Assembly (NCBI GenBank): GCA_944385035.1
Contig: CALWVV010000005.1
Span: forward strand, 62,001 to 126,000
Direction: 5' to 3'
DNA length: 64,000 nucleotides
Source: an uncultured Oscillospiraceae bacterium
Lineage (GTDB): Bacteria; Bacillota; Clostridia; Oscillospirales; Oscillospiraceae
The number at the start of each line of letters is the position of its first letter. Position 1 is the stretch's first letter. Both the position numbers and the translations under genes were made by a program. Below the pieces are notes generated by a model. That model searched no databases. It saw nothing but the letters and a program-made list of their open reading frames with translations, and was not told the DNA's origin. Of the stretch, positions 1-64,000 are shown piece after piece.

Positions 1-959
1 ACTTCCTCAACACCGTCTGCACCCACATTGTGGACATTGACTACGGCAAGATCAAGATGTACGTGGGCAACTACGACTTCTGGTATGAGTCCTCCCAGCT
101 GGTGCAGCAGCTCATTAAAAACCAGAACAAGCGCAACGAGGAGAAGATCAAGGAGCTGCAGGACTTTATTTCCCGCTTCTCTGCCAACAAGTCCAAAAGC
201 AAGCAGGCTACCGCCCGGAGAAAGCTGCTGGACAAGCTCTCTGTGGAGGAGATGCCCGCCTCCTCCCGCCGCTATCCCTGGGTTGGCTTTACCCCTGACC
301 GGGAGGTGGGCAAGGACATCCTCTTTGTCACCGATGTGAGCAAGACCATCGACGGGGTGAAGGTGCTGGACAAGGTGTCCTTTATTGTGGGCCACGACGA
401 GAAGATCGCCTTTGTAGGGGACAACGAGAATGCCCATACCGCCCTGTTTAAGATCCTGGCCGGGGAGATGGAGCCCGACGAAGGCAGCGTGAAGTGGGGC
501 CAGACGGCCACCTTCTCCTACTTCCCCAAGGACAACACCCCCTACTTTGAGGACTGCGATGACAACCTGGTACAGTGGCTGCGCCAGTTCTCCCCCGATC
601 CCCAGGAGCAGTATCTCCGGGGCTTCCTGGGGCGGATGCTTTTCTCCGGGGACGAAGTTTATAAACCCGTCAAGGTGCTCTCCGGCGGAGAGAAGGTGCG
701 GTGCATGCTCTCCCGGATGATGCTCTCCGGGGCCAATGTCCTGATGCTGGACCAGCCCACCAACCACCTGGATCTGGAGTCCATTGCCGCACTGAACAAG
801 GGCCTGGAGGCCGTCAAGTGCAATGTGCTGGTGGCTTCCCATGACCATCAGCTCATCCAGACCGTCTGCAACCGGGTCTTTGACTTTACCGCCGATGGAA
901 AGCTCATTGACCGGAAGATGACCTATGACGAATATCTGGACAGCCAGAAGGAAGCGTAA
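1..959 (+). CDS. ABC-F family ATP-binding protein, 5'-truncated
   Basis: The reading frame is already open at the left edge, so only the last 318 residues are seen; codons are in frame from base 3. ABC-F proteins are soluble twin-ATPase proteins that act on ribosomes in translation or antibiotic protection. The visible part holds the end of the first nucleotide-binding domain, the charged linker, and the second domain with an ABC signature LSGGEKVR (about nt 678-701) and a Walker B/D-loop LMLDQPTNHLD (about nt 741-775). The second Walker A region reads GDNENAHTALF, so the usual lysine is replaced by histidine. There is no membrane segment. A strong terminator follows 7 bases after the stop. 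Family assignment is firm; the exact subgroup is not. Confidence 0.93.
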   Translation, partial: FLNTVCTHIVDIDYGKIKMYVGNYDFWYESSQLVQQLIKNQNKRNEEKIKELQDFISRFSANKSKSKQATARRKLLDKLSVEEMPASSRRYPWVGFTPDREVGKDILFVTDVSKTIDGVKVLDKVSFIVGHDEKIAFVGDNENAHTALFKILAGEMEPDEGSVKWGQTATFSYFPKDNTPYFEDCDDNLVQWLRQFSPDPQEQYLRGFLGRMLFSGDEVYKPVKVLSGGEKVRCMLSRMMLSGANVLMLDQPTNHLDLESIAALNKGLEAVKCNVLVASHDHQLIQTVCNRVFDFTADGKLIDRKMTYDEYLDSQKEA

Positions 960-966
960 TCAAAAT

Positions 967-1000
967 GGCCAGCCGTACTTCCGTACGGCTGGCCGTTTTT
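967..1000 (+). terminator. Intrinsic terminator after the ABC-F gene
   Basis: A perfect 12-bp stem (967-978 with 983-994) closes a TTCC loop and is followed directly by GTTTTT. This is a textbook Rho-independent terminator and separates the ABC-F gene from the transporter gene downstream. Confidence 0.93.
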
Positions 1001-1030
1001 GATGAAAAAGGGGAAAAATGTGGAAAGCGG

Positions 1031-1060
1031 TTGACGCATACAAAATGTTTCGGGTATAAT
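1031..1060 (+). promoter_or_regulatory. Sigma-A promoter for the Na/Pi cotransporter gene
   Basis: TTGACG at 1031-1036 and TATAAT at 1055-1060 are separated by 18 bases, a near-consensus housekeeping promoter located about 70 bases before the start codon. Confidence 0.85.
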
Positions 1061-1130
1061 ACATAATGGAATTATTTCGAAATATAGAACGAAATGATGC
1101 GGGGTTTCCGCAGAAGGGATTTTGGAAGAT

Positions 1131-2819
1131 ATGGATATTACACACATACTGGCGCTGCTAGGTGGACTTGCGCTGTTCCTGCACGGGATGCAGATGATGA
1201 GTTCCGGTCTGGAGGCGGCTGCCGGCAACCGGATGAAGAACATCCTGGAGCGGCTGACCGCCAACCGTTTCCTGGGCGTGCTGGTGGGCGCGGCCATCAC
1301 CGCTGTCATTCAGTCCTCCTCTGCCACCACGGTCATGGTGGTGGGCTTTGTCAACGCAGGGATGATGACCCTCAACCAGGCGGTGTGGATCATCATGGGT
1401 GCCAACATCGGTACCACGGTGACGGGATTGCTCATCGCTTTGGATGTGGGTGAGCTGGCCCCCTTCTTTGCCTTTATCGGCGTAGCACTGATGGTCTTTG
1501 TGAAGGAGCCGAAGCTCCAGCACATTGGCCAGATCCTGGCCGGCCTGGGCGTGCTGTTTTTGGGCATGGGCATGATGAGCGATTCCATGGTTCCCCTGCG
1601 GGAGTCGGAGAGCTTCATTCGCCTGATGTCCACCTTCTCCAACCCCATTTTGGGTATTTTGGCCGGTGCTGGCTTTACTGCGGTGATCCAGTCCTCCTCC
1701 GCCTCGGTGGGTATTCTTCAGGCCCTGGCCAACAGCGGCGTGATCGGTTTGTCCAGCGCGGTGTTTGTCCTGTTTGGTCAGAACATTGGTACCTGTATCA
1801 CGGCCGTTCTGGCCTCCATCGGCACCAACCGCAACGCCAAACGGACCACCATTATCCACCTGATGTTCAATATCATCGGTACCATCATTTTCACCATTTT
1901 GTTCCTGTTGTTCCCCATTGCCCAAGTGATTGACGGCAGCATGGTGCTCCAGGGGAGCGTGGGCAGCTTCCTGTCCAACGTACTGCCCGGCACGCCGGCC
2001 GGTCAGATCGCCCTGATTCACACCAGCTTCAACGTCATCACCACCCTGCTCCTGCTGCCTCTGGGCAACTACCTGGCCAAGCTGGCCGTGTGGATCCTGC
2101 CCGAGCAGGTCCACGAGCAGGAAGAGGGCACCATGCACCTGGAGTATTTGGCCCCGGTTTCTGCCAGCGGCAAAGAGGGCGGCCTGGGCCTGTCCGCCAT
2201 TGTGGTGGACCAGCTGCGCAATGAGCTGCACCGGATGCTGAGCATGGCCAGGGACAACGTGGAGGCCGGCTTTGAGGCCGTCCTGGCCCGCGACCCTGAA
2301 CAGCTGGAGGCTGTGGAGCAGCGGGAAGAGTATATCGACTTCCTGAACCGGGAGATCTCCCGCTATGTTTCCCACCTGATCTCTATTGAGACCAACGAGC
2401 AGGATTCCCGCGTGGTCAGCAGCTTCTTTACCATTTCGGGCAACATTGAGCGCATTGCCGACCATGCGGACAACCTGGCCGGGTACACCCGAATGCTGGT
2501 GGCCAAGAACATCAAGCTCTCCTCCATCGCCCAGAAAGAGGTGGAGCAGATGCGGGATGTGTCCATGGAGGCCGTCACCACCCTGCTGGACCGGCAGGCA
2601 GGCGGGCCGGAGTGGCTGGCGGACGTGGCCCAAATCGAGCAGAAAATTGACGACATGACCGACGAGTACCGCCGCAGCCAGCTCGTGCGCATGCGGGACG
2701 GGATCTGCTCCGACGAGGCCTGTATCCTCTATTCTGAGCTGCTTACCGACTTTGAACGAATCGGCGACCATGTGCTTAACATTGCACAGGAGCTGACCAA
2801 GTCCAGAACCAATCTGTAA
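1131..2819 (+). CDS. Na/Pi cotransporter family protein (NptA/PhoU-like)
   Basis: A membrane protein of about 562 residues. The N-terminal half (to about residue 310) carries the two inverted Na/Pi-cotransporter repeats, each with the family signature QSSSATT or QSSSAS and hydrophobic helices. The C-terminal part (about 350-555) is a soluble PhoU-like helical domain with the motif ERIGDHVLNIA. Family members import phosphate with sodium, and the PhoU-like domain is thought to regulate this. The start is uncertain: ATG at 1131 is chosen because the purine-rich GAAGGGA at 1113-1119 is better spaced from it than from the in-frame TTG at 1122. It sits alone between two terminator-like hairpins. 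Confidence 0.93.
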   Translation: MDITHILALLGGLALFLHGMQMMSSGLEAAAGNRMKNILERLTANRFLGVLVGAAITAVIQSSSATTVMVVGFVNAGMMTLNQAVWIIMGANIGTTVTGLLIALDVGELAPFFAFIGVALMVFVKEPKLQHIGQILAGLGVLFLGMGMMSDSMVPLRESESFIRLMSTFSNPILGILAGAGFTAVIQSSSASVGILQALANSGVIGLSSAVFVLFGQNIGTCITAVLASIGTNRNAKRTTIIHLMFNIIGTIIFTILFLLFPIAQVIDGSMVLQGSVGSFLSNVLPGTPAGQIALIHTSFNVITTLLLLPLGNYLAKLAVWILPEQVHEQEEGTMHLEYLAPVSASGKEGGLGLSAIVVDQLRNELHRMLSMARDNVEAGFEAVLARDPEQLEAVEQREEYIDFLNREISRYVSHLISIETNEQDSRVVSSFFTISGNIERIADHADNLAGYTRMLVAKNIKLSSIAQKEVEQMRDVSMEAVTTLLDRQAGGPEWLADVAQIEQKIDDMTDEYRRSQLVRMRDGICSDEACILYSELLTDFERIGDHVLNIAQELTKSRTNL

Positions 2820-2828
2820 GATACAAAG

Positions 2829-2855
2829 GCGCCGCCGGGCTTGGTCCGGCGGCGC
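2829..2855 (+). terminator. GC-rich hairpin after the Na/Pi cotransporter gene
   Basis: A 10-bp stem (2829-2838 with 2846-2855) lies just after the stop codon. It lacks a good T-run, so it may be a weak terminator or only an mRNA-stabilising hairpin. Confidence 0.5.
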
Positions 2856-2875
2856 TTGCGCTTGGAAGGGAATAC

Positions 2876-2904
2876 TTGACGAAACCCCATGGGGGCGCTA
2901 TCAT
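2876..2904 (+). promoter_or_regulatory. Sigma-A promoter for the alpha-hydroxy-acid enzyme gene
   Basis: TTGACG (2876-2881), a 17-base spacer and TATCAT (2899-2904) lie about 30 bases before the start codon. Confidence 0.75.
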
Positions 2905-2933
2905 TTGGAACGTAGTAATAGGAGGGATATTCC

Positions 2934-3947
2934 ATGACATATCAGCAAGTGTTAGAGGCCGCCCGTACCTGCAGCGGCCCTTACTGCAAGGCCTGCCCGG
3001 TATGCAATGGCCGGGCCTGTAAGAATGCCGTGCCCGGTCCCGGCGCCAAGGGGAGCGGCACGGTAGCTATCCGTAACTATGAGGCCTGGCAGGATGTGTG
3101 CCTCAATATGGACACCATCTGCTCCAATGGAGGGGCAGATACCAGCTTTACCTTGTTTGGCCAGACCTATGACCTGCCGGTCTTTGCCGGGCCGGTAGGG
3201 GCAGTGAAGCTCCACTATGGGGAGAAATATACCGACCAGGAGTATAACGATATCTTGGTCCCCGCCTGCGCCAAAGCCGGAATTGCCGCCTTTACCGGGG
3301 ACGGCACCGACCCCAGTGTGTTTTCCGCGGCAGCCAAAGCGATCGGTGCAAATGAAGGAAAGGGGATCCCCACAGTGAAGCCCTGGGACCGGGACACCCT
3401 GTTTGCCAAGCTGGACGCAGGAAAGGCCTCCGGTGCCCGGATGTTTGCCATGGACATCGATGCGGCGGGTCTGCCCTTCCTGAAGGGACTCAATCCCCCC
3501 GCTGGGTCCAAGACGGTGAGTGAGCTGCGGGAGGTCATTGAGTATGCAAAGGTACCCTTTATCATCAAGGGTATTATGACCGTGAAGGGGGCCAAGAAGG
3601 CCCTGGAGGCCGGAGCGGCCGGCATCGTAGTGTCCAACCACGGCGGACGGGTACAGGACGGTGTGCCCGCTACGGCGGAGGTTCTGCCTGCCATTGCGGA
3701 GGCGGTGAAGGGACAGATGACCATCTTTGTGGACGGCGGACTGCGCAGCGGTGTAGATATCTGCAAGGCCCTGGCCCTGGGGGCGGATGCGTGCATCCTG
3801 GCACGGCCCTATGTGACTGCTGTATATGGCGGCGGAGAAGAGGGGGTCCGGCTGCTTACCCAGAAGCTGAAGGGAGAGCTGGAGGACACCATGGCCATGT
3901 GCGGGGTCCATTCCCTGAGCGAAATCAGCCGTGAGATGATCTTCTAA
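2934..3947 (+). CDS. Alpha-hydroxy-acid oxidizing protein (FMN-dependent)
   Basis: A soluble 337-residue TIM-barrel flavoenzyme of the glycolate oxidase/lactate dehydrogenase family, which oxidises 2-hydroxy acids with FMN. Diagnostic features are the active-site histidine motif SNHGGRVQDG (about residues 232-241) and the FMN phosphate-binding FVDGGLRSG (about 265-273). An N-terminal cysteine cluster (C13, C18, C21, C24, C29) precedes the barrel and is not part of classical lactate oxidases; it could bind a metal or Fe-S centre. ATG 2934 follows a good AGGAGGGA site. It is monocistronic, with its own promoter and terminators. The substrate cannot be assigned. Confidence 0.87.
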   Translation: MTYQQVLEAARTCSGPYCKACPVCNGRACKNAVPGPGAKGSGTVAIRNYEAWQDVCLNMDTICSNGGADTSFTLFGQTYDLPVFAGPVGAVKLHYGEKYTDQEYNDILVPACAKAGIAAFTGDGTDPSVFSAAAKAIGANEGKGIPTVKPWDRDTLFAKLDAGKASGARMFAMDIDAAGLPFLKGLNPPAGSKTVSELREVIEYAKVPFIIKGIMTVKGAKKALEAGAAGIVVSNHGGRVQDGVPATAEVLPAIAEAVKGQMTIFVDGGLRSGVDICKALALGADACILARPYVTAVYGGGEEGVRLLTQKLKGELEDTMAMCGVHSLSEISREMIF

Positions 3948-3967
3948 TTTAAAAAGAGCCAGCAATA

Positions 3968-3994
3968 GGCCCCGATTCCAGTGGAATCGGGGCC
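3968..3994 (+). terminator. Hairpin after the alpha-hydroxy-acid enzyme gene
   Basis: A 12-bp perfect stem (3968-3979 with 3983-3994) around a three-base loop. The T-run is poor; the second hairpin 20 bases on probably completes termination. Confidence 0.55.
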
Positions 3995-4010
3995 TGCCTG
4001 TTGAACATAA

Positions 4011-4045
4011 AAAACCTCGGCTGCTGATAAGCAGCCGAGGTTTTT
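4011..4045. terminator. Bidirectional terminator between convergent genes
   Basis: A 10-bp stem (4015-4024 with 4031-4040) is flanked by A-run and T-run, so it can stop transcription of the plus-strand flavoenzyme gene and of the minus-strand rpsR operon. Confidence 0.9.
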
Positions 4046-4052
4046 ACCTATA

Positions 4053-4298
4053 TTAGTCGGTCACATAGGGCAGCAGAGCGATCTGACGGGCACGCTTGAT
4101 GGCCTCGGTCAGCTGGCGCTGATGCATGGCGCAGGTGCCGGTGGTGCGGCGGGGCAGGATCTTGGCCCGCTCGGAAATGAACCGGCGCAGCTTGGCGGCG
4201 TCCTTGTAATCGATGCACTCCACCTTCTCGGCACAGAAGGCACAGACCTTACGGCGCTTGCGGCCGCGGGGAGCTCTATTATCACGTTCCATAGCCAT
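4053..4298 (-). CDS. rpsR: 30S ribosomal protein S18
   Basis: An 81-residue basic protein of the small ribosomal subunit that binds S6 and 16S rRNA on the platform. The core ([40 protein letters not shown]) matches S18 throughout. Four cysteines in a C-x2-C ... C ... C pattern suggest the zinc-binding form. It is the last gene of the rpsF-ssb-rpsR operon, the usual bacterial order, 38 bases after ssb. An internal ATG two codons in (MER) is an alternative start; the ribosome-binding purines AAGGAGG lie upstream of both. Confidence 0.97.
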
Positions 4299-4336
4299 GG
4301 ATTTAACCTCCTTCTTACGACCTTATATGGTCAAAG

Positions 4337-4819
4337 TCAAAACGGCAGCTCGCCGTCGTCATCAGAAAGCTCGGCAAACTGGTCGCCGTCCGCAGGGGGG
4401 GCGCCGTAGCCGGAGGGGGCAGCGGGAGCGGAGTAACCGCCGGCGGCATAGCCGCCCTGGTGAAAGCCGGTGGAGTAGCTGCCACCGTCGCCGTCTCGCT
4501 TGGAGTCGCCGAAGTAGATGTTGTCCGCAATGACCTCGGCAGTGCGGCGCTTGCCGCCGTCCTTGTCGGTCCAATCGCGGATCTGCAGCCGGCCCTCTAC
4601 CACAGCCATACGGCCCTTGGTGAAGTAGCGGCTGACAAACTCGGCGGTTTGGCGCCAGGCCACCACGTCGATGAAATCGGTGGTACGCTCGCCGGTGGAC
4701 TTATCCTTGAAATCCCGGTCAACGGCCAGGGAGAAGGAAGCCACGGGAGTGCCGGTCTGGGTACGCCGAAGCTCAGGGTCACGGGTCAGACGACCCATGA
4801 GGAAGATCTTGTTGAGCAT
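4337..4819 (-). CDS. ssb: Single-stranded DNA-binding protein
   Basis: 160 residues. The OB-fold domain (about 1-108) begins with MLNKIFLMGRLTRDPELR and contains the conserved segments SLAVDR and TTDFIDVVAWR. A low-complexity Gly/Ser/Ala-rich linker follows, and the protein ends in the acidic tip DDDGELPF that recruits partner proteins in replication and repair. It coats single-stranded DNA in the cytoplasm. It lies between rpsF (15-base gap) and rpsR in the conserved operon. Confidence 0.97.
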   Translation of the reverse strand: MLNKIFLMGRLTRDPELRRTQTGTPVASFSLAVDRDFKDKSTGERTTDFIDVVAWRQTAEFVSRYFTKGRMAVVEGRLQIRDWTDKDGGKRRTAEVIADNIYFGDSKRDGDGGSYSTGFHQGGYAAGGYSAPAAPSGYGAPPADGDQFAELSDDDGELPF

Positions 4820-4834
4820 CTGGAAAAGACCTCC

Positions 4835-5131
4835 TTACTGGTCCTTGCAGACGATCATGGAGCGCATCACGCCGTCGGTGATCCGGAAAATACGGTCCAG
4901 CTCGGCGGGGATCGCGGCGGCGGCGGTGAAGGTCATCAGGACATAGTAGCCCTCCATCAGGTCGTCGATGGGATAGGCCAGACGGCGCTTGCCCCACTCA
5001 TCAACCTCGGTGACAGTGCCGTTGGCCTCGACCACGGCCTTGAACTTCTCCACCAGGGCGGCGATCTGCTCCTCGCTCATATCGGGCTTCAGGATGTAGA
5101 CAGCCTCGTAGTTGGAATTGATTTTTGCCAT
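4835..5131 (-). CDS. rpsF: 30S ribosomal protein S6
   Basis: 98 residues, starting MAKINSNYEAVYILKP at the ATG at 5131, which sits 8 bases after a perfect AAGGAGGTG site. The conserved S6 core (VDEWGKRRLAYPIDD, EGYYVLMTF, ELDRIFRITDGVMRSMIV) is complete. S6 pairs with S18 on the 30S platform. It is first in the rpsF-ssb-rpsR operon and is preceded by a structured leader of about 80 bases that may carry the S6:S18 autoregulatory element. An upstream in-frame extension to 5191 is rejected because it ignores the ribosome binding site. Confidence 0.96.
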   Translation of the reverse strand: MAKINSNYEAVYILKPDMSEEQIAALVEKFKAVVEANGTVTEVDEWGKRRLAYPIDDLMEGYYVLMTFTAAAAIPAELDRIFRITDGVMRSMIVCKDQ

Positions 5132-5212
5132 GTTTTTGCACCTCCTTATGGACATATGGCCCCCGGATTCTTGCCGGGAGCAAGGAAACACTGTCTCACC
5201 ATAGAGACAGGC
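5132..5212 (-). promoter_or_regulatory. Candidate S6:S18 leader (autoregulatory 5' UTR of rpsF)
   Basis: The untranslated leader between the predicted transcription start and rpsF contains a CTGTCT/AGACAG hairpin (5191-5210), a CCCGG/CCGGG stem further down and complementary CTATGG/CCATA segments that could close an outer stem. Many bacteria regulate this operon by S6:S18 binding to such a leader with a CCG element. The match is by position and general shape only; no covariance model was run. Confidence 0.35.
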
Positions 5213-5218
5213 TTAATT

Positions 5219-5246
5219 ATTATACCGAAAACAGGGGAAATGTCAA
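5219..5246 (-). promoter_or_regulatory. Sigma-A promoter of the rpsF-ssb-rpsR operon
   Basis: Read on the minus strand: TTGACA (5246-5241), a 16-base spacer and TATAAT (5224-5219), both hexamers at full consensus, as expected for a ribosomal protein operon. Confidence 0.9.
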
Positions 5247-5275
5247 GGAAAAATTTAAAAATTTTTCCTGCCAAT

Positions 5276-5300
5276 AAAAAATGGGCGGCTTTCGCCGCCC
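5276..5300 (-). terminator. Terminator of the PTS EIIC-like gene
   Basis: On the minus strand a GGGCGGC stem, GAAA tetraloop and GCCGCCC arm (5300-5283) are followed by ATTTTTT. Confidence 0.9.
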
Positions 5301-5313
5301 AAAGATGGCATTT

Positions 5314-6381
5314 TCAGTTGGGAAGGGTCAGGTCGCCCTCCTTGATCCAGCCCAGCTTCCGGCAGACCTGGCAGAAAACCCAGGACAGCAGGGCGGGCAG
5401 GACAAAGCAGATGAGGAGCATTCCCAGCCAATCAAAGGAGGTGGGGGCGATGGCCACAGCGCCCTTGGCCAGGGCATCCCCACTGGGGGCAAGCCAGCCG
5501 GTCCACACCCCGATGGGCCCGCACAGGCCGCAGGTACCCATACCGGAGTTGATGGCCGCCCCATTCATCTCCAGACCAAAGATGCAGGTGGCGATGGGGC
5601 CGGTGATGGCGGAGGCCAGGGTGGCGGGAATCCAGATCCGGGGATTGCGGACGATGTTGGGCATTTGGAGCATGGAGGTGCCCAGCCCCTGGCTCACCAG
5701 GCCGCCCCAGCGGTTTTCCCGGAAGGACATCACCGCAAAGCCCACCATCTGGGCGCAGCACCCGGCCACGGCAGCCCCCCCGGCCAGGCCGGTGAGCTTC
5801 AGCACCGAGCAGATGGCGGCGGAGGAGATGGGCAGGGTGAGGGCCACGCCCACCAGCACGGAGACGGCGATGCCCATCCAGAAGGGCTGGAGCTTGGTGG
5901 CCCGGTCGATCATGTCCCCAAAGGCGGAGGCGCCCGCCCCAATGGGAGGTGCGATGAGTTTGGCCAGGGCTACACCGATAAGAATGGTCACGCCGGGAGT
6001 GACCAGAATGTCGATCTTAGTCTCTTTGGACACCGCCTTGCCGCACTCCGCGGCAATGATGGCGATAATGAGTACCGCCAGCGGTCCGCCTGCGCCGCCC
6101 TCGGCATTGGCGGCCCAGCCCACGGCGGCCAGGGAGAAGAGGACCATGGGGTCGGCCTTCAGGGCATAGCCGATGGCCACCGCCATGGCGGGACCGGAGA
6201 CAGCCATGGCATAGGTGCCGATGTCAATGAGATACTGGACGGACAGCTGCTGCCCCAGGGTCTTGATGATGGTGCCGATGAGCAGGGAGCAGAACAAGCC
6301 CTGGGCCATGGCTCCCAAAGCATCGATGCCGTAGCGCTTGGCGGAAATCTCAATGTTTTTCCGCTTGAAAAATTCGTTCAT
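5314..6381 (-). CDS. PTS EIIC-like membrane protein (PTS_EIIC_2 type)
   Basis: 355 residues starting MNEFFKRKNIEISAKRYGIDALGAMAQGLF, with about nine hydrophobic segments rich in Gly, Ala and Pro, including GAGASAFGDMIDR in the middle. This matches the PTS-transporter-like family often labelled 'putative toxin regulator' in Clostridia, a stand-alone sugar-permease-like membrane protein without EIIA or EIIB domains. No phosphotransfer components are adjacent, so sugar transport is unproven. ATG 6381 is preceded by an AAAGGTGATC site; a longer frame to 6462 would cross the promoter and is rejected. Confidence 0.85.
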   Translation of the reverse strand: MNEFFKRKNIEISAKRYGIDALGAMAQGLFCSLLIGTIIKTLGQQLSVQYLIDIGTYAMAVSGPAMAVAIGYALKADPMVLFSLAAVGWAANAEGGAGGPLAVLIIAIIAAECGKAVSKETKIDILVTPGVTILIGVALAKLIAPPIGAGASAFGDMIDRATKLQPFWMGIAVSVLVGVALTLPISSAAICSVLKLTGLAGGAAVAGCCAQMVGFAVMSFRENRWGGLVSQGLGTSMLQMPNIVRNPRIWIPATLASAITGPIATCIFGLEMNGAAINSGMGTCGLCGPIGVWTGWLAPSGDALAKGAVAIAPTSFDWLGMLLICFVLPALLSWVFCQVCRKLGWIKEGDLTLPN

Positions 6382-6444
6382 AGGATCACCTTTACCACAC
6401 AAAACTAAATAGACTGTACAGGTGTCAAGACAGTCACAGGGCTT

Positions 6445-6472
6445 ATTATAACCGAAGAACAAAATTTGTCAA
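6445..6472 (-). promoter_or_regulatory. Sigma-A promoter of the PTS EIIC-like gene
   Basis: On the minus strand TTGACA (6472-6467), 16 bases, TATAAT (6450-6445). A second TTGACA at 6428-6423 lies downstream, but I see no convincing -10 for it. Confidence 0.85.
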
Positions 6473-6480
6473 GAACGCAA

Positions 6481-6511
6481 AAAAACCGCCTCCGGCTTAT
6501 GCCGGAGGCGG
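6481..6511 (-). terminator. Terminator of the SLH-GH25 gene
   Basis: A perfect 11-bp stem (6511-6501 with 6496-6486 on the minus strand), ATAA loop and a T-run. Confidence 0.93.
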
Positions 6512-6519
6512 TGGAAGGG

Positions 6520-7944
6520 TTATGTCCGGTTCCACTTGGAAAAAACGGTCAGGCACAGGTCCAGATCCACATTTCCTTCGATGCCCGGCACAGAGCCGGT
6601 GCTGGAATACTGCCACATGTCATAGTGGTAGCGGAAGCTGGTGGGCTCCCGGTCCTTGGTGTAGTGGGCCAGCCAGAAGGGGTAGTTCTGCAGGTACTCC
6701 AGCTGGATGCCCCCCGCGTACACCTTGGAGGGGCTGCCGTAAGTCATGGGCAGGTAGCCGGCATCCTCAATGATCTTGCAGAAGGCCAGGGCACACTTTG
6801 TCACCGTCTCGCCGTCGGTGTCCTTGGTGCGGGAATCCTCATCGTTGACGCTCTCCCAGTCAAAGACCACGGGGTAGGTGATGTCGTAATCCTTGATCCA
6901 TTCCAGCAGCAGATAGGCCTCCTGCTGGGCCTCCTCCACGGTGACGGCCTGGGAGAAGAAGTAGACGCCCACCTCCAGGCCGTTGGCCAGGGCCTGCTGC
7001 ATGTTATAGTCAAAATAGGCGTCCTTGTTGAGGGTGGGGTTATAGTAGCCCCGGTAGCCTGCACGGATCATGGCAAAGTCCACCCCGGAGGCGGCCACCT
7101 GGGCCCAGTCGATCTGCTTTTGGTGGGAGGAGACGTCCACGCCGATGAAGCTGGAAGCGTCGCCGCGGTAGGTGAGGTACCTGCCGTTGGAGACAAAAGC
7201 GGAGTTATCGTAGGTGTTGGGAGCGATGGGGCTGGTCTCGGGGTCCGGGTCGGGGATATGGATGAACAGCCGGTCGTAGGTGCGCAGAATGGCGGCACCC
7301 TCGGCCCGTGTGGTATAGCCGGCGTAGTCAAAGGAGCCGTCCTCCTTGCCGCTCATCAGGCCCACATACCACACCCATTCCACTGCGTTGATGGCCCAGC
7401 GGGAGACCTGCTTCAAATCGGTAAAGGGGGCGGCCGCCTGGGAGAGCTTTCTTCCCTGGGCCTGCCAGAAAATGGCGGCAATCTGTTCCCGTGTGATGGG
7501 GGTGTCGGGGCCAAAGGTGCCGTCGTCATAGCCGCCGATGATCCCCTCCTGGTACGCCCAGAGAATGGCGTCGGCATAGGGAGAAGCGGGGTCTACATCG
7601 GAGAAGGGATATTCGGCGGTGGGGGCGTCCTCTTCGTCCACCTGCTCAGAGCCGCTGTCGTAATCTTTCCCTTCCAGGGTGACCTCCGGCTCGTCCGCCA
7701 GGCGGTAGAGGGCCTCGGCCAGAACACCACGGGTCATCAGCTCGTTGGGAGCAAAGGAGGTGGAGGATACGCCGTCCATAATCTGGTGGCTCCAGCAATA
7801 TTCCACCGCATCTTCATACCAGGACCCGTCCGCCACATCCTCGTAGGGCATTCCGGCGGCCAGGGCCATTGGGGTGGTCAGGATCAAAGCGGCGGCCAAA
7901 ACGGCGGCCAGGAGGGCGCGCGGCCCCCGGAAGGGTAAGTTCAT
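6520..7944 (-). CDS. S-layer-homology domain GH25 lysozyme
   Basis: 474 residues. A signal peptide (first about 30 residues, ending in LAAG) directs export. Three SLH modules follow (about 32-230; for example FSDVDPASPYADAILWAYQEGIIGG and the TRGVLAEALYRL / TREQIAAIFWQAQG / TRAEGAAILRTYD helices), which anchor proteins to cell-wall polymers. The C-terminal half (about 255-474) is a glycoside hydrolase 25 domain: FIGVDVSSHQKQIDWAQV, FAMIRAGYRG, GVYFFSQA and the catalytic PVVFDWES. The enzyme should cleave peptidoglycan at the cell surface. It is monocistronic, with its own promoter and terminator. ATG 7944 follows AGAAAGGA. Confidence 0.94.
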   Translation of the reverse strand: MNLPFRGPRALLAAVLAAALILTTPMALAAGMPYEDVADGSWYEDAVEYCWSHQIMDGVSSTSFAPNELMTRGVLAEALYRLADEPEVTLEGKDYDSGSEQVDEEDAPTAEYPFSDVDPASPYADAILWAYQEGIIGGYDDGTFGPDTPITREQIAAIFWQAQGRKLSQAAAPFTDLKQVSRWAINAVEWVWYVGLMSGKEDGSFDYAGYTTRAEGAAILRTYDRLFIHIPDPDPETSPIAPNTYDNSAFVSNGRYLTYRGDASSFIGVDVSSHQKQIDWAQVAASGVDFAMIRAGYRGYYNPTLNKDAYFDYNMQQALANGLEVGVYFFSQAVTVEEAQQEAYLLLEWIKDYDITYPVVFDWESVNDEDSRTKDTDGETVTKCALAFCKIIEDAGYLPMTYGSPSKVYAGGIQLEYLQNYPFWLAHYTKDREPTSFRYHYDMWQYSSTGSVPGIEGNVDLDLCLTVFSKWNRT

Positions 7945-7988
7945 AGTGCGAGTCCTTTCTATGTCGGTCAGTCAGATGGTGCTTCTCC

Positions 7989-8018
7989 AGTATAACACTT
8001 TATGGAAACCAAACTCAA
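7989..8018 (-). promoter_or_regulatory. Promoter of the SLH-GH25 gene
   Basis: On the minus strand TTGAGT (8018-8013), 18 bases, TATACT (7994-7989), about 45 bases before the start codon. Confidence 0.6.
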
Positions 8019-8039
8019 CCGTTTTTTCCTGGAAAATAC

Positions 8040-8087
8040 AAAAAAAGACAAGCCCCCAAACTCCGGATTTCTTCGGAATTCGGGGGC
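8040..8087 (-). terminator. Candidate terminator of the WYL regulator gene
   Basis: An imperfect hairpin with an outer GCCCCC/GGGGGC stem (8052-8057 with 8082-8087) and an inner TCCGGA/TTCGGA pairing is followed on the minus strand by a T7 run. Confidence 0.65.
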
Positions 8088-8092
8088 GGAGG

Positions 8093-9079
8093 CTAAGAGA
8101 GAAGCTCCAGGGCGGCGGAGAGCTTTTGACGATAGGCGTTGACCGCCTCTTTGGGGGCGGTGATGGTGAGGCTTCCGTCCAGACCCATGAGCCAGCCGAA
8201 AAACTGAGGACTGATGACCACAGGGAGGGTGACGGTGAAGTATTCCTCCCCATCGGGGACCAGGATGACATCCTGGCCAAACCGGTCCCACACAAGGCCC
8301 GCTTTATCCCGGCGGCCCCGGAGGGTGACCTTCCACTCCGGGCCGCTGTACATGCCGAAGTGTTTTTGGCCGTACTGGGCAAGCTGAAAGTCCGGGTACT
8401 GGTCCTTGCCCTCCCGGTTCAGGCAGGTAACGGCGATCTCGGTCATTTTGTCCACCCGGTAGTGGCGCATGTCCCGGTTGGCGTGGTCAAAGGCCACCAG
8501 ATAGTAGTTTTCACTGTTCCAGATGAGCCCATAGGGGGAGACCACATAGCGCTTTCCCTCCCGGCGAAAGACCTTCTGCCGGGTGATATCATAGTCAAAA
8601 TATTTAAAGGTGATGGCCCTTTGGGCGGCAATGGCGGTGTGGAGCTTGTCCACATTATAATAGATGCTCTCGTTCATGACCTTGATCCGCCCGGAGACAT
8701 AGACCTGGCGCTGAAGCTGGCCCGCCTGGTGGATGCTGGCCAGAGACTCCAGCTTGCGGATGAGCGCGTCACTCTTTTTCTGGGTGATGAAGCGGGAGGA
8801 CTGGACTGCGTCCATGAGAAGTTTTACCTCGGGGAGCTCAAAGTCCCGGCTGCCGATGAACCAACCGGGAGTTTTGCCCTTCCGGCACTGCACATCCAGG
8901 CCGAACAGCCGCAAAGCCTCCAGGTCGTCATAGATGCTCTTGCGTTCGGCCTTGATGTCCTCCCGTGCCAGGGCCTCAATGATCTGGGCCACGGTAAGGG
9001 GGTGATCCTCGTCCGTCTGCCGAAGGAGCATGCGGGCCAGGTGGAGCAGCTTTGTTTTTTGGTTGGAGCTTTTTGCCAT
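8093..9079 (-). CDS. WYL-domain transcriptional regulator
   Basis: 328 residues. An N-terminal winged helix-turn-helix (about 8-75; LTVAQIIEALAREDIKAERKSIYDDLEALRLFG) is typical of DeoR-like WYL proteins. The central WYL domain (about 145-225) contains ITFKYFDYD and KRYVVSPYGLIWNSENYYLVAFD, followed by a WCX-like C-terminal extension (about 235-325). Such proteins are DNA-binding regulators that sense a ligand, often nucleic-acid fragments or nucleotides. No target is evident from its neighbours. A gap of 64 bases separates it from the ArsC-like gene. Confidence 0.9.
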   Translation of the reverse strand: MAKSSNQKTKLLHLARMLLRQTDEDHPLTVAQIIEALAREDIKAERKSIYDDLEALRLFGLDVQCRKGKTPGWFIGSRDFELPEVKLLMDAVQSSRFITQKKSDALIRKLESLASIHQAGQLQRQVYVSGRIKVMNESIYYNVDKLHTAIAAQRAITFKYFDYDITRQKVFRREGKRYVVSPYGLIWNSENYYLVAFDHANRDMRHYRVDKMTEIAVTCLNREGKDQYPDFQLAQYGQKHFGMYSGPEWKVTLRGRRDKAGLVWDRFGQDVILVPDGEEYFTVTLPVVISPQFFGWLMGLDGSLTITAPKEAVNAYRQKLSAALELLS

Positions 9080-9143
9080 AAAACCTTCCTCCTTTTCCCA
9101 TTTCCTTCAGCTTAGCAGGAGAGCTGTCCCATAAACTGTACTT

Positions 9144-9476
9144 TTATTTCCAGTCCGCCCAGACCTCCGGGCAGTAGCCCACGGTGGCCTGCTTTCCGTT
9201 GCGGACGATGGGGGTGCGCAGAAGGGTGGGGTCCTCATAGAGCTTTTCCAGCTTTGCCTGGTCCCCAGCCAGGTAGGAGAGAAGGACGGCGTCGGGGTGG
9301 CCGGGGTCGATCAGGTTATCCAGCCCCACCGCGTTTTTTACGCTGGTGAGTTCTCCCAAACTCATGCCGTATTTTTTCACATCCACGGCCTGAAACTTGA
9401 TCCGGCGCTCTTTAAACCAGCGCTCAGCTTTTTTGGTGTCAAAGCACTTGCTTTTTCCGAAAATCTGAATGTTCAT
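9144..9476 (-). CDS. ArsC/Spx family thioredoxin-fold protein
   Basis: 110 residues starting MNIQIFGKSKCFDTKKAERWF, the thioredoxin-like fold with a single N-terminal cysteine (C11) seen in the arsenate reductase/Spx superfamily, and the conserved LLRTPIVRNGKQATVGY near the C-terminus. No arsenic genes are nearby, so detoxification is not implied; a small redox or regulatory role is as likely. The ATG at 9476 overlaps the stop of the DUF1653 gene by 4 bases (ATGA), indicating translational coupling, and is preceded by GGTGGAGG. Confidence 0.85.
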   Translation of the reverse strand: MNIQIFGKSKCFDTKKAERWFKERRIKFQAVDVKKYGMSLGELTSVKNAVGLDNLIDPGHPDAVLLSYLAGDQAKLEKLYEDPTLLRTPIVRNGKQATVGYCPEVWADWK

Positions 9477-9691
9477 ACCGTTTCCTCCACCAGAACAAAC
9501 CGGGGGCCGGAATAACCGTCGCGCTGCACATGCTCGCTCCACATAGCAGCCGGGCGGACCCACAGGCCGCCTTCGCCGTACAGGGCCCGGTAGACCACCA
9601 TAGGTTCCTGCGTTTCCGAGTGGAGGGCCGTGCCCAGCACCTCATATTCTCCGCCCTTAAAGTGGCGGTAGCGTCCGGGACGGATGTCCAT
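9473..9691 (-). CDS. DUF1653 domain protein
   Basis: 72 residues, MDIRPGRYRHFKGGEYEVLGTA onward, the short all-beta DUF1653 fold (RYRHFKG.EYEVLG, EPMVVYRALYG, WVRPAAMWSEHV). Its function is unknown. The ATG at 9691 lies 7 bases after AGGAGG; an ATG two codons upstream would touch the ribosome binding site. It is co-translated with the ArsC-like gene through a 4-base overlap. Confidence 0.87.
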   Translation of the reverse strand: MDIRPGRYRHFKGGEYEVLGTALHSETQEPMVVYRALYGEGGLWVRPAAMWSEHVQRDGYSGPRFVLVEETV

Positions 9692-9831
9692 AACCATTCC
9701 TCCTGAGGCAGTTCTGCACTGTTTTTTAATCAAAGTTGAGAAAAGTATACCATAGTTTGTCCTTCGGAACAAGTGACACGGCGGGAATGAAGGTCCATGT
9801 CCGGTGCCATACTATTGAAAAATCAGAAAGG

Positions 9832-12204
9832 ATGGACAACGGCGTGAAGGCAGTGATTATGGCGGGCGGAGAGGGCACGCGGCTTCGGCCTCTGTCCCTG
9901 GGCAGACCAAAACCCATGACCCCGCTGTTTGGCAGGCCCGTGATGGAACACATCATCCATCTGCTTCGGGAGCAGGGGATTTGTGAGATCTGCGTGACCC
10001 TCTGCTACCAACCCCAGGTGGTGATGGACTACTTTGGAAGCGGAGAGCAGCTGGGGGTACAACTGACGTATTTTGTGGAGGAGAAGCCCCTGGGCACGGC
10101 GGGGAGTGTGAAAAACTGCGCCGAGTATCTGGGCAAGGAAGATTTTTTGGTCATCGGCGGGGACTGTGTATGTGATTTGAAGCTGTCCCAGGCGGTGGAG
10201 GCCCACCGGAAGAAGGGGGCCCAGGCCACGTTGGTGCTGTACCACCATGAAACGCCTCTGGAATATGGACTGGTGGTCACGGGGCAGGACGGTATGGTGG
10301 AGCGGTTTGTGGAAAAGCCCGGCTGGGGGCAGGTGGTCACCGACCAGATCAACACCGGGATCTATATCCTTTCTCCGGAGGTTTTAAACCGAATTCCGGA
10401 GGGGAAACCGTGGGATTTCGGCAAGGACCTCTTTCCCGCCATGCTCCGGGAGGGAAAGACCATTGCAGGCTGTCCGCTGGAGGGCTATTGGTGTGACATG
10501 GGGGACTGCGGTGCCTATCTGGACTGCGTCCGTGCCGTTTTGGACGGCAAAGCAGGGCTGGAGCTGGGGCTGACCCGGCGGGGTGACCACCTCTGGGCCG
10601 CCCAGCCGGTCCCTGCTGGAGTGACGGTGGAGGGCCCCTGTTGGATTGGAGCGGGAGTCAAGCTGGGAACTGGGGCGGTGATCGGCCCCTATACCGTGCT
10701 GGGCGACGGAGTCGAAGTAGGGGCCCAGGCCGTGGTCCGGCAAAGCGTGCTGCTGGAGGGAGCCAGTGCCGGAGAGCAGTCTTCCCTTCAAGGGGCGCTG
10801 CTGTGCCAAAATGCGGCGGTCCAAAAGCGGGCAGTGCTTCATCAGGGGGCGGTGCTGGGAGAAAACGCCCTGGTGGAGGAGGACGGTGAGCTGCTGGAAC
10901 GGGTGCGCCTGTGGCCGGGGCAGTGTGCCCCCGCCGGCTGCCGGCTGGCCCACTCGGTGACCGGGGGCTGCCAAAAGGGAACGCTGCGCTTTGGAGACAG
11001 CGGTGTGATCCAGGGTGTGCTGGGGGAGGACCTGGGTCCCGAGGCCCTGGTGACCCTGGGGGGGATCCTGGGGGCAGAGGGAAAGGTGGGCGTGGGCTGC
11101 TCCCGTACTCCGGGGGCCCGCATGCTGGCACGGGCGGCAGTAGCGGGAGTGGCCGCCGTGGGCGGCGATGTGGTGGCCCACAGCCTGGACAGCCCCGTAC
11201 AGGGGGCAGGAGCGGGGGTGCTGCTGAAGCTGCCCATCTCGCTGTTTGTGGAGGAGCAGGAGGGCAAGGTCTATCTCCATGTGTTTGACTGCTCCGGCTT
11301 ACCCCTCACACGGGATGGGGAGCGGAAGATTGAGCAGGCCCTGCTGCGGGAGGAGCTGCATCTGGTGCGCAGCGGCCGGGTGGGGCGCCTGACCCCCAGT
11401 GCGCTGACCCCCCAGGAGTGGGGACTGTGGACGGCCCGGCAGGCAGGTCTGCGCCGCCCTGCCCTGCGGCGGCTCACTGTGGCGGTGGGACGGGAGACGG
11501 CGGAGGACCGGGCACTGTGTGAGGCGCTGTCTGCCCTGGGGTGTATTCTGGAGGAACAGTGGCGGCCGGGAATTGTGGCCTTTCACGCAGAAAAGGGAGG
11601 CTTTCGCCTGAGTGCCCAGGACGAAAAGGGGACCTTTGTGGACAGTGGACAGCTGCTGACCCTGGCCGCTCTCATTGAGATGGAAAACGGCGCAGGGACG
11701 GCGGCGGTACCGGCGGGAGCCAGTGCCGCGGTGGAGCTGGTAGCTGCCGGGTATGGGGGGAAGGTGCTCCGCCTGGACCGGGATGGCGCCCAGGCCCGAG
11801 CGCTGTACGCAGCACAGCCCTGGTTCCGGGAGGCCCCGGCGGCAGCGGTGCGCATCTGTTCCCGGATGGGGGTGTCCGGGCAGAAGCTGGAGAGCCTGGT
11901 GGCCAAAACCCCCCGCTTTTCCGCCTGGCGGCGGGAAGTTCCCCTTACCTCCGACCGGGGAAGGGTCATGCAGGCCCTGGCCAGAGAACAGAGCCGCCGC
12001 TCCGATGGAGACGGGCTCCGGGTGCGTGCAGGCGGGGGCTGGGTGTACCTCACTCCCATGGCCCGGCGCTCCGCTTTGCGGATTCTGGCGGAGGGACCGG
12101 ATTTGGAACTGGCCGCCGAACTGTGCGACCTGTATGCGGGGCGTGCAGCGGAACTGGACCGGGAAATTTCTGAGCAATGTGCCCAAGAGGGAGACAAGAA
12201 GTGA
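9832..12204 (+). CDS. Sugar-1-phosphate nucleotidyltransferase fused to a degenerate phosphomannomutase domain
   Basis: About 790 residues in three parts. The N-terminal nucleotidyltransferase (about 1-235) has the nucleotide-binding signature MAGGEGTRLRPLSLGRPKPM and GGDCVCDL. A left-handed beta-helix of hexapeptide repeats follows (about 255-365). The C-terminal region (about 370-785) is colinear with phosphomannomutase (RFGDSG, ARMLARAAVAGVAAVGGDVV), but the catalytic phosphoserine loop (usually TASHNP) is missing and reads LFVEEQEGKVY. The first domain should make GDP-mannose or a similar NDP-sugar; the second is probably inactive or regulatory. The start is uncertain: AGAAAGG abuts ATG 9832, and GTG 9844 (VKAVIMAGG) is better spaced. 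Confidence 0.85.
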   Translation: MDNGVKAVIMAGGEGTRLRPLSLGRPKPMTPLFGRPVMEHIIHLLREQGICEICVTLCYQPQVVMDYFGSGEQLGVQLTYFVEEKPLGTAGSVKNCAEYLGKEDFLVIGGDCVCDLKLSQAVEAHRKKGAQATLVLYHHETPLEYGLVVTGQDGMVERFVEKPGWGQVVTDQINTGIYILSPEVLNRIPEGKPWDFGKDLFPAMLREGKTIAGCPLEGYWCDMGDCGAYLDCVRAVLDGKAGLELGLTRRGDHLWAAQPVPAGVTVEGPCWIGAGVKLGTGAVIGPYTVLGDGVEVGAQAVVRQSVLLEGASAGEQSSLQGALLCQNAAVQKRAVLHQGAVLGENALVEEDGELLERVRLWPGQCAPAGCRLAHSVTGGCQKGTLRFGDSGVIQGVLGEDLGPEALVTLGGILGAEGKVGVGCSRTPGARMLARAAVAGVAAVGGDVVAHSLDSPVQGAGAGVLLKLPISLFVEEQEGKVYLHVFDCSGLPLTRDGERKIEQALLREELHLVRSGRVGRLTPSALTPQEWGLWTARQAGLRRPALRRLTVAVGRETAEDRALCEALSALGCILEEQWRPGIVAFHAEKGGFRLSAQDEKGTFVDSGQLLTLAALIEMENGAGTAAVPAGASAAVELVAAGYGGKVLRLDRDGAQARALYAAQPWFREAPAAAVRICSRMGVSGQKLESLVAKTPRFSAWRREVPLTSDRGRVMQALAREQSRRSDGDGLRVRAGGGWVYLTPMARRSALRILAEGPDLELAAELCDLYAGRAAELDREISEQCAQEGDKK

Positions 12205-12584
12205 CACATTTGTTCTCGAGAAAGCGATAGTATACTTTTGCGGGAAAGTGTGGTATACTAAACTGACAATGATTGGTTTATACGCGAAGGGGCCGGGCAA
12301 AAGGCCCGCCCCCGCGTTTAAATATTTTCCGGGCACCAGAACCGTAGAGAACAGGCGGGGACGGACCTGGGCACAAGAGGACAGAGAACACCAGGGCGAA
12401 GGGGGCAGCCGCTCCATCCGGCGAGGCAGGGCCGGGAGGGAGGGCAGTCCTTCGTCTTGCCGCTGTGCGATCGGCACAGCGCTTTTGTCATGGGTTTTTC
12501 TGTCCGAGTACATCAAAAGGTCCCGGCCGCAAAAACTGCGAGCCAGCGGACAAGGATTGTGAAATGGAAAAATAAGGAGTTATT
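12205..12584 (+). promoter_or_regulatory. Long leader of the RNase J gene with promoter and hairpin
   Basis: 380 bases without a gene. An extended -10 (TGGTATACT, 12251-12259) marks a likely promoter, with a second TATACT at 12231-12236 and no good -35 for either. The transcript would carry a leader of over 300 bases rich in purines. A GCTGTGC/GCACAGC hairpin (12462-12468 with 12474-12480) followed by GCTTTTG, 100 bases before the start codon, resembles a weak terminator or a processing site. RNase J and RNase E genes are often self-regulated through their leaders, so a control element here is plausible but unproven. Confidence 0.5.
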
Positions 12585-14243
12585 ATGGCAGAAAAACTGA
12601 AAATTATCTCTCTGGGCGGTCTCAATGAGATCGGCAAGAACCTCACGGTTTACGAGTACGGCAACGACATTGTGGTGGTAGACTGCGGCATGGGCTTCCC
12701 CGATGACGACATGTACGGCATCGACGTGGTCATCCCCGATGTGACCTATCTCATCAAGAACCAGCAGAAGATCCGGGGCATCTTTATTACCCACGGCCAT
12801 GAGGACCACATCGGGGCCCTGCCCTATGTGCTGCGCTCCATCAAGGCCCCCATCTATGCCACCCGCATGAGCGCGGGGCTCATCAAGCTGAAGCTGGAGG
12901 AGCACCGCCTGCTGGACAAGACCAAGCTCATCACCTGTGAGGCCGGAGACGTGGTGAAGGCGGGGCGGTTCTCCGTGGAGTTTATCCATGTGAACCACTC
13001 CATTGCCGACGCGGTGGCCTTTGCCATCAAGTGCCCGGCGGGCACCTGCGTGCATACCGGCGACTTTAAGATCGACACCACCCCCATTCAGGGCGGTATG
13101 ATGGACCTGGCAAGGCTGGGAGAACTGGGCAAGGAGGGGGTTCTGGCCCTGCTGGCCGACTCCACCAATGTGGAGCGCCCTGGCTATACCCGCAGCGAGC
13201 GCAGCGTAGGGGCCTCCTTCGATGCCCTGTTCCGGGGCTGTGAGGAGCGCATCATTGTCACCACCTTCGCTTCCAACGTAGACCGGATCCAGCAGATTAT
13301 CGATGTGGCCGCCCGGTATGGGCGGAAGGTGGCCGTCACCGGCCGGAGCATGGAGAACGCCATGAAGGTGTCCTCTGAGCTGGGCTATATGAACATCCCC
13401 GACGGGATTTTGATGGACTTAAACCACATCCGCTCCCTGCCGAAGAACCGGGTGTGTATCATCACCACCGGAAGCCAGGGAGAGACCATGTCCGCCCTGA
13501 CCCGGATGGCCTTCAATACCCACCGGCAGGTGGACCTGCTCCCCGGCGACCGGGTGATCATCTCCGCCAGTGCCATTCCCGGCAATGAGAACGCCATCGG
13601 CAACGTGATCAACGAGCTCTACCGCCGGGGTGTGGAGGTGATGAACGAGCGGGAGCGGGCCCTCCACGTGTCCGGCCACGCCTGCCAGGAGGAACTGAAG
13701 ATCGTCCACGCCCTGGTCAAGCCCAAGTTTTTTATCCCCGTCCACGGGGAACAGCGTATGCTCCAGATCCATGGCAAGCTGGCCCAGGAGATGGGGATGC
13801 ACCCCAATAACATCATCATCAGCGACATCGGCAAGGTGATCGAGTTCTCCCCCAAGGGGGCCAAGATCACCGGCTCGGTCACCGCCGGCCAGGTCTTTGT
13901 GGATGGCTACGGTGTGGGCGACGTGGGCAGCGTGGTTCTCCGGGACCGGCGGCACCTGGCCCAGGACGGTGTCATCGTGGTGGTGCTCTCCATGTCCGGA
14001 GAGGACGGGAGCCTGGTGTCCGGTCCGGACATCATCACCCGCGGCTTTGTGTATGTGAAGGAGTCTGAGGGGTTGATGGAGGAGCTGCGCCAGGTGGCTA
14101 TGGAGGCCATTGAGAGCGTGGATGTGCGCTACGCCACCGACTGGTCGGCCATCAAGAGCGCCATTAAGGGCGATCTGTCCGGCTACCTCTATAAAAAGAC
14201 CAAGCGCTCCCCCATGATCCTGCCGGTGATCATGGAGGTTTAA
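12585..14243 (+). CDS. rnj: Ribonuclease J
   Basis: 552 residues of the metallo-beta-lactamase/beta-CASP family, the 5'-3' exo- and endoribonuclease of Gram-positive RNA decay and processing. The metal-binding motif THGHEDHIGALPY (about residues 73-85) and HTGDFKID supply the zinc ligands. The beta-CASP region contains LLADSTNVERPGYTRSE and VTGRSMENAM, and HVSGHACQEELK and PVHGEQRML complete the site. The C-terminal domain (about 455-552) ends KKTKRSPMILPVIMEV. Length is usual. ATG 12585 follows TAAGGAG. It stands alone after a long leader and before a bidirectional terminator. Confidence 0.96.
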   Translation: MAEKLKIISLGGLNEIGKNLTVYEYGNDIVVVDCGMGFPDDDMYGIDVVIPDVTYLIKNQQKIRGIFITHGHEDHIGALPYVLRSIKAPIYATRMSAGLIKLKLEEHRLLDKTKLITCEAGDVVKAGRFSVEFIHVNHSIADAVAFAIKCPAGTCVHTGDFKIDTTPIQGGMMDLARLGELGKEGVLALLADSTNVERPGYTRSERSVGASFDALFRGCEERIIVTTFASNVDRIQQIIDVAARYGRKVAVTGRSMENAMKVSSELGYMNIPDGILMDLNHIRSLPKNRVCIITTGSQGETMSALTRMAFNTHRQVDLLPGDRVIISASAIPGNENAIGNVINELYRRGVEVMNERERALHVSGHACQEELKIVHALVKPKFFIPVHGEQRMLQIHGKLAQEMGMHPNNIIISDIGKVIEFSPKGAKITGSVTAGQVFVDGYGVGDVGSVVLRDRRHLAQDGVIVVVLSMSGEDGSLVSGPDIITRGFVYVKESEGLMEELRQVAMEAIESVDVRYATDWSAIKSAIKGDLSGYLYKKTKRSPMILPVIMEV

Positions 14244-14252
14244 GAAAAAGAG

Positions 14253-14290
14253 AAGCCCCTGCCTTTGAGAGGGATCAAAGGCAGGGGCTT
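14253..14290. terminator. Bidirectional terminator between rnj and ilvD
   Basis: A perfect 16-bp stem (14253-14268 with 14275-14290) with a purine-rich A-run on one side and GTTTA on the other, serving convergent rnj and ilvD. Confidence 0.88.
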
Positions 14291-14366
14291 GTTTATGTCC
14301 TCATGCTGCCTGGGATATTGGCACAGAGGAAAGAAGAGAGAGGGGGCGTATGAAAAACTGCGGCGC

Positions 14367-16028
14367 TTATTCCAAAATGGCGCCCTTATCAGCGGAGGAG
14401 ACCAGCTTGGCGTACCGGGCCAGATAGCCGGTTTTGATCTTGGGCTCGGGGCAGACCCACCGGGCCCTACGGTCAGCCAAAACGGCCTCGTCCACGTTCA
14501 GTGTGATGGAGTGGTTGGGAATGTCAATGGCGATGAGGTCGCCCTCCTCCACCAGGCCGATGGGGCCGCCGGAGGCCGCCTCCGGGGAGACGTGGCCGAT
14601 GGAGGCACCGCGGGTGGCGCCGGAGAAGCGGCCGTCGGTAATCAGGGCCACGTCCTTGTCCAGGCCCATGCCTGCAATGGCGGAGGTGGGGTTGAGCATC
14701 TCCCGCATGCCGGGGCCGCCCTTGGGGCCCTCGTAGCGGATGACCACCACGTCGCCGGCCACGATCTTGCCGGCATAGATGGCCTCGATGGCCTCATCCT
14801 CAGAGTTGAAGACCCGTGCGGGGCCCTGGTGGACCATCATCTCGGGAGCCACGGCAGACTGCTTTACTACACAGCCGTTGGGGGCCAGGTTGCCTTTCAG
14901 AACGGCGATGCCGCCGGTCTTGGAGTAGGGATTGTCAATGGGACGGATGATCTCCGGGTTGCGGTTCACCGCCCCAGCCAGGTTTTCTGCCACCGTCTTG
15001 CCGGTACAGGTCATGAGGCTGGTGTCCAGCAGGCCGGCCTTGGCAAGCTCGGCCATGACGGCGTACACGCCGCCCGCCCGGTCCAGATCCTCCATGTAGG
15101 TGTCCCCGGCGGGAGCCAGGTGGCAAAGGTTGGGGGTCTTTTCCGAGATTTCGTTGGCCATGTCGAAGGAGAGCTCGATGCCGCACTCGTGGGCGATGGC
15201 AGGCAGGTGGAGCATGGTATTGGTGGAGCAGCCCAGGGCCATGTCAATGGTCTCGGCGTTGTGGAAGGCAGCCTGGGTCATAATGTCCCGTGGACGGATA
15301 TTCTTTTCTACCAGCTCCATGATCTGCATGCCCGCGTGCTTGGCCAGGCGCAGCCGGGCGGAGTAGACAGCGGGGATGGTGCCGTTGCCGGGGAGGCCCA
15401 TGCCGATGGCCTCGGTGAGGCAGTTCATGGAATTAGCGGTGTACATGCCCGAACAGGAGCCGCAGGTGGGACAGGCGTTCTGCTCATATTCCTCCACACC
15501 CGCCTCGTCCAGCTTGCCGGCGTAGTAGGCACCTACCGCCTCAAACATGTGGCTGAGGCAGGTGCGCCGGCCGTTATTCAGGGTGCCGGCCATCATGGGG
15601 CCGCCGGAGACAAAGATGGTGGGGATGTTCACCCGTGCGGCGGCCATGAGCAGACCGGGGACGTTCTTGTCGCAGTTGGGGATCATCACCAGGCCGTCAA
15701 ACTGGTGGGCCATGGCCATGGCTTCCGTGGAGTCGGCAATGAGGTCGCGGGTGACCAGGGAATACTTCATACCCACGTGGCCCATGGCAATGCCATCACA
15801 CACGGCGATGGCGGGAAACTCCACGGGAGTGCCGCCGGCGGCGCGGATGCCGGCCTTGACCGCCTGGGCAATCTTGTCCAGGCTCATGTGGCCGGGGACA
15901 ATTTCGTTGTAGGAGCATACCACGCCAATGAGAGGGCGCTCCAGTTCCTCCTTGGTGTAGCCCAGGGCATAGAGCAGGGAGCGGTTGGGGGCCGCGGGGA
16001 CGCCTTTTTTTACAACATCCGAACGCAT
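14367..16028 (-). CDS. ilvD: Dihydroxy-acid dehydratase
   Basis: 553 residues, the full length of the IlvD/Edd family. The enzyme dehydrates 2,3-dihydroxyisovalerate and 2,3-dihydroxy-3-methylvalerate to the keto acids for valine, leucine and isoleucine. Fe-S ligands are visible in PNCDKNVPG and [26 protein letters not shown] and [20 protein letters not shown] are family signatures. ATG 16028 follows CAGGAGG. It is separated from the T-box ilv operon and is transcribed divergently from a FadR-type regulator whose intergenic region has repeated TGTCTGA motifs, so it is probably controlled apart from ilvBNC. Confidence 0.97.
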
Positions 16029-16057
16029 GGGGATGACCTCCTGAAACTAGTAAGAGT

Positions 16058-16116
16058 TGTCTGATTACTCTTGAAATGTCTGACCTTATGCTATATCATA
16101 ATATTACAAATGTCAA
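16058..16116. promoter_or_regulatory. Divergent ilvD / FadR-type regulator promoter region with TGTCTGA repeats
   Basis: For the regulator, TTGAAA (16071-16076), 17 bases and TATCAT (16094-16099) form a plus-strand promoter. For ilvD, TTGACA on the minus strand (16116-16111) faces weak -10 candidates TATAGC or TAGCAT near 16088-16095. TGTCTGA occurs at 16058-16064 and 16077-16083, 19 bases apart; the second lies in the regulator's promoter spacer. These are candidate operators for the adjacent GntR/FadR protein. Confidence 0.55.
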
Positions 16117-16130
16117 GGGGGAGAAGACCC

Positions 16131-16805
16131 ATGCGGGGAAATTTATCCCGCCAGACGGCGGAAACATTGTATCGGATCATCGTGGCCGAGGGACGGGTAG
16201 GCCCTGGGGACAAGCTGCCCAACGAGCTGGAGCTGTCCCGAGAACTGGGTGTGAGCCGGGCTACCCTCCGGGAGGCTATTCAGGCCCTGACTATGCAGGG
16301 GGTGCTGGAGGTCCACCGGGGCCGGGGGACCTTTGTCTCCCGGCAGGTGGGGGAGTTGGAGGACTTTGGTTTTCGCACCCTGGACGGGGTGCGGGGAAAG
16401 CTGCGGGATCTGTTTGAGCTCCGTGCTATGTTCGAACCTGGGGTAGCGGCCCTGGCCTGTGCTCGGGCCAGCCGGGAGGAGCTGACGGAGATCCTGTCTC
16501 TGGGAAAGGATGTGGAGGACTGCATCCGTTCCGGTCGGGACCGGACCCAGGCCGACCGGGACTTTCACGCCGCCATCGTCCGGGCCACCCATAACGAGTT
16601 TATGATGCGTCTGCTGCCCATCATCGGCCAGGCGGTGGAGACGGCCATTGTCTCCGGAGAGCACGGGGATAAGCTGGCCCAGGATACTCTGCGGGATCAC
16701 GCCCTGCTGATGGAATTTTTTGAAAAGCGGGACCCGGCCGGGGCGGAGCACGCCATGGCCATCCATATGCTCCACGCTATGGAGGAAATGGGCTTGGAGA
16801 AATAG
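16131..16805 (+). CDS. FadR/GntR family transcriptional regulator
   Basis: 224 residues. The N-terminal winged helix (about 8-72) has the GntR signature LPNELELSRELGVSRATLREAIQALTMQGVLEVHRGRGTFV in two overlapping blocks. The C-terminal FCD helical ligand-binding domain (about 85-215) shows the metal and acid-binding D...H...H pattern (DRDFHAAIVRATHN, DHALLMEFF, AEHAMAIHML). FadR-subgroup proteins sense small carboxylic acids. ATG 16131 follows AAGGGGGAG at good spacing; upstream ATGs lie in the promoter. Being divergent from ilvD, it may sense a branched-chain intermediate, which is inference. Confidence 0.9.
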   Translation: MRGNLSRQTAETLYRIIVAEGRVGPGDKLPNELELSRELGVSRATLREAIQALTMQGVLEVHRGRGTFVSRQVGELEDFGFRTLDGVRGKLRDLFELRAMFEPGVAALACARASREELTEILSLGKDVEDCIRSGRDRTQADRDFHAAIVRATHNEFMMRLLPIIGQAVETAIVSGEHGDKLAQDTLRDHALLMEFFEKRDPAGAEHAMAIHMLHAMEEMGLEK

Positions 16806-16808
16806 TCG

Positions 16809-16845
16809 AAGGCGGTGGGATTTTTTCCTACCGCCTTGCTTTTTT
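16809..16845 (+). terminator. Terminator of the FadR-type regulator gene
   Basis: An AAGGCGGT...ACCGCCTT stem with a T-rich loop, followed by GCTTTTTTT. Confidence 0.85.
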
Positions 16846-16915
16846 TCCGTTGTCCGTTTATACTTAGTTTAGAAAACGGCGTGTCCTTCCAGGCACGTTT
16901 TTATGGAGGTTATCT

Positions 16916-17206
16916 ATGGCTTACTGTAAACGATGTGGAGCTCCCATCAGCGATCAGGCAATGGTCTGCCCCTCCTGCGGCGAGCCGCAGTACTCGGTGC
17001 CTCCGGTTCAGGACAATGGAGGCCTCGGATGGGGCCTGCTGGGCTGCTGTATCCCCGTTGCCGGACTGGTGCTGTACCTGGTGTGGAAGGATCAGAAACC
17101 GAAAACGGCTAAGGCGGCGGGCATCGGCGCACTGGTGGCGGTGGGCTTGTCCGCGTTCTGGTACTTCGTTGCTCTGGTTGGCGGAATCAGCTTTGCCCTG
17201 TTTTGA
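16916..17206 (+). CDS. Zinc-ribbon membrane protein
   Basis: 96 residues. Two CxxC pairs (YCKRCG, VCPSCG) form an N-terminal zinc ribbon (residues 4-23), followed by a Pro/Gln linker and two predicted membrane helices (about 37-54 and 68-94). Its function is unknown. ATG 16916 follows ATGGAGG. Its stop overlaps the TTG start of the next gene (TTGA), so the two are probably co-translated. Confidence 0.8.
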   Translation: MAYCKRCGAPISDQAMVCPSCGEPQYSVPPVQDNGGLGWGLLGCCIPVAGLVLYLVWKDQKPKTAKAAGIGALVAVGLSAFWYFVALVGGISFALF

Positions 17207-17568
17207 GGGCCTGGCTTTATAAGTGGCTGCCCATTGTATTCGGGTGCCATGGTCTGGACAGCCGGAGCTTTCATTACAAGGGACAAAAATTTCCCCTGTG
17301 CGCCCGGTGTACCGGAGAACTCTTAGGGATTTTTGCGGCTTTGGGCAGCGTTGCCTTTGTCCGCCCGCCCCTCTGGGGACTGTTGGTGCTGATGGTGCCT
17401 ATGGTGCTGGATGGGGGAATTCAGATGTTCACCTCCTATGAGAGCGGAAATATCCGGCGGCTCATCACCGGTACGCTCTTTGGCTTTGCGCTGACGGATG
17501 TGTTTTTGCTCTCCACCGCGGCGGTTTTTCGCTATGGCATGGTGCTGGGAGAGCGGATGGCTGCATAA
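17203..17568 (+). CDS. DUF2085 family membrane protein
   Basis: 121 residues. The conserved DUF2085 motifs GCHGLDSRSF and FPLCARCTGELLG are clear, with three hydrophobic helices following. Its function is unknown; members often sit with zinc-ribbon proteins as here. The TTG start at 17203 overlaps the previous stop by 4 bases (TTGA), and no better start exists before the GCH motif. Confidence 0.78.
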   Translation: MRAWLYKWLPIVFGCHGLDSRSFHYKGQKFPLCARCTGELLGIFAALGSVAFVRPPLWGLLVLMVPMVLDGGIQMFTSYESGNIRRLITGTLFGFALTDVFLLSTAAVFRYGMVLGERMAA

Positions 17569-17605
17569 AAAACACCCGGAAAACCTTTGGTTTTCCGGGT
17601 GTTTT
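17569..17605. terminator. Bidirectional terminator between the DUF2085 gene and the ilv operon
   Basis: A perfect 17-bp stem (17569-17585 with 17589-17605) with a TTT loop, flanked by A and T runs. It sits between convergent transcripts. Confidence 0.93.
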
Positions 17606-17624
17606 CTTATTTTGAAGAGAGATC

Positions 17625-17660
17625 AGTTGGAAGCGGTGTCCAGATCGGTATCGCCGCCCC
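17625..17660. repeat. 36-bp direct repeat, distal copy
   Basis: Identical over 36 bases to 17777-17812 and in the same orientation. It lies between the terminator and ilvC. Read on the minus strand, this copy also encodes [11 protein letters not shown] followed by a stop. Confidence 0.95.
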
Positions 17661-17776
17661 TCGTCGGAGCAAAGTCCGCTCCATGCCCGGCACCCTGCGG
17701 GCACCGGTTATTCCGCTTCCTTGCTCCTCCTCTTCCGCGGGCGACCCGCTTACGCTGGGCTCTCCCACGGGCAATT
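17661..17776. other. 116-bp spacer between the two 36-bp repeats
   Basis: GC-rich sequence with no convincing gene. It has short inverted segments (GCCCGGCACCCTGCGGGC, CGCGGGCGACCCGC) that could fold. Together with one repeat copy it forms a 152-bp unit, which looks like an inserted or duplicated element at the 3' end of ilvC. Confidence 0.5.
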
Positions 17777-18794
17777 AGTTGGAAGCGGTGTCCAGATCGG
17801 TATCGCCGCCCCAGATCATGTTCTTCCGGAGCTCCTCGCCCACGATCTCCATCTGGTGCTTCTTCAGAGCGGCACGCTTGGAGTTGAAGAAGGTGCGGCC
17901 GTTCTTGTTCTCGGCGATCCACTTGCCGGCAAAGGTGCCGTCCTGGATGTCGGCCAGAACTGCCTTCATGTTCTTCTTGGTCTCCTCGTAGGGCAGCACA
18001 CGGGGACCGGAGACATACTCGCCGTACTCGGCGGTGTCGGAGATGGAGTAGTTCATGGCAGCCACACCGCCCTTGTTGATGAGGTCGATGATCAGCTTCA
18101 TCTCGTGGATGCACTCGAAGTAGGCGTTCTCGGGCTCGTAGCCGGCCTCTACCAGGGTCTCGAAGCCGCAGCGCATGAGGTCCACCACGCCGCCGCACAG
18201 CACGGCCTGCTCGCCGAACAGGTCGGTCTCGGTCTCGTCGTGGAAGGTGGTCTCCATCACGCCGGCGCGGGCGCCGCCGATGCCGGCGATGTAGGCCAGG
18301 GCGATCTTATAGGCGTCGCCGGTGGCGTTCTGCTCCACGGCCACCAGGCAGGGCACGCCCTTGCCGGCCACATAAGTGGAACGGACGGTGTGGCCGGGGC
18401 CCTTGGGGGCAGCCATGAACACGTCCACACCGGCGGGAGGAACGATCTGCTGATAGCGGATGTTGAAGCCGTGGGCAAAGGCCAGGGCGTTGCCCTCCTC
18501 CAGGTTGGGGGCAATTTCCTTCTTATAGACGTCAGCCTGGACCTCGTCGTTGATGAGCATCATCACGATGTCGCCCCACTTGGCGGCCTCGGCAATGGTC
18601 ATGACCTTCAGACCGGCCTCCTCGGCGCTCTTCCAGCTCTTGGAGCCCTCACGCAGGCCCACGCACACGTCGCAGCCGGAATCCTTCAGGTTCAGGGCGT
18701 GAGCGTGGCCCTGGGAACCGTAGCCGATGATGGCGATCTTCTTACCGTCCAGGTAGTTGATGTCGCAATCCTTCTCATAATACATTTTTGCCAT
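17775..18794 (-). CDS. ilvC: Ketol-acid reductoisomerase (NADP+)
   Basis: 339 residues, class I. It isomerises and reduces acetolactate and acetohydroxybutyrate with Mg2+ and NAD(P)H. The Rossmann signature [20 protein letters not shown] (about 22-41), [30 protein letters not shown] and the metal-binding [10 protein letters not shown] / [12 protein letters not shown] are intact. The protein follows the family to LRKNMIWGG, then ends in TDLDTASN, a tail that I do not recognise from other IlvC proteins and that is encoded by the 36-bp repeat. ATG 18794 follows AAAGGAGG. Last gene of the T-box operon; overlaps the end of ilvN1 by 20 bases. Confidence 0.96.
17777..17812. repeat. 36-bp direct repeat, copy forming the 3' end of ilvC
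   Basis: The same 36 bases as 17625-17660. This copy includes the last eleven codons ([11 protein letters not shown]) and the stop codon of ilvC. Confidence 0.95.
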
Positions 18795-19341
18795 AGTTAT
18801 ATTCCTCCTTTAGTTTGTTGTCATCATAAATCGTGCTACGCCCTCTTTCGATGGCGAGAGTACCGGTTTTGGCGATTTCCAGAATGCCGTAGTCCGCCAG
18901 CATGGCGGTAAGGGCCTGGGTCTTGTTCTTGTCCCCGAAGATGCCCACCGTGAGGGTCTCCCGGCTGACGTCGATGATTTTGGCCCGGAAAATATTGGCC
19001 ATCTGGATGACTTCGTCCCGTGCGTTGCGGTCGGCGGCCCGGACCTTGATGAGGGAGAACTCCCGCTGAATGGAGGTGCCCTCGTCCAGGATCTTCACCG
19101 CCAGCACCGGAATGAGCTTGCGGCACTGGGCGGCGATCTGGGAGATCATCAGCTCATCGGCCAGCAGGACGATGGTGATGCGGGTAATGCCGGGCTTATC
19201 CGTCTCGCCGGAGACGATGGACTCGATGTTATAGCCCTTCCGGGAGAACAGCCGGGCCACCTGGCTCAGTACGCCGGGGATGTCCCGGACCAGGATGGCC
19301 AGGGTGTACAGCTTCTTTTCAGAATCAAACTCTTTTTTCAT
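18775..19341 (-). CDS. ilvN: Acetolactate synthase small (regulatory) subunit, long form
   Basis: 188 residues. The N-terminal ACT domain ([29 protein letters not shown], about 9-37) binds the feedback inhibitor valine; the second ALS_ss_C domain (about 85-165) includes [17 protein letters not shown]. It activates and regulates its catalytic partner. It lies 13 bases after ilvB1 and its tail overlaps ilvC. ATG 19341 is preferred over an in-frame GTG at 19350 because of AGGGGG spacing. It is longer at the C-terminus ([13 protein letters not shown]) than the other IlvN in this operon. Confidence 0.93.
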
Positions 19342-19354
19342 CCTGTCCACCCCC

Positions 19355-21058
19355 TTATTTCAGCAAAAAGTCGGTGATGTGGGCGCCGCCGGCCACCATG
19401 GGCCGGACCATTTCGTCCATGTCCAGATGGCAGTCCAGTACGCAGCCGCAGCCTGCCTTCAGGGCCTGGGAGAAAGCCTGCTCCATCTCCTGACGGTTTG
19501 TCACCCGGAAGCCCTTCAGGCCATAGGCCTCGGCCAGCTTTACAAAGTCGGGGCCCCGGTCCAGGGTGGTCTCGGAGTAGCGCTCGTGGTAGATGAGGTG
19601 CTGCCACTGGCGGACCATACCCAGAACGCCGTTATTAAAGACCACGGTGATAATGGGCAGGTTGTAGTGCTGAACGGTGGCCAGCTCGTGGCAGTTCATG
19701 CGGAAGCAGCCGTCACCGGTGGTGTGGACCACCACCTTATCGGGGTTGCCCATCTTAGCGCCGATGGCCGCCCCCAGGCCAAAGCCCATGGTGCCGAAGC
19801 CGCCGGAGGTGAGCAGCTGTCCGGGGTAGTCGAAGTGAAAATGCTGGATGGACCACATCTGATGCTGACCCACGTCGGTGGCCACAATGGAGTCCTGGGG
19901 GGCCAGGCGGCGGATGACCTCCAGCACCTGTTTGGGGGTGAGGGCATCGCTGTCCCGTGGAATGGAGGGCTCCCGCAGGGGGAGAATGTGCTCCTTCCAG
20001 GCCGGGTGGCTGTACTGGGGCAGGCGCTGGTTCAGAAGTTCCAGCACCCGTTTGGCCGAGCCGACGATGTGGTGGTCGGTAAGGACGTTCTTGTCGATTT
20101 CCGAGCGGTCAATGTCGATTTGCACGATCTTGGCCTGGCAGGCAAAGGTGCCTGGGTCCAGAGCCACCCGGTCGGAGAACCGGCAGCCCACGGCGATGAG
20201 CAGGTCACATTCGTTGCAGGCTACGTTGCTGGCCTGGGAGCCGTGCATGCCTACCATGCCGGTGGTGAGGGAATGCCCGCCGGGGAAGCCGCCGCCGCCC
20301 ATGACGGTGATGGCCACCGGGGCGTCCAGCTTCTCGGCAAACTCCCGGAACTGCTTGTGGGCCCGTCCCCGGACTACGCCGCCGCCGCAGATAAGCATGG
20401 GCTTTTCCGACTGGGCGATCATCTCCACCAGAGTGTCGATGTCCCCCAGATTGGGCTCGGGGGCCTTCAGCTCGTGACTGGTGGCCAGGGCCTGGATGGA
20501 AGAGCAGGAGCGGTTTTGATTCCAGGGGACAAATTCATAATCGATCTCCACATTGGGAGCGGTGACATTTTTCAAAAAGTCAATGAGCACCGGGCCGGGG
20601 CGGCCGGTGGCCGCCACGGCAAAGGCCTGACGCATCACATCGGGGATGGTGCTGGCATCCCGGACCAGATAGGTGGCCTTGGTGATGGGCATGGCGATGC
20701 CGGTGATGTCCACCTCTTGGAAAGAGTCTTTGCCCAACAGGGGCTCGGTCACGTTGCAGGTGATAAACACAACGGGGGAGGAGTCCATGTAGGCGGTGGC
20801 GATGCCGGTGGTCAGGTTGGTGGCGCCGGGGCCGCTGGTGGCAAAGCACACCCCCACCTTTCCGGTGGAGCGGGCGTAGCCGTCAGCGGCGTGAGCCGCC
20901 CCCTGCTCGTGGGCAGTCAATACATGGTGTATTTTATCTCTGTAATGATACAGCTCATCATAGACATTCAGGATGGTACCGCCGGGATAGCCGAAGACGG
21001 TGTCCACCTCCTGCTCCAGCAGGCACTCCATGATGGCCTGAGTCGCTCTGATTTTCAA
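19355..21058 (-). CDS. ilvB: Acetolactate synthase large subunit, Trp-containing copy
   Basis: 567 residues, the normal AHAS length, ThDP-dependent. VFGYPGGTILNVYDEL and the catalytic glutamate in LTAHEQGAAHAADGYAR begin the N-terminal domain; GDGCFRMNCHELATVQHYN...VFNN is the ThDP/Mg site. The substrate-specificity segment reads LGMVRQWQ, with the tryptophan that in E. coli AHAS II favours 2-ketobutyrate as second substrate. Third gene of the T-box operon; its ATG (21058) overlaps the stop of ilvN2 by 4 bases. A catabolic pyruvate-only AlsS is unlikely given the adjacent small subunit. Confidence 0.95.
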   Translation of the reverse strand: MKIRATQAIMECLLEQEVDTVFGYPGGTILNVYDELYHYRDKIHHVLTAHEQGAAHAADGYARSTGKVGVCFATSGPGATNLTTGIATAYMDSSPVVFITCNVTEPLLGKDSFQEVDITGIAMPITKATYLVRDASTIPDVMRQAFAVAATGRPGPVLIDFLKNVTAPNVEIDYEFVPWNQNRSCSSIQALATSHELKAPEPNLGDIDTLVEMIAQSEKPMLICGGGVVRGRAHKQFREFAEKLDAPVAITVMGGGGFPGGHSLTTGMVGMHGSQASNVACNECDLLIAVGCRFSDRVALDPGTFACQAKIVQIDIDRSEIDKNVLTDHHIVGSAKRVLELLNQRLPQYSHPAWKEHILPLREPSIPRDSDALTPKQVLEVIRRLAPQDSIVATDVGQHQMWSIQHFHFDYPGQLLTSGGFGTMGFGLGAAIGAKMGNPDKVVVHTTGDGCFRMNCHELATVQHYNLPIITVVFNNGVLGMVRQWQHLIYHERYSETTLDRGPDFVKLAEAYGLKGFRVTNRQEMEQAFSQALKAGCGCVLDCHLDMDEMVRPMVAGGAHITDFLLK

Positions 21059-21540
21059 ATCTTGCCTCCTCCTTTCTGCACCGCAATGACGCCGGTGCGG
21101 GCGACCTCCAGAATGGAGAAGGGGCGCATCATGGCCTGGAAGGTGTCCAGCCGGTCGGGCTCAGAGGACAGCTCCAGAGTCATGGAGGTGGGAGAGATAT
21201 CGTCCACCTTCGCTCCCATAATTTCACAGATAGTCATAATATCCTGACGGGTCTTGTTGTTGGCGTTGACCTTCAGGATCATCAGCTCCCGGCCGATGAG
21301 ATTGGTCTCTTCCAAAGTGCGCACCTTGATGACCTCAATGAGCTTGTTGAGCTGCTTTTCCACCTGCTCCACCATGTTGTTGCCGCTGTCCACAATAATG
21401 GTGATCCGGGAGATGGTGGGGTCGTCGGTGACGCCCACGGCCAGGGACTCGATGTTGAAGGCACGGCGGGAGAAGAGGCCGGTGATCCGGTTCAAAACGC
21501 CGGCCTGGTTTTCCACCAGGACGGAAATGGTCTGTTTCAT
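21055..21540 (-). CDS. ilvN: Acetolactate synthase small (regulatory) subunit, short form
   Basis: 161 residues, typical IlvH/IlvN size. ACT domain SVLVENQAGVLNRITGLFSRRAFNIESLAVG (about 5-35, shown here in overlapping form) and LNKLIEVIKVRTLEE, then the C-terminal domain with MTICEIMGAKVDDISPTSMTLEL. It is expected to confer valine sensitivity on its partner. It lies 14 bases downstream of ilvB2 and overlaps the start of ilvB1 by 4 bases. ATG 21540 follows AGGAGAGG. Confidence 0.94.
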   Translation of the reverse strand: MKQTISVLVENQAGVLNRITGLFSRRAFNIESLAVGVTDDPTISRITIIVDSGNNMVEQVEKQLNKLIEVIKVRTLEETNLIGRELMILKVNANNKTRQDIMTICEIMGAKVDDISPTSMTLELSSEPDRLDTFQAMMRPFSILEVARTGVIAVQKGGGKI

Positions 21541-21554
21541 CTTGTCCTCTCCTT

Positions 21555-23183
21555 TCAGTCGGTGGTGCTCACGCTGGGGTGGACCTCACAAATCATCAGG
21601 CAGCAGCCCTTGTGGCCCAGAAAGCGGTCAATAGACTCGTCCAGCTGCTCCTCCTCGGTGACGGTGATGGTGGGGATGCCATAGGCGGAAGCGATGGTCT
21701 CAAAATCCGGCGAGCCGTCCAGAGCAACGCCAAAGGAGCCGTGGTAGGGGGCGGTGTTCTGGATCTGATGGACCAGGCCCAGGGTGTGGTTGCGGAAGAT
21801 CAGGATCTTGATGTCCAGATTGCCGGCTCTGATGGCAGCCAGCTCGTTCATGGACATCTGGAAGGAGCCGTCTCCGCAGATAACCACCGTCTGCCGCTGG
21901 GGCAGGGCGGTCTTGGCCCCGATGGCGGCGGGCAGGGCGTAGCCCATGGTGCCCAGGCCGCCGCTGGTGAGCAGCCGCCCGTGCTTCTGGGGCAGATATT
22001 TGCAGGTGAAGATCTGGTTCTGGCCCACGTCCACGCACACCACCGCGTCATCGTCCAGCTTGGCACCCAGCCGGCGCACGGCGGTGCCGGGGAAGACGGA
22101 GCCGGGACGCTGGGGGAAAATTCGGCCCAGTTCTGCCTTCCGGTAGTCCCGCAGGCGGGCGAGCCAGTCGGCAGAGTCGGAGACGGGGATGTCCAGCTCC
22201 AGCAGCTGGCGCAGGATGACCTTTACGTTGCCTACCAGGGGGACGGCGGCCTGCATATTCTTGCCGATCTCCGCCGGGTCCACGTCGATGTGAATGGTGG
22301 CCATCCGCCGCTGGATCTCGTCGGGAGAGGTGATGGCCCGGTCGGCCGCCCGTGTGCCCACCATAATGAGCAGGTCGGATTTGGCCAGGGCCTGGTTGGC
22401 GCAGTGGTTGCCGTGGGCACCGATCATGCCCATGTTCAGGGGGTGGTCAGTGGGCATCAGGGAGATACCCATCATGGTCTTGACCACGGGAATCTGGGCC
22501 CGCTCGGCCAGCTCCAGCAGCTCCTGCTTGGCATCCGCAAGCCACACGCCGCCGCCGGCGCAGATGAGGGGCTGCTTGGCCCGTGCGATGGTGGCGGCTA
22601 CCCGCTTGATCTGCAGGTCATTGCCCTTGACGCTGGGCTTATAGCCCCGGATGTTCACGGTCTCAGGCCATTCAAACTTTTTCAGAGTGGCCTGCTGTAC
22701 GTCAATGGGAATGTCGATGAGCACCGGGCCGGGCCGTCCGGTGGAGGCGATGTGGAAGGCCTCCCGGACCACACGGGGGATGTCGTTGACGTTTTTGACC
22801 AGGTAGCTGTGCTTGGAAAAGGGGGCCACAGCGCCGGTGATGTCCACCTCCTGAAAGATGTCCCGGCCCAGCAGGTGGCTGGGCACCTGGCCGGTGATGG
22901 CCACCATGGGGATGGAGTCCATATAGGCGGTGGCAATGCCGGTAATCAGGTTGGTAGCCCCCGGACCGGAGGTGACCATGCACACACCCACTTTACCGCT
23001 GACACGGGCGTAGCCGGAGGCCATGTGGCCGGCGTTCTGCTCCGTGCGGACCAGAGTATAGGCAATCTCGGGGGCGTCCTTCAGAGCATCTGCCGCAGGA
23101 CAGATGGTCGCTCCCGCATAACCGAAGATCTGGGTCACCTGCTCACGTTTTAACGATTCAATCAGCGCCTGTGCTCCATTCAT
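21555..23183 (-). CDS. ilvB: Acetolactate synthase large subunit, divergent copy
   Basis: 542 residues starting MNGAQALIESLKREQV at ATG 23183 after ATCGGAGGTG. ThDP-enzyme landmarks are present: IFGYAGATICPAADAL, catalytic glutamate in LVRTEQNAGHMASGYAR, LGRDIFQEVDITGA, GDGSFQMSMNELAAIRAGN. The specificity segment reads LGLVHQIQ, so the tryptophan of the other copy is isoleucine here, which may favour pyruvate over 2-ketobutyrate. It is first in the operon directly behind the T-box terminator. It lacks about 25 residues relative to the other copy, mainly at the ends. A longer frame to 23285 would start inside the T-box terminator and is rejected. Confidence 0.93.
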   Translation of the reverse strand: MNGAQALIESLKREQVTQIFGYAGATICPAADALKDAPEIAYTLVRTEQNAGHMASGYARVSGKVGVCMVTSGPGATNLITGIATAYMDSIPMVAITGQVPSHLLGRDIFQEVDITGAVAPFSKHSYLVKNVNDIPRVVREAFHIASTGRPGPVLIDIPIDVQQATLKKFEWPETVNIRGYKPSVKGNDLQIKRVAATIARAKQPLICAGGGVWLADAKQELLELAERAQIPVVKTMMGISLMPTDHPLNMGMIGAHGNHCANQALAKSDLLIMVGTRAADRAITSPDEIQRRMATIHIDVDPAEIGKNMQAAVPLVGNVKVILRQLLELDIPVSDSADWLARLRDYRKAELGRIFPQRPGSVFPGTAVRRLGAKLDDDAVVCVDVGQNQIFTCKYLPQKHGRLLTSGGLGTMGYALPAAIGAKTALPQRQTVVICGDGSFQMSMNELAAIRAGNLDIKILIFRNHTLGLVHQIQNTAPYHGSFGVALDGSPDFETIASAYGIPTITVTEEEQLDESIDRFLGHKGCCLMICEVHPSVSTTD

Positions 23184-23226
23184 GGAACGACACCTCCGAT
23201 ATAGTGAATTGGAGGGGCGGACAAAC

Positions 23227-23500
23227 AAAAAACGGCCCGCCCTATCTCCGCAGATAGGACGAAGCCGCATGCTCCGTGGTACCACCTAAATTCATGGCCG
23301 GCAGAAGCCGAGCCATGCGCTCATTGCCCCGATAACGGTGGGAGACCGTTCCAACCTACTAAGGCAATCTGCCGGTTCAGGAGGACTGCTCACGGGTGAG
23401 GTTCGGGGGAGGTCCTTCACGAGAGCTTACACCAGCCGCTCCCTCTCTGCGCATCCAGACAAGCCTACTATCCCGCTCATTGCGTTTTTGAATGATTAGT
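23227..23500 (-). promoter_or_regulatory. T-box leader of the ilv operon, probably leucine-specific
   Basis: On the minus strand the T-box sequence AGGTGGTACCACGG (23287-23274) is followed by a terminator hairpin (CGGC...CCTATCT/AGATAGG...GCCG) and a run of T at 23231-23226. Upstream is a long Stem I region with an AGCGGCTGGTG-type distal loop and the specifier-loop context GAAC-CTC-ACC. CTC (Leu) followed by a purine is the likely specifier codon. Uncharged tRNA would pair there and with the TGG bulge to stop termination, switching on both acetolactate synthases and ilvC. Confidence 0.9.
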
Positions 23501-23504
23501 CATC

Positions 23505-23533
23505 ATCATACCCTAAGCATTTCAATTTGTCAA
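23505..23533 (-). promoter_or_regulatory. Promoter of the T-box ilv operon
   Basis: On the minus strand TTGACA (23533-23528), 17 bases, TATGAT (23510-23505), directly upstream of the T-box leader. Confidence 0.87.
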
Positions 23534-23573
23534 TTCTTTTTTTCCTGGGATTTTCAGAAAGAATCCTCCGCCC

Positions 23574-23603
23574 TTGTGTAAAGGGGGAGGAGTTTGCTAT
23601 AAT
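23574..23603 (+). promoter_or_regulatory. Extended -10 promoter for hemW
   Basis: TTGTGT (23574-23579), 18 bases, TATAAT (23598-23603) preceded by TGC, an extended -10. It lies 35 bases before the start codon. Confidence 0.75.
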
Positions 23604-23637
23604 AGAAAAAATAATCCGCAGGGCGGGAGGAACCGGT

Positions 23638-24867
23638 ATGAAAGACAAAAAATCCCAAAATATAGAAAAATTGGGAATTTATATTCATATTCCTTTTTGT
23701 AAAAGTAAATGCGACTACTGCGATTTTTATTCCCTGGCGGGGGCGGAGGGGCGGATGGATGCCTATCAGAAGGCCCTGCTCACCCATATGAAGGAGACGG
23801 CCCGTGTGGCAGGAGAAATCCCCGTGGATACCATCTATTTTGGGGGCGGCACCCCCAGCTACTATGGGGACAAGCGGCTGCGGGAGCTGCTGAAGGCGGT
23901 CAGGAAGCTCTTTTCGGTGGAAAAGGACGCGGAGATCACCCTGGAGGCCAACCCGGACAGCGTCACCTTTCAATCCCTTCGGGCGCTGCGCCGGGCGGGC
24001 TTTAACCGCCTGTCCATGGGCCTTCAATCCGCCTGTCCGGCGGAGCTGGCCGCCATCCACCGGGCCCACAGCATAGAAGAGGGGGACGCGGCAGTGGTGG
24101 CGGCACGGGCGGCGAAGATCAAGAATTTGTCCCTGGACCTCATCTATGGCCTGCCGGGACAGACGGAGGAGAGCTGGCACAATACCCTGGAGCATGCCCT
24201 GTCCCTCCAGCCGGAGCACCTGTCCTGCTACGGGCTGAAGGTGGAGGAGGGCACTCCGCTGGCCCAGCGGGTGGCGGCGGGAGAGGTCCTGCCGGATGAC
24301 GACACTCAGGCGGAGCTCTATCTGTGGACGGTAGAGCGGCTGCGCCAAGCGGGCTATGAGCAGTATGAGATCTCCAACTTCGCAAAGCCGGGTTTTGCGT
24401 CCCGGCACAACCTGCGCTACTGGCTCACCCGGCCCTATATCGGCTTTGGCCCCGGAGCCCACTCCGACTTTGGCGGACGGCGGTATTCCTGGATCCGGGA
24501 CCTGGAGGGCTACATCAAAGGGGTACTGGAGGGCGGAGAGCTGCTGGAAAGCCAGGACCTCATCCCCCAGCGGGAACGGGGGGGCGAATATCTCATGCTC
24601 CGTCTGCGCACTGTCCGAGGCATTGAGGAGTGGGAATACCGGGGCACCTATTATATGGACTTTACCCCCATCGAGCAGCGGCTTCAGGAGTTTTCTGCCC
24701 AGGGCTGGGCGGAAAAGACCCCGGAGGGGCGGTGGAGGCTGACCCCCAAGGGATTTTTAGTCTCTAACCAGCTCATCGGCGATTTGCTGGAGCGGCAGCG
24801 GGAGATCAGTCTCTCGGAGCTTCTGCCCAGAGTGAAGCGGCTGCAGGAGGAGCGAAACGAGGGATAA
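23638..24867 (+). CDS. hemW: Radical SAM coproporphyrinogen III oxidase-like protein (HemW)
   Basis: 409 residues. The radical-SAM cluster motif CKSKCDYCDF (about residues 22-31, C-x3-C-x2-C) follows the typical HemW start GIYIHIPF. TIYFGGGTPSYYG, LEANPD, NRLSMGLQS and LSLDLIYGLPGQ are shared with HemN/HemW; the C-terminal HemN_C domain (about 325-395) is present. HemW is now regarded as a heme chaperone rather than a true CPO oxidase. ATG 23638 follows GGGAGG; a longer frame to 23527 crosses the promoter. It is divergent from the ilv operon. Confidence 0.94.
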   Translation: MKDKKSQNIEKLGIYIHIPFCKSKCDYCDFYSLAGAEGRMDAYQKALLTHMKETARVAGEIPVDTIYFGGGTPSYYGDKRLRELLKAVRKLFSVEKDAEITLEANPDSVTFQSLRALRRAGFNRLSMGLQSACPAELAAIHRAHSIEEGDAAVVAARAAKIKNLSLDLIYGLPGQTEESWHNTLEHALSLQPEHLSCYGLKVEEGTPLAQRVAAGEVLPDDDTQAELYLWTVERLRQAGYEQYEISNFAKPGFASRHNLRYWLTRPYIGFGPGAHSDFGGRRYSWIRDLEGYIKGVLEGGELLESQDLIPQRERGGEYLMLRLRTVRGIEEWEYRGTYYMDFTPIEQRLQEFSAQGWAEKTPEGRWRLTPKGFLVSNQLIGDLLERQREISLSELLPRVKRLQEERNEG

Positions 24868-24915
24868 TTTGTAAAATCTGGATGCACCTTTGCGCCATCC
24901 AGACAGGAAAAAAGC

Positions 24916-24944
24916 GGCGGAAGGCCCCTCATCCGTCTTTTTTT
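24916..24944 (+). terminator. Candidate terminator after hemW
   Basis: A short GGCGGA/TCCGTC stem (24916-24921 with 24932-24937) is followed by TTTTTTT. A separate TCTGGATG/CATCCAGA hairpin at 24877-24903 lies upstream. Confidence 0.45.
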
Positions 24945-24973
24945 ACAATTCGGCAGGGGTAACGTAAAATTTG

Positions 24974-25002
24974 TTGCCAGGTGGACATAATAGTGCTATA
25001 AT
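24974..25002 (+). promoter_or_regulatory. Sigma-A promoter for murA
   Basis: TTGCCA (24974-24979), 17 bases, TATAAT (24997-25002) with a TGC extended element. Confidence 0.82.
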
Positions 25003-25121
25003 GTATGCGGTTTACCATGCCTTGCCACAGGCAAAAATGGTTGATTTGATATTACATATGGCCTATGCGCCATATATTTCGTTATAGATTCTGACATTGT
25101 GAATCAAAGAGGGTGCCTTAT

Positions 25122-26417
25122 TTGACCAAGTATCAGATCCAGGGGGGCAAGCCCCTGCATGGGACCGTACACATCAGCGGCGCGAAAAATGCGGCGGTGG
25201 CCATTATTCCCGCCGCCCTGCTGGTGGACGGGACCTGCCGTATTGAGAATATTCCACAGATCAGTGATGTGACCTTGATCCTCCAGATCCTCCAGGAGCT
25301 GGGGGCGGACGTGCGTACCGTAAACCGCACCACCGTGGACGTGGACTGTTCCCGTGTCCGCAACCGCCAGGTCCCCTATGACCTGGCCCGGAAGATTCGG
25401 GCCAGCTACTACCTGGTTGGGGCTCTGCTGGGCCGGTTTGGCTGGGCAGAGGTGCCCCTGCCCGGAGGCTGCGATCTGGGCGGACGGCCCATTGACCAGC
25501 ACATCAAGGGGTTTGTGGCCATGGGTGCCGAGGTAGATGTGCGAAACGGCCTCATCTATGCCCGTGTGCCCGACGGCGGACGTCTGGCCGGGGGCCAGAT
25601 TTATCTGGACATGGTATCGGTGGGTGCCACGATGAACATCATGCTGGCCGGCGTGCTGGCCAGCGGCATGACTGTCATTGAAAATGCCGCCAAAGAGCCC
25701 CATATCGTGGACCTGGCCAATTTCCTCAACTCCATGGGGGCCAACATCATGGGCGCGGGCACCGATGTGATTAAGATCCGGGGTGTGGAGAAGCTTCAGG
25801 GAGGCACCTACTCCATTATCCCCGACCAGATCGAGGCGGGCACCTATATGGCCGCTGTCTCCGCCGCTGGGGGCGAGCTGCTCATTAAAAATGTCATTCC
25901 CAAGCACCTGGACTGCATCACGGCCAAGCTGGTGGAGATGGGAGTGGAGGTGGAGGAGCAGGACGATGCCGTCCTGGTCCGCCGCAGCGGCCCGCTCAAC
26001 CGGGTGAATGTGAAGACCATGCCCTATCCCGGTTTCCCCACCGATATGCAGCCTCAGATCGCGGCGGTGCTGTGCCTGGCCCGTGGAACCAGCGTGCTCA
26101 CGGAGGGCGTGTGGGACAACCGCTACCGCTATGTGGACGAATTCCGGCGCATGGGCGCCCGAATCCAGGTGGACGGCAAGGTGGCGGTTATCGAAGGGGT
26201 GGAAGCCCTGACCGGGGCACCGGTGCACGCCTGTGACCTGCGGGCGGGAGCCGCCATGGTCATTGCCGGTCTGGCCGCCCAGGGAATGACGGAGATCGAC
26301 GGCATCCACCACATCGAGCGGGGCTATGAGACCCTGGTGGAAAAGCTGGCTTCGGTGGGGGCGGATATCCGCACCGTCTTTGTCCCGGATGAGGACAACC
26401 AGAGCCAGGTGGGCTAA
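25122..26417 (+). CDS. murA: UDP-N-acetylglucosamine 1-carboxyvinyltransferase
   Basis: 431 residues. First committed step of peptidoglycan synthesis: transfer of enolpyruvate from PEP to UDP-GlcNAc in the cytoplasm. The N-terminus YQIQGGKPLHGTVHISGAKNAA has the substrate-binding lysine-asparagine pair; PLPGGCDLGGRPIDQH carries the catalytic, fosfomycin-sensitive cysteine; PTDMQPQIAAVLCLARGTSV and RAGAAMVIAGLAA are conserved. TTG 25122 is preferred because AAGAGGG lies 8 bases before it, while the in-frame GTG at 25113 touches that site. Next downstream, 62 bases on, is the walJ-like gene. Confidence 0.95.
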   Translation: MTKYQIQGGKPLHGTVHISGAKNAAVAIIPAALLVDGTCRIENIPQISDVTLILQILQELGADVRTVNRTTVDVDCSRVRNRQVPYDLARKIRASYYLVGALLGRFGWAEVPLPGGCDLGGRPIDQHIKGFVAMGAEVDVRNGLIYARVPDGGRLAGGQIYLDMVSVGATMNIMLAGVLASGMTVIENAAKEPHIVDLANFLNSMGANIMGAGTDVIKIRGVEKLQGGTYSIIPDQIEAGTYMAAVSAAGGELLIKNVIPKHLDCITAKLVEMGVEVEEQDDAVLVRRSGPLNRVNVKTMPYPGFPTDMQPQIAAVLCLARGTSVLTEGVWDNRYRYVDEFRRMGARIQVDGKVAVIEGVEALTGAPVHACDLRAGAAMVIAGLAAQGMTEIDGIHHIERGYETLVEKLASVGADIRTVFVPDEDNQSQVG

Positions 26418-26479
26418 ATCAGAACCGATGTTTCGCCGCCCGCTGGGCGGCGAAATTTTTTGAGAACGGGGGAATTTCC

Positions 26480-27310
26480 TTGCTGACCTTTACCACCCTG
26501 GCCAGCGGTTCCAGTGGGAACGCTGCCCTGGTGTCCAGCGGCAATACCCATATTCTGTTGGACGCGGGCATCTCCGCCCGGCGCATCACCCTGGGGTTGC
26601 GGGCGCTGGGGGTGGAGCCGGAACAGCTGCGGGCCATTTTGATCACCCACGAGCACCACGACCACGTCAGCGGTCTTAGTGTACTGACCAAAAAGCGGTC
26701 CGTCCCCATTTTGGCAACCCCGGCCACCTGCCGGTGCCTGGGACAGAAGATCCCCGGTCTTGTCCCCCTGCTTCGGGAGCAGGAGGCGGGGACCGGTATT
26801 CCGCTGGGGGAGCTGTGGGTGGAGTCCTTTTCCACCCCCCACGATGCCGCGGGCAGTGTAGGCTACTCCATTTCCGGGGATGGGGGCAGGATGGTGCTGT
26901 GTACCGACCTGGGCTATGTGACCCCGGAAGTAAAGAGAGCGGTCCGGGGCTGTGACCTGTTGGTATGTGAGACCAACCACGACGAGGACTGGCTGCGTTC
27001 CGGTCCTTACCCCTACTCCCTGAAGCAGCGGGTGCTGGGTGACCGGGGGCACCTGTCCAACGAGGCGGGGGCCGAGCTGGCCGCCCTGGCCGTGTCCTCA
27101 GGAACACGGACGGTCATTTTGGCCCACCTGTCCCAGGAGAACAATACCCCCGCCCACGCACGGGCGGCGGTCTGCCGCCGGCTGGCGGCTATGGGCTGTG
27201 ACCCGGAGCGGGACATCTCCCTGACGGTAGCGCCGAGAGGGGAGACAGGCCCCGTGTTTGCTCTGGGTGCGGAGGAAGATGGTTTTGTCAGGGGGGCGGC
27301 GTTATGCTGA
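26480..27310 (+). CDS. Metallo-beta-lactamase fold hydrolase, WalJ/YycJ-like
   Basis: 276 residues starting MLTFTTLASGSSGNAALV. The metal site THEHHDHVSGL (about 55-65), FSTPHDAAGSVGYS, CTDLGYVTPEV and DRGHLSNEAGAEL match the YycJ/WalJ family, a metal-dependent phosphodiesterase-type protein that in Bacillus lies in the walRK locus and helps coordinate cell division with replication. No walRK genes are near. TTG 26480 follows CGGGGGAA. It overlaps the start of rlmH by 7 bases, so the pair is one transcript. Confidence 0.9.
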   Translation: MLTFTTLASGSSGNAALVSSGNTHILLDAGISARRITLGLRALGVEPEQLRAILITHEHHDHVSGLSVLTKKRSVPILATPATCRCLGQKIPGLVPLLREQEAGTGIPLGELWVESFSTPHDAAGSVGYSISGDGGRMVLCTDLGYVTPEVKRAVRGCDLLVCETNHDEDWLRSGPYPYSLKQRVLGDRGHLSNEAGAELAALAVSSGTRTVILAHLSQENNTPAHARAAVCRRLAAMGCDPERDISLTVAPRGETGPVFALGAEEDGFVRGAALC

Positions 27311-27786
27311 GTGTTTACCTCATTTGTGTGGGCAAGCTGAAGGAAAAGTTTTATCTGGAGGCCTGTGGAGAGTACTTAAAGCGCCTGGGCGCCTACTGCA
27401 AGCTCACGCTGGTGGAGCTGCCCGAGGAGCGCCTGCCCCAGAATCCCTCCCGAGCCCAGATCGAACAGGCCCTGGAAAAGGAAAGTCAGGCTATCCGGGC
27501 AAAGCTTCCCCCCAGCACCAGCCTGGTCTGCCTGTGCGTGGAGGGCAAGCTTCGCTCCAGCGAGGAGCTGGCCGGGATGTTCCGGGACTGGGAGGCAGGC
27601 TCGTCCAGGCACCTGGCCTTTGTCATCGGCGGGTCCTATGGCCTGGCCCAGTCCCTCAAAGCGGAGGCCTGGGTGAGATTATCCATGTCGCCCATGACCT
27701 TCCCCCACCACCTGGCACGGGTGATGGTGCTGGAACAGATCTACCGGGCCTTTAAAATTAACGAGGGGTCCAGCTACCATAAATAA
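27304..27786 (+). CDS. rlmH: 23S rRNA (pseudouridine-1915-N3)-methyltransferase
   Basis: 160 residues, a SPOUT-fold methyltransferase that methylates pseudouridine 1915 in helix 69 of 23S rRNA. The SAM-binding knot is visible in LAFVIGGSYGLAQSLK and LSMSPMTFPHHLARVMVLEQIYRAFKINEGSSYHK, the strongly conserved C-terminus ending in YHK. Length is exactly family-typical. It follows the walJ-like gene with a 7-base overlap, an arrangement common in Firmicutes. Confidence 0.97.
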   Translation: MLSVYLICVGKLKEKFYLEACGEYLKRLGAYCKLTLVELPEERLPQNPSRAQIEQALEKESQAIRAKLPPSTSLVCLCVEGKLRSSEELAGMFRDWEAGSSRHLAFVIGGSYGLAQSLKAEAWVRLSMSPMTFPHHLARVMVLEQIYRAFKINEGSSYHK

Positions 27787-27818
27787 AAAATCCAGCCGCC
27801 AAGGCGGCTGGATTTTTT
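27785..27818. terminator. Bidirectional terminator between rlmH and the nucleotidase gene
   Basis: A 16-bp perfect inverted repeat (27785-27800 with 27803-27818) including A6 and T6 flanks, between convergent genes. Confidence 0.94.
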
Positions 27819-27820
27819 AT

Positions 27821-29683
27821 TTAAGCCTGAGGGAGCTTCAGCTCCTGGCCTACAAAGATCATGGAGGGGTCGGAAATAAGGTCGCGGTTGAGCTCGTAAA
27901 TCTCCTGCCAGCGCTTCCCGGAACCCAGCTCCTGGGCGGCAATGCGCCACAGGGAGTCACCCTTTTGTACGGTGTAGGTGCGGGGGTGGGGCTGCTCGGG
28001 CTGAGGCTGCTGCTCCGGTTCTTCCGGCTGAGGCTGCTCTTCCGGCTGCTCGGGCTGGGCGGAGGCGTTGAGGATGGTGATCCGGCCCTGACCAGCGGGG
28101 TCCTGGTAGTCCGCACCCACCTGGCCATCGAGACCCTCTACAAAGAAGGTGATGAGGGACTGGTTATCCAGAATCACACTGTCCTTGAGCAGGGTGTTGT
28201 CCTGGAACATAGTAAAGCCGTCGCCGCCGGACTTGATGAGGTAGTTGTGGGAGGAGACGGTGTACACCTTGTCCAGCTCCAGAGGCTGTCCGTTCACCTT
28301 TACATCGGTGACCCGGTAGGGCCCGGTGACACCCTGGAAGGCCCCCTGGTCAGACAGCTGCACCGAGGAGGGAATGGAGGCATCGATAGTAAAGGTCAGA
28401 CCGGAGACCTGGAGGAAGCCGCCGCTGCTCTCGGGGTAGAGCCGGGCGCCCATTTCCAGGGCGTCCAGCACCTCCTGGCCGGTGGCTTCCACCAGGCACA
28501 GCTCGTTGCCGTAAGGCTGGACGCTGAGCAGGCTCTGGTAAGTGATGTCGCCCACAGGGATGTCAGCGCGGACACCGCCGCCGTTGCACAGGCCGATGTC
28601 GGCCCCCAGGGCCCAGCGGTAGGCATCCGCTACCAGGTCGCCCAGGTTGGTTTCTCCCACCCGGACGGCCCAGTCGTAGCCGTTTTCCGCGGTGGCCTTC
28701 AGCTGGACCGCAGTGCTGCCCACGACCTGGTTAAGCTCCTCCTCAAACTGGCTGTTCACTTGGGCCAGATAGGCCTGGGTGTCCGGGTCAGCGGGGACGG
28801 TTTCCCCTTCCAGAGAGGGCATCTCCGTGATGAATTCCCCGGTGGAGGGGTCCAGGGTGATGCAGCCCAGATTGGCCAGCTGGGTACCCGTCTGCACCAG
28901 GTCCACCGGCTCTCCGGCCAGGTTGGAGACCTGCTGCTGATACACTTCGTGGGAGTGACCGTCAATCACAAGGTCGATGCCCTTGGTATTGGCAATGACT
29001 GCGGAGGAGGTCCACTGGGCGGTGGTGCCTTCCATGCCCAGGTGGGCCAGGGCCACCACATAGTCCGCCCCGTCCTTCCGGGCGGAGTCCACGGCGTTCT
29101 GGACGGCGGTGTAGAGGGCCTGTCCATTGCCGCCCTCACAGAAGGAATAGATGTAGCTGCCGCTGTCATCCTGGAAGTGGGTGGGGTTGGACTTGGTCAA
29201 AGTTTCGGGGGTGGAGATGCCCACATAGGCCACCTGCACGTCCCCATAGTCCTCCACCCCATAGGGGGCAAAGACTCCTTTGCCTGCCTTGTCCAGCAGG
29301 TTGCAGGACAGATAGGTGTACTGGGCCTTGGTTAGGGCCAGGTCCAGCAGGACATCCATGCCGTAGTCAAACTCATGGTTGCCGGGGATGGCATAGTCAT
29401 AGCCCACATAGTTCATGATGTCCACCAGGCTGGCTCCCTGGGTCAGGGTACCGATGGGGCCGCCCTGAATGGCGTCGCCGGCGTCCACCAGGGTGACCCG
29501 GTCCGCGCCGTACTGTTCTTCCATCTCCTGGCGGTAGGCGGCTACCGCGGCGTAGCCGTCGGTGGCGGTGTGGACATCGTTGGTGTGGAGAATGACCACA
29601 GGAGCGCGTTCCGCCGCCATGGCCGGGATGGTCAATCCCAGGGTGAGGGCGGCGGTGAGCAGGAGGCTGAGCAGCTTTTTCAT
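27821..29683 (-). CDS. Secreted 5'-nucleotidase/phosphoesterase with LysM domain
   Basis: 620 residues. A signal peptide (about 1-24, ending AMAAE) leads into a calcineurin-like metallophosphoesterase domain (about 28-260; [52 protein letters not shown]) and a 5'-nucleotidase C-terminal domain (about 320-500; [20 protein letters not shown]-type segment). A Pro/Gln/Glu-rich spacer (about 535-568) precedes a C-terminal LysM ([18 protein letters not shown]), which should hold the enzyme on peptidoglycan. It probably releases nucleosides or phosphate outside the cell. ATG 29683 follows AGAAAGGAG. Last of a mutY-pflX-nucleotidase run. Confidence 0.92.
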
Positions 29684-29700
29684 AAAATTCTCCTTTCTGT

Positions 29701-30582
29701 TCACAGGCCTGTGAGATCAAAGGGTGGGGTATATTCCTCCTTGGCGCTGGTGCGCTCCTGAGTAAAGCCAGCCAGGCCAAGGTTTCCCATATATTCCTGG
29801 GCTGCGCGCATTTCGCCGGTGCGAAGCCGCCGGTTAAGTTCGGGGAATTGGGACTCCAGATCGCCCCAAGGGGTGTATTGGCTCATAAGGGAAAAGAGAA
29901 CGGTCCCTGGAGGGAACTCCCGTGCCACCCAATCCATTACGGCCTTGGCCTGGGGAAGCTGGCCGGGCAGAATCAGATGGCGAATGATGACCCCGCGGGT
30001 GAGCAGGCCGGCTTCATCAAACCGGCAGGGGCCGGTTTGACGGACCATTTCCCGGATAGCGGCGGTGGCCGCCTGCGGATAGTCGGCGGCGCGGGAGTAG
30101 CGCCGGGCGGTATCGGATTTGAGATATTTCAGATCGGGGAGGTAGATATCCACCAGACCCTCCAGACGTTGAAGCGTCTCTGCCTTGTCATACCCTCCGG
30201 TATTATATACCACGGGGACCGGAAGGGGATGCTGCTCCAGCAGCGCCTTGACCACGTGGGCGTAGTGGGTGGGATTGACGAAATTGATGTTGTGAGCCCC
30301 CTGGGCGATGAGCTCGTCGCAGATCTCAGCCAGACGCTCCAGAGGGATGGCTTTGCCGAAATCCTGATGACTGATTTTCTCATTCTGGCAAAAGACACAG
30401 CCCAGGCTGCACCCGGAAAAAAAGATGGTGCCTGACCCCTGCGTGCCGGAGATAGGGGGCTCCTCCCACATGTGGAGGGCGGCCCGAGCCAGAATGGGCG
30501 TTTCGGGCATGCGGCAGACCCCCTGACCCTGCTCCGGGGTGCGCAGCGCCCCGCAGTTTCGGGGGCAGAGATGACAGATCAT
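29701..30582 (-). CDS. PflX-like radical SAM protein
   Basis: 293 residues starting [15 protein letters not shown] at ATG 30582 after TAAGGAGG. The radical-SAM motif [10 protein letters not shown] (C-x3-C-x2-C) lies in the segment [15 protein letters not shown], preceded by an N-terminal cysteine pair CHLCPRNC and followed by [13 protein letters not shown] and [13 protein letters not shown]. This is the PflX group of pyruvate-formate-lyase-activase-like proteins (COG1313), of unknown target. No glycyl-radical enzyme is adjacent. Gaps to mutY (11 bases) and the nucleotidase (17 bases) imply one operon. Confidence 0.88.
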
Positions 30583-30593
30583 AGCGTGCCTCC

Positions 30594-31640
30594 TTAAAAC
30601 CGGCCCAGATGGTCGGCCACAATTTGGGAGAAGGACCCAAAGGCGTTGGGCAGGGCGTAACGGTCCCGCAGATCGGCCCGGCTGGCCCAGACCCACCCCT
30701 CAGGGAGGCGGGGGCTGTCCAATATACCGGCCAGGGCGGTCATATGCCACTCAATGTGGGAGAAAATATGCTTTCCGGTTCCGGCCTGTTCCAAAGAACG
30801 GGGAGAGAGGCCCCACCGGGCAGGCCAATCCGTACCATCGGCCAGTTCGTTTGGATACTCCCATAGCCCCGCCAAAAGTCCCTTATCCCCACGGCGGCGC
30901 AGCGCCACGCTGTTTTGGTAAAACAGGAGGTAGACGGTGCGCGCCTCCAGGCGCCGGGCCTTTTGGGCGGCCTTGACGGGCAGCTCGCCGGTCCGGCCCT
31001 CCTGAAAGGCCCGGCAGAAGGGGGCGGCGGGACAGCGTTCACACAGAGGGGCGCCGTTAGGCAGGCAGACGGTGGCACCCAGTTCCATCATGGCCTGGTT
31101 AAAGTCTCCTGGGGCATCCAGGGGGATGATCGCTTCCAAAGCCTGGGTGACCTTTTTCTTCATGGCGGGGGTGGAGATGTCCCCGGTGTCTGCACAGATC
31201 CGGGCACTGACCCGCAGTACATTGCCATCCACCGCCGGAACAGGCAGGTGAAAGGCAATGGAGGAGATGGCACCGGCGGTATAGTCCCCCACCCCGGCCA
31301 GGGCACGGATATCTTTATAGGCATTTGGAAATACTCCGCCATGCAGCTGCATGATCTGAAGGGCGGCCTTCTGCAGGTTCCTGGCCCGGCTGTAATAGCC
31401 CAGCCCCTGCCACAGCTTGAGCAGCTGATCCTGGGGCAGAGCAGCCAGGTCGGCCACCGTGGGTACAGCCTCCAAAAAACGGCGGTAGTAGTCCAGAACA
31501 GCGGCTACCCGTGTCTGTTGCAGCATGATTTCGGAAATCCAAACGTGATATGGGGTGGGATCGCTGCGCCAGGGCAGGACACGGGCGTTCTCCCGGTACC
31601 ACAGCAGCAGGGGAATGGGCAATTGCTGAAGCTCCTTCAC
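30594..31640 (-). CDS. mutY: A/G-specific adenine glycosylase
   Basis: 348 residues. It removes adenine mispaired with 8-oxoguanine. The helix-hairpin-helix glycosylase domain (about 8-215) has VWISEIMLQQTRVAAVLDYY with the catalytic glutamate, LWQGLGYYSRARNL, and LAGVGDYTAGAISSIAF; the Fe-S ligands follow as C-x6-C-x2-C-x5-C (CLPNGAPLCERCPAAPFC). The C-terminal NUDIX-like 8-oxoG recognition domain (about 232-345) is present. GTG 31640 is 7 bases after AAAGGAGG. First gene of the mutY-pflX-nucleotidase operon. Confidence 0.95.
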   Translation of the reverse strand: MKELQQLPIPLLLWYRENARVLPWRSDPTPYHVWISEIMLQQTRVAAVLDYYRRFLEAVPTVADLAALPQDQLLKLWQGLGYYSRARNLQKAALQIMQLHGGVFPNAYKDIRALAGVGDYTAGAISSIAFHLPVPAVDGNVLRVSARICADTGDISTPAMKKKVTQALEAIIPLDAPGDFNQAMMELGATVCLPNGAPLCERCPAAPFCRAFQEGRTGELPVKAAQKARRLEARTVYLLFYQNSVALRRRGDKGLLAGLWEYPNELADGTDWPARWGLSPRSLEQAGTGKHIFSHIEWHMTALAGILDSPRLPEGWVWASRADLRDRYALPNAFGSFSQIVADHLGRF

Positions 31641-31937
31641 TGGGGGCCTCCTTTCAACAGGATGTTTTTTCTATCATACACCCTCCGCTTGGAAACTGCA
31701 ACAGCAGAAAGGTATAACTAAAAAGTAATATCTTGCATAATGGATTTGGGGATGGTATTTCCGGGGTTGGAGTGGTAAAGTCTTCACCAGAGATAAGGTT
31801 AAAAATTTAACGATTTACTGGCTGCCGCTCTTGCCAGCAGATCGGAGGGTTTTAACCACAATCTCCATCATTCCTTTTTCATCCATCCTTCCAGATCAAA
31901 CCAACAAGGGACGCCCCTCAGGGCGTCCCTTGTTGGT
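31641..31937. other. 297-bp intergenic region upstream of mutY
   Basis: Apart from the mutY promoter at its left end and the terminator at its right end, I see only AT-rich sequence with a small TGGCTGCC...TTGCCAGCA hairpin near 31821-31842. No reading frame of credible length and no recognisable RNA were found. Confidence 0.5.
31673..31701 (-). promoter_or_regulatory. Promoter of the mutY operon
   Basis: On the minus strand TTGCAG (31701-31696), 17 bases, TATGAT (31678-31673), about 30 bases before the GTG start. Confidence 0.75.
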
Positions 31938-31939
31938 TT
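31898..31939 (-). terminator. Terminator after the C_GCAxxG_C_C gene
   Basis: An 18-bp perfect stem (31898-31915 with 31922-31939) that overlaps the stop codon of the gene it ends. On the minus strand the hairpin is followed by TTTGATC, so the T-run is short. Confidence 0.75.
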
Positions 31940-32327
31940 ATTGCCGTTGGGCCAGAATTGCCTCTACAGCGGTTACCATCTCATAGACCAGAGCGTCGCA
32001 GTGGGGCTTTCGCTCCTCACCCCGGTCGTGGGCGGCCCTCAGCAGCTCGGCGCAGTTGGTGGCACAGTGGTCCGCTTGGAACTGCTGCAGCAGGGCGGAA
32101 GCCTGTTTCTCCGCGCAGCCGGTCATGCCCAGCACCATCAAAGCGCCGGACAGAGCGCCGCACACAGAGCCGTGGCGCATGCCGGAGTTGAAGAAAGTAC
32201 CCAGAGCGTAGGCCTGCTCCTGGGTGAGGCCCATCTCTTTGGCAAAGGTGACCAGCACCGATTGACAGCAATTATAGTGTACTTCCGTGTTGGCCCGCAG
32301 GGTGCGGGCCAATTCCATATGCTCCAT
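31938..32327 (-). CDS. C_GCAxxG_C_C family protein
   Basis: 129 residues. The family-defining cysteine pattern is present: NCCQSVLVTFAKEMG, GMRHGSVCGALSGALMVLG, CATNCAEL and KPHC. The family is often found with redox proteins and may bind a metal or a cluster, but its function is unknown. ATG 32327 follows AAGGAGAG; a second ATG three codons on is possible. Third gene of the recG-GNAT operon, 17 bases after the acetyltransferase. Confidence 0.85.
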   Translation of the reverse strand: MEHMELARTLRANTEVHYNCCQSVLVTFAKEMGLTQEQAYALGTFFNSGMRHGSVCGALSGALMVLGMTGCAEKQASALLQQFQADHCATNCAELLRAAHDRGEERKPHCDALVYEMVTAVEAILAQRQ

Positions 32328-32344
32328 ACAAAGCTCTCTCCTTT

Positions 32345-32797
32345 TTACTTGATTTTGTCGATGACCATCTGCTCATAGCGCAGATATTGATAACCTGCTT
32401 TTTGGTACAGGCGGATGGCGTTCTGGTTAATGTCGTTAACCTCCAGACGGAACCGCCGGGCGGTGGGATACTGGCGTTCGATCCAGGCGAGAATCTCTCC
32501 CCCCAGTCCCCGGCCCCGGAAGGCGGGGGCAAGGTAAATTTCCTCCAGGAAGATGCAGCGCCCGCCTACTTCCGCGGAGTAGCACTGGGAGATATAGAGA
32601 TAGCCCGCGGGCTGGCCGTCCATTTCAATGAGAAGACCCCGCAGAAGAGGCTCCTGGGGATCGGCAGCATCCCGGAAGGAGCGTTCTAAAATTTCAGGGT
32701 CCACAGGGTGAAGCACCGCATCTCCCTGGTAAAAGTCCTGGACCATGGGCAGGATCAGGTCGTGGTCTGCCATGGTGATGTCACGAAAGGTAAGCAT
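32345..32797 (-). CDS. GNAT family N-acetyltransferase
   Basis: 150 residues. The acetyl-CoA pyrophosphate loop is visible as APAFRGRGLGGEIL (R-x-x-G-x-G/A), preceded by IFLEEIYLA and followed by RFRLEVNDINQNAIRLYQKAGYQ, the typical GNAT C-terminal half. The acceptor substrate is not predictable. It lies 12 bases downstream of recG and 17 bases upstream of the C_GCAxxG_C_C gene. Confidence 0.9.
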   Translation of the reverse strand: MLTFRDITMADHDLILPMVQDFYQGDAVLHPVDPEILERSFRDAADPQEPLLRGLLIEMDGQPAGYLYISQCYSAEVGGRCIFLEEIYLAPAFRGRGLGGEILAWIERQYPTARRFRLEVNDINQNAIRLYQKAGYQYLRYEQMVIDKIK

Positions 32798-32809
32798 GAT
32801 GATTCTCCT

Positions 32810-34912
32810 TTAGTTAAAAATATCCGGGGTATCGGCAAACATGTTCCGTACCCGCTGCAGGACTGGGCGGTTGTCCGGGCTTGTAAGGGCCGGGTCCTGG
32901 GTGAGCAGTTGGTTGGCTGCCTGCTGGGCCTCCTGGAGCAGGGCCATGTCCCCTGACAGATCCGCCAGCTTCATCTGGGGCAGGCCGTGCTGGCGGTTTC
33001 CAAAGAAGTCGCCGGGCCCCCGAGCTTTCAGATCCTCCTCCGAGATCCGGAACCCGTCAGTGGTGGAGGCCAGGGTGCGCAGGCGGGTCATGGCCTCGGC
33101 ACTGCGGGTGGCGGTGATAAGCACGCAGTAGGACTGGTGTTTTCCCCGGCCCACCCGGCCCCGGAGCTGATGGAGCTGGCTGAGGCCAAAGCGGTCGGCA
33201 TTTTCGATGATAATAAGGGAGGCGTTGGGAACATCTACTCCTACTTCCACCACTGTGGTGGAGACCAAAACCTGGATCTCCCCCCGGACAAAGGCGGCCA
33301 TGGCCGCCTCTTTTTCCTTGGGCTTCATTTTCCCATAAAGAAGGCCCAGTGTCAAATCGGGGAAAACCTCTCGCTGCAGATGCTCGGTATAGGTCTTGAC
33401 GGCCTTTAAATCGGCGGGGGAGGATGCACCCCAGGCGGATTCCGGTCCGTTCTCGGGGGTATCCTCTACCGCGGGACAGATGATATACACCTGCCGTCCC
33501 TGAGAGACCTGCTTGCGCACAAACTGATACATCCGCTGGCGCTTGTCCTCCCGCACCACATAGGTTTCCACCGGGGTGCGTCCGGGGGGCAGTTCATTGA
33601 TGATGGAGATGTCCAGGTCCCCGTAAATGATAAGGGCCAGGGTGCGGGGAATGGGAGTGGCGGACATGACCAGCACATGGGGGGGCGGCATGCCGCCGGT
33701 CTCCGATTTCCCGGCCAGAGCCGAGCGCTGGGCCACGCCGAAGCGGTGCTGTTCATCGGCCACGATAAGGGCCAGCCGGTGAAATTCCACGCCCTGGGAA
33801 ATGAGGGCATGGGTACCCACGGCAAAATCGATCTCCCCCTGTGCCAGCTGGGCCCGGACCTTCTTTTTCTCACTGGGGGTCAGCGACCCGGTGAGCAGTC
33901 CCACCCGCACCCCGGCGGGGGCGAGAAGCGCGGAGAGAGAGCGGAAGTGCTGCTCGGCCAGCACCTCGGTGGGGGCCATCAGGGCGCACTGATACCCGGC
34001 CATGGCGCACAGCCAGCCAGCGTAGGTGGCTACGGCCGTTTTGCCGGAGCCTACGTCGCCCTGGACCAGGCGGTTCATGGGCCGGCCGGAGGAGAGGTCC
34101 GCGGCGATCTCATCCATCACCCGGAGCTGGGCGGCGGTGGGGGAAAAGGGAAGCAGGGTGAGAAACTCTTCCTGGGGCCGCTGTGGGATGGCACAGGCCA
34201 GGGAAATGGCTTCTCTCCGATGGCGGAGAAAGCTCAAACCTACGGAGAGATAAAACAGTTCCTCAAAGGTAAGCCGCCGCCTGGCAATTTCCAGGGCATG
34301 CTCGTCCTGGGGAAAGTGGATGTTTCGGAGTGCATATTCCAAAGCGGCCAGATTGTGGCCTTGCCGGATGGGCTGGGGCAGAGTTTCCGGCAGGGCGGCG
34401 ACGCAGGGGAGCGCCTGGCGCACCAGGGATGCCATCAGGTGGTTGCTGAGGCCGGCGGTCAGGGGGTATATGGGCATAATGCGGCCGGTGACGCTTTGCT
34501 TGCCCAGGTGTTCAAAAATGGGATTGATCATGGTGCGCCGGCGGCCTTGCTCCTCCACAGCGCCGAAAAAAATATATTCCTCCCCTGCTCGGAGGGCCTG
34601 CTCCACATATCCCTGATTGAAAAAGGTCAGATGGAGGGCTCCTGTATGATCCACCACCTTGACCTGGACCAGCTCCAGTCCCTTGCGGATCCGGGCGCGG
34701 CGGGGATGCTCGGCGGCCATGGCGGAGATGCAGATCCGCTGGCCCGGAGGGGCTTCCCGAATGGTATAGATCTTCCGCCGGTCCTCATAGTCCCGAGGAT
34801 AGTGGGCCAGCAGGTCGTCTGCTTTTGTAAGGCCCAGCTTTTCCAGCTTTTTAAAGCGCTGCTCCCCCACGCCGGTAAATTCCAGCAGGGGCGTGTCTGG
34901 TGTGACTGCCAT
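32810..34912 (-). CDS. recG: ATP-dependent DNA helicase RecG
   Basis: 700 residues, usual for RecG, which remodels stalled forks and Holliday junctions. An N-terminal wedge/OB region (about 1-245; LLEFTGVGEQRFKKLEKLGL, ICISAMAAEH, LTFFNQGYVEQAL) precedes helicase motor 1 with Walker A LVQGDVGSGKTAVATYAG, MAPTEVLAEQH and the DEQHRFGV box, and motor 2 with SATPIPRTLAL, LLYGKMKPKEKE, ATVVEVGVDVPNA-like STTVVEVGVDVP and the QLHQLRGRVGRGKHQSYC motif. ATG 34912 follows GAAAGGAGG. The frame stays open far upstream, but that is a shadow of the dehydrogenase gene on the other strand. Confidence 0.96.
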   Translation of the reverse strand: MAVTPDTPLLEFTGVGEQRFKKLEKLGLTKADDLLAHYPRDYEDRRKIYTIREAPPGQRICISAMAAEHPRRARIRKGLELVQVKVVDHTGALHLTFFNQGYVEQALRAGEEYIFFGAVEEQGRRRTMINPIFEHLGKQSVTGRIMPIYPLTAGLSNHLMASLVRQALPCVAALPETLPQPIRQGHNLAALEYALRNIHFPQDEHALEIARRRLTFEELFYLSVGLSFLRHRREAISLACAIPQRPQEEFLTLLPFSPTAAQLRVMDEIAADLSSGRPMNRLVQGDVGSGKTAVATYAGWLCAMAGYQCALMAPTEVLAEQHFRSLSALLAPAGVRVGLLTGSLTPSEKKKVRAQLAQGEIDFAVGTHALISQGVEFHRLALIVADEQHRFGVAQRSALAGKSETGGMPPPHVLVMSATPIPRTLALIIYGDLDISIINELPPGRTPVETYVVREDKRQRMYQFVRKQVSQGRQVYIICPAVEDTPENGPESAWGASSPADLKAVKTYTEHLQREVFPDLTLGLLYGKMKPKEKEAAMAAFVRGEIQVLVSTTVVEVGVDVPNASLIIIENADRFGLSQLHQLRGRVGRGKHQSYCVLITATRSAEAMTRLRTLASTTDGFRISEEDLKARGPGDFFGNRQHGLPQMKLADLSGDMALLQEAQQAANQLLTQDPALTSPDNRPVLQRVRNMFADTPDIFN

Positions 34913-34985
34913 AGAAGTCCCTCCTTTCCGATATTTTTCCCATTTTAACACAGCCTGCAGCGGGAGTAAAGGCGAAAGGACACCC

Positions 34986-35014
34986 TTGCCAGAGTGTAGG
35001 CAGGCAGGTATAAT
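34986..35014 (+). promoter_or_regulatory. Promoter of the D-2-hydroxyacid dehydrogenase gene
   Basis: TTGCCA (34986-34991), 17 bases, TATAAT (35009-35014), 30 bases before the start codon. Confidence 0.8.
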
Positions 35015-35044
35015 AAACGGCAGAAACAAAAAGGAGGACGGAAC

Positions 35045-35977
35045 ATGTCTGAATATATTTTGAACCTGCTCCCGGTCAATGAGGAGGAAAAGCGCACGTT
35101 TGAGGCCATTGCCCCGGAGGCAGTTCATGTGTATGCCGGGCGCCGAACCGTGACCCAGGAGCAGCTGGAGGCGGCCACGGTGATTTTGGGCTGGCCACGG
35201 GCGGAGGACATGAAAAACGCCCGCAGTCTCCGGTGGTTCCAGAGCATGTGGGCCGGGACGGAGGAGTATGTGGGGATGCTGCCCCAGGGGATATGCTTTA
35301 CCAGCTCCGCGGGGAGCAACAGCCGCTCGGTGGCCGAACACATGCTGGCCTCCCTGCTGGCGGTGTGCCGCCGCCTGCCCACCTACCGGGATTCTCAGAA
35401 GGCCCACCGCTGGGAGGACGAGGGCGCCATGAAGACCCTGCTGGGGGCCACGGTGTTGGTGATTGGAGCGGGAAACATCGGCGGGGAGTTTGCTAAGATG
35501 TGCCAGAGCCTGGGGGCCCGCACGGTGGGTCTGAAGCGGACGGTACGGGGAGAAGTACCGGGCTTTGACCAGGTGGATACTATGGAGAAGCTGGACCATT
35601 GGCTCCCCCAGGCGGATGTGGTGGCCATGTCCCTGCCCCACACTCCGGAGACGGTGGGGCTGATGAACGAGGAGCGGCTGCGCCGGATGAAGGAGGATGC
35701 CATCCTCCTTAACGCCGGACGGGGTTCCGCCCTGGACCAGCAGGCTCTGGGAACCATGATGAAGGAAGGAAAGCTGTGGGGTGCGGCTCTGGATGTGACG
35801 GACCCCGAGCCCTTGCCCCAGGACAGCCCCCTGTGGGACATTCCCAATCTGCTCCTTACCCCCCATGTGGCCGGCGGTATGCGTCTGGAGATCACACGGA
35901 AGAACTGTATTCAGCAGGCGCAGGACAATCTGCGCCGGTATCTGGCGGGAGAGCCGCTGGTGAACCAGGTAAAATAA
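35045..35977 (+). CDS. D-isomer-specific 2-hydroxyacid dehydrogenase
   Basis: 310 residues. The NAD-binding Rossmann motif VLVIGAGNIGGEFAKMC (about residues 137-153), the catalytic arginine region LLNAGRGSALDQQAL, the glutamate in DVTDPEPLPQDSPLW and the histidine in LLTPHVAGGM are all in the order seen in the D-2-hydroxyacid dehydrogenase family. It reduces a 2-keto acid to a D-2-hydroxy acid or the reverse, with substrate unknown. ATG 35045 follows AAAAGGAGG. It is divergent from recG and followed 71 bases later by an uncharacterised secreted protein gene. Confidence 0.92.
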   Translation: MSEYILNLLPVNEEEKRTFEAIAPEAVHVYAGRRTVTQEQLEAATVILGWPRAEDMKNARSLRWFQSMWAGTEEYVGMLPQGICFTSSAGSNSRSVAEHMLASLLAVCRRLPTYRDSQKAHRWEDEGAMKTLLGATVLVIGAGNIGGEFAKMCQSLGARTVGLKRTVRGEVPGFDQVDTMEKLDHWLPQADVVAMSLPHTPETVGLMNEERLRRMKEDAILLNAGRGSALDQQALGTMMKEGKLWGAALDVTDPEPLPQDSPLWDIPNLLLTPHVAGGMRLEITRKNCIQQAQDNLRRYLAGEPLVNQVK

Positions 35978-36048
35978 ACGGTCCCTCCTTTGCAACCGGA
36001 GCCCTTGCTTTGCGTCTGAATGGATGAGAGCGAAAAGGAGGGATTTCC

Positions 36049-36951
36049 ATGAAACGAAAAGGACTGGGCATTGCAGCGGTGCTGTTGCTGCTGGGCGGGG
36101 CGTGGTGGTGGACCGGACCCCGGTATGCCCTGGACGGCCCGCCCAGGGTCACGGTGTCCGCAGGGGCTGAAAAAACCGAGGTTGGCTGCTGGAGTGCCCA
36201 GTGGGACAGCCCCACGGTTTGTTTCAACGCCTGCGGCGACGCTCCCACCGCTCCCTACGCCCGTCCCTCTCAGCCGGTGGTATATGTAAAGGAGGGGACC
36301 GAGGCCCTCACTCTGTCCTACCCCGTTGCGCCCAGTGAAGTGACGGTGCGCTTTACGCCTGACAGCGGGGAATTGGGGGTGACCCTCTACGAAGGGGCCG
36401 GACGGAGAGAACTGATCCTCCCTCTGCCGGAAGATTTCAGGGGGATTTATGAGGTGAGTGAGGGCTGGAAGAACGTGCCCCCCGCCACAGGGTACGCCCA
36501 ACGGGGGTTCCTGGCAGTGGGAGAGGGGGAAAGCCCAGGGGACCCAAAGCTGGCTGAGCCCCCGGAGCTTGTCGTGACGAACGGCGGGGAAAACCCGGTG
36601 ACGGCCCGGCTCGGCTCCTATTCCTGGTATATCTGGCAGGGCGGCGAGGAGATGGAGGGGATCATCGCAGATGCCCCCCACCCCCTGGAGATGTCCCATC
36701 TGCCTGCTATGGCTGCACAGCCTGGGGACCGGCTGGAGCTGCAATGGTCCGCTGCGCCGGACGAGATATCCGTGTGGACCTGGTCGGCGGGAAAGGGCGT
36801 TGACCAGGAGCCGGTGGAGGTGGAGACCTGGCTGGGAAATGAGGTCTCGGTCCCAAAGCTGGATGGCACCGCGGTGCTTGAGGTGCGCGGCCGCTGGTAC
36901 CTGGCCGGGGATAACTGGGGAGAGGCCAGTTATTTCCTCACACTTGTATAA
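36049..36951 (+). CDS. Uncharacterised membrane-anchored or secreted protein with two repeated domains
   Basis: 300 residues, not recognised. An N-terminal hydrophobic helix (about 6-22) acts as a signal or anchor. The rest seems to hold two related beta-rich units: one from about residue 42 (VGCWSAQWDSPTVCFNACGDAPTAP ... EALTLSYPVAPSEVTVRF) and one from about residue 185 (ARLGSYSWYIWQGGEEMEGIIADAPHP ... DRLELQWSAAPDEISVWTW). Both share the order aromatic strand, D/ADAP(T/H), L-x-L-x-(Y/W)-x-x-(A)P-x-E/D-(V/I). It ends with WYLAGDNWGEASYFLTLV. ATG 36049 follows AAAAGGAGGG. Confidence 0.75.
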   Translation: MKRKGLGIAAVLLLLGGAWWWTGPRYALDGPPRVTVSAGAEKTEVGCWSAQWDSPTVCFNACGDAPTAPYARPSQPVVYVKEGTEALTLSYPVAPSEVTVRFTPDSGELGVTLYEGAGRRELILPLPEDFRGIYEVSEGWKNVPPATGYAQRGFLAVGEGESPGDPKLAEPPELVVTNGGENPVTARLGSYSWYIWQGGEEMEGIIADAPHPLEMSHLPAMAAQPGDRLELQWSAAPDEISVWTWSAGKGVDQEPVEVETWLGNEVSVPKLDGTAVLEVRGRWYLAGDNWGEASYFLTLV

Positions 36952-36989
36952 AAAACAGGGCGGACGCCGTATGGCGTTCGCCCTGTTTG
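36951..36989. terminator. Bidirectional terminator between the secreted protein gene and asnS
   Basis: A 16-bp stem with one G-T pair (36953-36968 with 36973-36988), GTAT loop, A5 and T3 flanks. It serves convergent genes. Confidence 0.88.
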
Positions 36990-36996
36990 ATTCAGA

Positions 36997-38391
36997 TTAA
37001 AACTCAGCGTTGCCCCAGGTTCTGGGATGCAGCTCCACGTCGCGGATGTTGTTCACGCCGGTGAGGTACATGACCATCCGCTCAAAGCCCAGGCCATAGC
37101 CGGCGTGGCGGCAGGAGCCGTAGCGGCGCAGGTCGCAGTACCACCAGTAGTCCTTGGGGTCCATGCCCAGCTCCTGGATGCGGCCCTCCAGCAGCTCCAG
37201 GCGCTCCTCACGCTGGGAACCGCCGATGAGCTCGCCGATGCCGGGCACCAGGCAGTCGGCGGCGGCCACAGTCTTGCCATCGTCGTTCTGGCGCATATAG
37301 AAGGCCTTGATCTCCTTGGGGTAGTCGGTGACGAACACGGGGCGCTTGTACACCTGCTCGGTGAGATAGCGCTCGTGCTCGGTCTGCAAATCGCAGCCCC
37401 AGTAGACCTTGAAGTCGAACTTGTCGTTGTTCTGCTCCAGGATCTTCACAGCCTCGGTGTAGCTCACACGGGCAAAGTCAGAGGAGGCGACATGCTCCAG
37501 GCGCTCCTTCAGGCCCTTGTCCACAAAGGAGTTGAAGAAGTTGATCTCATCGGGGCACTTGTCCAGCACATAGCGGATGACATACTTGATCATGGCCTCG
37601 GCGTTGTCCATGTAGTCGTTCAGATCGGCAAAGGCCATCTCCGGTTCGATCATCCAGAACTCGGCGGCGTGGCGCTGGGTGTTGGACTTCTCGGCGCGGA
37701 AGGTGGGGCCGAAGGTATAGACGTTGCCAAAGGCCATGGCAAAGTTCTCACAGTTGAGCTGGCCGGAGACGGTGAGGTTGGCCTTCTTACCGAAGAAGTC
37801 CTGGGTATAGTCCACCTGGCCGTCCTCCGTCTTGGGAACATTCTGGAGGTCCAGGGTGGTTACCTGGAACATCTCGCCGGCGCCCTCGCAGTCACTGGCG
37901 GTGATGATGGGGGTGTGGACGTAAACGAAGCCCCGGTCCTGGAAGAAGCAGTGGATGGCGTGGGCGGTGGCGGAGCGGACCCGGAACACGGCGGAAAAGA
38001 GGTTGGTCCGGGGGCGCAGGTGCTGAATGGTGCGCAGGAACTCCACGCTGTGGCGCTTCTTCTGCAGGGGATAGTCGGGGGCGGACACGCCCTCCACCAT
38101 AACAGAGGAGGCCTTTACCTCCAGAGGCTGCTTGGCTTCGGGGGTGAGCACCACCTGGCCGGTAACGATGAGGGCGGCGCCCACATTCTGGCCGGCGATC
38201 TCCTTATAATTGTCCAGAACATTGGCGTCCAGAACGATCTGCAAATTTTTAAAGCAGGAGCCGTCGTTAAGCTCCACAAAGCCGAAGGTCTTCATGTCCC
38301 GGATGGTGCGGGCCCAGCCGCAGACGGTAACGGTCTGACCGCCCAGACTCTCCTGGTCGGCAAAAATGGCGGCAATGGTGGTGCGTTCCAT
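36997..38391 (-). CDS. asnS: Asparagine-tRNA ligase
   Basis: 464 residues, class IIb aminoacyl-tRNA synthetase. The N-terminal OB-fold anticodon domain (about 1-110; [25 protein letters not shown]) is followed by the catalytic core with motif 2 ([24 protein letters not shown]) and motif 3 ([22 protein letters not shown]). [21 protein letters not shown] fits AsnRS rather than AspRS. It charges tRNA-Asn directly. ATG 38391 follows GGAGAGGAT. The frame stays open upstream to 39960, but that region is antisense to pheA and is rejected. Confidence 0.96.
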
Positions 38392-38778
38392 AGTGAATCC
38401 TCTCCAAATCTTGAATGTTGGGAAAAGCGGGCTCAGAGCTGGGCCCGCGCTCAGTTGGCCCTTATTATAATGCTTTTTCCCGCGTTTTGCAAGGGTTGGG
38501 ACATATTTCAGGGAGATGAGGCCCCGTTTGGAACCGTTTTTGCCATTGCAGTGCCCGGAACAGAAAAAAAGAGAGGGGGAATTGTGGAAAATGTGAAGGG
38601 AGGCGGAGAAGGAAGCGGGGAAAATGGTGGCTCCTGACGGTTTCCTTTTGGGGAGTAAAGTGCTATGCTCTAACCAATCGGTACGAAAAGAGGAGTGGCA
38701 GACGGATCTGCGGCAAAACGCCGCAAAAGGTGTGCAGCGTAGATTCTGGAAATGCCATGAACAAAATGGAGGTAGCCT
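38392..38778. other. 387-bp divergent region between asnS and pheA
   Basis: Contains the asnS promoter, a GCGGGC...GCCCGC hairpin in the asnS leader (38427-38448), and on the plus strand a weak extended -10 (TGCTATGCT, 38661-38669) with a poor -35, plus a TGCGGC-AAAAC-GCCGCA hairpin (38709-38725) in the pheA leader. That hairpin has no T-run, so I do not call an attenuator. No gene is seen. Confidence 0.5.
38464..38492 (-). promoter_or_regulatory. Promoter of asnS
   Basis: On the minus strand TTGCAA (38492-38487), 17 bases, TATAAT (38469-38464). Confidence 0.8.
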
Positions 38779-39915
38779 ATGGAGCTTTCGGAAATCCGCA
38801 AGCAGATTGATGTACTGGATGATCAGATGCTGGAGCTGTTTCTGAAGCGGATGTCTCTGGCGGAGGACATTGCAGATTATAAAAATGAACATCACATGCC
38901 CATTCTCAGCCGGAGCCGGGAACGGGAGATCCTGTCCAAGGTAGCCAAACAGGCGGGGGAGCGGGAGCGGTATGCCTACCATCTCTTTACCACTCTGTTC
39001 CAACTGGCCAAGGCCCGGCAGGCAGAGCTGCTTTCCGCCCCCTCCCAGGTGGGGGAGATGGTAAAAGCGGCCCTGGAGGCGGGAGCGGCGGTATTTCCCA
39101 AGACGGGGACGGTGGCCTGCCAGGGAGTGGAGGGAGCCAATTCCCAGACGGCCTGTGACCGGCTGCTGCCTCGGGGAGAGATCCGGTATGTGAACACCTT
39201 TGAGGATGTCGTCCGGGCGGTGGAGGAGGGCAGCTGCCAATTTGGCGTGCTGCCCATTGAGAACAGCTCCAATGGCTCGGTCCGGGCGGCCTATGACCTG
39301 CTGCAAAAGCACAGCCTCAGTGTGGTGCGTTCGGTCCGGCTGTGTATCCGCCATGAGCTGCTGGCCTTGCCGGGTACCCGTCTGGAGGACATCCGGGAAA
39401 TCTATTCCCATGAACAGGCCATCGGCCAGTGCAGCCGATTTTTGCGCGGGCTGGAGGGGGTCAAGGTGATCCCCTGCGGCAATACGGCCATGGCCGCCCA
39501 GAAGGTGGCCCAGGAAGGGGACCGGGGGATCGCGGCCATTTCTTCCCACCCCTGTGCCCAGCTCTACGGCCTGGAGTGCGTGCGGGACGACATTCAAAAC
39601 AGCGATAACAACTATACCCGATTTTTCTGTGTGGCCAGGGATCCGGCCATTTACGCCGGGGCCAACCGGATCAGTTTGATTGTAGGCTGTGACAACCGGC
39701 CTGGGGCTTTGTATGAGATCCTCTCCAAGTTTTCCGCGCTGGGCATCAATATGACCAAGCTGGAGAGCTGCCCGGTGACAGGTCGGAACTTTGAGTTTGT
39801 CTTTTTCCTGGAGATTGAGGCCTCTGTGCTGGAGGAAGGAGTCCTGGGGATGCTGGAGGAACTGGAACGGGAGTGCGTTAGCCTGCACTTTTTGGGAAAT
39901 TACGCTGAAATCTGA
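38779..39915 (+). CDS. pheA: Bifunctional chorismate mutase/prephenate dehydratase
   Basis: 378 residues in three domains: chorismate mutase (about 1-85; [24 protein letters not shown]), prephenate dehydratase (about 108-285; [51 protein letters not shown]) and a phenylalanine-binding ACT domain (about 298-372; [25 protein letters not shown]). Together they convert chorismate to phenylpyruvate, with feedback inhibition through the GALY and ESxP motifs (the latter reads ESCP). ATG 38779 follows AATGGAGG. Monocistronic. Confidence 0.95.
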
Positions 39916-39920
39916 TGGGA

Positions 39921-39951
39921 AAACCCGCCCAGGCCAATGGGCGGGTTTTTT
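39921..39951 (+). terminator. Terminator of pheA
   Basis: A 10-bp stem AAACCCGCCC/GGGCGGGTTT (39921-39930 with 39939-39948) followed by TTT. Confidence 0.9.
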
Positions 39952-39984
39952 GCGGCCCAAACAAGAAAAAAGCGCCCGGAACAG

Positions 39985-40014
39985 TTGCCTGGGGTGGCGT
40001 GCTTCTTGTATAAT
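39985..40014 (+). promoter_or_regulatory. Promoter of the GGT-molybdenum hydroxylase operon
   Basis: TTGCCT (39985-39990), 18 bases, TATAAT (40009-40014), 44 bases before the first start codon. No ModE-like palindrome is present here. Confidence 0.8.
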
Positions 40015-40057
40015 GAAGGTACGACAGCTGACAGCAGGAAGAGAGAGGTTTGATACT

Positions 40058-41683
40058 ATGCTGAACTTTGATCCAGAGCGATATTCCTATCCGTCCCGGC
40101 GCAATGTAGTGTACGGGCGCCACGGCATGGCCTGTACCTCGGTGCCCCTGGGGGCCCAGATCGGGGTAGATGTGATGAAGGCGGGGGGAAACGCCGTGGA
40201 TGCGGCGGTGGCCATGGCGGCGGCCATGCCCCTGCTGGAGCCCACAGGCAACGGCCTGGGTTCTGATTGCTTTGCCCTTGTATGGATCGAAAAGGAGAAA
40301 AAACTGTACGGGTTAAATGCCAGCGGCGTGGCCCCCATGTCCCTCAGCGCCCAGAAGGTGCGGGAGCTGGGTTTTGGGGAGATGCCCAAGGAGGGATGGC
40401 TCCCCATTATGGTGCCGGGCGCTCCCGCAGGGTGGGCGGAGCTCAACCGCCGGTTTGGAAAAAAGTCCTTGCATGAGCTCTTTGCCCCCGCCGTCTCCTA
40501 TGCACGGGAGGGGGTCCCCGTCCCGGTGAATGTGGCCAAGCAGTGGCGAAAGGACATGCGGCGCATAGAAGCGGCTATGAAGAGAAATCCGGCGCCCCAT
40601 CGCTATTGGTGGGAGTGCTTTACCAAAAATGGAGAGAGCTATGAGGCAGGGGACCTCTTCTGCTGGGAGGAGTATGCCCAGACCATGGAGGAGCTGGCCC
40701 GGACCAACTGTGAGAGCTATTACCGGGGCTCCATTATGGAGAAGATCGTAGCGTTCAGCCAGGAGACCGGGGGCTGCTTTGCACGGAAGGACTTTGAGAA
40801 CTACCGTCCCCTGTGGGTGGAGCCCATTACCACGGACTATAAGGGCTATACGGTATGTGAGATCCCGCCCAACGGCCACGGCCTCACGGTGCTGATGGCC
40901 CTGAATATCCTGCGGGGGCTGGAGCTGCCGGAGGAGAAGGAGTGCGCCGAGACCTATCATAAAATCGTGGAGGCCATTAAGCTGGCCTTTGCGGACACCA
41001 AGACCTATGTGGCCGACCCCCGGTACATGAGGATGAAAGTAGAGGACATGCTCTCCGAGCGGTACGCGGCCCAGCGCCGGGCACTGATCGGTGACAAGGC
41101 CCTGGAGCCGAAGGCGGGAGACCCCTCCTGCGGTGGGACCATCTACCTGTGTACCGCCGACCCGGAGGGAAATATGGTCTCCTTCATCCAGAGCAACTAC
41201 ACCACCTTCGGTGCGGGGGTGGCCATCCCCGGCACAGGGATCTCCCTGCAGAACCGGGGAGCTAACTTCTCCCTGGAGGAGGAGAGCGACAACTGCCTGG
41301 CGGGGGGCAAGCGCTCCTACCACACCATCATTCCCGGATTTTTGATCAAGGACGGGGAAGCGGTGGGCCCCTTTGGGGTGATGGGTGCCTTTATGCAGCC
41401 CCAGGGTCACGTGCTGGTGACCGTGAACACCCTGGACTATCACATGAATCCCCAGGACTGCCTGGACGCCCCCCGCATCCAGTGGATCGGCGGAAAGAAG
41501 ATCCAGCTGGAGGAGAGTGTGCCCGCCCACATTGCCCAAGAGCTTCAGGCCATGGGCCATGAGGTAGAGGTCATCTCGGACTCCATTGGAATGGGCCGGG
41601 GAGAGATCATCTGGCGCGCTGGCAATGGCCTTCTCATGGGGGCCACAGAGCCCAGGTGCGACGGCACCGTGGCGGCCTGGTAA
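40058..41683 (+). CDS. Gamma-glutamyltransferase family protein
   Basis: 541 residues, an Ntn-hydrolase. The large-subunit part has [35 protein letters not shown] in overlapping blocks and [15 protein letters not shown]. The expected autoprocessing threonine is Thr361 in [25 protein letters not shown]; residues near the small-subunit active site continue as [17 protein letters not shown] and [15 protein letters not shown]. No signal peptide is visible, so it is probably cytoplasmic, like YwrD, and may act on a gamma-glutamylated or amide substrate. It is 44 bases upstream of the hydroxylase genes and behind a shared promoter. ATG 40058 follows GAGAGAGG. Confidence 0.88.
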
Positions 41684-41727
41684 GAAAAACCGGAGATTTT
41701 ACAATACAAAAGGGAGCGGATTCGTTT

Positions 41728-42486
41728 ATGTATACCGCGCGTAATTATATTAAGGCCGAATCCCTGGCCCAGGCCCATGAGCTGAACCAGCGTCGGGCCA
41801 ACGCGATTATTGGCGGGGGCTGCTGGAAGCGCATGGGGGAGCGGATGTACGACACCCTCATCGACCTGTCCGGCCTGGGCCTGGACCAGATCCAGAACCG
41901 GGGGGAAGAGGCGGCTCTGGGGGCTATGGTTACCCTGCGGCAGCTGGAGACCAATTTTATGCTGGAGAAGTGCTTCAGCGGGCTGTTTCGGAAGTGTACC
42001 CAGCACATCGTAGGGGTGCAGTTTCGCAACTGTGCCACTCTGGGGGGAAGCGTCTACTCCCGCTTTGGCTTTTCCGACATCGTCACGGCCCTGCTGGCCC
42101 TCAGCTGCCAGGTGGAGCTGGCGGGGGCTGGGCGGATTCCCCTGGAGGAGTATGTGAAGCTGCCCCGTGACCGGGACGTGCTGGCCTGGGTCTTTGTGAA
42201 GAAGGACGGCCGGCCTGTGGCCTATGAGACGGCCCGGAACAGTGAGACGGACCTGCCGGTACTTACCTGTGCCCTGTCCAAGGTAGGAGAGACCTGGCGG
42301 GCGGTGGTCGGTGCCCGGCCGGGGAGCCCCCGTGTGGTGGAGGACAGCACCTGGGAGGGGTTGGAGAAGCAGGTCCTTGCTCTGGAATATGGAGACAATA
42401 TGCGAGGGAGTGCACGGTACCGCCGCCATCTGGCGGAGGTACTGCTGAAGCGCTGCAAACAGCAGCTGGAGGTGAGTGGAGTATGA
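41728..42486 (+). CDS. Xanthine dehydrogenase family protein, FAD-binding subunit
   Basis: 252 residues, the medium subunit of a molybdenum hydroxylase. The FAD-binding regions are recognisable but variant: NAIIGGGCWKRMG in place of the usual AGGTDL loop, and GVQFRNCATLGGSVYSRFGFSDIVTALLAL, the second FAD motif. The CO dehydrogenase flavoprotein C-terminal domain (about 160-250) follows. It passes electrons from the Fe-S subunit to NAD or another acceptor. ATG 41728 follows AAAGGGAG. Its stop overlaps the start of the Fe-S subunit gene by 4 bases (ATGA). Confidence 0.9.
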   Translation: MYTARNYIKAESLAQAHELNQRRANAIIGGGCWKRMGERMYDTLIDLSGLGLDQIQNRGEEAALGAMVTLRQLETNFMLEKCFSGLFRKCTQHIVGVQFRNCATLGGSVYSRFGFSDIVTALLALSCQVELAGAGRIPLEEYVKLPRDRDVLAWVFVKKDGRPVAYETARNSETDLPVLTCALSKVGETWRAVVGARPGSPRVVEDSTWEGLEKQVLALEYGDNMRGSARYRRHLAEVLLKRCKQQLEVSGV

Positions 42487-42947
42487 CCATTAAGTGGACC
42501 TTAAACGGGACAGCCCGTACCGATGAGGTGGAGGCGGATGAGACACTGCTCCACTGCCTGCGGAAGGTGGGCTGCCTGTCCGTGAAGTGCGGCTGTGAGA
42601 CCAGCGGCTGCGGCCTTTGCACCGTGTGGATGGACGGAACGCCCGTGCTGTCCTGCTCCGTCCCCGCCCCACGGGCAGAGGGCCATGCAGTCACCACCCT
42701 GGAGGGCCTTCAGGAGGAGGCGGCGGAGTTTGGCGCCTTTTTGGCCGACGAGGGAGCGGAGCAGTGCGGCTTCTGCTCGCCCGGCTTTATTATGAATGTA
42801 CTGGCCATGGTGCGGGAGCTGAAAAACCCCACCGAGGAGGAGATCCAACATTATCTCACCGGAAACCTGTGCCGCTGCTCCGGCTATCAGGGGCAGCTGC
42901 GGGCCATCCGCAAGTATCTGGCCGCGAAGGGAGGGGAGCAGAGATGA
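42483..42947 (+). CDS. (2Fe-2S)-binding subunit of the molybdenum hydroxylase
   Basis: 154 residues. Two [2Fe-2S] clusters: the plant-ferredoxin type (CGCETSGCGLCTVWMDGTPVLSC, shown here as CGCETSGCGLC plus the later Cys) in the N-terminal domain and the helical type (QCGFCSPGF ... NLCRCSGYQ) in the C-terminal domain. It relays electrons from the molybdenum centre to the flavin. It overlaps both neighbours by 4 bases, showing tight translational coupling of the three subunits. Confidence 0.94.
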   Translation: MTIKWTLNGTARTDEVEADETLLHCLRKVGCLSVKCGCETSGCGLCTVWMDGTPVLSCSVPAPRAEGHAVTTLEGLQEEAAEFGAFLADEGAEQCGFCSPGFIMNVLAMVRELKNPTEEEIQHYLTGNLCRCSGYQGQLRAIRKYLAAKGGEQR

Positions 42948-45220
42948 AAGCTGTTTCCACCGGCGTACGGAAGAAGGACGCCATGAGCCTGGTTACCGGC
43001 AAGCCGGTGTACACCGGAGATCTGGTCCCCGCAAACGCCCTGCGCTTGAAGCTGCTGCGTTCCCCCCACGCACGGGCTAACATTATCTCCATCGACACCA
43101 GCCGGGCCAAAATGGTGCCCGGCGTGGCGGCGGTGCTGACCTGGGAGGACATGCCCCAGAGCCGCTTTACCACCGCCGGCCAGACCTGGCCCGAGCCCAG
43201 CCCCTATGACCGGCTGATCCTGGACCGGCACCTGCGCTGTGCCGGGGACCCGGTGGCCATTGTGGCCGCGGAGACAGAGGAGATTGCCCGGCGGGCGGTG
43301 CGGCTCATTAAAGTGGAGTATGAGGTGCTGGAGCCCCTGCTGGACTTTACCAAGGCTCTGGACAACCCCATTGTGGTCCACCCGGAGGAGAATTTCCGCT
43401 CCCTGTGCCCGGTAGGCACCGACCCAAAGCGCAACCTGGTATCCACCGACAGCTTTACCGTGGGTGATGTGGAGGGGGAGTTTGCCAAATGTGATGTGGT
43501 GCTGGAGCGCACCTATAACACCGTGGCCAACAACCAGACCATGATGGAGCCCTTCTGCACTTATACCTATTTGGATGAGTATGGCCGGCTCAATGTGGTC
43601 AGCTCCACCCAGGTGCCTTTCCATGTGCGGCGGATCTTGTCCAATGCCCTGGAACTTCCCAAAAGCCAGATCCGGGTGGTGAAGCCCCGGATCGGCGGCG
43701 GCTTTGGCGCCAAGCAGAGCGTAGTCAGCGAGCAGTTCCCTGCCATTGTCACCAAACTCACCGGCCGTCCCGCTTACCTCTGCTACACCCGCCAGGAGTC
43801 CATGGCCAACGGCTCCCCCCGCCACCAGATGCAGGTGAAGGTCCGTATCGGCGCCGACCGGGACGGGTCCATCCGGTGTATGGACCTCTACGCCCTCTCC
43901 AACGCCGGGGCCTATGGGGACCACGGCCCCACCACCATCGGCCTGGTGGGGCACAAGTCCCTGGCCCTCTACGGAAGCCTCCGGGCCAGCCGCTTTGTCT
44001 GTGATGTGGTGTATACCAACACCATGGGGGCCGGTGCCTACCGGGGTTACGGAGCCACCCAGGGCATTTTTGCGGTGGAGTCCGCTGTCAACGAAATGGC
44101 AGCCCAGCTGGGCATGGACCCCTGTGCCATCCGGGAGAAGAATATGGTCCGCCAGGGCCAGATGATGCCCGCCTATTACGGCGAGCCCTGCAACAGCTGC
44201 ACCCTGGACAAGTGTATGGAGCGGGCCAAGGAGATGATGGGCTGGGACAAGGGGCCCACCCACTGGACGTTGCCCAACGGCCACATCCGGGGCCGGGGCG
44301 TGGCCATGGCCATGCAGGGCAGCGGCATCTCCGGCGTGGACATCGGCAGCGTGGAGGTGCGCCTCAACGACGGGGGCTTCTATACCATGCTGGTGGGCTG
44401 TACCGACATGGGCACCGGCTGCGATACCATTCTGGCCCAGATGGCCGCCGACTGCCTGGACTGCAGTGTGGACGACATTGCCGTGCGGGGAGTGGACACC
44501 GACCAGTCCCCCTATGACACCGGCTCCTACGCCTCCGCCACCACCTATGTCACCGGCGGGGCGGTGGTGAAAACCTGTGGAGAGCTGCGGGAGAAGATCC
44601 GTCTGGAGGGCGCCCGCCTGCTGGGCATCGCCCCTGAGGCTGCCCAGTTTGACGGGGAGAAGGTCTTCCTGCCCGGCACGGACAAGGTGATGACAAGGGC
44701 AGAGATCGGCTGGGCCAGCTATGAGGGGCACAGCAAGCAGCTTTCTGCCAGCCAGTCCAACTCCTCCCCCATTTCCCCGCCCCCCTTCATGGTGGGGATG
44801 GCTGAAGTGGACATCGACCCGGACACCGGAGCGGTGCGGGTGGTGGATTATGTGGGCGTGGTAGACTGCGGTACGGTGATCAACACCAACCTGGCACGGG
44901 TCCAGACCGAGGGCGGCATTGTCCAAGGCATTGGTATGGCCCTGCTGGAGAACATCCAGTATAATCCCCAGGGCCGCATGCTCAACGACTCCCTGCTCCA
45001 ATACCGCATCCCCACCCGCCTGGAGGCGGGGAAGATCCGGGTGGAGTTTGTGCCCAGCTATGAACCCACCGGACCCTTTGGCGCCAAATCCATTGGAGAA
45101 CTGGTCATCAACACCCCCAGCCCCGCCATTGCCGAGGCCATTCGGGCGGCCACGGGACACATGTTCCGTACCCTGCCCATCCGTCCGGAGGACGTGGCCC
45201 TGGCCGGCTTGGAGGAATAA
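42944..45220 (+). CDS. Xanthine dehydrogenase family protein, molybdopterin-binding subunit
   Basis: 758 residues, full length for the large subunit. The N-terminal Ald_Xan_dh domain begins GVRKKDAMSLVTGKPVYTGDL; the molybdopterin regions include RIGGGFGAKQSVVSEQ, AGAYRGYGATQGIFAVES and the C-terminal EYxPTGPFGAKSIGE segment with the catalytic glutamate (GAKSIGE). It should hydroxylate an N-heterocycle or aldehyde using water. Whether the substrate is xanthine cannot be told. The next genes for Mo import and MCD synthesis fit a bactopterin cofactor. ATG 42944 follows GGGAGGGG. Confidence 0.92.
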   Translation: MKAVSTGVRKKDAMSLVTGKPVYTGDLVPANALRLKLLRSPHARANIISIDTSRAKMVPGVAAVLTWEDMPQSRFTTAGQTWPEPSPYDRLILDRHLRCAGDPVAIVAAETEEIARRAVRLIKVEYEVLEPLLDFTKALDNPIVVHPEENFRSLCPVGTDPKRNLVSTDSFTVGDVEGEFAKCDVVLERTYNTVANNQTMMEPFCTYTYLDEYGRLNVVSSTQVPFHVRRILSNALELPKSQIRVVKPRIGGGFGAKQSVVSEQFPAIVTKLTGRPAYLCYTRQESMANGSPRHQMQVKVRIGADRDGSIRCMDLYALSNAGAYGDHGPTTIGLVGHKSLALYGSLRASRFVCDVVYTNTMGAGAYRGYGATQGIFAVESAVNEMAAQLGMDPCAIREKNMVRQGQMMPAYYGEPCNSCTLDKCMERAKEMMGWDKGPTHWTLPNGHIRGRGVAMAMQGSGISGVDIGSVEVRLNDGGFYTMLVGCTDMGTGCDTILAQMAADCLDCSVDDIAVRGVDTDQSPYDTGSYASATTYVTGGAVVKTCGELREKIRLEGARLLGIAPEAAQFDGEKVFLPGTDKVMTRAEIGWASYEGHSKQLSASQSNSSPISPPPFMVGMAEVDIDPDTGAVRVVDYVGVVDCGTVINTNLARVQTEGGIVQGIGMALLENIQYNPQGRMLNDSLLQYRIPTRLEAGKIRVEFVPSYEPTGPFGAKSIGELVINTPSPAIAEAIRAATGHMFRTLPIRPEDVALAGLEE

Positions 45221-45227
45221 AACATCC

Positions 45228-45263
45228 AAAAGCCGCATCCTGCCTTGACAGGGTGCGGCTTTT
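45228..45263 (+). terminator. Terminator after the molybdenum hydroxylase genes
   Basis: A 15-bp stem with one mismatch-type pair (45228-45242 with 45249-45263) that includes AAAA and TTTT flanks. It may be incomplete, allowing some read-through into the transporter genes. Confidence 0.8.
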
Positions 45264-45272
45264 ATGGTACCT

Positions 45273-45298
45273 TCGTTATGTTTTTTTCAGCATAACGA
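45273..45298. promoter_or_regulatory. ModE-like palindrome ahead of the molybdate-type ABC transporter
   Basis: TCGTTATG (45273-45280) and CATAACGA (45291-45298) form a perfect 8-bp inverted repeat with a 10-base spacer, resembling the CGTTAT...ATAACG arms of ModE sites. A TTGACA at 45245-45250 with a weak TACCTT at 45268-45273 could be the promoter, placing the palindrome over its -10 and start. Confidence 0.65.
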
Positions 45299-45314
45299 TA
45301 TTGGAGGAATTTTT

Positions 45315-46400
45315 ATGAAAAAGAGACTTTTGTCGATGATCCTGGCTGCCGCCATGGCCCTCTCCCTGGCGGCCTGTACCCAGAGCGGGGAGAGTTCCGG
45401 CGCCGGAGCCTCCTCTGGGAGCACGTCTTCCGCCGCCTCCCAGCAGGGAGACGGCAGCACCCAGTCTGAGGCGGCTTTCCCTGTCACCGTGACCGACGCC
45501 GCCGGGCGGGAGGCGACCATCGAGGAGGAACCCGAAAAGCTGGTCAGCGGCTACTACATCACCACTTCCATGCTCATTGCTCTGGGCCACGCGGACAAGC
45601 TGGTGGGCATTGAGGCCAAGGCGGACACCCGGCCCATCTATGCCCTGGCCGCCCCGGAGCTTCTGGAGCTGCCTTCGGTAGGCACCGCCAAGGAGTTTGA
45701 CCTGGAGGGCTGTGCCGCCCTGGAGCCGGACCTGGTGATCCTGCCCCTGAAGCTGAAGGATACCGTCCCCGCCCTGGAGGAGCTGGGCCTCACGGTGATT
45801 ACCGTCAACCCCGAGAGCCTGGAGCAGCTCAATGAGACCATTCGCCTTTTCAATGCCGCCATTGGCGATCCGGTGAAGGGCTGGGAGCTGCTGGACTATA
45901 ACCAGCAGACCCAGGAGTTTTTGGCCGAGAAGCTGGCCGATGTGGAAAGACCACGAGTCTATTTGGCGGGCAACAGCAGCTACCTGAGCACCGCCGGAGC
46001 GGCCATGTATCAGAACACCCTTCTGGAGATGGGCGGCGGGGAAAATGTGGCCGCGGAGCTGGAGGACACCTACTGGGCGGACGTGTCCTATGAGCAGCTG
46101 CTCTCCTGGAACCCGGAAGTCATCATCATGGCCTCCGATGCGGCCTATTCCAAGGACGAGCTGCTGGCCGACCCCCAGCTGCAGCAGCTGGACGCGGTGA
46201 AAAATGGCCGGGTGTACGCTATGCCCTCCGCCTTTGAGTCCTGGGACTCCCCGGTCCCCAGCGCCCTGGTGGGCAGCCGCTGGGTGGCCAGCGTCCTCCA
46301 TGGGGAGGAGTATGCCTTTGAGCAGTTCCAGGCCGATGCGGCAGATTTCTACCGGCAGTTCTACGGCGTGGAAATCGACACCCAGCTTTTGAGCTGGTAA
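45315..46400 (+). CDS. ABC transporter substrate-binding lipoprotein (FecB/MolA-like)
   Basis: 361 residues. A lipoprotein signal (MKKRLLSMILAAAMALSLAAC) with Cys21 as lipidation site is followed by a Ser/Gly/Gln linker (about 22-52), then a helical-backbone FecB/TroA-type binding domain (about 55-350; VTVTDAAGREATI, LEPDLVILPLKLKDTVPALEELGLTVITVNPESL, LSWNPEVIIMASDAAYS). Such proteins bind siderophores, cobalamin or, in the MolA subgroup, molybdate/tungstate; the neighbouring ModE-like and MocA-like genes point to the last. ATG 45315 follows TTGGAGG. Confidence 0.9.
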   Translation: MKKRLLSMILAAAMALSLAACTQSGESSGAGASSGSTSSAASQQGDGSTQSEAAFPVTVTDAAGREATIEEEPEKLVSGYYITTSMLIALGHADKLVGIEAKADTRPIYALAAPELLELPSVGTAKEFDLEGCAALEPDLVILPLKLKDTVPALEELGLTVITVNPESLEQLNETIRLFNAAIGDPVKGWELLDYNQQTQEFLAEKLADVERPRVYLAGNSSYLSTAGAAMYQNTLLEMGGGENVAAELEDTYWADVSYEQLLSWNPEVIIMASDAAYSKDELLADPQLQQLDAVKNGRVYAMPSAFESWDSPVPSALVGSRWVASVLHGEEYAFEQFQADAADFYRQFYGVEIDTQLLSW

Positions 46401-46407
46401 GGTTCCC

Positions 46408-47385
46408 ATGAGAGAGGAAAGGCGGGGCAGGGTGTGCTTCCTGGTGGCCCTGGTCCTGTTGGTGGGGGCGGCGGCCCTGTCTTTGCTGGTGGGGCGGTAT
46501 CCCATTACCTGGCAGGGGCTGTGGAGTGACCCCTATGTGGCCCATGTCTTTTTCACCCTGCGTCTGGGGCGTACCTGCATGGTGCTGCTGTCCGGATTTG
46601 CCCTGGGGGTGGCGGGCAGCGTCTATCAGACGGTGTTCCGCAATCCCCTGGCCGCTCCGGATATCATCGGGGTGGCCTCGGGCGCTTCGGCAGGGGCGGC
46701 GGCAGGAATCCTTTTCTTTGGCGGCGGCAGTGTGCTCACTGCCCTGTGGGCCTTTGGCGGGGGATTTGCGGCAGTGCTGGCCGCCCTGGCCCTGTCCGCC
46801 CTGAGCCGGGAGCGGGGGATCGCCAATCTGGTGCTCTCGGGCATTGTGGTCAATGCTCTGGCCCAGGCGGTGCTGATGCTCATGAAGCTGACCGCCGACC
46901 CGGAGAAGGAGCTGGCCTCCATCGAATTTTGGATCATGGGCAGTTTTGCCGATGTGACCATGGACAAGACGCTGGGGGCAGCTCCCTGGATTCTGATTGG
47001 TTTTGCAGGAATGTTTTTGCTGCGCCGGCAGATCCTGCTGCTGGGTTTGGAGGAGGAGGAAGCCCGCACTTTGGGGGTCCCGGTGGGGGCAGTGCGCACG
47101 GGAGTGCTGCTGCTGGCCACCTTGGTGACGGGGGCGGTGATCAGCGTCACGGGACTTATTTCCTTTGTGGGGCTGCTGGCCCCCCACACCGCCCGGCTGC
47201 TGACCCGGAGCAGCCGGTTTTCCACCACAGTCCTGTCGGGACTGTGCGGGGGCGTTTTGCTGCTGCTGGCTGATGTGCTGGCCCGGAGTGTGGGCAGCAC
47301 GGAAATCCCCATCAGCATCGTTACCTCCCTTCTGGGGGCGCCCTTCCTCTTTTGGATGATGTGCAGAGGGAGGGGAGCGCTGTGA
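46408..47385 (+). CDS. FecCD family ABC transporter permease (MolB-like)
   Basis: 325 residues with about nine to ten membrane helices. Family signatures are RLGRTCMVLLSGFALGVAGSVYQTVFRNPLAAPDIIGVASGASAGAA in overlapping blocks and VTGLISFVGLLAPHTARLL, the coupling region for the ATPase. Type II importer permease, partner of the lipoprotein 7 bases upstream. Its stop overlaps the GTG of the ATPase gene (GTGA). Confidence 0.93.
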   Translation: MREERRGRVCFLVALVLLVGAAALSLLVGRYPITWQGLWSDPYVAHVFFTLRLGRTCMVLLSGFALGVAGSVYQTVFRNPLAAPDIIGVASGASAGAAAGILFFGGGSVLTALWAFGGGFAAVLAALALSALSRERGIANLVLSGIVVNALAQAVLMLMKLTADPEKELASIEFWIMGSFADVTMDKTLGAAPWILIGFAGMFLLRRQILLLGLEEEEARTLGVPVGAVRTGVLLLATLVTGAVISVTGLISFVGLLAPHTARLLTRSSRFSTTVLSGLCGGVLLLLADVLARSVGSTEIPISIVTSLLGAPFLFWMMCRGRGAL

Positions 47386-48164
47386 AGGAACGTTTGCGGG
47401 TGGAACACCTCTGTGCCGGATATGACCGGGGGGATGTGATCCATAATATCAGCTTTTCCCTGTTCGGTGGAGAGCTGTGCGCTCTTCTGGGCGGGAACGG
47501 CTCGGGAAAAACCACGCTGCTGCGGACCATATGCACCCTGCTGCCCGGCCGGGGAGAGCTGACCCTGGCTGGGCAGCCCATAAGGACCTTCAGCCGCCGG
47601 GAACGGGCCCGGCGTATGGGCTATCTGGCCCAGGGAGGGCATATGGTCCTGTCCCTGGCTGTGCTGGATGTGGTGCTTATGGGGCTAAACCCGGAGCTGG
47701 GGCTGTTGGAAAGCCCAGGCCCGGCTCACTGCCGCCGGGCCGTGGAGGCGTTGGAGCGGGTGGGAATTGCCCATCTGGCTCCGTTGCCCTTCCAGAGCCT
47801 GAGCCAGGGGCAGAAGCAGCTGTGCCTCTTTGCCCGGACCCTGGTATGCCAGCCGGAGCTGTTGGTGCTGGATGAGCCGGACAGCGCCCTGGATTTTCCA
47901 AACCGGAGCCGCATGATGCGACTATTGAAGGCGTATCTGCAGGAAAAGGAACGGGCGGCGCTTTTGTGCAGCCATGATGTAAACTCCGCTCTGGCCCACG
48001 CCGACCGGCTGCTGCTGATGAAAGACGGGACGCTGCTTTGCGATCTGCGCCCGGAGAAGCTCCGCCGGGAGGAACTGGAGCGGGCGCTGCGGGAGGTATA
48101 CGGCCCGGTAGAGGTACTGTGCCACAAGGGACGCTTTGTGATGATCGGAGGGGAGGAGCTATGA
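47382..48164 (+). CDS. ABC transporter ATP-binding protein (MolC-like)
   Basis: 260 residues. Walker A LLGGNGSGKTTLLRTI (about 36-51), Q-loop YLAQGG, signature LSQGQKQLCLFARTL and Walker B ELLVLDEPDSALDFPN are complete. It powers the FecCD permease. GTG 47382 follows GAGGGAGGGG and overlaps the permease stop by 4 bases; its own stop overlaps the ModE-like gene start by 4 bases. Some FecE/MolC variation is visible in the signature (LSQGQ for LSGGQ), which is normal for this subgroup. Confidence 0.93.
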   Translation: MKERLRVEHLCAGYDRGDVIHNISFSLFGGELCALLGGNGSGKTTLLRTICTLLPGRGELTLAGQPIRTFSRRERARRMGYLAQGGHMVLSLAVLDVVLMGLNPELGLLESPGPAHCRRAVEALERVGIAHLAPLPFQSLSQGQKQLCLFARTLVCQPELLVLDEPDSALDFPNRSRMMRLLKAYLQEKERAALLCSHDVNSALAHADRLLLMKDGTLLCDLRPEKLRREELERALREVYGPVEVLCHKGRFVMIGGEEL

Positions 48165-48574
48165 AGCTGAGACTGACGGTCAGCTTTCAGGATGAGGCGG
48201 GGGAGCGCTTTTTTGGCGAGGGGCCCTACCGCCTTTTGCTGGGGGTAGAGGAGAAGCACAGCCTGCGTGCCGCCGCCCAGGGGATGGGGATGGCTTACAC
48301 CAAAGCCTTCCGCATCATCAAAAATGCCGAGCAGCACCTGGGCTTTTCTCTGCTGGAGCGAGCAGTGGGTGGAAAAGGAGGCGGGGGCAGTACCCTGACC
48401 CCGGAGGGAAAGGAGCTTTTGAAGCGCTATGGAGCATACCGGTTATCCTGCGATCAAATGGCTGAGCGCCTATACCAGGAGCATTTTTCAAACTTCCTCC
48501 CGGCGGCATCTTCTGATTACCGGCGGGAAGGGCCGGGGGAAGACCACTCTGCTGGAGTCACTGCTGGCGGGTGA
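48161..48574 (+). CDS. ModE N-terminal-domain-like transcriptional regulator
   Basis: 137 residues. The winged helix of the ModE/LysR type is clear (about 18-85; LLLGVEEKHSLRAAAQGMGMAYTKAFRIIKNAEQHLGFSLLERAVGGKGGGGSTLTPEGKELL in overlapping blocks). No molybdate-binding (MOP/TOBE) domain is present, so it senses the metal by another route or acts with a partner. The natural domain ends near HFSNF; the last 25 or so residues are encoded in the region that also encodes the next gene in another frame, which is unusual. ATG 48161 overlaps the ATPase stop. Confidence 0.85.
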   Translation: MKLRLTVSFQDEAGERFFGEGPYRLLLGVEEKHSLRAAAQGMGMAYTKAFRIIKNAEQHLGFSLLERAVGGKGGGGSTLTPEGKELLKRYGAYRLSCDQMAERLYQEHFSNFLPAASSDYRREGPGEDHSAGVTAGG

Positions 48575-48959
48575 GAAAATACCCGGATTGCGCAGCGGCG
48601 TGGAACGGGGAGGGGACGGCCTCCCCAAGCTGGTGTGGCTGGAGGAGCGCGGCGGCTCAGAGCGGTGTGTCATCGGCCGGCGGGGGCAAGCTTCCATGGA
48701 GCCGGTGCCGGGAGTGCTGGATACAGAGGGGACAGAGCTCGTCCGGAGGGTGCTGGCCGCGCCGGGAGAGTGGGCTGCGGTGGACGAGATCGGCTTTTTG
48801 GAGCAGTCCAGCCCCGCCTATCAGCAGGCACTGTGGAACTTGTTGGAACACAAACGGATGTTGGCCGTTCTGCGCAAGGAGGACCTCCCCTTTTTAAACC
48901 GCCTGCGGGAACGGGCGGACTGCTTTGTACTGGATTTGGACGAGGTGTGTGGGCCATGA
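48429..48959 (+). CDS. P-loop nucleoside-triphosphatase (NTPase_1/THEP1-like)
   Basis: 176 residues. Walker A LLITGGKGRGKTTLLESLL (about 28-46) and Walker B WAAVDEIGFLEQSS match the THEP1/NTPase_1 family, small P-loop NTPases often found next to molybdenum hydroxylase maturation genes; a MobB-like role in cofactor handling is possible. The ATG at 48429 lies within the ModE-like gene, giving a 146-base out-of-frame overlap; homologues usually start just before the LLITG strand, so the real start may be a later non-ATG codon, or a frameshift may have joined the two. Its stop overlaps mocA by 4 bases. Confidence 0.8.
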   Translation: MEHTGYPAIKWLSAYTRSIFQTSSRRHLLITGGKGRGKTTLLESLLAGEKIPGLRSGVERGGDGLPKLVWLEERGGSERCVIGRRGQASMEPVPGVLDTEGTELVRRVLAAPGEWAAVDEIGFLEQSSPAYQQALWNLLEHKRMLAVLRKEDLPFLNRLRERADCFVLDLDEVCGP

Positions 48960-49552
48960 AGCTGGGATGTGTGGTGCTGGCCGCAGGACAGGGAAGGCGG
49001 TTTGGTGACAATAAGCTGCTGCAGATGCTGGCCGGCCAGCCGGTGCTGGGCCATGTGCTCTCAGCCCTGCCCCGAGAGCGGTTTGAGCGGATCGCGGTGG
49101 TGGCATCCACCCAGGGAGTGGAGACACTGTGCAGCCAGCAGGGCCTTGCCTGCCTGCGTTATCCCGGCGGCCCCCAGAGTGAGAGCATTCGAAGGGGAGC
49201 CGCGGCTATGGAGGGGATGGACGGATGCCTGTTTGTCATGGGGGACCAGCCCCTGTGTGCCAGGGAGAGCATGGAGAACATGGTGGATGCGTTTCTGGCC
49301 CATCCGGAGGCGGTGATCCGTCTGGCCTGGGGGGAGACCCCGTGCAGCCCGGTGCTGTTCCCCCAAAAGTATTTCCAAAAATTCCAAAGCCTCACGGGAG
49401 AACAGGGAGGAATGTCCGTGCTAAAGGGGCTGGATGTGCCGATCCGTTTGATCCAGGCAAAGGAGGAGGCAGAGCTCTGGGATGTAGATACAAGAGCGGA
49501 GCTGGAGAAACTAGAGGCGCAGCTGGTCAAACGGCGCTTGGCCCAACCATAA
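48956..49552 (+). CDS. MocA-like molybdenum cofactor cytidylyltransferase (NTP transferase)
   Basis: 198 residues starting MKLGCVVLAAGQGRRFGDNKLL, the nucleotidyltransferase signature LAAGxGxRFGxNKL of the MocA/MobA group; LFVMGDQPLCARESM carries the metal-binding aspartate and DVDTRAELEKL is the typical C-terminal motif. MocA adds CMP to Mo-molybdopterin to give the dinucleotide cofactor used by xanthine dehydrogenase family enzymes, matching the hydroxylase upstream. Last gene of the transporter-ModE-NTPase-MocA transcript. Confidence 0.88.
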   Translation: MKLGCVVLAAGQGRRFGDNKLLQMLAGQPVLGHVLSALPRERFERIAVVASTQGVETLCSQQGLACLRYPGGPQSESIRRGAAAMEGMDGCLFVMGDQPLCARESMENMVDAFLAHPEAVIRLAWGETPCSPVLFPQKYFQKFQSLTGEQGGMSVLKGLDVPIRLIQAKEEAELWDVDTRAELEKLEAQLVKRRLAQP

Positions 49553-49586
49553 AAAAGCGGTTCCCCTTCAGCGGGGAACCGCTTTT
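49553..49586. terminator. Bidirectional terminator after mocA
   Basis: A 14-bp stem (49553-49566 with 49573-49586) with A and T flanks, between convergent mocA and the TRIC-type gene. Confidence 0.92.
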
Positions 49587-49603
49587 ATATGTATCAGTGG
49601 ATT

Positions 49604-50269
49604 TTAAAGGGAGTGCTCATCCCGTTGAATGGGAATGCGGGGAAGAGTCCAGCGGTAGTGACTGGCCAGAACCCGGAGAATGACCACCAGCAGCGTGCTC
49701 ATAAAAATAGAGATAGCAGGGGCATAGAGCTGCAGCAGGTAGTAGCACAGCGCGCCGGCCAGGGATGCCAGGGCGTAGATATGCTTGCGCAGAACGGCGG
49801 GAGTGGAGCGGCTGAGCACGTCCCGGAGCATGCCGCCCCCCACGCCGGTGGTGAGCCCCAGAAAGACACAGAAAAAGGCGTTCTCTCCAAAACCGGCGTC
49901 GATGGTGTTCTGCACACCAATGACCGAGAAGATGCCAAGACCCGCCGCGTCAAAGATATTGAGGGCGGTATCGTTGATAAACGGAATGGATTTTCCCCGG
50001 CGGGCCCTCCAGTGGGCGATGACAAAGACCACCAGGGCGGTGAGTACGGCGAACAGCAGATAGACATAGTTGAGAAAGGCCTGGGGCGGGATCTGCCCCA
50101 GGAGCAGGTCCCGGATAATGCCGCCGCCGATGGCGGTAACGGCTCCCAGGAACACCACGCCGAACAGGTCCAGATTGCGCTCAATGGCCAGCATGGCTCC
50201 GGAGATGGAGAAGGCTATGGTACCCACGATCTCAGTGAGAAAGGATAGACTATGTAAATCAAAGCTCAT
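49604..50269 (-). CDS. Trimeric intracellular cation channel family protein (UPF0126/YicG)
   Basis: 221 residues, seven predicted membrane helices in two repeats, each with the glycine-rich family motif AVTAIGGGIIRDLLLGQIPP and GLTTGVGGGMLRDVLS. Bacterial members form potassium-permeable trimeric channels. The start is taken at ATG 50269 (MSFDLHS), 11 bases after AAAAAAGG; ATG 50281 would touch that site. It overlaps the stop of the phosphopantetheinyl transferase gene by 11 bases, so the two are probably one transcript. Confidence 0.9.
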   Translation of the reverse strand: MSFDLHSLSFLTEIVGTIAFSISGAMLAIERNLDLFGVVFLGAVTAIGGGIIRDLLLGQIPPQAFLNYVYLLFAVLTALVVFVIAHWRARRGKSIPFINDTALNIFDAAGLGIFSVIGVQNTIDAGFGENAFFCVFLGLTTGVGGGMLRDVLSRSTPAVLRKHIYALASLAGALCYYLLQLYAPAISIFMSTLLVVILRVLASHYRWTLPRIPIQRDEHSL

Positions 50270-50873
50270 GACTGCTCGCATCCTTTTTTGCTTCATCAGT
50301 ACATGCCCAAACCGCGCAGACGGAGGGCGCTTGAGAAAGGTCCCGCCAACGGATTTTGACCGGCGCGGAGGTTGTCCCACACACGGCGCCTACCCAGTCA
50401 GGGCCAAAGAAAAGCTGGAAGCAGAGACCCTGGTGGACGTAGAAAAGTTCTCCCGGATGGGGAAGCGGGACGGAGATGGCGGCAATGGAGCCGCGCAGAC
50501 CCTGGCCGCTCTGCTTAGAGCGGCTCTCCTTCAGGGCCCACAGGGTGGTGAAGCTCTGCCAAAAGTCGCTCTGCCGTTCCAGCCAGGCCAGCTCCTCCGG
50601 AGCACACACGCGCCTGGGCAGAGAGGGCCGCCAGGACTTGACCAGCTGAATGTCCACCCCCACAGGGGCGCTGTCCAGGGCGCACAGGGCCAGCGTGCCG
50701 CTGTGGCTGAGGTTGAATTCCCGGCCCGGAAGGTGGGAGAAGGCCGGTTTTCCCAGCGGAGTGCGCACCAACTGAGGCAGGGGGGACAGGCCCCAGTGCT
50801 CTTTGGCGGCTATGGCCAGCAGGCCATAGGCCTGGGCGCGCGTTTCCAGGCTGTCCGCTCCGTATAAAACCAC
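50259..50873 (-). CDS. 4'-phosphopantetheinyl transferase superfamily protein (Sfp-like)
   Basis: 204 residues. The family motifs FNLSHSG, PVGVDIQLV (Mg-binding aspartate) and LWALKESRSKQSGQGL are present, in the Sfp-type order. It would load a phosphopantetheine arm on a carrier protein. No polyketide or peptide synthetase is in the window, so the carrier is unknown. GTG 50873 follows GGGGGGAG. The protein is somewhat shorter than Sfp (about 224). Confidence 0.87.
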   Translation of the reverse strand: MVLYGADSLETRAQAYGLLAIAAKEHWGLSPLPQLVRTPLGKPAFSHLPGREFNLSHSGTLALCALDSAPVGVDIQLVKSWRPSLPRRVCAPEELAWLERQSDFWQSFTTLWALKESRSKQSGQGLRGSIAAISVPLPHPGELFYVHQGLCFQLFFGPDWVGAVCGTTSAPVKIRWRDLSQAPSVCAVWACTDEAKKDASSHEL

Positions 50874-50947
50874 AGCGCTCCCCCCCGCCTGATGTTTTTC
50901 TCATTATAACAGACGGAGGGGAGCGCTGGCTAGAGCCAAATCAAATT

Positions 50948-51463
50948 TTAGCAGGGAAGAGGGAACCAGGCCCCTGCCGCAGAGAGGCCTGCAAAGAGAA
51001 TATGGTGGGGGGGATAGAGGGTAAAGACCACCACCATGCCCAAAAGCATCAGGGTGAGCAGCACACTGAGTACCTTGCGCCGGGTGGAAAAGGGCTGGGA
51101 AAAGGTTGTGGGCAGCCAGAAGCCCAGAGCCATGACTGCGATGTAGATGGAAATGTCCACCCACATGGCCTCGCCTCCCAGGCAGATGTGGTAGAGATAG
51201 CCCATGGCCAGCATGGCGGCACAGATCATGGGTGCAGTCAGCAGCCAGGGGTAAATCCCGCCGGGGCGGCCCCGGTTGAGCAGCACCGCGGCGGCCAGGT
51301 AGGGCCAGAAGACAATTTTGACATGTTCCCACAGGCTCTCATTCACCGGAGAAACGAGAGCCGTAATGGCGCAGGGCACCCAGGAGTAGAGAAAATGGAG
51401 CAGGGTTCCGGCCAAAATGGCGGCCAGACAAGTGAGGATCAACGAGCGTTTCCCATAATACAT
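50948..51463 (-). CDS. DUF6512-like multi-spanning membrane protein
   Basis: 171 residues with five to six hydrophobic helices and the segment WVPCAITALVSPVNESLWEHVKIVFWP, typical of small uncharacterised Clostridia membrane proteins (DUF6512). Function unknown. ATG 51463 is about 8 bases after AAGGTGG. It lies between pyrG, which is upstream of it and separated by a terminator, and the Sfp-like gene 74 bases downstream. Confidence 0.72.
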   Translation of the reverse strand: MYYGKRSLILTCLAAILAGTLLHFLYSWVPCAITALVSPVNESLWEHVKIVFWPYLAAAVLLNRGRPGGIYPWLLTAPMICAAMLAMGYLYHICLGGEAMWVDISIYIAVMALGFWLPTTFSQPFSTRRKVLSVLLTLMLLGMVVVFTLYPPHHILFAGLSAAGAWFPLPC

Positions 51464-51528
51464 GACACACACCACCTTGCTCTACTGTATGCCGGGTTGG
51501 GGGAAGTTATGCCAACAAAGCGCAGAAA

Positions 51529-51559
51529 AGCGGGCCCCGGAGGATGTCCGGGGCCCGCT
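51529..51559 (-). terminator. Terminator of the asnB-purC-pyrG operon
   Basis: A 13-bp perfect stem (51529-51541 with 51547-51559); on the minus strand it is followed by TTTCTG, a short T-run. Confidence 0.7.
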
Positions 51560-51562
51560 GTT

Positions 51563-53176
51563 TTATTGCGTTGAGGCCTGGTAGGCCTTGGCGGCGGCAA
51601 GAAAGGCGCCGAAGAGAGGATGAGCCCGGTTGGGGCGGCTTTTCAGCTCCGGGTGGAACTGTACCCCCACAAACCAGGGGTGGTCAGGCAGCTCCACCAT
51701 CTCCACCAGCCGTCCGTCGGGGGACAGACCGGACAGCCGAAGCCCTGCCTGCGTGAGAAGGTCCCGATATTGGTTGTTGAACTCGTAGCGGTGGCGGTGG
51801 CGCTCCTGAATCTCCTCCGTCCCGTAGGCATGGAAGGCAAAGGTATCCGTCCCGGTGATATGACAGGGATAGGCACCCAGGCGCATGGTGCCGCCCTTTG
51901 CGGTGATCCCCCGCTGGTCGGGCATAAGGTCGATGACCGGATGGGGGGTGTCGGGAGCCAGCTCGCTGGAGTGGGCCCCCGCCAGATGGCACACATGGCG
52001 GGCAAATTCCACCACGGCCATCTGCATTCCCAGACAGATGCCCAAGAAGGGAATGCTGCATTCCCGTGCATAGCGGATGGCGGATATTTTCCCCTCGATT
52101 CCCCGGCTGCCAAAGCCTCCGGGAACCAGGATGCCGCTGACACCGGAGAGAAGCCGGGCGGCGTTTTCGTCGGTAAGCTCCTCGCTGCTGAGCCAGCGGA
52201 TGTTGACCTGCACTCCGTTTTCGATGCCAGCGTGGGCCAGGGCCTCCACCACCGACAGGTAGGCGTCGTGGAGGGAGACATACTTGCCCACCAGAGCGAT
52301 CTCCACCTGTCCGGCGGGATGTTTGGCCCGGTGGACCATGGTGGCCCACTCGGTGAGGTCGGGGGCATAGCAGACGAGCCCCAGCCGCCGCACCACCACA
52401 TCGGCCAGCCCCTCCCGCTCCAACATGAGAGGGACTTCGTAGAGAATGGGAGCGGTGAGATTGGGGATCACGTGGTCGGCAGGGATGTTGCAGAACAGGG
52501 AGATTTTTTCCCGCATCTCCTGGGAAATAGGATAGTCGCTGCGGCAGATGATCACGTCGGGCTGGATGCCCAGAGCGAGCAGCTCCTTGACGGAGTGCTG
52601 GGTGGGCTTGCTCTTCAGTTCCCCGGTGCCGGGGATGGAGACAATGAGGGAGACGTGGAGGAACATCACATTCTGCCGCCCCCGCTGGGCGGCCACCTGG
52701 CGGATGGATTCCAGGAAGGGCTGGCTCTCGATATCGCCTACGGTGCCGCCGATCTCCACAATGGCCACATCGGTGTCCGGCGTGTCCAGGGCATAGATGT
52801 TGGCTTTGATCTCGTCGGTGACGTGGGGGATGATCTGGACCGTGCCCCCCAGATAGTCTCCCGCCCGCTCGCGGCTGAGCACATCCCAGTAGATCTTGCC
52901 CGAGGAGACGGAGCTGTGGCAGGTGAGATTTTCGTCAATGAAGCGCTCATAGTGGCCCAGGTCCAGGTCGGTTTCTGCCCCGTCGTCGGTGACAAAGACC
53001 TCGCCGTGCTGATAGGGGCTCATGGTGCCTGGGTCCACGTTGAGATAGGGGTCCAGCTTCTGCACCTTCACCCGAAGTCCCCGCTGTTTGAGAAGCCGCC
53101 CCAGGGAAGCGGCGGTGATTCCCTTACCCAGACCGGATACCACACCGCCGGTGACAAAAATATATTTTGCGGCCAT
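51563..53176 (-). CDS. pyrG: CTP synthase
   Basis: 537 residues. The synthetase domain (about 1-265) begins [23 protein letters not shown] and has [37 protein letters not shown] in overlapping blocks; the glutamine amidotransferase domain (about 290-530) has the oxyanion GGFGSRG, nucleophile Cys in [12 protein letters not shown] and the His/Glu pair in [11 protein letters not shown]. It makes CTP from UTP, ATP and glutamine. Last gene of an operon with asnB and purC, 24 bases after purC. Confidence 0.97.
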
Positions 53177-53200
53177 AGACCTTACTTCCCCTTTCCGGCG

Positions 53201-53914
53201 TCAGCGGTGCTCCAGCAGGCGGCGCATCACCTGCTGATAGGCGTCCTCCACTCCGCCCAAATCCCGGCGGAAGCGGTCCTTATCCAGCTTTTCATGGGTT
53301 TTGGCGTCCCAAAGGCGGCAGGTATCGGGGCTGATCTCATCGGCCAGCACTACAGTGCCGTCAGCCAGACGGCCGAATTCCAGCTTAAAATCCACCAGAA
53401 TGACGCCGCACTCCGCCCACAGGCCCTTCAAAAAGTCGTTGACGGCAAAGGAATAGCGGCGGATGGTGTCCAGCTCCTCCGGTGTGGCCAGCTTTAAGGC
53501 GATGGCGTGAGAGCGGTTGATGAGCGGGTCGCCCAACGCGTCATTCTTATAGGAAAACTCCAGGGTGGGCTGGTCAAAGACCACACCCTCCTCCACCCCG
53601 TAGCGCTTGGAGAAGGAGCCGGCGGCAAGGTTGCGCACAATGACCTCCAGGGGAATGATGGACACCCGCTTGACCAGGGTTTCCCGAGAGCTGAGCTCCC
53701 GAATCAGGTGGGTGGGGACTCCGACTTGCTCCAGACGCTTCATAAGCAGGTTGGTCATCTGGTTGTTGATGACGCCCTTGCCGCCGATGGTGCCCTTTTT
53801 CAGACCGTTGAAGGCGGTAGCGTCGTCCTTGTAAGAGACGATGAGCTGCTGAGGGTCCTCGGTTTCATAGACCTTTTTGGCCTTCCCTTCGTATAAAAGC
53901 TTGTTGTGTTCCAT
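53201..53914 (-). CDS. purC: Phosphoribosylaminoimidazole-succinocarboxamide synthase
   Basis: 237 residues starting [17 protein letters not shown] at ATG 53914 after GGAAGGAG. SAICAR synthetase of purine synthesis, joining aspartate to CAIR with [52 protein letters not shown] in overlapping blocks and [15 protein letters not shown] are diagnostic. It is not in a purine operon but lies between asnB (16-base gap) and pyrG, a nitrogen and nucleotide grouping. The longer frame to 54142 runs into asnB and is rejected. Confidence 0.97.
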
Positions 53915-53930
53915 TTCGATGACTCCTTCC

Positions 53931-55508
53931 TTATATGCCGCTGGCGCCGTAGTTGGCCAGTACCCGTGCAGAGGGGTCGTTGACGTCACAGCCTGCCCAG
54001 CTTTTGTTGGGCATCCAGAAGTCGGTGACCATTTGGCTCTGGCCGGGGTAGTAGCGTTCAAATATCTCCCGATAGAGAAGAGATTCCTTGGTAAAGGGCT
54101 GGGCGTGGGTGTACTTGCGGCGCAGGGCCTCAAATTCCGCATCGGTGTAGTGTTCCTCGGCGTACTCTTTCAGGTCGTCCACCAGGGAGTGGCCCACCGC
54201 GTCGGAGAAGGCGGCCTTCTCCCGCCAGAGGATGGCTTGGGGGAGGTAGTCCCCCTCAAAGGCCCGGCGCAGGAGATATTTGCCCTTGCCGTAGGTGTTC
54301 ACCTTCAACGCCGGGTCCAGAGCCATGACGTAGCGGACAAACTCCAGATCGCCGAAGGGGACCCGTGCCTCCAAAGAGTTGACGGAGATGCACCGGTCGG
54401 CCCGGAGCACATCGTACATGTGCAGCTCCCGCACCCGCTTTTCCGCCTCCTGCTGGAACGCTTCGGGAGAAGGGGCAAAGTCGGTATATTTATAGCCGAA
54501 GAGCTCGTCAGAGATCTCCCCTGTGAGCAGCACCCGGATATCGCTTTGCTGGTGAATGGCCCTGCACAGCAGGTACATGCCCATGCTGGCCCGAATGGTG
54601 GTGATGTCGTAGGTACCCAGCACCTCGATGACCGTCTCCAGAGCGGAAAGGACATCCTCCCGTGTGATGATGACCTCGTGGTGGTCGCTGCCCAGGTAGT
54701 CGGCTACCTGACGGGCATACTTCAGGTCGATGGCGTCCACATCCATGCCGATGGCATAGGTCTGGATGGGAGCGGCGCTCTTTCGGGCGGCAATGGCGCA
54801 CACCAGGGAGGAGTCCAGGCCGCCGGAGAGGAGAAAGCCCACCTTTGCATCGGCCACCAGGCGCTTTTCCACCCCGGCAATGAGCTTTTCCCGGATGTTC
54901 CGGCAGGCGGTGTCCAGGTCATTCCGGCACACCTGCGTGACCTTGGACATGTCCCGGTAGCAGATGAAGGCTCCGTCCTTGTAGTAGTGTCCGGGTGGGA
55001 AGGGCATAATTTCCCCCACCAGGCCCAATAGGTTTTTGGGTTCGCTGGCAAAGACAATGGTCCCACGGGTGTCATAGCCGTAGTAGAGAGGACGGATCCC
55101 GATGGGGTCCCGTGCGGCGATGAACTCGTCTGTCTGGGCGTCGTAGAGGATACAGGCGAACTCTGCATCCAGCATGGCGAACATGTCCACCCCGTATTTC
55201 CGATACAGGGGCAGCAAAATTTCACAGTCGGAGTCACTCTGGAAGGAATACTGGTCGGCCAGGGCGGCCTTGAACTGTTCAAAGCCGTAGATTTCTCCGT
55301 TGCACACCACAAAGCTGCCGTTTAACGAGAAAGGCTGCATGCCGGAGGGGGTCAGCCCCATGATGGACAGCCGGTGAAAGCCCAGCACACCGCTGCCGGC
55401 TTTGACCACCCGGCTCTGATCAGGGCCCCGTGACAATGTGCGCTGAAAGGCCGCATCAAACGCGGCGGAGTCGATCACCGGGCCACAGTAGCCAATAATG
55501 GAACACAT
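53931..55508 (-). CDS. asnB: Asparagine synthase (glutamine-hydrolyzing)
   Basis: 525 residues. The class II glutaminase domain (about 1-190) starts MCSIIGYCG, with Cys2 exposed as the N-terminal nucleophile after Met removal, and has GFHRLSIMG and NGEIYGFEQ. The synthetase domain (about 205-510) has the PP-loop [16 protein letters not shown] and [11 protein letters not shown]. It is shorter than Bacillus AsnB and closer to E. coli size. First gene of asnB-purC-pyrG, behind a strong terminator-like hairpin in its leader. ATG 55508 follows AAAGGGTG; a second ATG lies two codons upstream but would hide Cys2. Confidence 0.94.
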
Positions 55509-55537
55509 GAGCATACACCCTTTCCCTGCGTAAACAT

Positions 55538-55594
55538 AAAAAAGAGGCAAAGACGCCTTCAGAATCCGAATCTGAAAGACGTCTTTGCCTTTAC
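55538..55594 (-). promoter_or_regulatory. Leader terminator (attenuator) of the asnB operon
   Basis: On the minus strand a long hairpin, GGCAAAGACG...CGTCTTTGCC outer stem (55589-55580 with 55555-55546) and CAGA...TCTG inner stem, is followed by a run of six T (55543-55538). It begins within about 10 bases of the predicted transcription start, so nearly every transcript would end there unless antitermination occurs. CGTAAA at the very 5' end and TTTACG just after the T-run are complementary and could close an alternative fold. Confidence 0.8.
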
Positions 55595-55601
55595 GGGGCG
55601 C

Positions 55602-55631
55602 ATTATAAACCGAAAAGAGCCCCTTTGTCAA
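55602..55631 (-). promoter_or_regulatory. Promoter of the asnB-purC-pyrG operon
   Basis: On the minus strand TTGACA (55631-55626), 18 bases, TATAAT (55607-55602). Confidence 0.87.
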
Positions 55632-55761
55632 TAGGAACGCGGCCTTTTTTCCAATCCTGTGGTGAAACCCAAAGAAAGCGGGCAAATTGGTTCCCAAGCA
55701 TGGCTGAAATAGACAAAACAAATTTGTTGTGCCCCGAATGGTGGAAAAAGAAAAAACTGCG

Positions 55762-55789
55762 TGGTATAATTTCCACAAAATTTGTGGAA
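55762..55789 (+). promoter_or_regulatory. glnA extended -10 promoter with palindromic operator at the start site
   Basis: TGGTATAAT (55762-55770) is an extended -10. A perfect palindrome, TTCCACAAA-A-TTTGTGGAA (55771-55789), follows immediately and covers the expected transcription start, so it looks like a repressor operator; as RNA it would also form a short hairpin. Confidence 0.65.
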
Positions 55790-55846
55790 CCGGGCGCGAA
55801 AACCGGCGCGGCCCGCAGGACAAGCACAAAGAAAGTGGGTGGACCT

Positions 55847-57061
55847 ATGAAATATACGGCAAACGATGTCATCCAATATGTCAAGGAGGAAGAAATCAAG
55901 TTTATCCGTCTGGCCTTTTGCGATGTGTTTGGGCGGCAGAAGAATATCTCCATTGCGGCCACTGAGCTGCAGCGTGCCTTTGAATATGGCATCGCCTTTG
56001 ATGCCTCGGCCATTGCGGGCTTTGGGGATGAGACCCACTCGGATCTGCTGCTGCAGCCTGACCCGGAGACGCTGATGCTGCTGCCCTGGCGGCCGGAACA
56101 GGGACAGGTGGTGCGGATGTTCTGCAAAATCGTCTACCCGGACGGACGGCCCTTTGAATGCGACTGCCGCCAGCTGCTGAAGGACACGGTGGCCCAGGCC
56201 AAAGAACGAGGACTGGAGTTTCTTTTTGGGGCGGAGCAGGAGTTTTACCTCTTCAAGCTGGATGAGCGGGGAGAGCCTACCCGAGAGCCCTATGACTGGG
56301 CCAGCTATATGGATGCGGCCCCCGAGGACAAGGGAGAAGCGATTCGAAGAGAAATCTGCCTGACGCTGGAGCAGATGGGGATCCGGCCGGAGAGCGCCCA
56401 CCACGAAGAGGGACCGGGGCAAAACGAGATCGATTTCCGCTATTCCGACCCCATTACCGCAGCGGACAATGTGATGACCTTCCAGACTATTGTGAAGATG
56501 GTGGCCCACCGAAATGGCCTGTACGCCGATTTCAGCCCCAAGCCTCTGGAGGGGAAGCCGGGCAGCGGCTTCCATATTAACCTTTCGGTCCGCGCCCAAG
56601 AGGGCAAAGATCACCTGTGGCAGGTGATTGCCGGAGTATTGGACAAGGTGGGGGAGATGACGGTGTTCCTCAACCCCACGGAGAGCTCCTATGCCCGATT
56701 TGGCAGCAGCAAGGCCCCCAGCTACATCTCCTGGTCCAAGGAAAACCGGTCCCAGCTGGTGCGGGTGCCGGCAGCGGTGGGGGAATACCGGCGGGCGGAG
56801 CTGCGCTCCCCCGATCCCATGGCCAATCCTTATCTGGCCTTTGCCCTGATGATTGAGGCGGGGCTTTATGGAATTCAACAGGAACTGGTACTGCCCCAGC
56901 CCGCGGACCTGAATCTTTACCAGGCCGATGCACAGACCCTGTCGGCCTTCCGCCGGCTGCCGCAAAATCTGGCTGTGGCCCGCAAAGCGGCGGCAGAGAG
57001 TGAATTTATCCGCGGCTGCGTCCCGGAGGGGATCCGAAGCTGCTACTGCAAGGGCCTGTAA
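55847..57061 (+). CDS. glnA: Glutamine synthetase, short type
   Basis: 404 residues. N-terminal beta-grasp (about 10-95; IKFIRLAFCDVFGRQKNI) and catalytic domain with FLFGAEQEFYLF, HHEEGPGQNEIDF, GSGFHINLS and FLNPTESSYARFG followed by SYISWSKENRSQLVRVP. Metal-binding glutamates and histidine are conserved. It is about 40 residues shorter than Bacillus GlnA (444). It condenses ammonia and glutamate. ATG 55847 is preceded by GTGGGTGG, a modest site. It is 42 bases upstream of an ANTAR-domain gene and divergent from asnB, which uses its product. Confidence 0.92.
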   Translation: MKYTANDVIQYVKEEEIKFIRLAFCDVFGRQKNISIAATELQRAFEYGIAFDASAIAGFGDETHSDLLLQPDPETLMLLPWRPEQGQVVRMFCKIVYPDGRPFECDCRQLLKDTVAQAKERGLEFLFGAEQEFYLFKLDERGEPTREPYDWASYMDAAPEDKGEAIRREICLTLEQMGIRPESAHHEEGPGQNEIDFRYSDPITAADNVMTFQTIVKMVAHRNGLYADFSPKPLEGKPGSGFHINLSVRAQEGKDHLWQVIAGVLDKVGEMTVFLNPTESSYARFGSSKAPSYISWSKENRSQLVRVPAAVGEYRRAELRSPDPMANPYLAFALMIEAGLYGIQQELVLPQPADLNLYQADAQTLSAFRRLPQNLAVARKAAAESEFIRGCVPEGIRSCYCKGL

Positions 57062-57103
57062 CCATCCGCGCACGGAATACAACGGGAGAGGAGGGGAGAA
57101 CAT

Positions 57104-57688
57104 ATGGCGTTGGAGGAACAGGTGTACAGTGTGCTGCTGGTTTCGGCCTCTGAGCGGTTTAACACCGCCATGAAAGAGATGCTGATGCAGCTGCCCTTTG
57201 ACCCCGTATGTGTGGCTGGCAGCATCAATGCCGCCGAACGCATGACAGCGGAGCGAAGCTTTGACTGCATTTTGGTCAATTCTCCCCTGCCCGACGACCC
57301 AGGCCTGCGGTTTTCCGTAAACAGCTGCGCCAACCGGGAGACGGTGGTGCTGATGCTGGTGCGCAGCGAGCTGCACGACCAGGTCCACGACCGGGTGGCG
57401 AAACAGGGCGTATTTACCCTGGCAAAGCCCTCGCCCAGAGGGGCAGTGCTCCAGGCGCTGAGTTGGCTGATCAGCGCACGGGAGCGGCTGAGAAAGGTCA
57501 GTGACAAAATCCAGCCCCTGGAGAAGCGCATGGAGGAAATTCAGCTGGTCAACCGGGCGAAGTGGCTGCTGATCAGCCAACTGAACATGAGCGAGCCGGA
57601 TGCCCACCACTACATTGAGCGACAGGCCATGAACCGGTGCCTGCCCAAAGGAAAAGTGGCCCAGGAGATCATTTCACTCTATTCCTGA
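57104..57688 (+). CDS. ANTAR-domain response regulator, putative antiterminator
   Basis: 194 residues. A receiver-like domain (about 7-125; YSVLLVSASERFNTAMKEMLMQL, DCILVNSPLPDDPG) lacks a clear phosphoacceptor context, LVNSPLP replacing the usual D-x-x-MP. A short coiled coil leads to an ANTAR RNA-binding domain (about 133-190; RAKWLLISQLNMSEPDAHHYIERQAMNRCLPKGKVAQEII). ANTAR proteins bind leader RNA hairpins and prevent termination. Adjacent glnA and the attenuated asnB operon are natural targets. ATG 57104 follows GGAGAGGAGGGG. Confidence 0.92.
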   Translation: MALEEQVYSVLLVSASERFNTAMKEMLMQLPFDPVCVAGSINAAERMTAERSFDCILVNSPLPDDPGLRFSVNSCANRETVVLMLVRSELHDQVHDRVAKQGVFTLAKPSPRGAVLQALSWLISARERLRKVSDKIQPLEKRMEEIQLVNRAKWLLISQLNMSEPDAHHYIERQAMNRCLPKGKVAQEIISLYS

Positions 57689-57697
57689 CCTCAGAAA

Positions 57698-57735
57698 ACG
57701 AGGGGAGGACCGAATGGGTCCTCCCCTCGTTGGTT
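57698..57735. terminator. Bidirectional terminator between the ANTAR and CoA-transferase genes
   Basis: A 14-bp stem (57698-57711 with 57717-57730), preceded by AAAA and followed by TGGTTTT. Confidence 0.88.
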
Positions 57736-57747
57736 TTGGAAAGAATG

Positions 57748-59076
57748 TCAGCCCAGCTTCATCTCGTCCCGAGCGTACCGCTCCAGCTCTTCCCGGAAAT
57801 CGGGGTGGGCAATGGAGGCCATGGCCTGGGCCCGCTGGCGCAGAGACAGGCCGGACAGGCACACCACACCGTACTCGGTGGCCACATACTGGACCATGGT
57901 CCGGGGGGCAGAAACTACGCTGCCGCCGGAAATGACAGGGACGATGTTGGACTTGCGCACGCCCTCCTTGGTCATCCGGGAGGAGTTGAGGCAAATGAAT
58001 CCCTTTCCGCCCGGAGAGCGGTAGGCTCCCTCCAGAAAGTCCATCTGGCCGCCGATGCCGGAAAGCTGCCGGTACCCGGCGCTCTCCCCGTTCTCCTGGC
58101 CCATCAGGTCCAGCTGTACCCCGCCGTTGATGCTGATGACATTGGACATGGAGCCGATGCGCTGGGGGCAGTGGACATAGTCCAGATCGCCGGGGTGGAA
58201 GAGGCCGGGATTGTCCTGAAGCCAGTCGTAAAGTTTTTGGGAGCCCATGGCCAGGTTCCAGGTGCTCAGGCCCCGGTCCAATTCCTTGCGGGCGTTGGTG
58301 AGCTTTCCCGCTTCATACATGGCCAGGTAGGCGTCGCTGATGGTGCCCGTGTGGCAGCCCAGGTCCTTCCGGTCGGACTGGGCCAGCAGGTTGGCCACAG
58401 TGAAGGGGACACCTCCGACCCCCAGGGACAGCGCCGCCCCGTCGGGGATCTCATCTACCACCCGTCTGGCGATGGCCATATCGGTGGGGGAGGGGTCTTT
58501 GTAGCTGCGCACCGGCAGGGGCTCGTGAACTCCCTCCACAATATAGTCCGCCTCGGACAGGTGGACCCGGTGGGAGCCGTTTACCCCCTGGAGGGTGGGG
58601 GAGTGCTCGTTGATTTCAAAAATGACCGTACGGGCGTGCTCAAAGATCACACGCCAGGTGTAGTTGGAAATGCCAAGGCCACAGTAGCCCTCGGCATCCG
58701 GGCGGGAGACGGGGACAAAGGCCACGTCGGTACGGATCTGCCCCCGGTAGAGGGTGGGCAGCATCCGAAGGGCTACGGGGAGAAACTCCACCAGCCCGCG
58801 GGACTGGAGCTTGCGCTCATAGTCGCCGATGTGCCAGCTATAGTAGTGGAAGCTCTCCTGTTCTGGGTCACACTCCACCGCCTCGATGCGGGGACGGATC
58901 ACCAGACCACCCCGGATCTTTACGTCCTTCAGCCGGCCCTTCTGCCGGGCAAGAGCCTGGTCCAGCAGCTCCGGGAACCCGGCCCCAAAGCCATAGTCGA
59001 TCCAGTCGCCCGACTGGACGGCCCGCTCCACTGCCTGGTCGGGGGTGAGAAATTTCTGCATGTAGTGTTGGTTCAT
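57748..59076 (-). CDS. Acetyl-CoA hydrolase/transferase family protein (butyryl-CoA:acetate / 4-hydroxybutyrate CoA-transferase type)
   Basis: 442 residues. The N-terminal part (LTPDQAVERAVQSGDWIDYGFGAG) and VKIRGGLVIRP resemble gut butyryl-CoA:acetate CoA-transferases; the C-terminal part has LSLGVGGVPFTVANLL, GCHTGTISDAYLAMYEAGKLTN with the predicted catalytic glutamate region, and SISGGSVVSAPR-like VISGGSVVSAPRT. It would exchange CoA between an acyl-CoA and acetate in butyrate formation. Substrate preference (butyryl, 4-hydroxybutyryl or other) cannot be settled by eye. ATG 59076 follows TAGGAGG. Confidence 0.88.
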   Translation of the reverse strand: MNQHYMQKFLTPDQAVERAVQSGDWIDYGFGAGFPELLDQALARQKGRLKDVKIRGGLVIRPRIEAVECDPEQESFHYYSWHIGDYERKLQSRGLVEFLPVALRMLPTLYRGQIRTDVAFVPVSRPDAEGYCGLGISNYTWRVIFEHARTVIFEINEHSPTLQGVNGSHRVHLSEADYIVEGVHEPLPVRSYKDPSPTDMAIARRVVDEIPDGAALSLGVGGVPFTVANLLAQSDRKDLGCHTGTISDAYLAMYEAGKLTNARKELDRGLSTWNLAMGSQKLYDWLQDNPGLFHPGDLDYVHCPQRIGSMSNVISINGGVQLDLMGQENGESAGYRQLSGIGGQMDFLEGAYRSPGGKGFICLNSSRMTKEGVRKSNIVPVISGGSVVSAPRTMVQYVATEYGVVCLSGLSLRQRAQAMASIAHPDFREELERYARDEMKLG

Positions 59077-59140
59077 GGGGACGCCTCCTAAATGGGAAAT
59101 GGATGGGGACAGACTGTGTGAGAAAAAGCGTATTTTTATC

Positions 59141-59169
59141 ATTATACCGCTGATTGGACCATGGCGCAA
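59141..59169 (-). promoter_or_regulatory. Promoter of the CoA-transferase gene
   Basis: On the minus strand TTGCGC (59169-59164), 17 bases, TATAAT (59146-59141). Confidence 0.75.
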
Positions 59170-59355
59170 AGAAAAAATAAATTCAAATCCAAAGGTTCCG
59201 AACCGAAAGGAGGCTATTTACGAAATAACCCATCTCATGTATCATGGAATGGTACGTACGACAAGGGCGGCATCGCGCTGGACCGTGTGACGGAAAAGCT
59301 GAGCCGGCGTCACCGCATCCGCCATAAGGGAAGACAGGAGAGGATGACACAATGA
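59161..59355 (+). CDS. Small basic protein, hypothetical
   Basis: 64 residues, very rich in Lys and Arg (MAQRKNKFKSKGSEPKGGY..., RRHRIRHKGRQ), not recognised. Against it: the ATG at 59161 has no ribosome binding site and overlaps the CoA-transferase promoter. For it: the stop overlaps the next gene's ATG by 4 bases (ATGA), a sign of translational coupling, and an AAAGGAGG lies inside the frame at 59206-59213 as if a shorter protein started nearby. Confidence 0.4.
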   Translation: MAQRKNKFKSKGSEPKGGYLRNNPSHVSWNGTYDKGGIALDRVTEKLSRRHRIRHKGRQERMTQ

Positions 59356-60170
59356 GACAGAATCTGCACACCCATACCACCTTTTGTGACGGAAAAAATA
59401 CTGCGGAGGAGATGATTCTGGCTGCCCTGGAGCAGGGAATGGATTCCCTGGGCTTTTCCGGCCATTCCCCTCTAGCGGGAGAGTGCTGGGCTATGGAAGT
59501 GGCGAATGTGCCGCGCTACCGCCGGCAGATCCTGGCCCTGCGGGAACAATATGCCGGAAGGCTGGATGTTTTTCTGGGACTGGAGCAGGATATTCTCTCT
59601 CCGCTGCCGGAGGAACCCTACGACTACCTCATCGGTTCGGTCCACATGCTGGAGCGGGAGGGAGAGAGGCTTAGTGTGGATGAGAGTCCGGAGACCTTCC
59701 GCCGGGGTACGGAGCAGTGGTTTGGGGGAGATCCTCTGGCCTTTGCGGAGGCTTATTACCGGCAGGTGGGAAGGGTGGCAGAGAAAACCGGCTGTCAGAT
59801 TGTAGGACATTTTGATTTGATATGTAAGTTTAATGAGGGAAATTGCCTCTTTGACACCGGGCACCCCCGCTACCGCGCGGCGGCTCTGGGGGCCCTGGAG
59901 CGGCTGAAGGGACAGAAGGTCATGTTGGAGATCAACACCGGGGCCATATCTCGGGGATACCGCACCGCACCCTACCCGGAGACCTGGATTTTAAAGCGGG
60001 CCAGGGAGCTGGGCCTGCCCATCTGCATCACCAGCGATGCCCACAGTGTCCGGCATTTACGGTACGCGTTTGACCAGGCGGCTGCGTTGGCGCGAAGCTG
60101 CGGCTATCAGGAGGCCATGTATCTCACTTCGGCGGGATTTTTGCCTGGTCCGCTGCCGGATGAGGTATAA
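59352..60170 (+). CDS. PHP-domain histidinol-phosphatase family protein
   Basis: 272 residues. The PHP metal motifs are present: RQNLHTHTTFCDGKNTAEEM (HxH and D), LGFSGHSPL, FLGLEQDIL, DYLIGSVHML, VGHFDLICKFN, EINTGAISRGYRT and ITSDAHSVRHLRYAF. This is the HisJ/HisK type that dephosphorylates histidinol phosphate, though related enzymes act on other phosphates and no his genes are nearby. ATG 59352 follows AGGAGAGG. Confidence 0.9.
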   Translation: MRQNLHTHTTFCDGKNTAEEMILAALEQGMDSLGFSGHSPLAGECWAMEVANVPRYRRQILALREQYAGRLDVFLGLEQDILSPLPEEPYDYLIGSVHMLEREGERLSVDESPETFRRGTEQWFGGDPLAFAEAYYRQVGRVAEKTGCQIVGHFDLICKFNEGNCLFDTGHPRYRAAALGALERLKGQKVMLEINTGAISRGYRTAPYPETWILKRARELGLPICITSDAHSVRHLRYAFDQAAALARSCGYQEAMYLTSAGFLPGPLPDEV

Positions 60171-60171
60171 C

Positions 60172-60204
60172 AAAGAGGGAGCCCCTATGGGGCTCCCTCT
60201 TTCT
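60172..60204. terminator. Bidirectional terminator between the PHP and deacetylase genes
   Basis: A 14-bp perfect stem AAAGAGGGAGCCCC/GGGGCTCCCTCTTT (60172-60185 with 60189-60202) with a TAT loop. Confidence 0.9.
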
Positions 60205-60217
60205 GCGCCGAAAGGAG

Positions 60218-60994
60218 CTAGGCCGGGCACTGGCGGCCGGTGTGGTCAATGGTATATTCCCCGGAGAGGATCATCTGGGAGATGGGCACAAAGGTATATC
60301 CCTCCTGAAGCAGGCACTGGATGATATCGGGCAGGGCCTCGGGGGTGTGGAGGGCGGCATTGTGAAAGAGAACGATGGAGCCGGGCTGCACCTTGCTGGT
60401 CACCCGCTTGGTGATCTCCCCGGCGGAAATATCTTTCCAGTCCAGGCTGTCCACGTCCCACTGGATGGGTTCCATACCAATGGAGCGCACCGCGTTGATG
60501 GAGCAGTCGTCATAGTCCCCGTAGGGCAGGCGGACCAGGGTGGGACGCACGCCAGTGACCGCTTCGATCTTGTCGTTGCAGGCGTTCAGGTCGTCCACCA
60601 CCTCTTGGGCGGAGAGCTGGGGGTAGTGGGCGTGGGTGTTGGAGTGGTTCATGACCTCGTGGCCGGCGTCAAAAAGAGCCTTCACAGATTCCGGGTATTT
60701 GTCCACCCACTCCCCCACCACAAAGAAGGTGGCGGGTACCTGGTACTGGCCCAGAATGTCAATGAGCTGCTGGGTGTCCTCATTGCCCCAGGCGGCGTCA
60801 AAAGAGATGGAAACCAATTTTTGCTCCCGCTGGACACAGTAGATGGGCAGCTGCCGGGTGGTGGCGGAGGCCCCCACGGCGGCGGGATAATTGACCACGT
60901 AGAACATCAGACACGCCGCGCACAGACAGGCTGCTCCGGTCCACCAGGCCTTTTTGACACAGAAAAAACGGATGCCTTTTTTCAATCGGAACAT
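60218..60994 (-). CDS. Polysaccharide deacetylase (PdaB/spore-type)
   Basis: 258 residues. An N-terminal membrane anchor (about 17-42) is followed by a NodB-homology domain (about 65-245): VSISFDAAWGNEDTQQLIDIL, ATFFVVGEWVDKYPESVKALFDAGHEVMNHSNTHAHYPQLS with the His-His metal pair (in overlapping blocks), LVRLPYGDYDDC and VLFHNAALHTPEALP. It resembles sporulation deacetylases such as PdaB, and likely acts on peptidoglycan. ATG 60994 is 9 bases after CGGGAG; the upstream TTG 61003 touches that site. Confidence 0.9.
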   Translation of the reverse strand: MFRLKKGIRFFCVKKAWWTGAACLCAACLMFYVVNYPAAVGASATTRQLPIYCVQREQKLVSISFDAAWGNEDTQQLIDILGQYQVPATFFVVGEWVDKYPESVKALFDAGHEVMNHSNTHAHYPQLSAQEVVDDLNACNDKIEAVTGVRPTLVRLPYGDYDDCSINAVRSIGMEPIQWDVDSLDWKDISAGEITKRVTSKVQPGSIVLFHNAALHTPEALPDIIQCLLQEGYTFVPISQMILSGEYTIDHTGRQCPA

Positions 60995-61124
60995 GGCTAG
61001 CAACTCCCGTTATGTAAGATATTCCATCTATATGTGCCGCCGGACGGGAACATACGGAGATTTTTCGATCATTTAATCCGATCGGGGCAGAAAAAAACGG
61101 CATGGAAAGCTTCCATTGTTTGCC

Positions 61125-61153
61125 TTGACAAACAAGATGTTTGGAGCTATAAC
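61125..61153 (+). promoter_or_regulatory. Promoter of nrdD
   Basis: TTGACA (61125-61130), 17 bases, TATAAC (61148-61153). The -10 overlaps the first NrdR box. Confidence 0.85.
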
Positions 61154-61165
61154 TATATATAGTCA
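61150..61165 (+). promoter_or_regulatory. NrdR box 1 upstream of nrdD
   Basis: The core CTATATATAG (61153-61162) is a perfect palindrome matching the NrdR consensus ACACWATATATWGTGT. Its centre is 32 bases, three helical turns, from box 2. Confidence 0.85.
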
Positions 61166-61181
61166 CACATGAAAAAATACG

Positions 61182-61197
61182 ACACAAGATATTGCAG
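61182..61197 (+). promoter_or_regulatory. NrdR box 2 upstream of nrdD
   Basis: ACACAAGATATTGCAG, with the core CAAGATATTG at 61185-61194, is a weaker match to the NrdR consensus at the spacing used by NrdR dimers. NrdR is the nucleotide-sensing repressor of ribonucleotide reductase genes. Confidence 0.8.
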
Positions 61198-61232
61198 TTT
61201 TCTGCGAGGTGTAGTCGAGAAGGGGTAGCGGC

Positions 61233-63509
61233 ATGAAACAGATCCGTAAGAGAAATGGGGAATTGGTTCCCTTTGATGAATCCAAGATCTATAACGCCAT
61301 TTATGCGGCCAACAAGGCGGTCAAGGACGAGCCTATGGTCAGCATTGACTTTGAGTACCTGACCAAAAAGGTGTGCGCCGCCATTCCCGACGATGACTGC
61401 ACTGTGGAGCGGGTACAAGATATTGTAGAGTCTATGCTGATCCGCTATGATTATGAGAAGACCGCAAAGGCATATATCCTCTACCGGGCGGAGCATGCCA
61501 AGATCCGCGAGGCAGAGTCTGACCTTATGCACATCTACAATGAGCTGACTTATTCCGAGTCTAAGGATGCGGATCTGAAGCGGGAGAACGCCAATATTGA
61601 CGGTGACACCGCCATGGGCACCATGCTGAAGTATGGCTCCGAAGGTGCGAAGTACTATGTGGACAACTATATCCTTCCAAAGGACATTGCCAAGGCCCAC
61701 ATCAACGGAGACATCCACATCCACGACAAGGACTTTTACATGCTCACCGAGACCTGCTGCCAGATCGACCTCATCAAGCTGTTTGAAAACGGCTTTTGCA
61801 CCGGGCATGGCTATCTGCGTACCCCCCAGTCCATTATGAGCTACGCTTCCCTGGCCTGTATTGCCATTCAGGCCAACCAGAATGAGATGCACGGCGGACA
61901 GAGCGTGCCCAACTTCGACTATGCCATGGCTCCAGGTGTGGCCAAGACCTTTGTCAAGGAGTACTTTGATGCTCTGGCCCAGATCATCGCCCTGAAGCAG
62001 GGACTTCCCTATGATGAGGCGGTGGACATGGCCAAGAAGATCGCCAAAGAGGTTCCCAACCCCACCATCAGCAACGCCGCCAACTATGCCCAGGAGCTGG
62101 AGAAGTGGTATGATGAGGCGCTGGATCACTACGGGGCGGACAAGGAGGTCCTGCTCTCCGGCCACAAGAATGCCGCCAAGACCGCCTACATCAAAACCGA
62201 CAAGGCCACCTATCAGGCCATGGAGGCACTGGTCCACAACCTGAACACCATGAATTCCCGTGCGGGGGCGCAGGTGCCCTTCAGCTCGGTGAACTACGGC
62301 ACCGACACCTCCGCCGAGGGGCGGATGGTGGTGCGCAATCTCCTGCTGGCCACCGACGCGGGCATGGGCAACGGCGAGACGCCTATTTTCCCGGTGCAGA
62401 TCTTCAAGGTCAAGGAGGGGCTCAACTACAATTCCGGTGACCCCAACTATGACTTGTTTAAGCTGGCTATCCGCACCAGTGCCAAGCGCCTGTTCCCCAA
62501 CTTCAGCTTTATCGACGCCCCCTTTAACCTCCCCTTCTATAAGTCCGGTGATTACAACACCGAGGTGGCCTATATGGGCTGCCGGACCCGTGTGATGGCC
62601 AACCACCATGACCCCTCCAAGGCAGTCACCTGCGGCCGGGGCAACCTGAGCTTTACCTCCATCAACCTGCCCCGCCTGGGCATTGAGGCCCACCGGGACC
62701 TGGAGGTCTTTTACAAGAAGCTGGATGAGATGATGGAGCTGGTTTCCCGGCAGCTGCTCCACCGCTTTAAGATCCAGTGCTCCAAAAAGGGAAAAAATTA
62801 TCCCTTCCTCATGGGACAAGGAGTCTGGATCGATTCGGACAAAATCGGGCCCGAGGACAGTGTGGCTGAGGTTCTGAAGCACGGGACGCTGAGCATTGGC
62901 TTCATCGGCCTGGCTGAGACCCTGAAAACCCTTACCGGCAAGCACCACGGCGAGAGCGAGGCCTCCCGGAAGCTGGGACTGGAGATCATCACCCACATGC
63001 GGGAGTTCTGCGACAAAAAGTCCGAGGAGACAGGACTGAACTTTACCCTCCTGGCGACCCCCGCCGAGGGCCTGAGCGGCCGGTTTGTCCGCATTGATAA
63101 GAAGAAGTACGGCATCATCCCTGGGGTCACGGATCGGGACTACTACACCAATTCCTTCCACGTGCCCGTCTACTACCCCATCAGCGCCTTTGCCAAGATC
63201 GAGATCGAGGCCCCCTACCACGCGTTGACCAACGCCGGTCACATCAGCTATGTGGAGCTGGATGGGGATACCTGCAAGAATCCCCAGGCCTTTGAGGAGA
63301 TTATCCGCTGCATGAAGGAAAACGGCATTGGCTATGGCTCAGTGAACCACCCGGTAGACCGGGATCCGGTGTGCGGCTATACCGGCGTCATCGATGACGT
63401 GTGCCCCCGGTGCGGACGGCGGGCGGGAGAGCCTGTGAGCATTGAACGGCTCAATGAGCTGAGAAAGAAATATCCTAATATGCCGGTCCCCTGCGACTGC
63501 AACCACTAA
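61233..63509 (+). CDS. nrdD: Anaerobic ribonucleoside-triphosphate reductase
   Basis: 758 residues, class III reductase that makes deoxynucleotides without oxygen. An N-terminal ATP-cone (about 1-90; KQIRKRNGELVPFDESKIYNAI) senses dATP/ATP. The catalytic barrel (about 110-690) contains HGGQSVPNFDYAMAPGV and the active-site cysteine in CGRGNLSFTSINLPRL. Near the end, a zinc site (CGYTGVIDDVCPRCGR) precedes CDCNH. The usual C-terminal glycyl-radical loop (R-V/I-xGY) is not in this polypeptide; it is encoded by the following small gene. ATG 61233 follows GAAGGGG. Confidence 0.96.
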   Translation: MKQIRKRNGELVPFDESKIYNAIYAANKAVKDEPMVSIDFEYLTKKVCAAIPDDDCTVERVQDIVESMLIRYDYEKTAKAYILYRAEHAKIREAESDLMHIYNELTYSESKDADLKRENANIDGDTAMGTMLKYGSEGAKYYVDNYILPKDIAKAHINGDIHIHDKDFYMLTETCCQIDLIKLFENGFCTGHGYLRTPQSIMSYASLACIAIQANQNEMHGGQSVPNFDYAMAPGVAKTFVKEYFDALAQIIALKQGLPYDEAVDMAKKIAKEVPNPTISNAANYAQELEKWYDEALDHYGADKEVLLSGHKNAAKTAYIKTDKATYQAMEALVHNLNTMNSRAGAQVPFSSVNYGTDTSAEGRMVVRNLLLATDAGMGNGETPIFPVQIFKVKEGLNYNSGDPNYDLFKLAIRTSAKRLFPNFSFIDAPFNLPFYKSGDYNTEVAYMGCRTRVMANHHDPSKAVTCGRGNLSFTSINLPRLGIEAHRDLEVFYKKLDEMMELVSRQLLHRFKIQCSKKGKNYPFLMGQGVWIDSDKIGPEDSVAEVLKHGTLSIGFIGLAETLKTLTGKHHGESEASRKLGLEIITHMREFCDKKSEETGLNFTLLATPAEGLSGRFVRIDKKKYGIIPGVTDRDYYTNSFHVPVYYPISAFAKIEIEAPYHALTNAGHISYVELDGDTCKNPQAFEEIIRCMKENGIGYGSVNHPVDRDPVCGYTGVIDDVCPRCGRRAGEPVSIERLNELRKKYPNMPVPCDCNH

Positions 63510-63528
63510 GGAAAAGGAGAAATGAGCG

Positions 63529-63708
63529 ATGAATACACAAGTGAAGAACATCAACGGAAAAGTGGGCGAAGGTATGGACTTTGAGCGCATCCGCCGGATC
63601 ACTGGCTATCTGGTGGGTACACTGGACCGTTTTAACGATGCCAAGCGCGCCGAGGTGGAGGACCGTGTGAAGCACGGACTGAGCAAAAATGGCACCCTTA
63701 CCCACTGA
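63529..63708 (+). CDS. Detached C-terminal (glycyl-radical-loop) piece of anaerobic ribonucleotide reductase
   Basis: 59 residues with the segment RIRRITGYLVGTLDRFNDAKRAEVEDRVKHG, the same order as the C-terminal tail of class III reductases, where RxTGYL carries the radical glycine. Here it is a separate small gene 19 bases after nrdD, with its own AAGGAGA and ATG 63529. It overlaps nrdG by 20 bases. Either it supplies the glycyl radical in trans (like YfiD for PFL) or this arrangement is a lineage trait. Function inferred from sequence resemblance only. Confidence 0.8.
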   Translation: MNTQVKNINGKVGEGMDFERIRRITGYLVGTLDRFNDAKRAEVEDRVKHGLSKNGTLTH

Positions 63709-64000
63709 CAGACTGCGTCTTTGCGGCACGGAGCCGGAGTCCATCGTGGATGGCCCCGGCTTCCGCTTTGTGGTGTTTACCCAGGGCTGCCCCCACCACT
63801 GCCCCGGCTGCCATAACCCCCAGTCCCACCCCTTTGAGGGAGGCTATGAGGTGAGTGTGGATGAGCTTTTCCAGGCGGTGAAAGAGAACCCCCATCTGGC
63901 GGGGGTGACCTTCTCCGGTGGAGAGCCCTTCTGCCAGCCGGGGGCCCTGGCGGAGCTGGGCCGGCGGGTTAAGGCCCTGGGCAAAACGGTGATGACCTAT
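63689..64000 (+). CDS. nrdG: Anaerobic ribonucleoside-triphosphate reductase activating protein, 3'-truncated
   Basis: 104 residues are visible before the window ends. A radical-SAM activase: TEPESIVDGPGFRFVVFTQGCPHHCPGCHNPQSHPF contains the C-x3-C-x2-C cluster (CPHHCPGC) in the NrdG/PflA context, and GVTFSGGEPF is the SAM-binding GGEP motif. It generates the glycyl radical of the class III reductase. ATG 63689 lies within the end of the small tail gene, 20 bases overlap. Confidence 0.95.
   Translation, partial: MAPLPTDRLRLCGTEPESIVDGPGFRFVVFTQGCPHHCPGCHNPQSHPFEGGYEVSVDELFQAVKENPHLAGVTFSGGEPFCQPGALAELGRRVKALGKTVMTY

What the first reader, a model, noticed from the sequence alone, without database searches (positions are those of the whole stretch)
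40058..49552. Molybdenum hydroxylase island with its own Mo uptake, sensing and cofactor genes, led by a gamma-glutamyltransferase-like enzyme
Seen: GGT-like gene 44 bases ahead of three overlapping hydroxylase subunits, then FecB/FecCD/ATPase importer, ModE-like regulator, P-loop NTPase and MocA-like transferase, mostly with 4-base overlaps. Known: XDH-family enzymes need the MCD cofactor that MocA makes; MolABC importers of the FecCD type can carry molybdate or tungstate. Inferred: a self-sufficient hydroxylase system acting on a substrate linked to gamma-glutamyl or amide chemistry. Standard purine-breakdown partners (for example ygeX, ssnA, hydantoinase) are not present, so the pathway may be new.
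Basis: partly seen in the sequence, partly recalled or inferred. Interest (0 to 1): 0.8.

Follow-up and report, generated by a model that had tools for sequence, protein, structure and literature searches.

The report
Likely molybdenum-cofactor importer beside xanthine dehydrogenase
A gut bacterium carries a purine-oxidising molybdenum enzyme next to an uptake pump that may import the ready-made molybdenum cofactor, because several relatives that seem unable to make this cofactor keep both the enzyme and the pump.

Summary
All ten genes exist at the stated coordinates. The gamma-glutamyltransferase (GGT) link is local: its orthologue is in 51 of 64 genus genomes but beside the hydroxylase in only 4, the closest relatives. 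The hydroxylase is probably an ordinary xanthine dehydrogenase (XDH): 13 of 37 related loci also hold a xanthine permease or xanthine phosphoribosyltransferase; 3 of 53 control loci do.

The importer is the surprise. In 197 order-wide genomes its binding protein occurs in six outside the genus; all six have XDH and none has MoaC. Of XDH genomes, 6 of 9 without MoaC have it, 0 of 20 with MoaC. In the genus, 10 XDH genomes with the importer lack MoaA, MoaC, MoeA and ModA, yet XDH is under purifying selection in the pairs tested. Such cells cannot use bare molybdate, so I propose that the importer brings in finished molybdenum cofactor and MocA adds CMP. Against: only 4 of 6 independent contrasts agree (p 0.125), the nearest characterised relative is MolA (molybdate), and six genus genomes, the window's included, have both the binding protein and biosynthesis.

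The parts
41728..42486 (+). FAD subunit of the molybdenum hydroxylase (XDH-like)
   Evidence: PF00941 E 8e-23
42483..42947 (+). 2Fe-2S subunit
   Evidence: PF01799 and PF00111
42944..45220 (+). molybdopterin-binding large subunit, XdhA-like
   Evidence: PF02738, PF20256, PF01315; best NCBIfam model NF043082 XdhA 622 bits, below its cut-off of 780
45221..45273 (+). probable terminator hairpin of the hydroxylase operon overlapping the -35 (TTGACA) of the importer cassette
   Evidence: read from the sequence; the stem is kept with paired changes in G001 and G043; not listed by the scan
45274..45297 (+). ModE-type operator CGTTAT-N12-ATAACG, 17 bases before the ATG of the binding-protein gene
   Evidence: only match of the pattern in the window; same 24-bp layout upstream of E. 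coli modA; 0.0013 expected by base composition in the window
45315..46400 (+). substrate-binding lipoprotein of the importer (proposed Moco-binding protein)
   Evidence: PF01497; nearest solved structures 4hn9, 4ovk, then MolA 3psa; distribution
46408..47385 (+). FecCD-type permease
   Evidence: PF01032 E 2e-78
47382..48164 (+). importer ATPase (GTG start)
   Evidence: PF00005
48161..48574 (+). ModE-like DNA-binding protein without molybdate-binding domain
   Evidence: TIGR00637 59 bits, cut-off 98.5; PF00126; 40% identity over 57 aa to E. coli ModE
48429..48959 (+). P-loop NTPase of the THEP1-like NTPase_1 family
   Evidence: PF03266 E 2e-10; 8 of 8 relatives in the family
48956..49552 (+). 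MocA-like CTP:molybdopterin cytidylyltransferase
   Evidence: TIGR03310 121.5 bits, cut-off 186.45; in one open frame with the NTPase in 3 relatives

Best explanation
The island is two neighbouring units. The first is a three-subunit xanthine-dehydrogenase-type enzyme that hydroxylates purines. The second is a cofactor-acquisition cassette: a MolA/BtuF-like binding lipoprotein, a FecCD permease and an ATPase take up pterin-bound molybdenum (finished Moco, Mo-molybdopterin) from outside; the MocA-like enzyme, with the THEP1-type NTPase as partner, adds CMP to give the dinucleotide cofactor that this enzyme family needs; a ModE-type repressor acts at an operator in front of the cassette. Shown here: gene content, the operator, the linkage, and the co-occurrence of the importer with XDH in genomes without Moco biosynthesis. 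Inferred: that the ligand is Moco and not molybdate, the CMP step, repression by the ModE-like protein, and the purine substrate.
For: Order sample (197 genomes): binding-protein orthologues (425 bits or more; next best 197) in own and 6 others; the 6 are XDH+ and MoaC-. Excluding own, XDH+ genomes: 6 of 9 MoaC- have it, 0 of 20 MoaC+ (Fisher p 1.8e-4); within the same XDH clade 6 of 7 against 0 of 13. In 5 of the 6 it lies beside XDH; in G184 it is on another contig. Genus (64 genomes): 16 of 17 genomes with the binding protein have an XDH-type subunit; 10 of those 16 lack MoaA, MoaC, both MoeA forms searched and ModA, while 13 of 15 XDH genomes without the binding protein have MoaA and MoaC. 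Two of the 10 are single-contig assemblies (G011, G012). In MoaC- pairs tested, XDH has dN/dS 0.02-0.10 and no internal stop. A stand-alone cassette binding protein-FecCD-ATPase-ModE-NTPase occurs in G014, G044 and G050, with MocA next to it in G014 and G050. NTPase and MocA share one open frame in G014, G242, G184. ModE-type operator before the cassette in 6 of 7 modE-bearing loci, one-mismatch form in the seventh, in 0 of 16 loci without modE.
Against: Fisher tests ignore ancestry; on the XDH tree only 4 of 6 independent pairs support the link (0 against, 2 no difference; p 0.125). The nearest functionally characterised solved relative is MolA, a molybdate/tungstate binder. Six genus genomes with XDH and the binding protein also have MoaA and MoaC (G000, G043, G037, G039, G042, G046); in the last four the binding protein stands alone beside XDH and ModA is absent, which fits a molybdate role. 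G197 (99% complete) has XDH without MoaC and without the importer; so do G130 (92%), G076 (55%), G031 (87%) and G035 (72%). G047 has the binding protein without a detected XDH. A MoaC+ genome (G127) has a divergent relative of the importer (31-41% identity) near another XDH (L209). MoaA and MoeA were not searched in the order sample; MoaE, MoaD and MogA were searched nowhere.
Confidence: 0.52

Rival explanations
1. The importer is a MolABC-type molybdate/tungstate transporter, and genomes lacking Moco biosynthesis obtain the pterin by another, unseen route or use a divergent pathway.
For: MolA (3psa) is the best characterised match of the binding-protein profile, 125 bits against 69 for BtuF. 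ModE-type control. ModA is absent from 14 of 16 XDH genomes with the binding protein but present in 12 of 15 without it, as if one replaced the other.
Against: In 10 of those 16 genomes MoaA, MoaC and both MoeA forms searched are absent, so molybdate would have no acceptor. The window's own genome and G043 keep ModA as well.
Confidence: 0.27
2. The importer takes up something else that XDH-bearing cells need (a purine derivative, another cofactor or iron complex); its link to missing Moco genes comes from shared ancestry.
For: FecCD importers usually carry siderophores, haem or corrinoids (family knowledge). Independent contrasts are few.
Against: Relatives' loci already have a dedicated xanthine-type permease beside XDH; the ModE-type operator and MocA in the cassette point to molybdenum; six genomes in three other families (f15, f23, f26 in the tool's labels) repeat the pattern.
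Confidence: 0.13
3. One reading: a hydroxylase pathway led by the GGT-like enzyme, acting on a gamma-glutamyl or amide substrate.
For: GGT lies 44 bases upstream on the same strand with no obvious terminator between, so the two may be co-transcribed here.
Against: Adjacent in 4 of 51 GGT-bearing genus genomes; G039 and G042 have XDH and no GGT match; G012 and G011 have both, about 720 kb and 490 kb apart. pheA-GGT without XDH in L030, L031 and L068 suggests that the hydroxylase genes were inserted after GGT.
Confidence: 0.03

Closest known systems
MolABC of Haemophilus influenzae (HI1470-1472)
   Same: FecCD-type ABC importer; the binding-protein profile matches MolA (3psa) at 125 bits, ahead of BtuF and haem binders
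   Different: MolABC takes up molybdate in a bacterium described as making its own cofactor (PMC4031551, passages); here orthologues keep to XDH genomes that mostly lack Moco biosynthesis, and the cassette carries MocA, an NTPase and a ModE-type repressor
BtuCDF-type cobalamin salvage
   Same: Same transporter family; works in the proposed way: import of a finished metal cofactor, then addition of a nucleotide part in the cell (analogy, recalled)
   Different: Different ligand proposed; binding-protein similarity weak (69 bits)
E. coli xdhABC / yqeBC-mocA purine region
   Same: XDH subunits, MocA and a P-loop-like protein (YqeC) next to mocA
   Different: No importer; NTPase shows no significant profile similarity to YqeC (hhalign probability 0.5%); YgeW, YgeX, SsnA not sought in the window's genome
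E. coli ModE and the modABC operator
   Same: Operator layout CGTTAT-N12-ATAACG upstream of the binding-protein gene; HTH similarity
   Different: Regulator here lacks the molybdate-binding domain; no such operator found in the 20 kb around the genome's own modABC (L135)
Dietary Moco uptake by Caenorhabditis elegans
   Same: Precedent that a cell can use Moco made by another organism (PMC9793310, abstract and one section)
   Different: Animal; protein-bound Moco; no transporter named in the section read

Membership tests
Xanthine-oxidase-family molybdenum hydroxylase | FAD, 2Fe-2S and molybdopterin-binding domains | tested here: met
   Pfam domains in three subunits
Xanthine dehydrogenase XdhA (NCBIfam NF043082 equivalog) | score over curated cut-off | tested here: not met
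   best of the models but 622 against 780 bits; a relative (L131) 612
Xanthine dehydrogenase | activity on hypoxanthine or xanthine | not testable with these tools
   only indirect: xanthine permease and/or XPRT genes in 13 of 37 XDH regions against 3 of 53 controls; none of them in the window
MolABC molybdate importer | FecCD-type permease with MolA-like binding protein | tested here: met
   PF01032; MolA third-best solved relative
MolABC molybdate importer | binds molybdate/tungstate | not testable with these tools
   MolA site residues not at hand: the MolA structure paper is not held
MocA | NCBIfam TIGR03310 over cut-off | tested here: not met
   121.5 against 186.45 bits, but by far the best model; NTP_transf_3 domain found in the fused relatives
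ModE | ModE-type winged-helix domain | tested here: inconclusive
   TIGR00637 59 bits, E 3.5e-16, below cut-off 98.5; 40% identity over 57 aa
ModE | C-terminal molybdate-binding domain | tested here: not met
   137 aa; only HTH_1 found
Gamma-glutamyltransferase | PF01019 fold with catalytic threonine | tested here: met
   PF01019 476 bits; Thr361 at the expected maturation point by alignment to 5hft small chain; TIGR00066 equivalog cut-off not reached (311.5 against 357.85)
Oxamate amidohydrolase HpxW | closest similarity to Klebsiella HpxW (5hft, identity of this entry recalled) | tested here: not met
   2nlz 629 bits; 5hft 111 and 96 bits
Moco salvage importer (proposed) | present where a Moco enzyme is kept and Moco biosynthesis is missing | tested here: met
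   6 of 9 XDH+ MoaC- and 0 of 20 XDH+ MoaC+ genomes of the order sample, own left out; with exceptions listed in the Against line
Moco salvage importer (proposed) | transports Moco | not testable with these tools
   needs binding and uptake assays

The most novel reading that the evidence does not exclude
The first dedicated bacterial uptake system for ready-made molybdenum cofactor: gut Clostridia that have lost Moco synthesis stay able to oxidise purines by importing Moco released by neighbours and converting it to the CMP form, which would explain part of the 'orphan molybdoprotein' genomes known since 2018.
Probability: 0.48. Interest if true: 0.92.

Novelty: new variant of a known kind. 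Interest (0 to 1): 0.7.

Why it matters
A survey of almost 5900 organisms found several hundred with molybdoenzymes but no complete Moco pathway and left it open whether they use molybdenum at all (PMC6147048, passages). A 2022 paper states that uptake of exogenous Moco had not been seen outside C. elegans (PMC9793310, section 14). The present pattern gives a concrete candidate transporter, named genes, a culturable isolate (Flavonifractor sp. An100, G056) and a related solved structure (4hn9) for a direct test. If true, Moco joins cobalamin and haem as a shared cofactor in the gut, and bacterial purine and uric-acid breakdown may depend on neighbours. Ten literature searches of the open library listed no bacterial Moco or molybdopterin importer; subscription papers are mostly not held.

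Tried and rejected
GGT as part of the system: rejected on distribution. HpxW/oxamate link: the full text search for the three terms gave no paper and sequence similarity is weak. Programmed frameshift between modE and the NTPase: considered because the NTPase frame is +1 and has no canonical start near the P-loop; dropped because an ATG 66 bases upstream is kept in 7 of 7 modE-bearing loci, and a relative without modE (G184) has GTG there. NTPase as a YqeC homologue: no support. XDH as decaying genes in genomes without Moco biosynthesis: rejected for the five MoaC- pairs tested, dN/dS 0.02-0.10. The in-frame stop first counted in the FecCD stretch of G154 and G194 lies before the gene's own ATG. 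Rows dropped before counts: binding protein G032 (29% identity); two relatives of 187 and 197 bits (G186, G127); ModA hits under the cut-off (G038, G060, second hit of G033); MoeA_N hit of G054 (under cut-off); 58-aa MoeA-like piece of G045; four GGT paralogues of about 30% identity (G024, G033, G060, G062).
Full report
What is there. Ten open frames on the + strand at 40058-49552 code for a GGT-like enzyme, three subunits of a molybdenum hydroxylase, a FecB/FecCD/ATPase importer, a ModE-like DNA-binding protein, a P-loop NTPase and a MocA-like transferase. Upstream are a chorismate mutase/prephenate dehydratase gene and, on the other strand, asparaginyl-tRNA synthetase; downstream, on the other strand, a membrane protein gene and further on pyrG. 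The importer part starts after a 94-base gap with a hairpin and a 24-bp palindrome, CGTTATGTTTTTTTCAGCATAACG (45274-45297).

The GGT is a bystander. A search of 119 related genomes found GGT matches in 55, all in the genus (64 genomes with the window's own); 51 carry the orthologue (57% identity or more) and 4 only distant paralogues. An XDH-type subunit is in 31 of 64. By contig and coordinate the two are neighbours in G000, G001, G031 and G043 only. Sixteen genus GGT regions fetched from other genomes hold no hydroxylase gene; of 80 named loci from the public scan one, the partner of G031, has it. GGT neighbours seen elsewhere are unrelated genes such as methionine synthesis, dnaK or nuclease genes (named from the sequence, not searched). 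Closest solved relative is 2nlz, not HpxW.

The hydroxylase. Domains are those of the xanthine oxidase family; the best NCBIfam model is XdhA, below its cut-off. In 37 regions around orthologues (36 relatives plus the window), an NCS2 permease of the xanthine type lies in 12 and a xanthine phosphoribosyltransferase in 7 (13 regions have at least one), against 3 of 53 control regions, the 3 being Megasphaera. The window itself has neither. So a purine is the likely substrate; this is inference from context.

The importer travels with the hydroxylase. In the 16 relatives' regions of the genus plus the window, the three importer genes lie next to XDH in 9 of 17 (downstream in the window, G001, G043; upstream in G010, G011, G012, G015, G027, G056), only the binding protein in 4 (G037, G039, G042, G046) and none in 4. 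Three genomes (G014, G044, G050) have the cassette elsewhere, with ModE and NTPase genes and, in G014 and G050, MocA.

It marks genomes that cannot make the cofactor. In the genus the binding protein is in 17 of 64 (a 29%-identity hit in G032 left out), 16 of them with an XDH-type subunit (p 8e-6). Of these 16, MoaC, MoaA and a MoeA-type protein are present in 6 and absent in 10; of 15 XDH genomes without the binding protein, 13 have them (p 0.009). ModA: 2 of 16 against 12 of 15 (p 2e-4). The ten are G001, G010, G011, G012, G014, G015, G027, G044, G050 and G056; completeness 79-99%, G011 and G012 in one contig. In G014 and G050 the XDH-type subunits are of other types (30-37% identity). Exceptions: G031 (87% complete; the hydroxylase contig is cut off) and G035 (72%) have XDH but neither biosynthesis nor binding protein; G047 has the binding protein and no XDH match.

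Test outside the genus. In 197 genomes drawn from the order, 30 have the XDH-type domain and 28 have MoaC. The binding-protein profile gave 7 genomes at 425-546 bits and then a gap to 197 and 187 bits. Own genome aside, the six are XDH+ MoaC-: G122, G154, G194, G242 (one family), G204 and G184 (two more). XDH+ MoaC- genomes without it are G197 (99% complete), G130 (92%, other XDH type) and G076 (55%, other type). None of 20 XDH+ MoaC+ genomes has it. I fetched 13 of these 20 XDH regions: none shows an orthologous importer; G196 has a distant FecCD-type one (23-26%). G127 has a divergent relative (31-41%) near a second XDH. On a tree of 37 XDH subunits the label 'no MoaC, importer' needs at least 5 changes on well-supported branches; independent contrasts give 4 for, 0 against, 2 without difference, p 0.125. 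So the pattern recurs, but ancestry-corrected support is limited.

Why finished cofactor. XDH in MoaC- genomes is kept by selection: dN/dS 0.02-0.10 in five MoaC- pairs, no internal stops. The large subunit has its molybdopterin domains. A cell without MoaA, MoaC and MoeA has no use for molybdate, so the pterin, and without an insertase the metal too, must come from outside. The transporter that recurs with XDH in these genomes belongs to a family that imports large cofactors. MocA is still present, which suggests that the imported form lacks the CMP and that MocA adds it (inference). In G014, G242 and G184 MocA and the NTPase form one open frame, which ties the NTPase to the same step.

Control by ModE. 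The palindrome before the cassette is CGTTAT-N12-ATAACG in the window, G001, G043, G044 and G050, ends in ATAGCG in G014 and begins with CGTTGT in G242 (read by eye): 7 of 7 loci with a modE gene (one with a mismatch outside the search pattern), and 0 of 16 without. E. coli modA has CGTTATATTGTCGCCTACATAACG at the same kind of place; that this is the ModE operator is recalled. No such site was found in the 20 kb with the genome's own modABC. As the regulator has no molybdate domain, what it senses is unknown.

What speaks against. The binding-protein profile is closer to MolA (125 bits) than to any other solved protein of known ligand that I recognise in the list. The window's own genome and five others have both the binding protein and biosynthesis genes. 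Four of these have the binding protein without FecCD and ATPase next to it and lack ModA. Moco is oxygen-sensitive; free Moco in the gut is plausible under anaerobic conditions but not shown here. MoaE, MoaD and MogA were not searched, and in the order sample only MoaC stands for biosynthesis.

Prior work. Passages of PMC6147048 describe orphan molybdoprotein organisms and suggest new Moco components or Mo-independent forms. PMC9793310 (outline with abstract, and section 14) reports dietary Moco use in C. elegans and says uptake had not been observed in another organism. PMC9370521 (passages) covers Moco carrier proteins. PMC4031551 (passages) describes MolBC-A. PMC3423039 (passages) mentions Moco uptake only as an unrealistic model fix in E. 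coli; PMC10609526 (passages) uses 'Moco acquisition' for enzyme maturation. Other papers were seen as listings only.

Verdict. Observation sound with corrections; GGT reading rejected; hydroxylase ordinary; importer cassette a promising, testable candidate for Moco salvage.

Noticed in passing
L135 (G000:C1:290001-310000), 472-12878: Second, more distant XDH-type cluster of the same genome together with ModA and likely ModB/ModC, MoaA, MoaC, a short MoeA-like protein, a MocA-like transferase and an NhaC-type antiporter.
   Followed up: partly
window 48429-48574: NTPase gene starts inside modE in the +1 frame (146-base overlap); its ATG is kept in 7 of 7 modE-bearing loci compared.
   Followed up: yes
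L139:3802-4896, L176:10330-11406, L208:10342-11391: NTPase and MocA in one open frame in three genomes (G014, G242, G184).
   Followed up: partly
L121, L122, L123, L124: Orphan importer binding protein directly before XDH, without permease and ATPase beside it, in four genomes that have Moco biosynthesis but no ModA; unexplained.
   Followed up: no
L209 (G127:C12), 2503-17534: Divergent version of the importer and NTPase near another XDH and an NCS2 permease in a genome with MoaC.
   Followed up: no
G000:C6:23540-24721: Distant GGT paralogue (29% identity) whose matched frame holds two stop codons.
   Followed up: no
window 51563-53176; L123:17411-19015; L124:11995-13599: pyrG lies within about 6 kb of the XDH genes in the window and in G037 and G046, in a different arrangement.
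   Followed up: no
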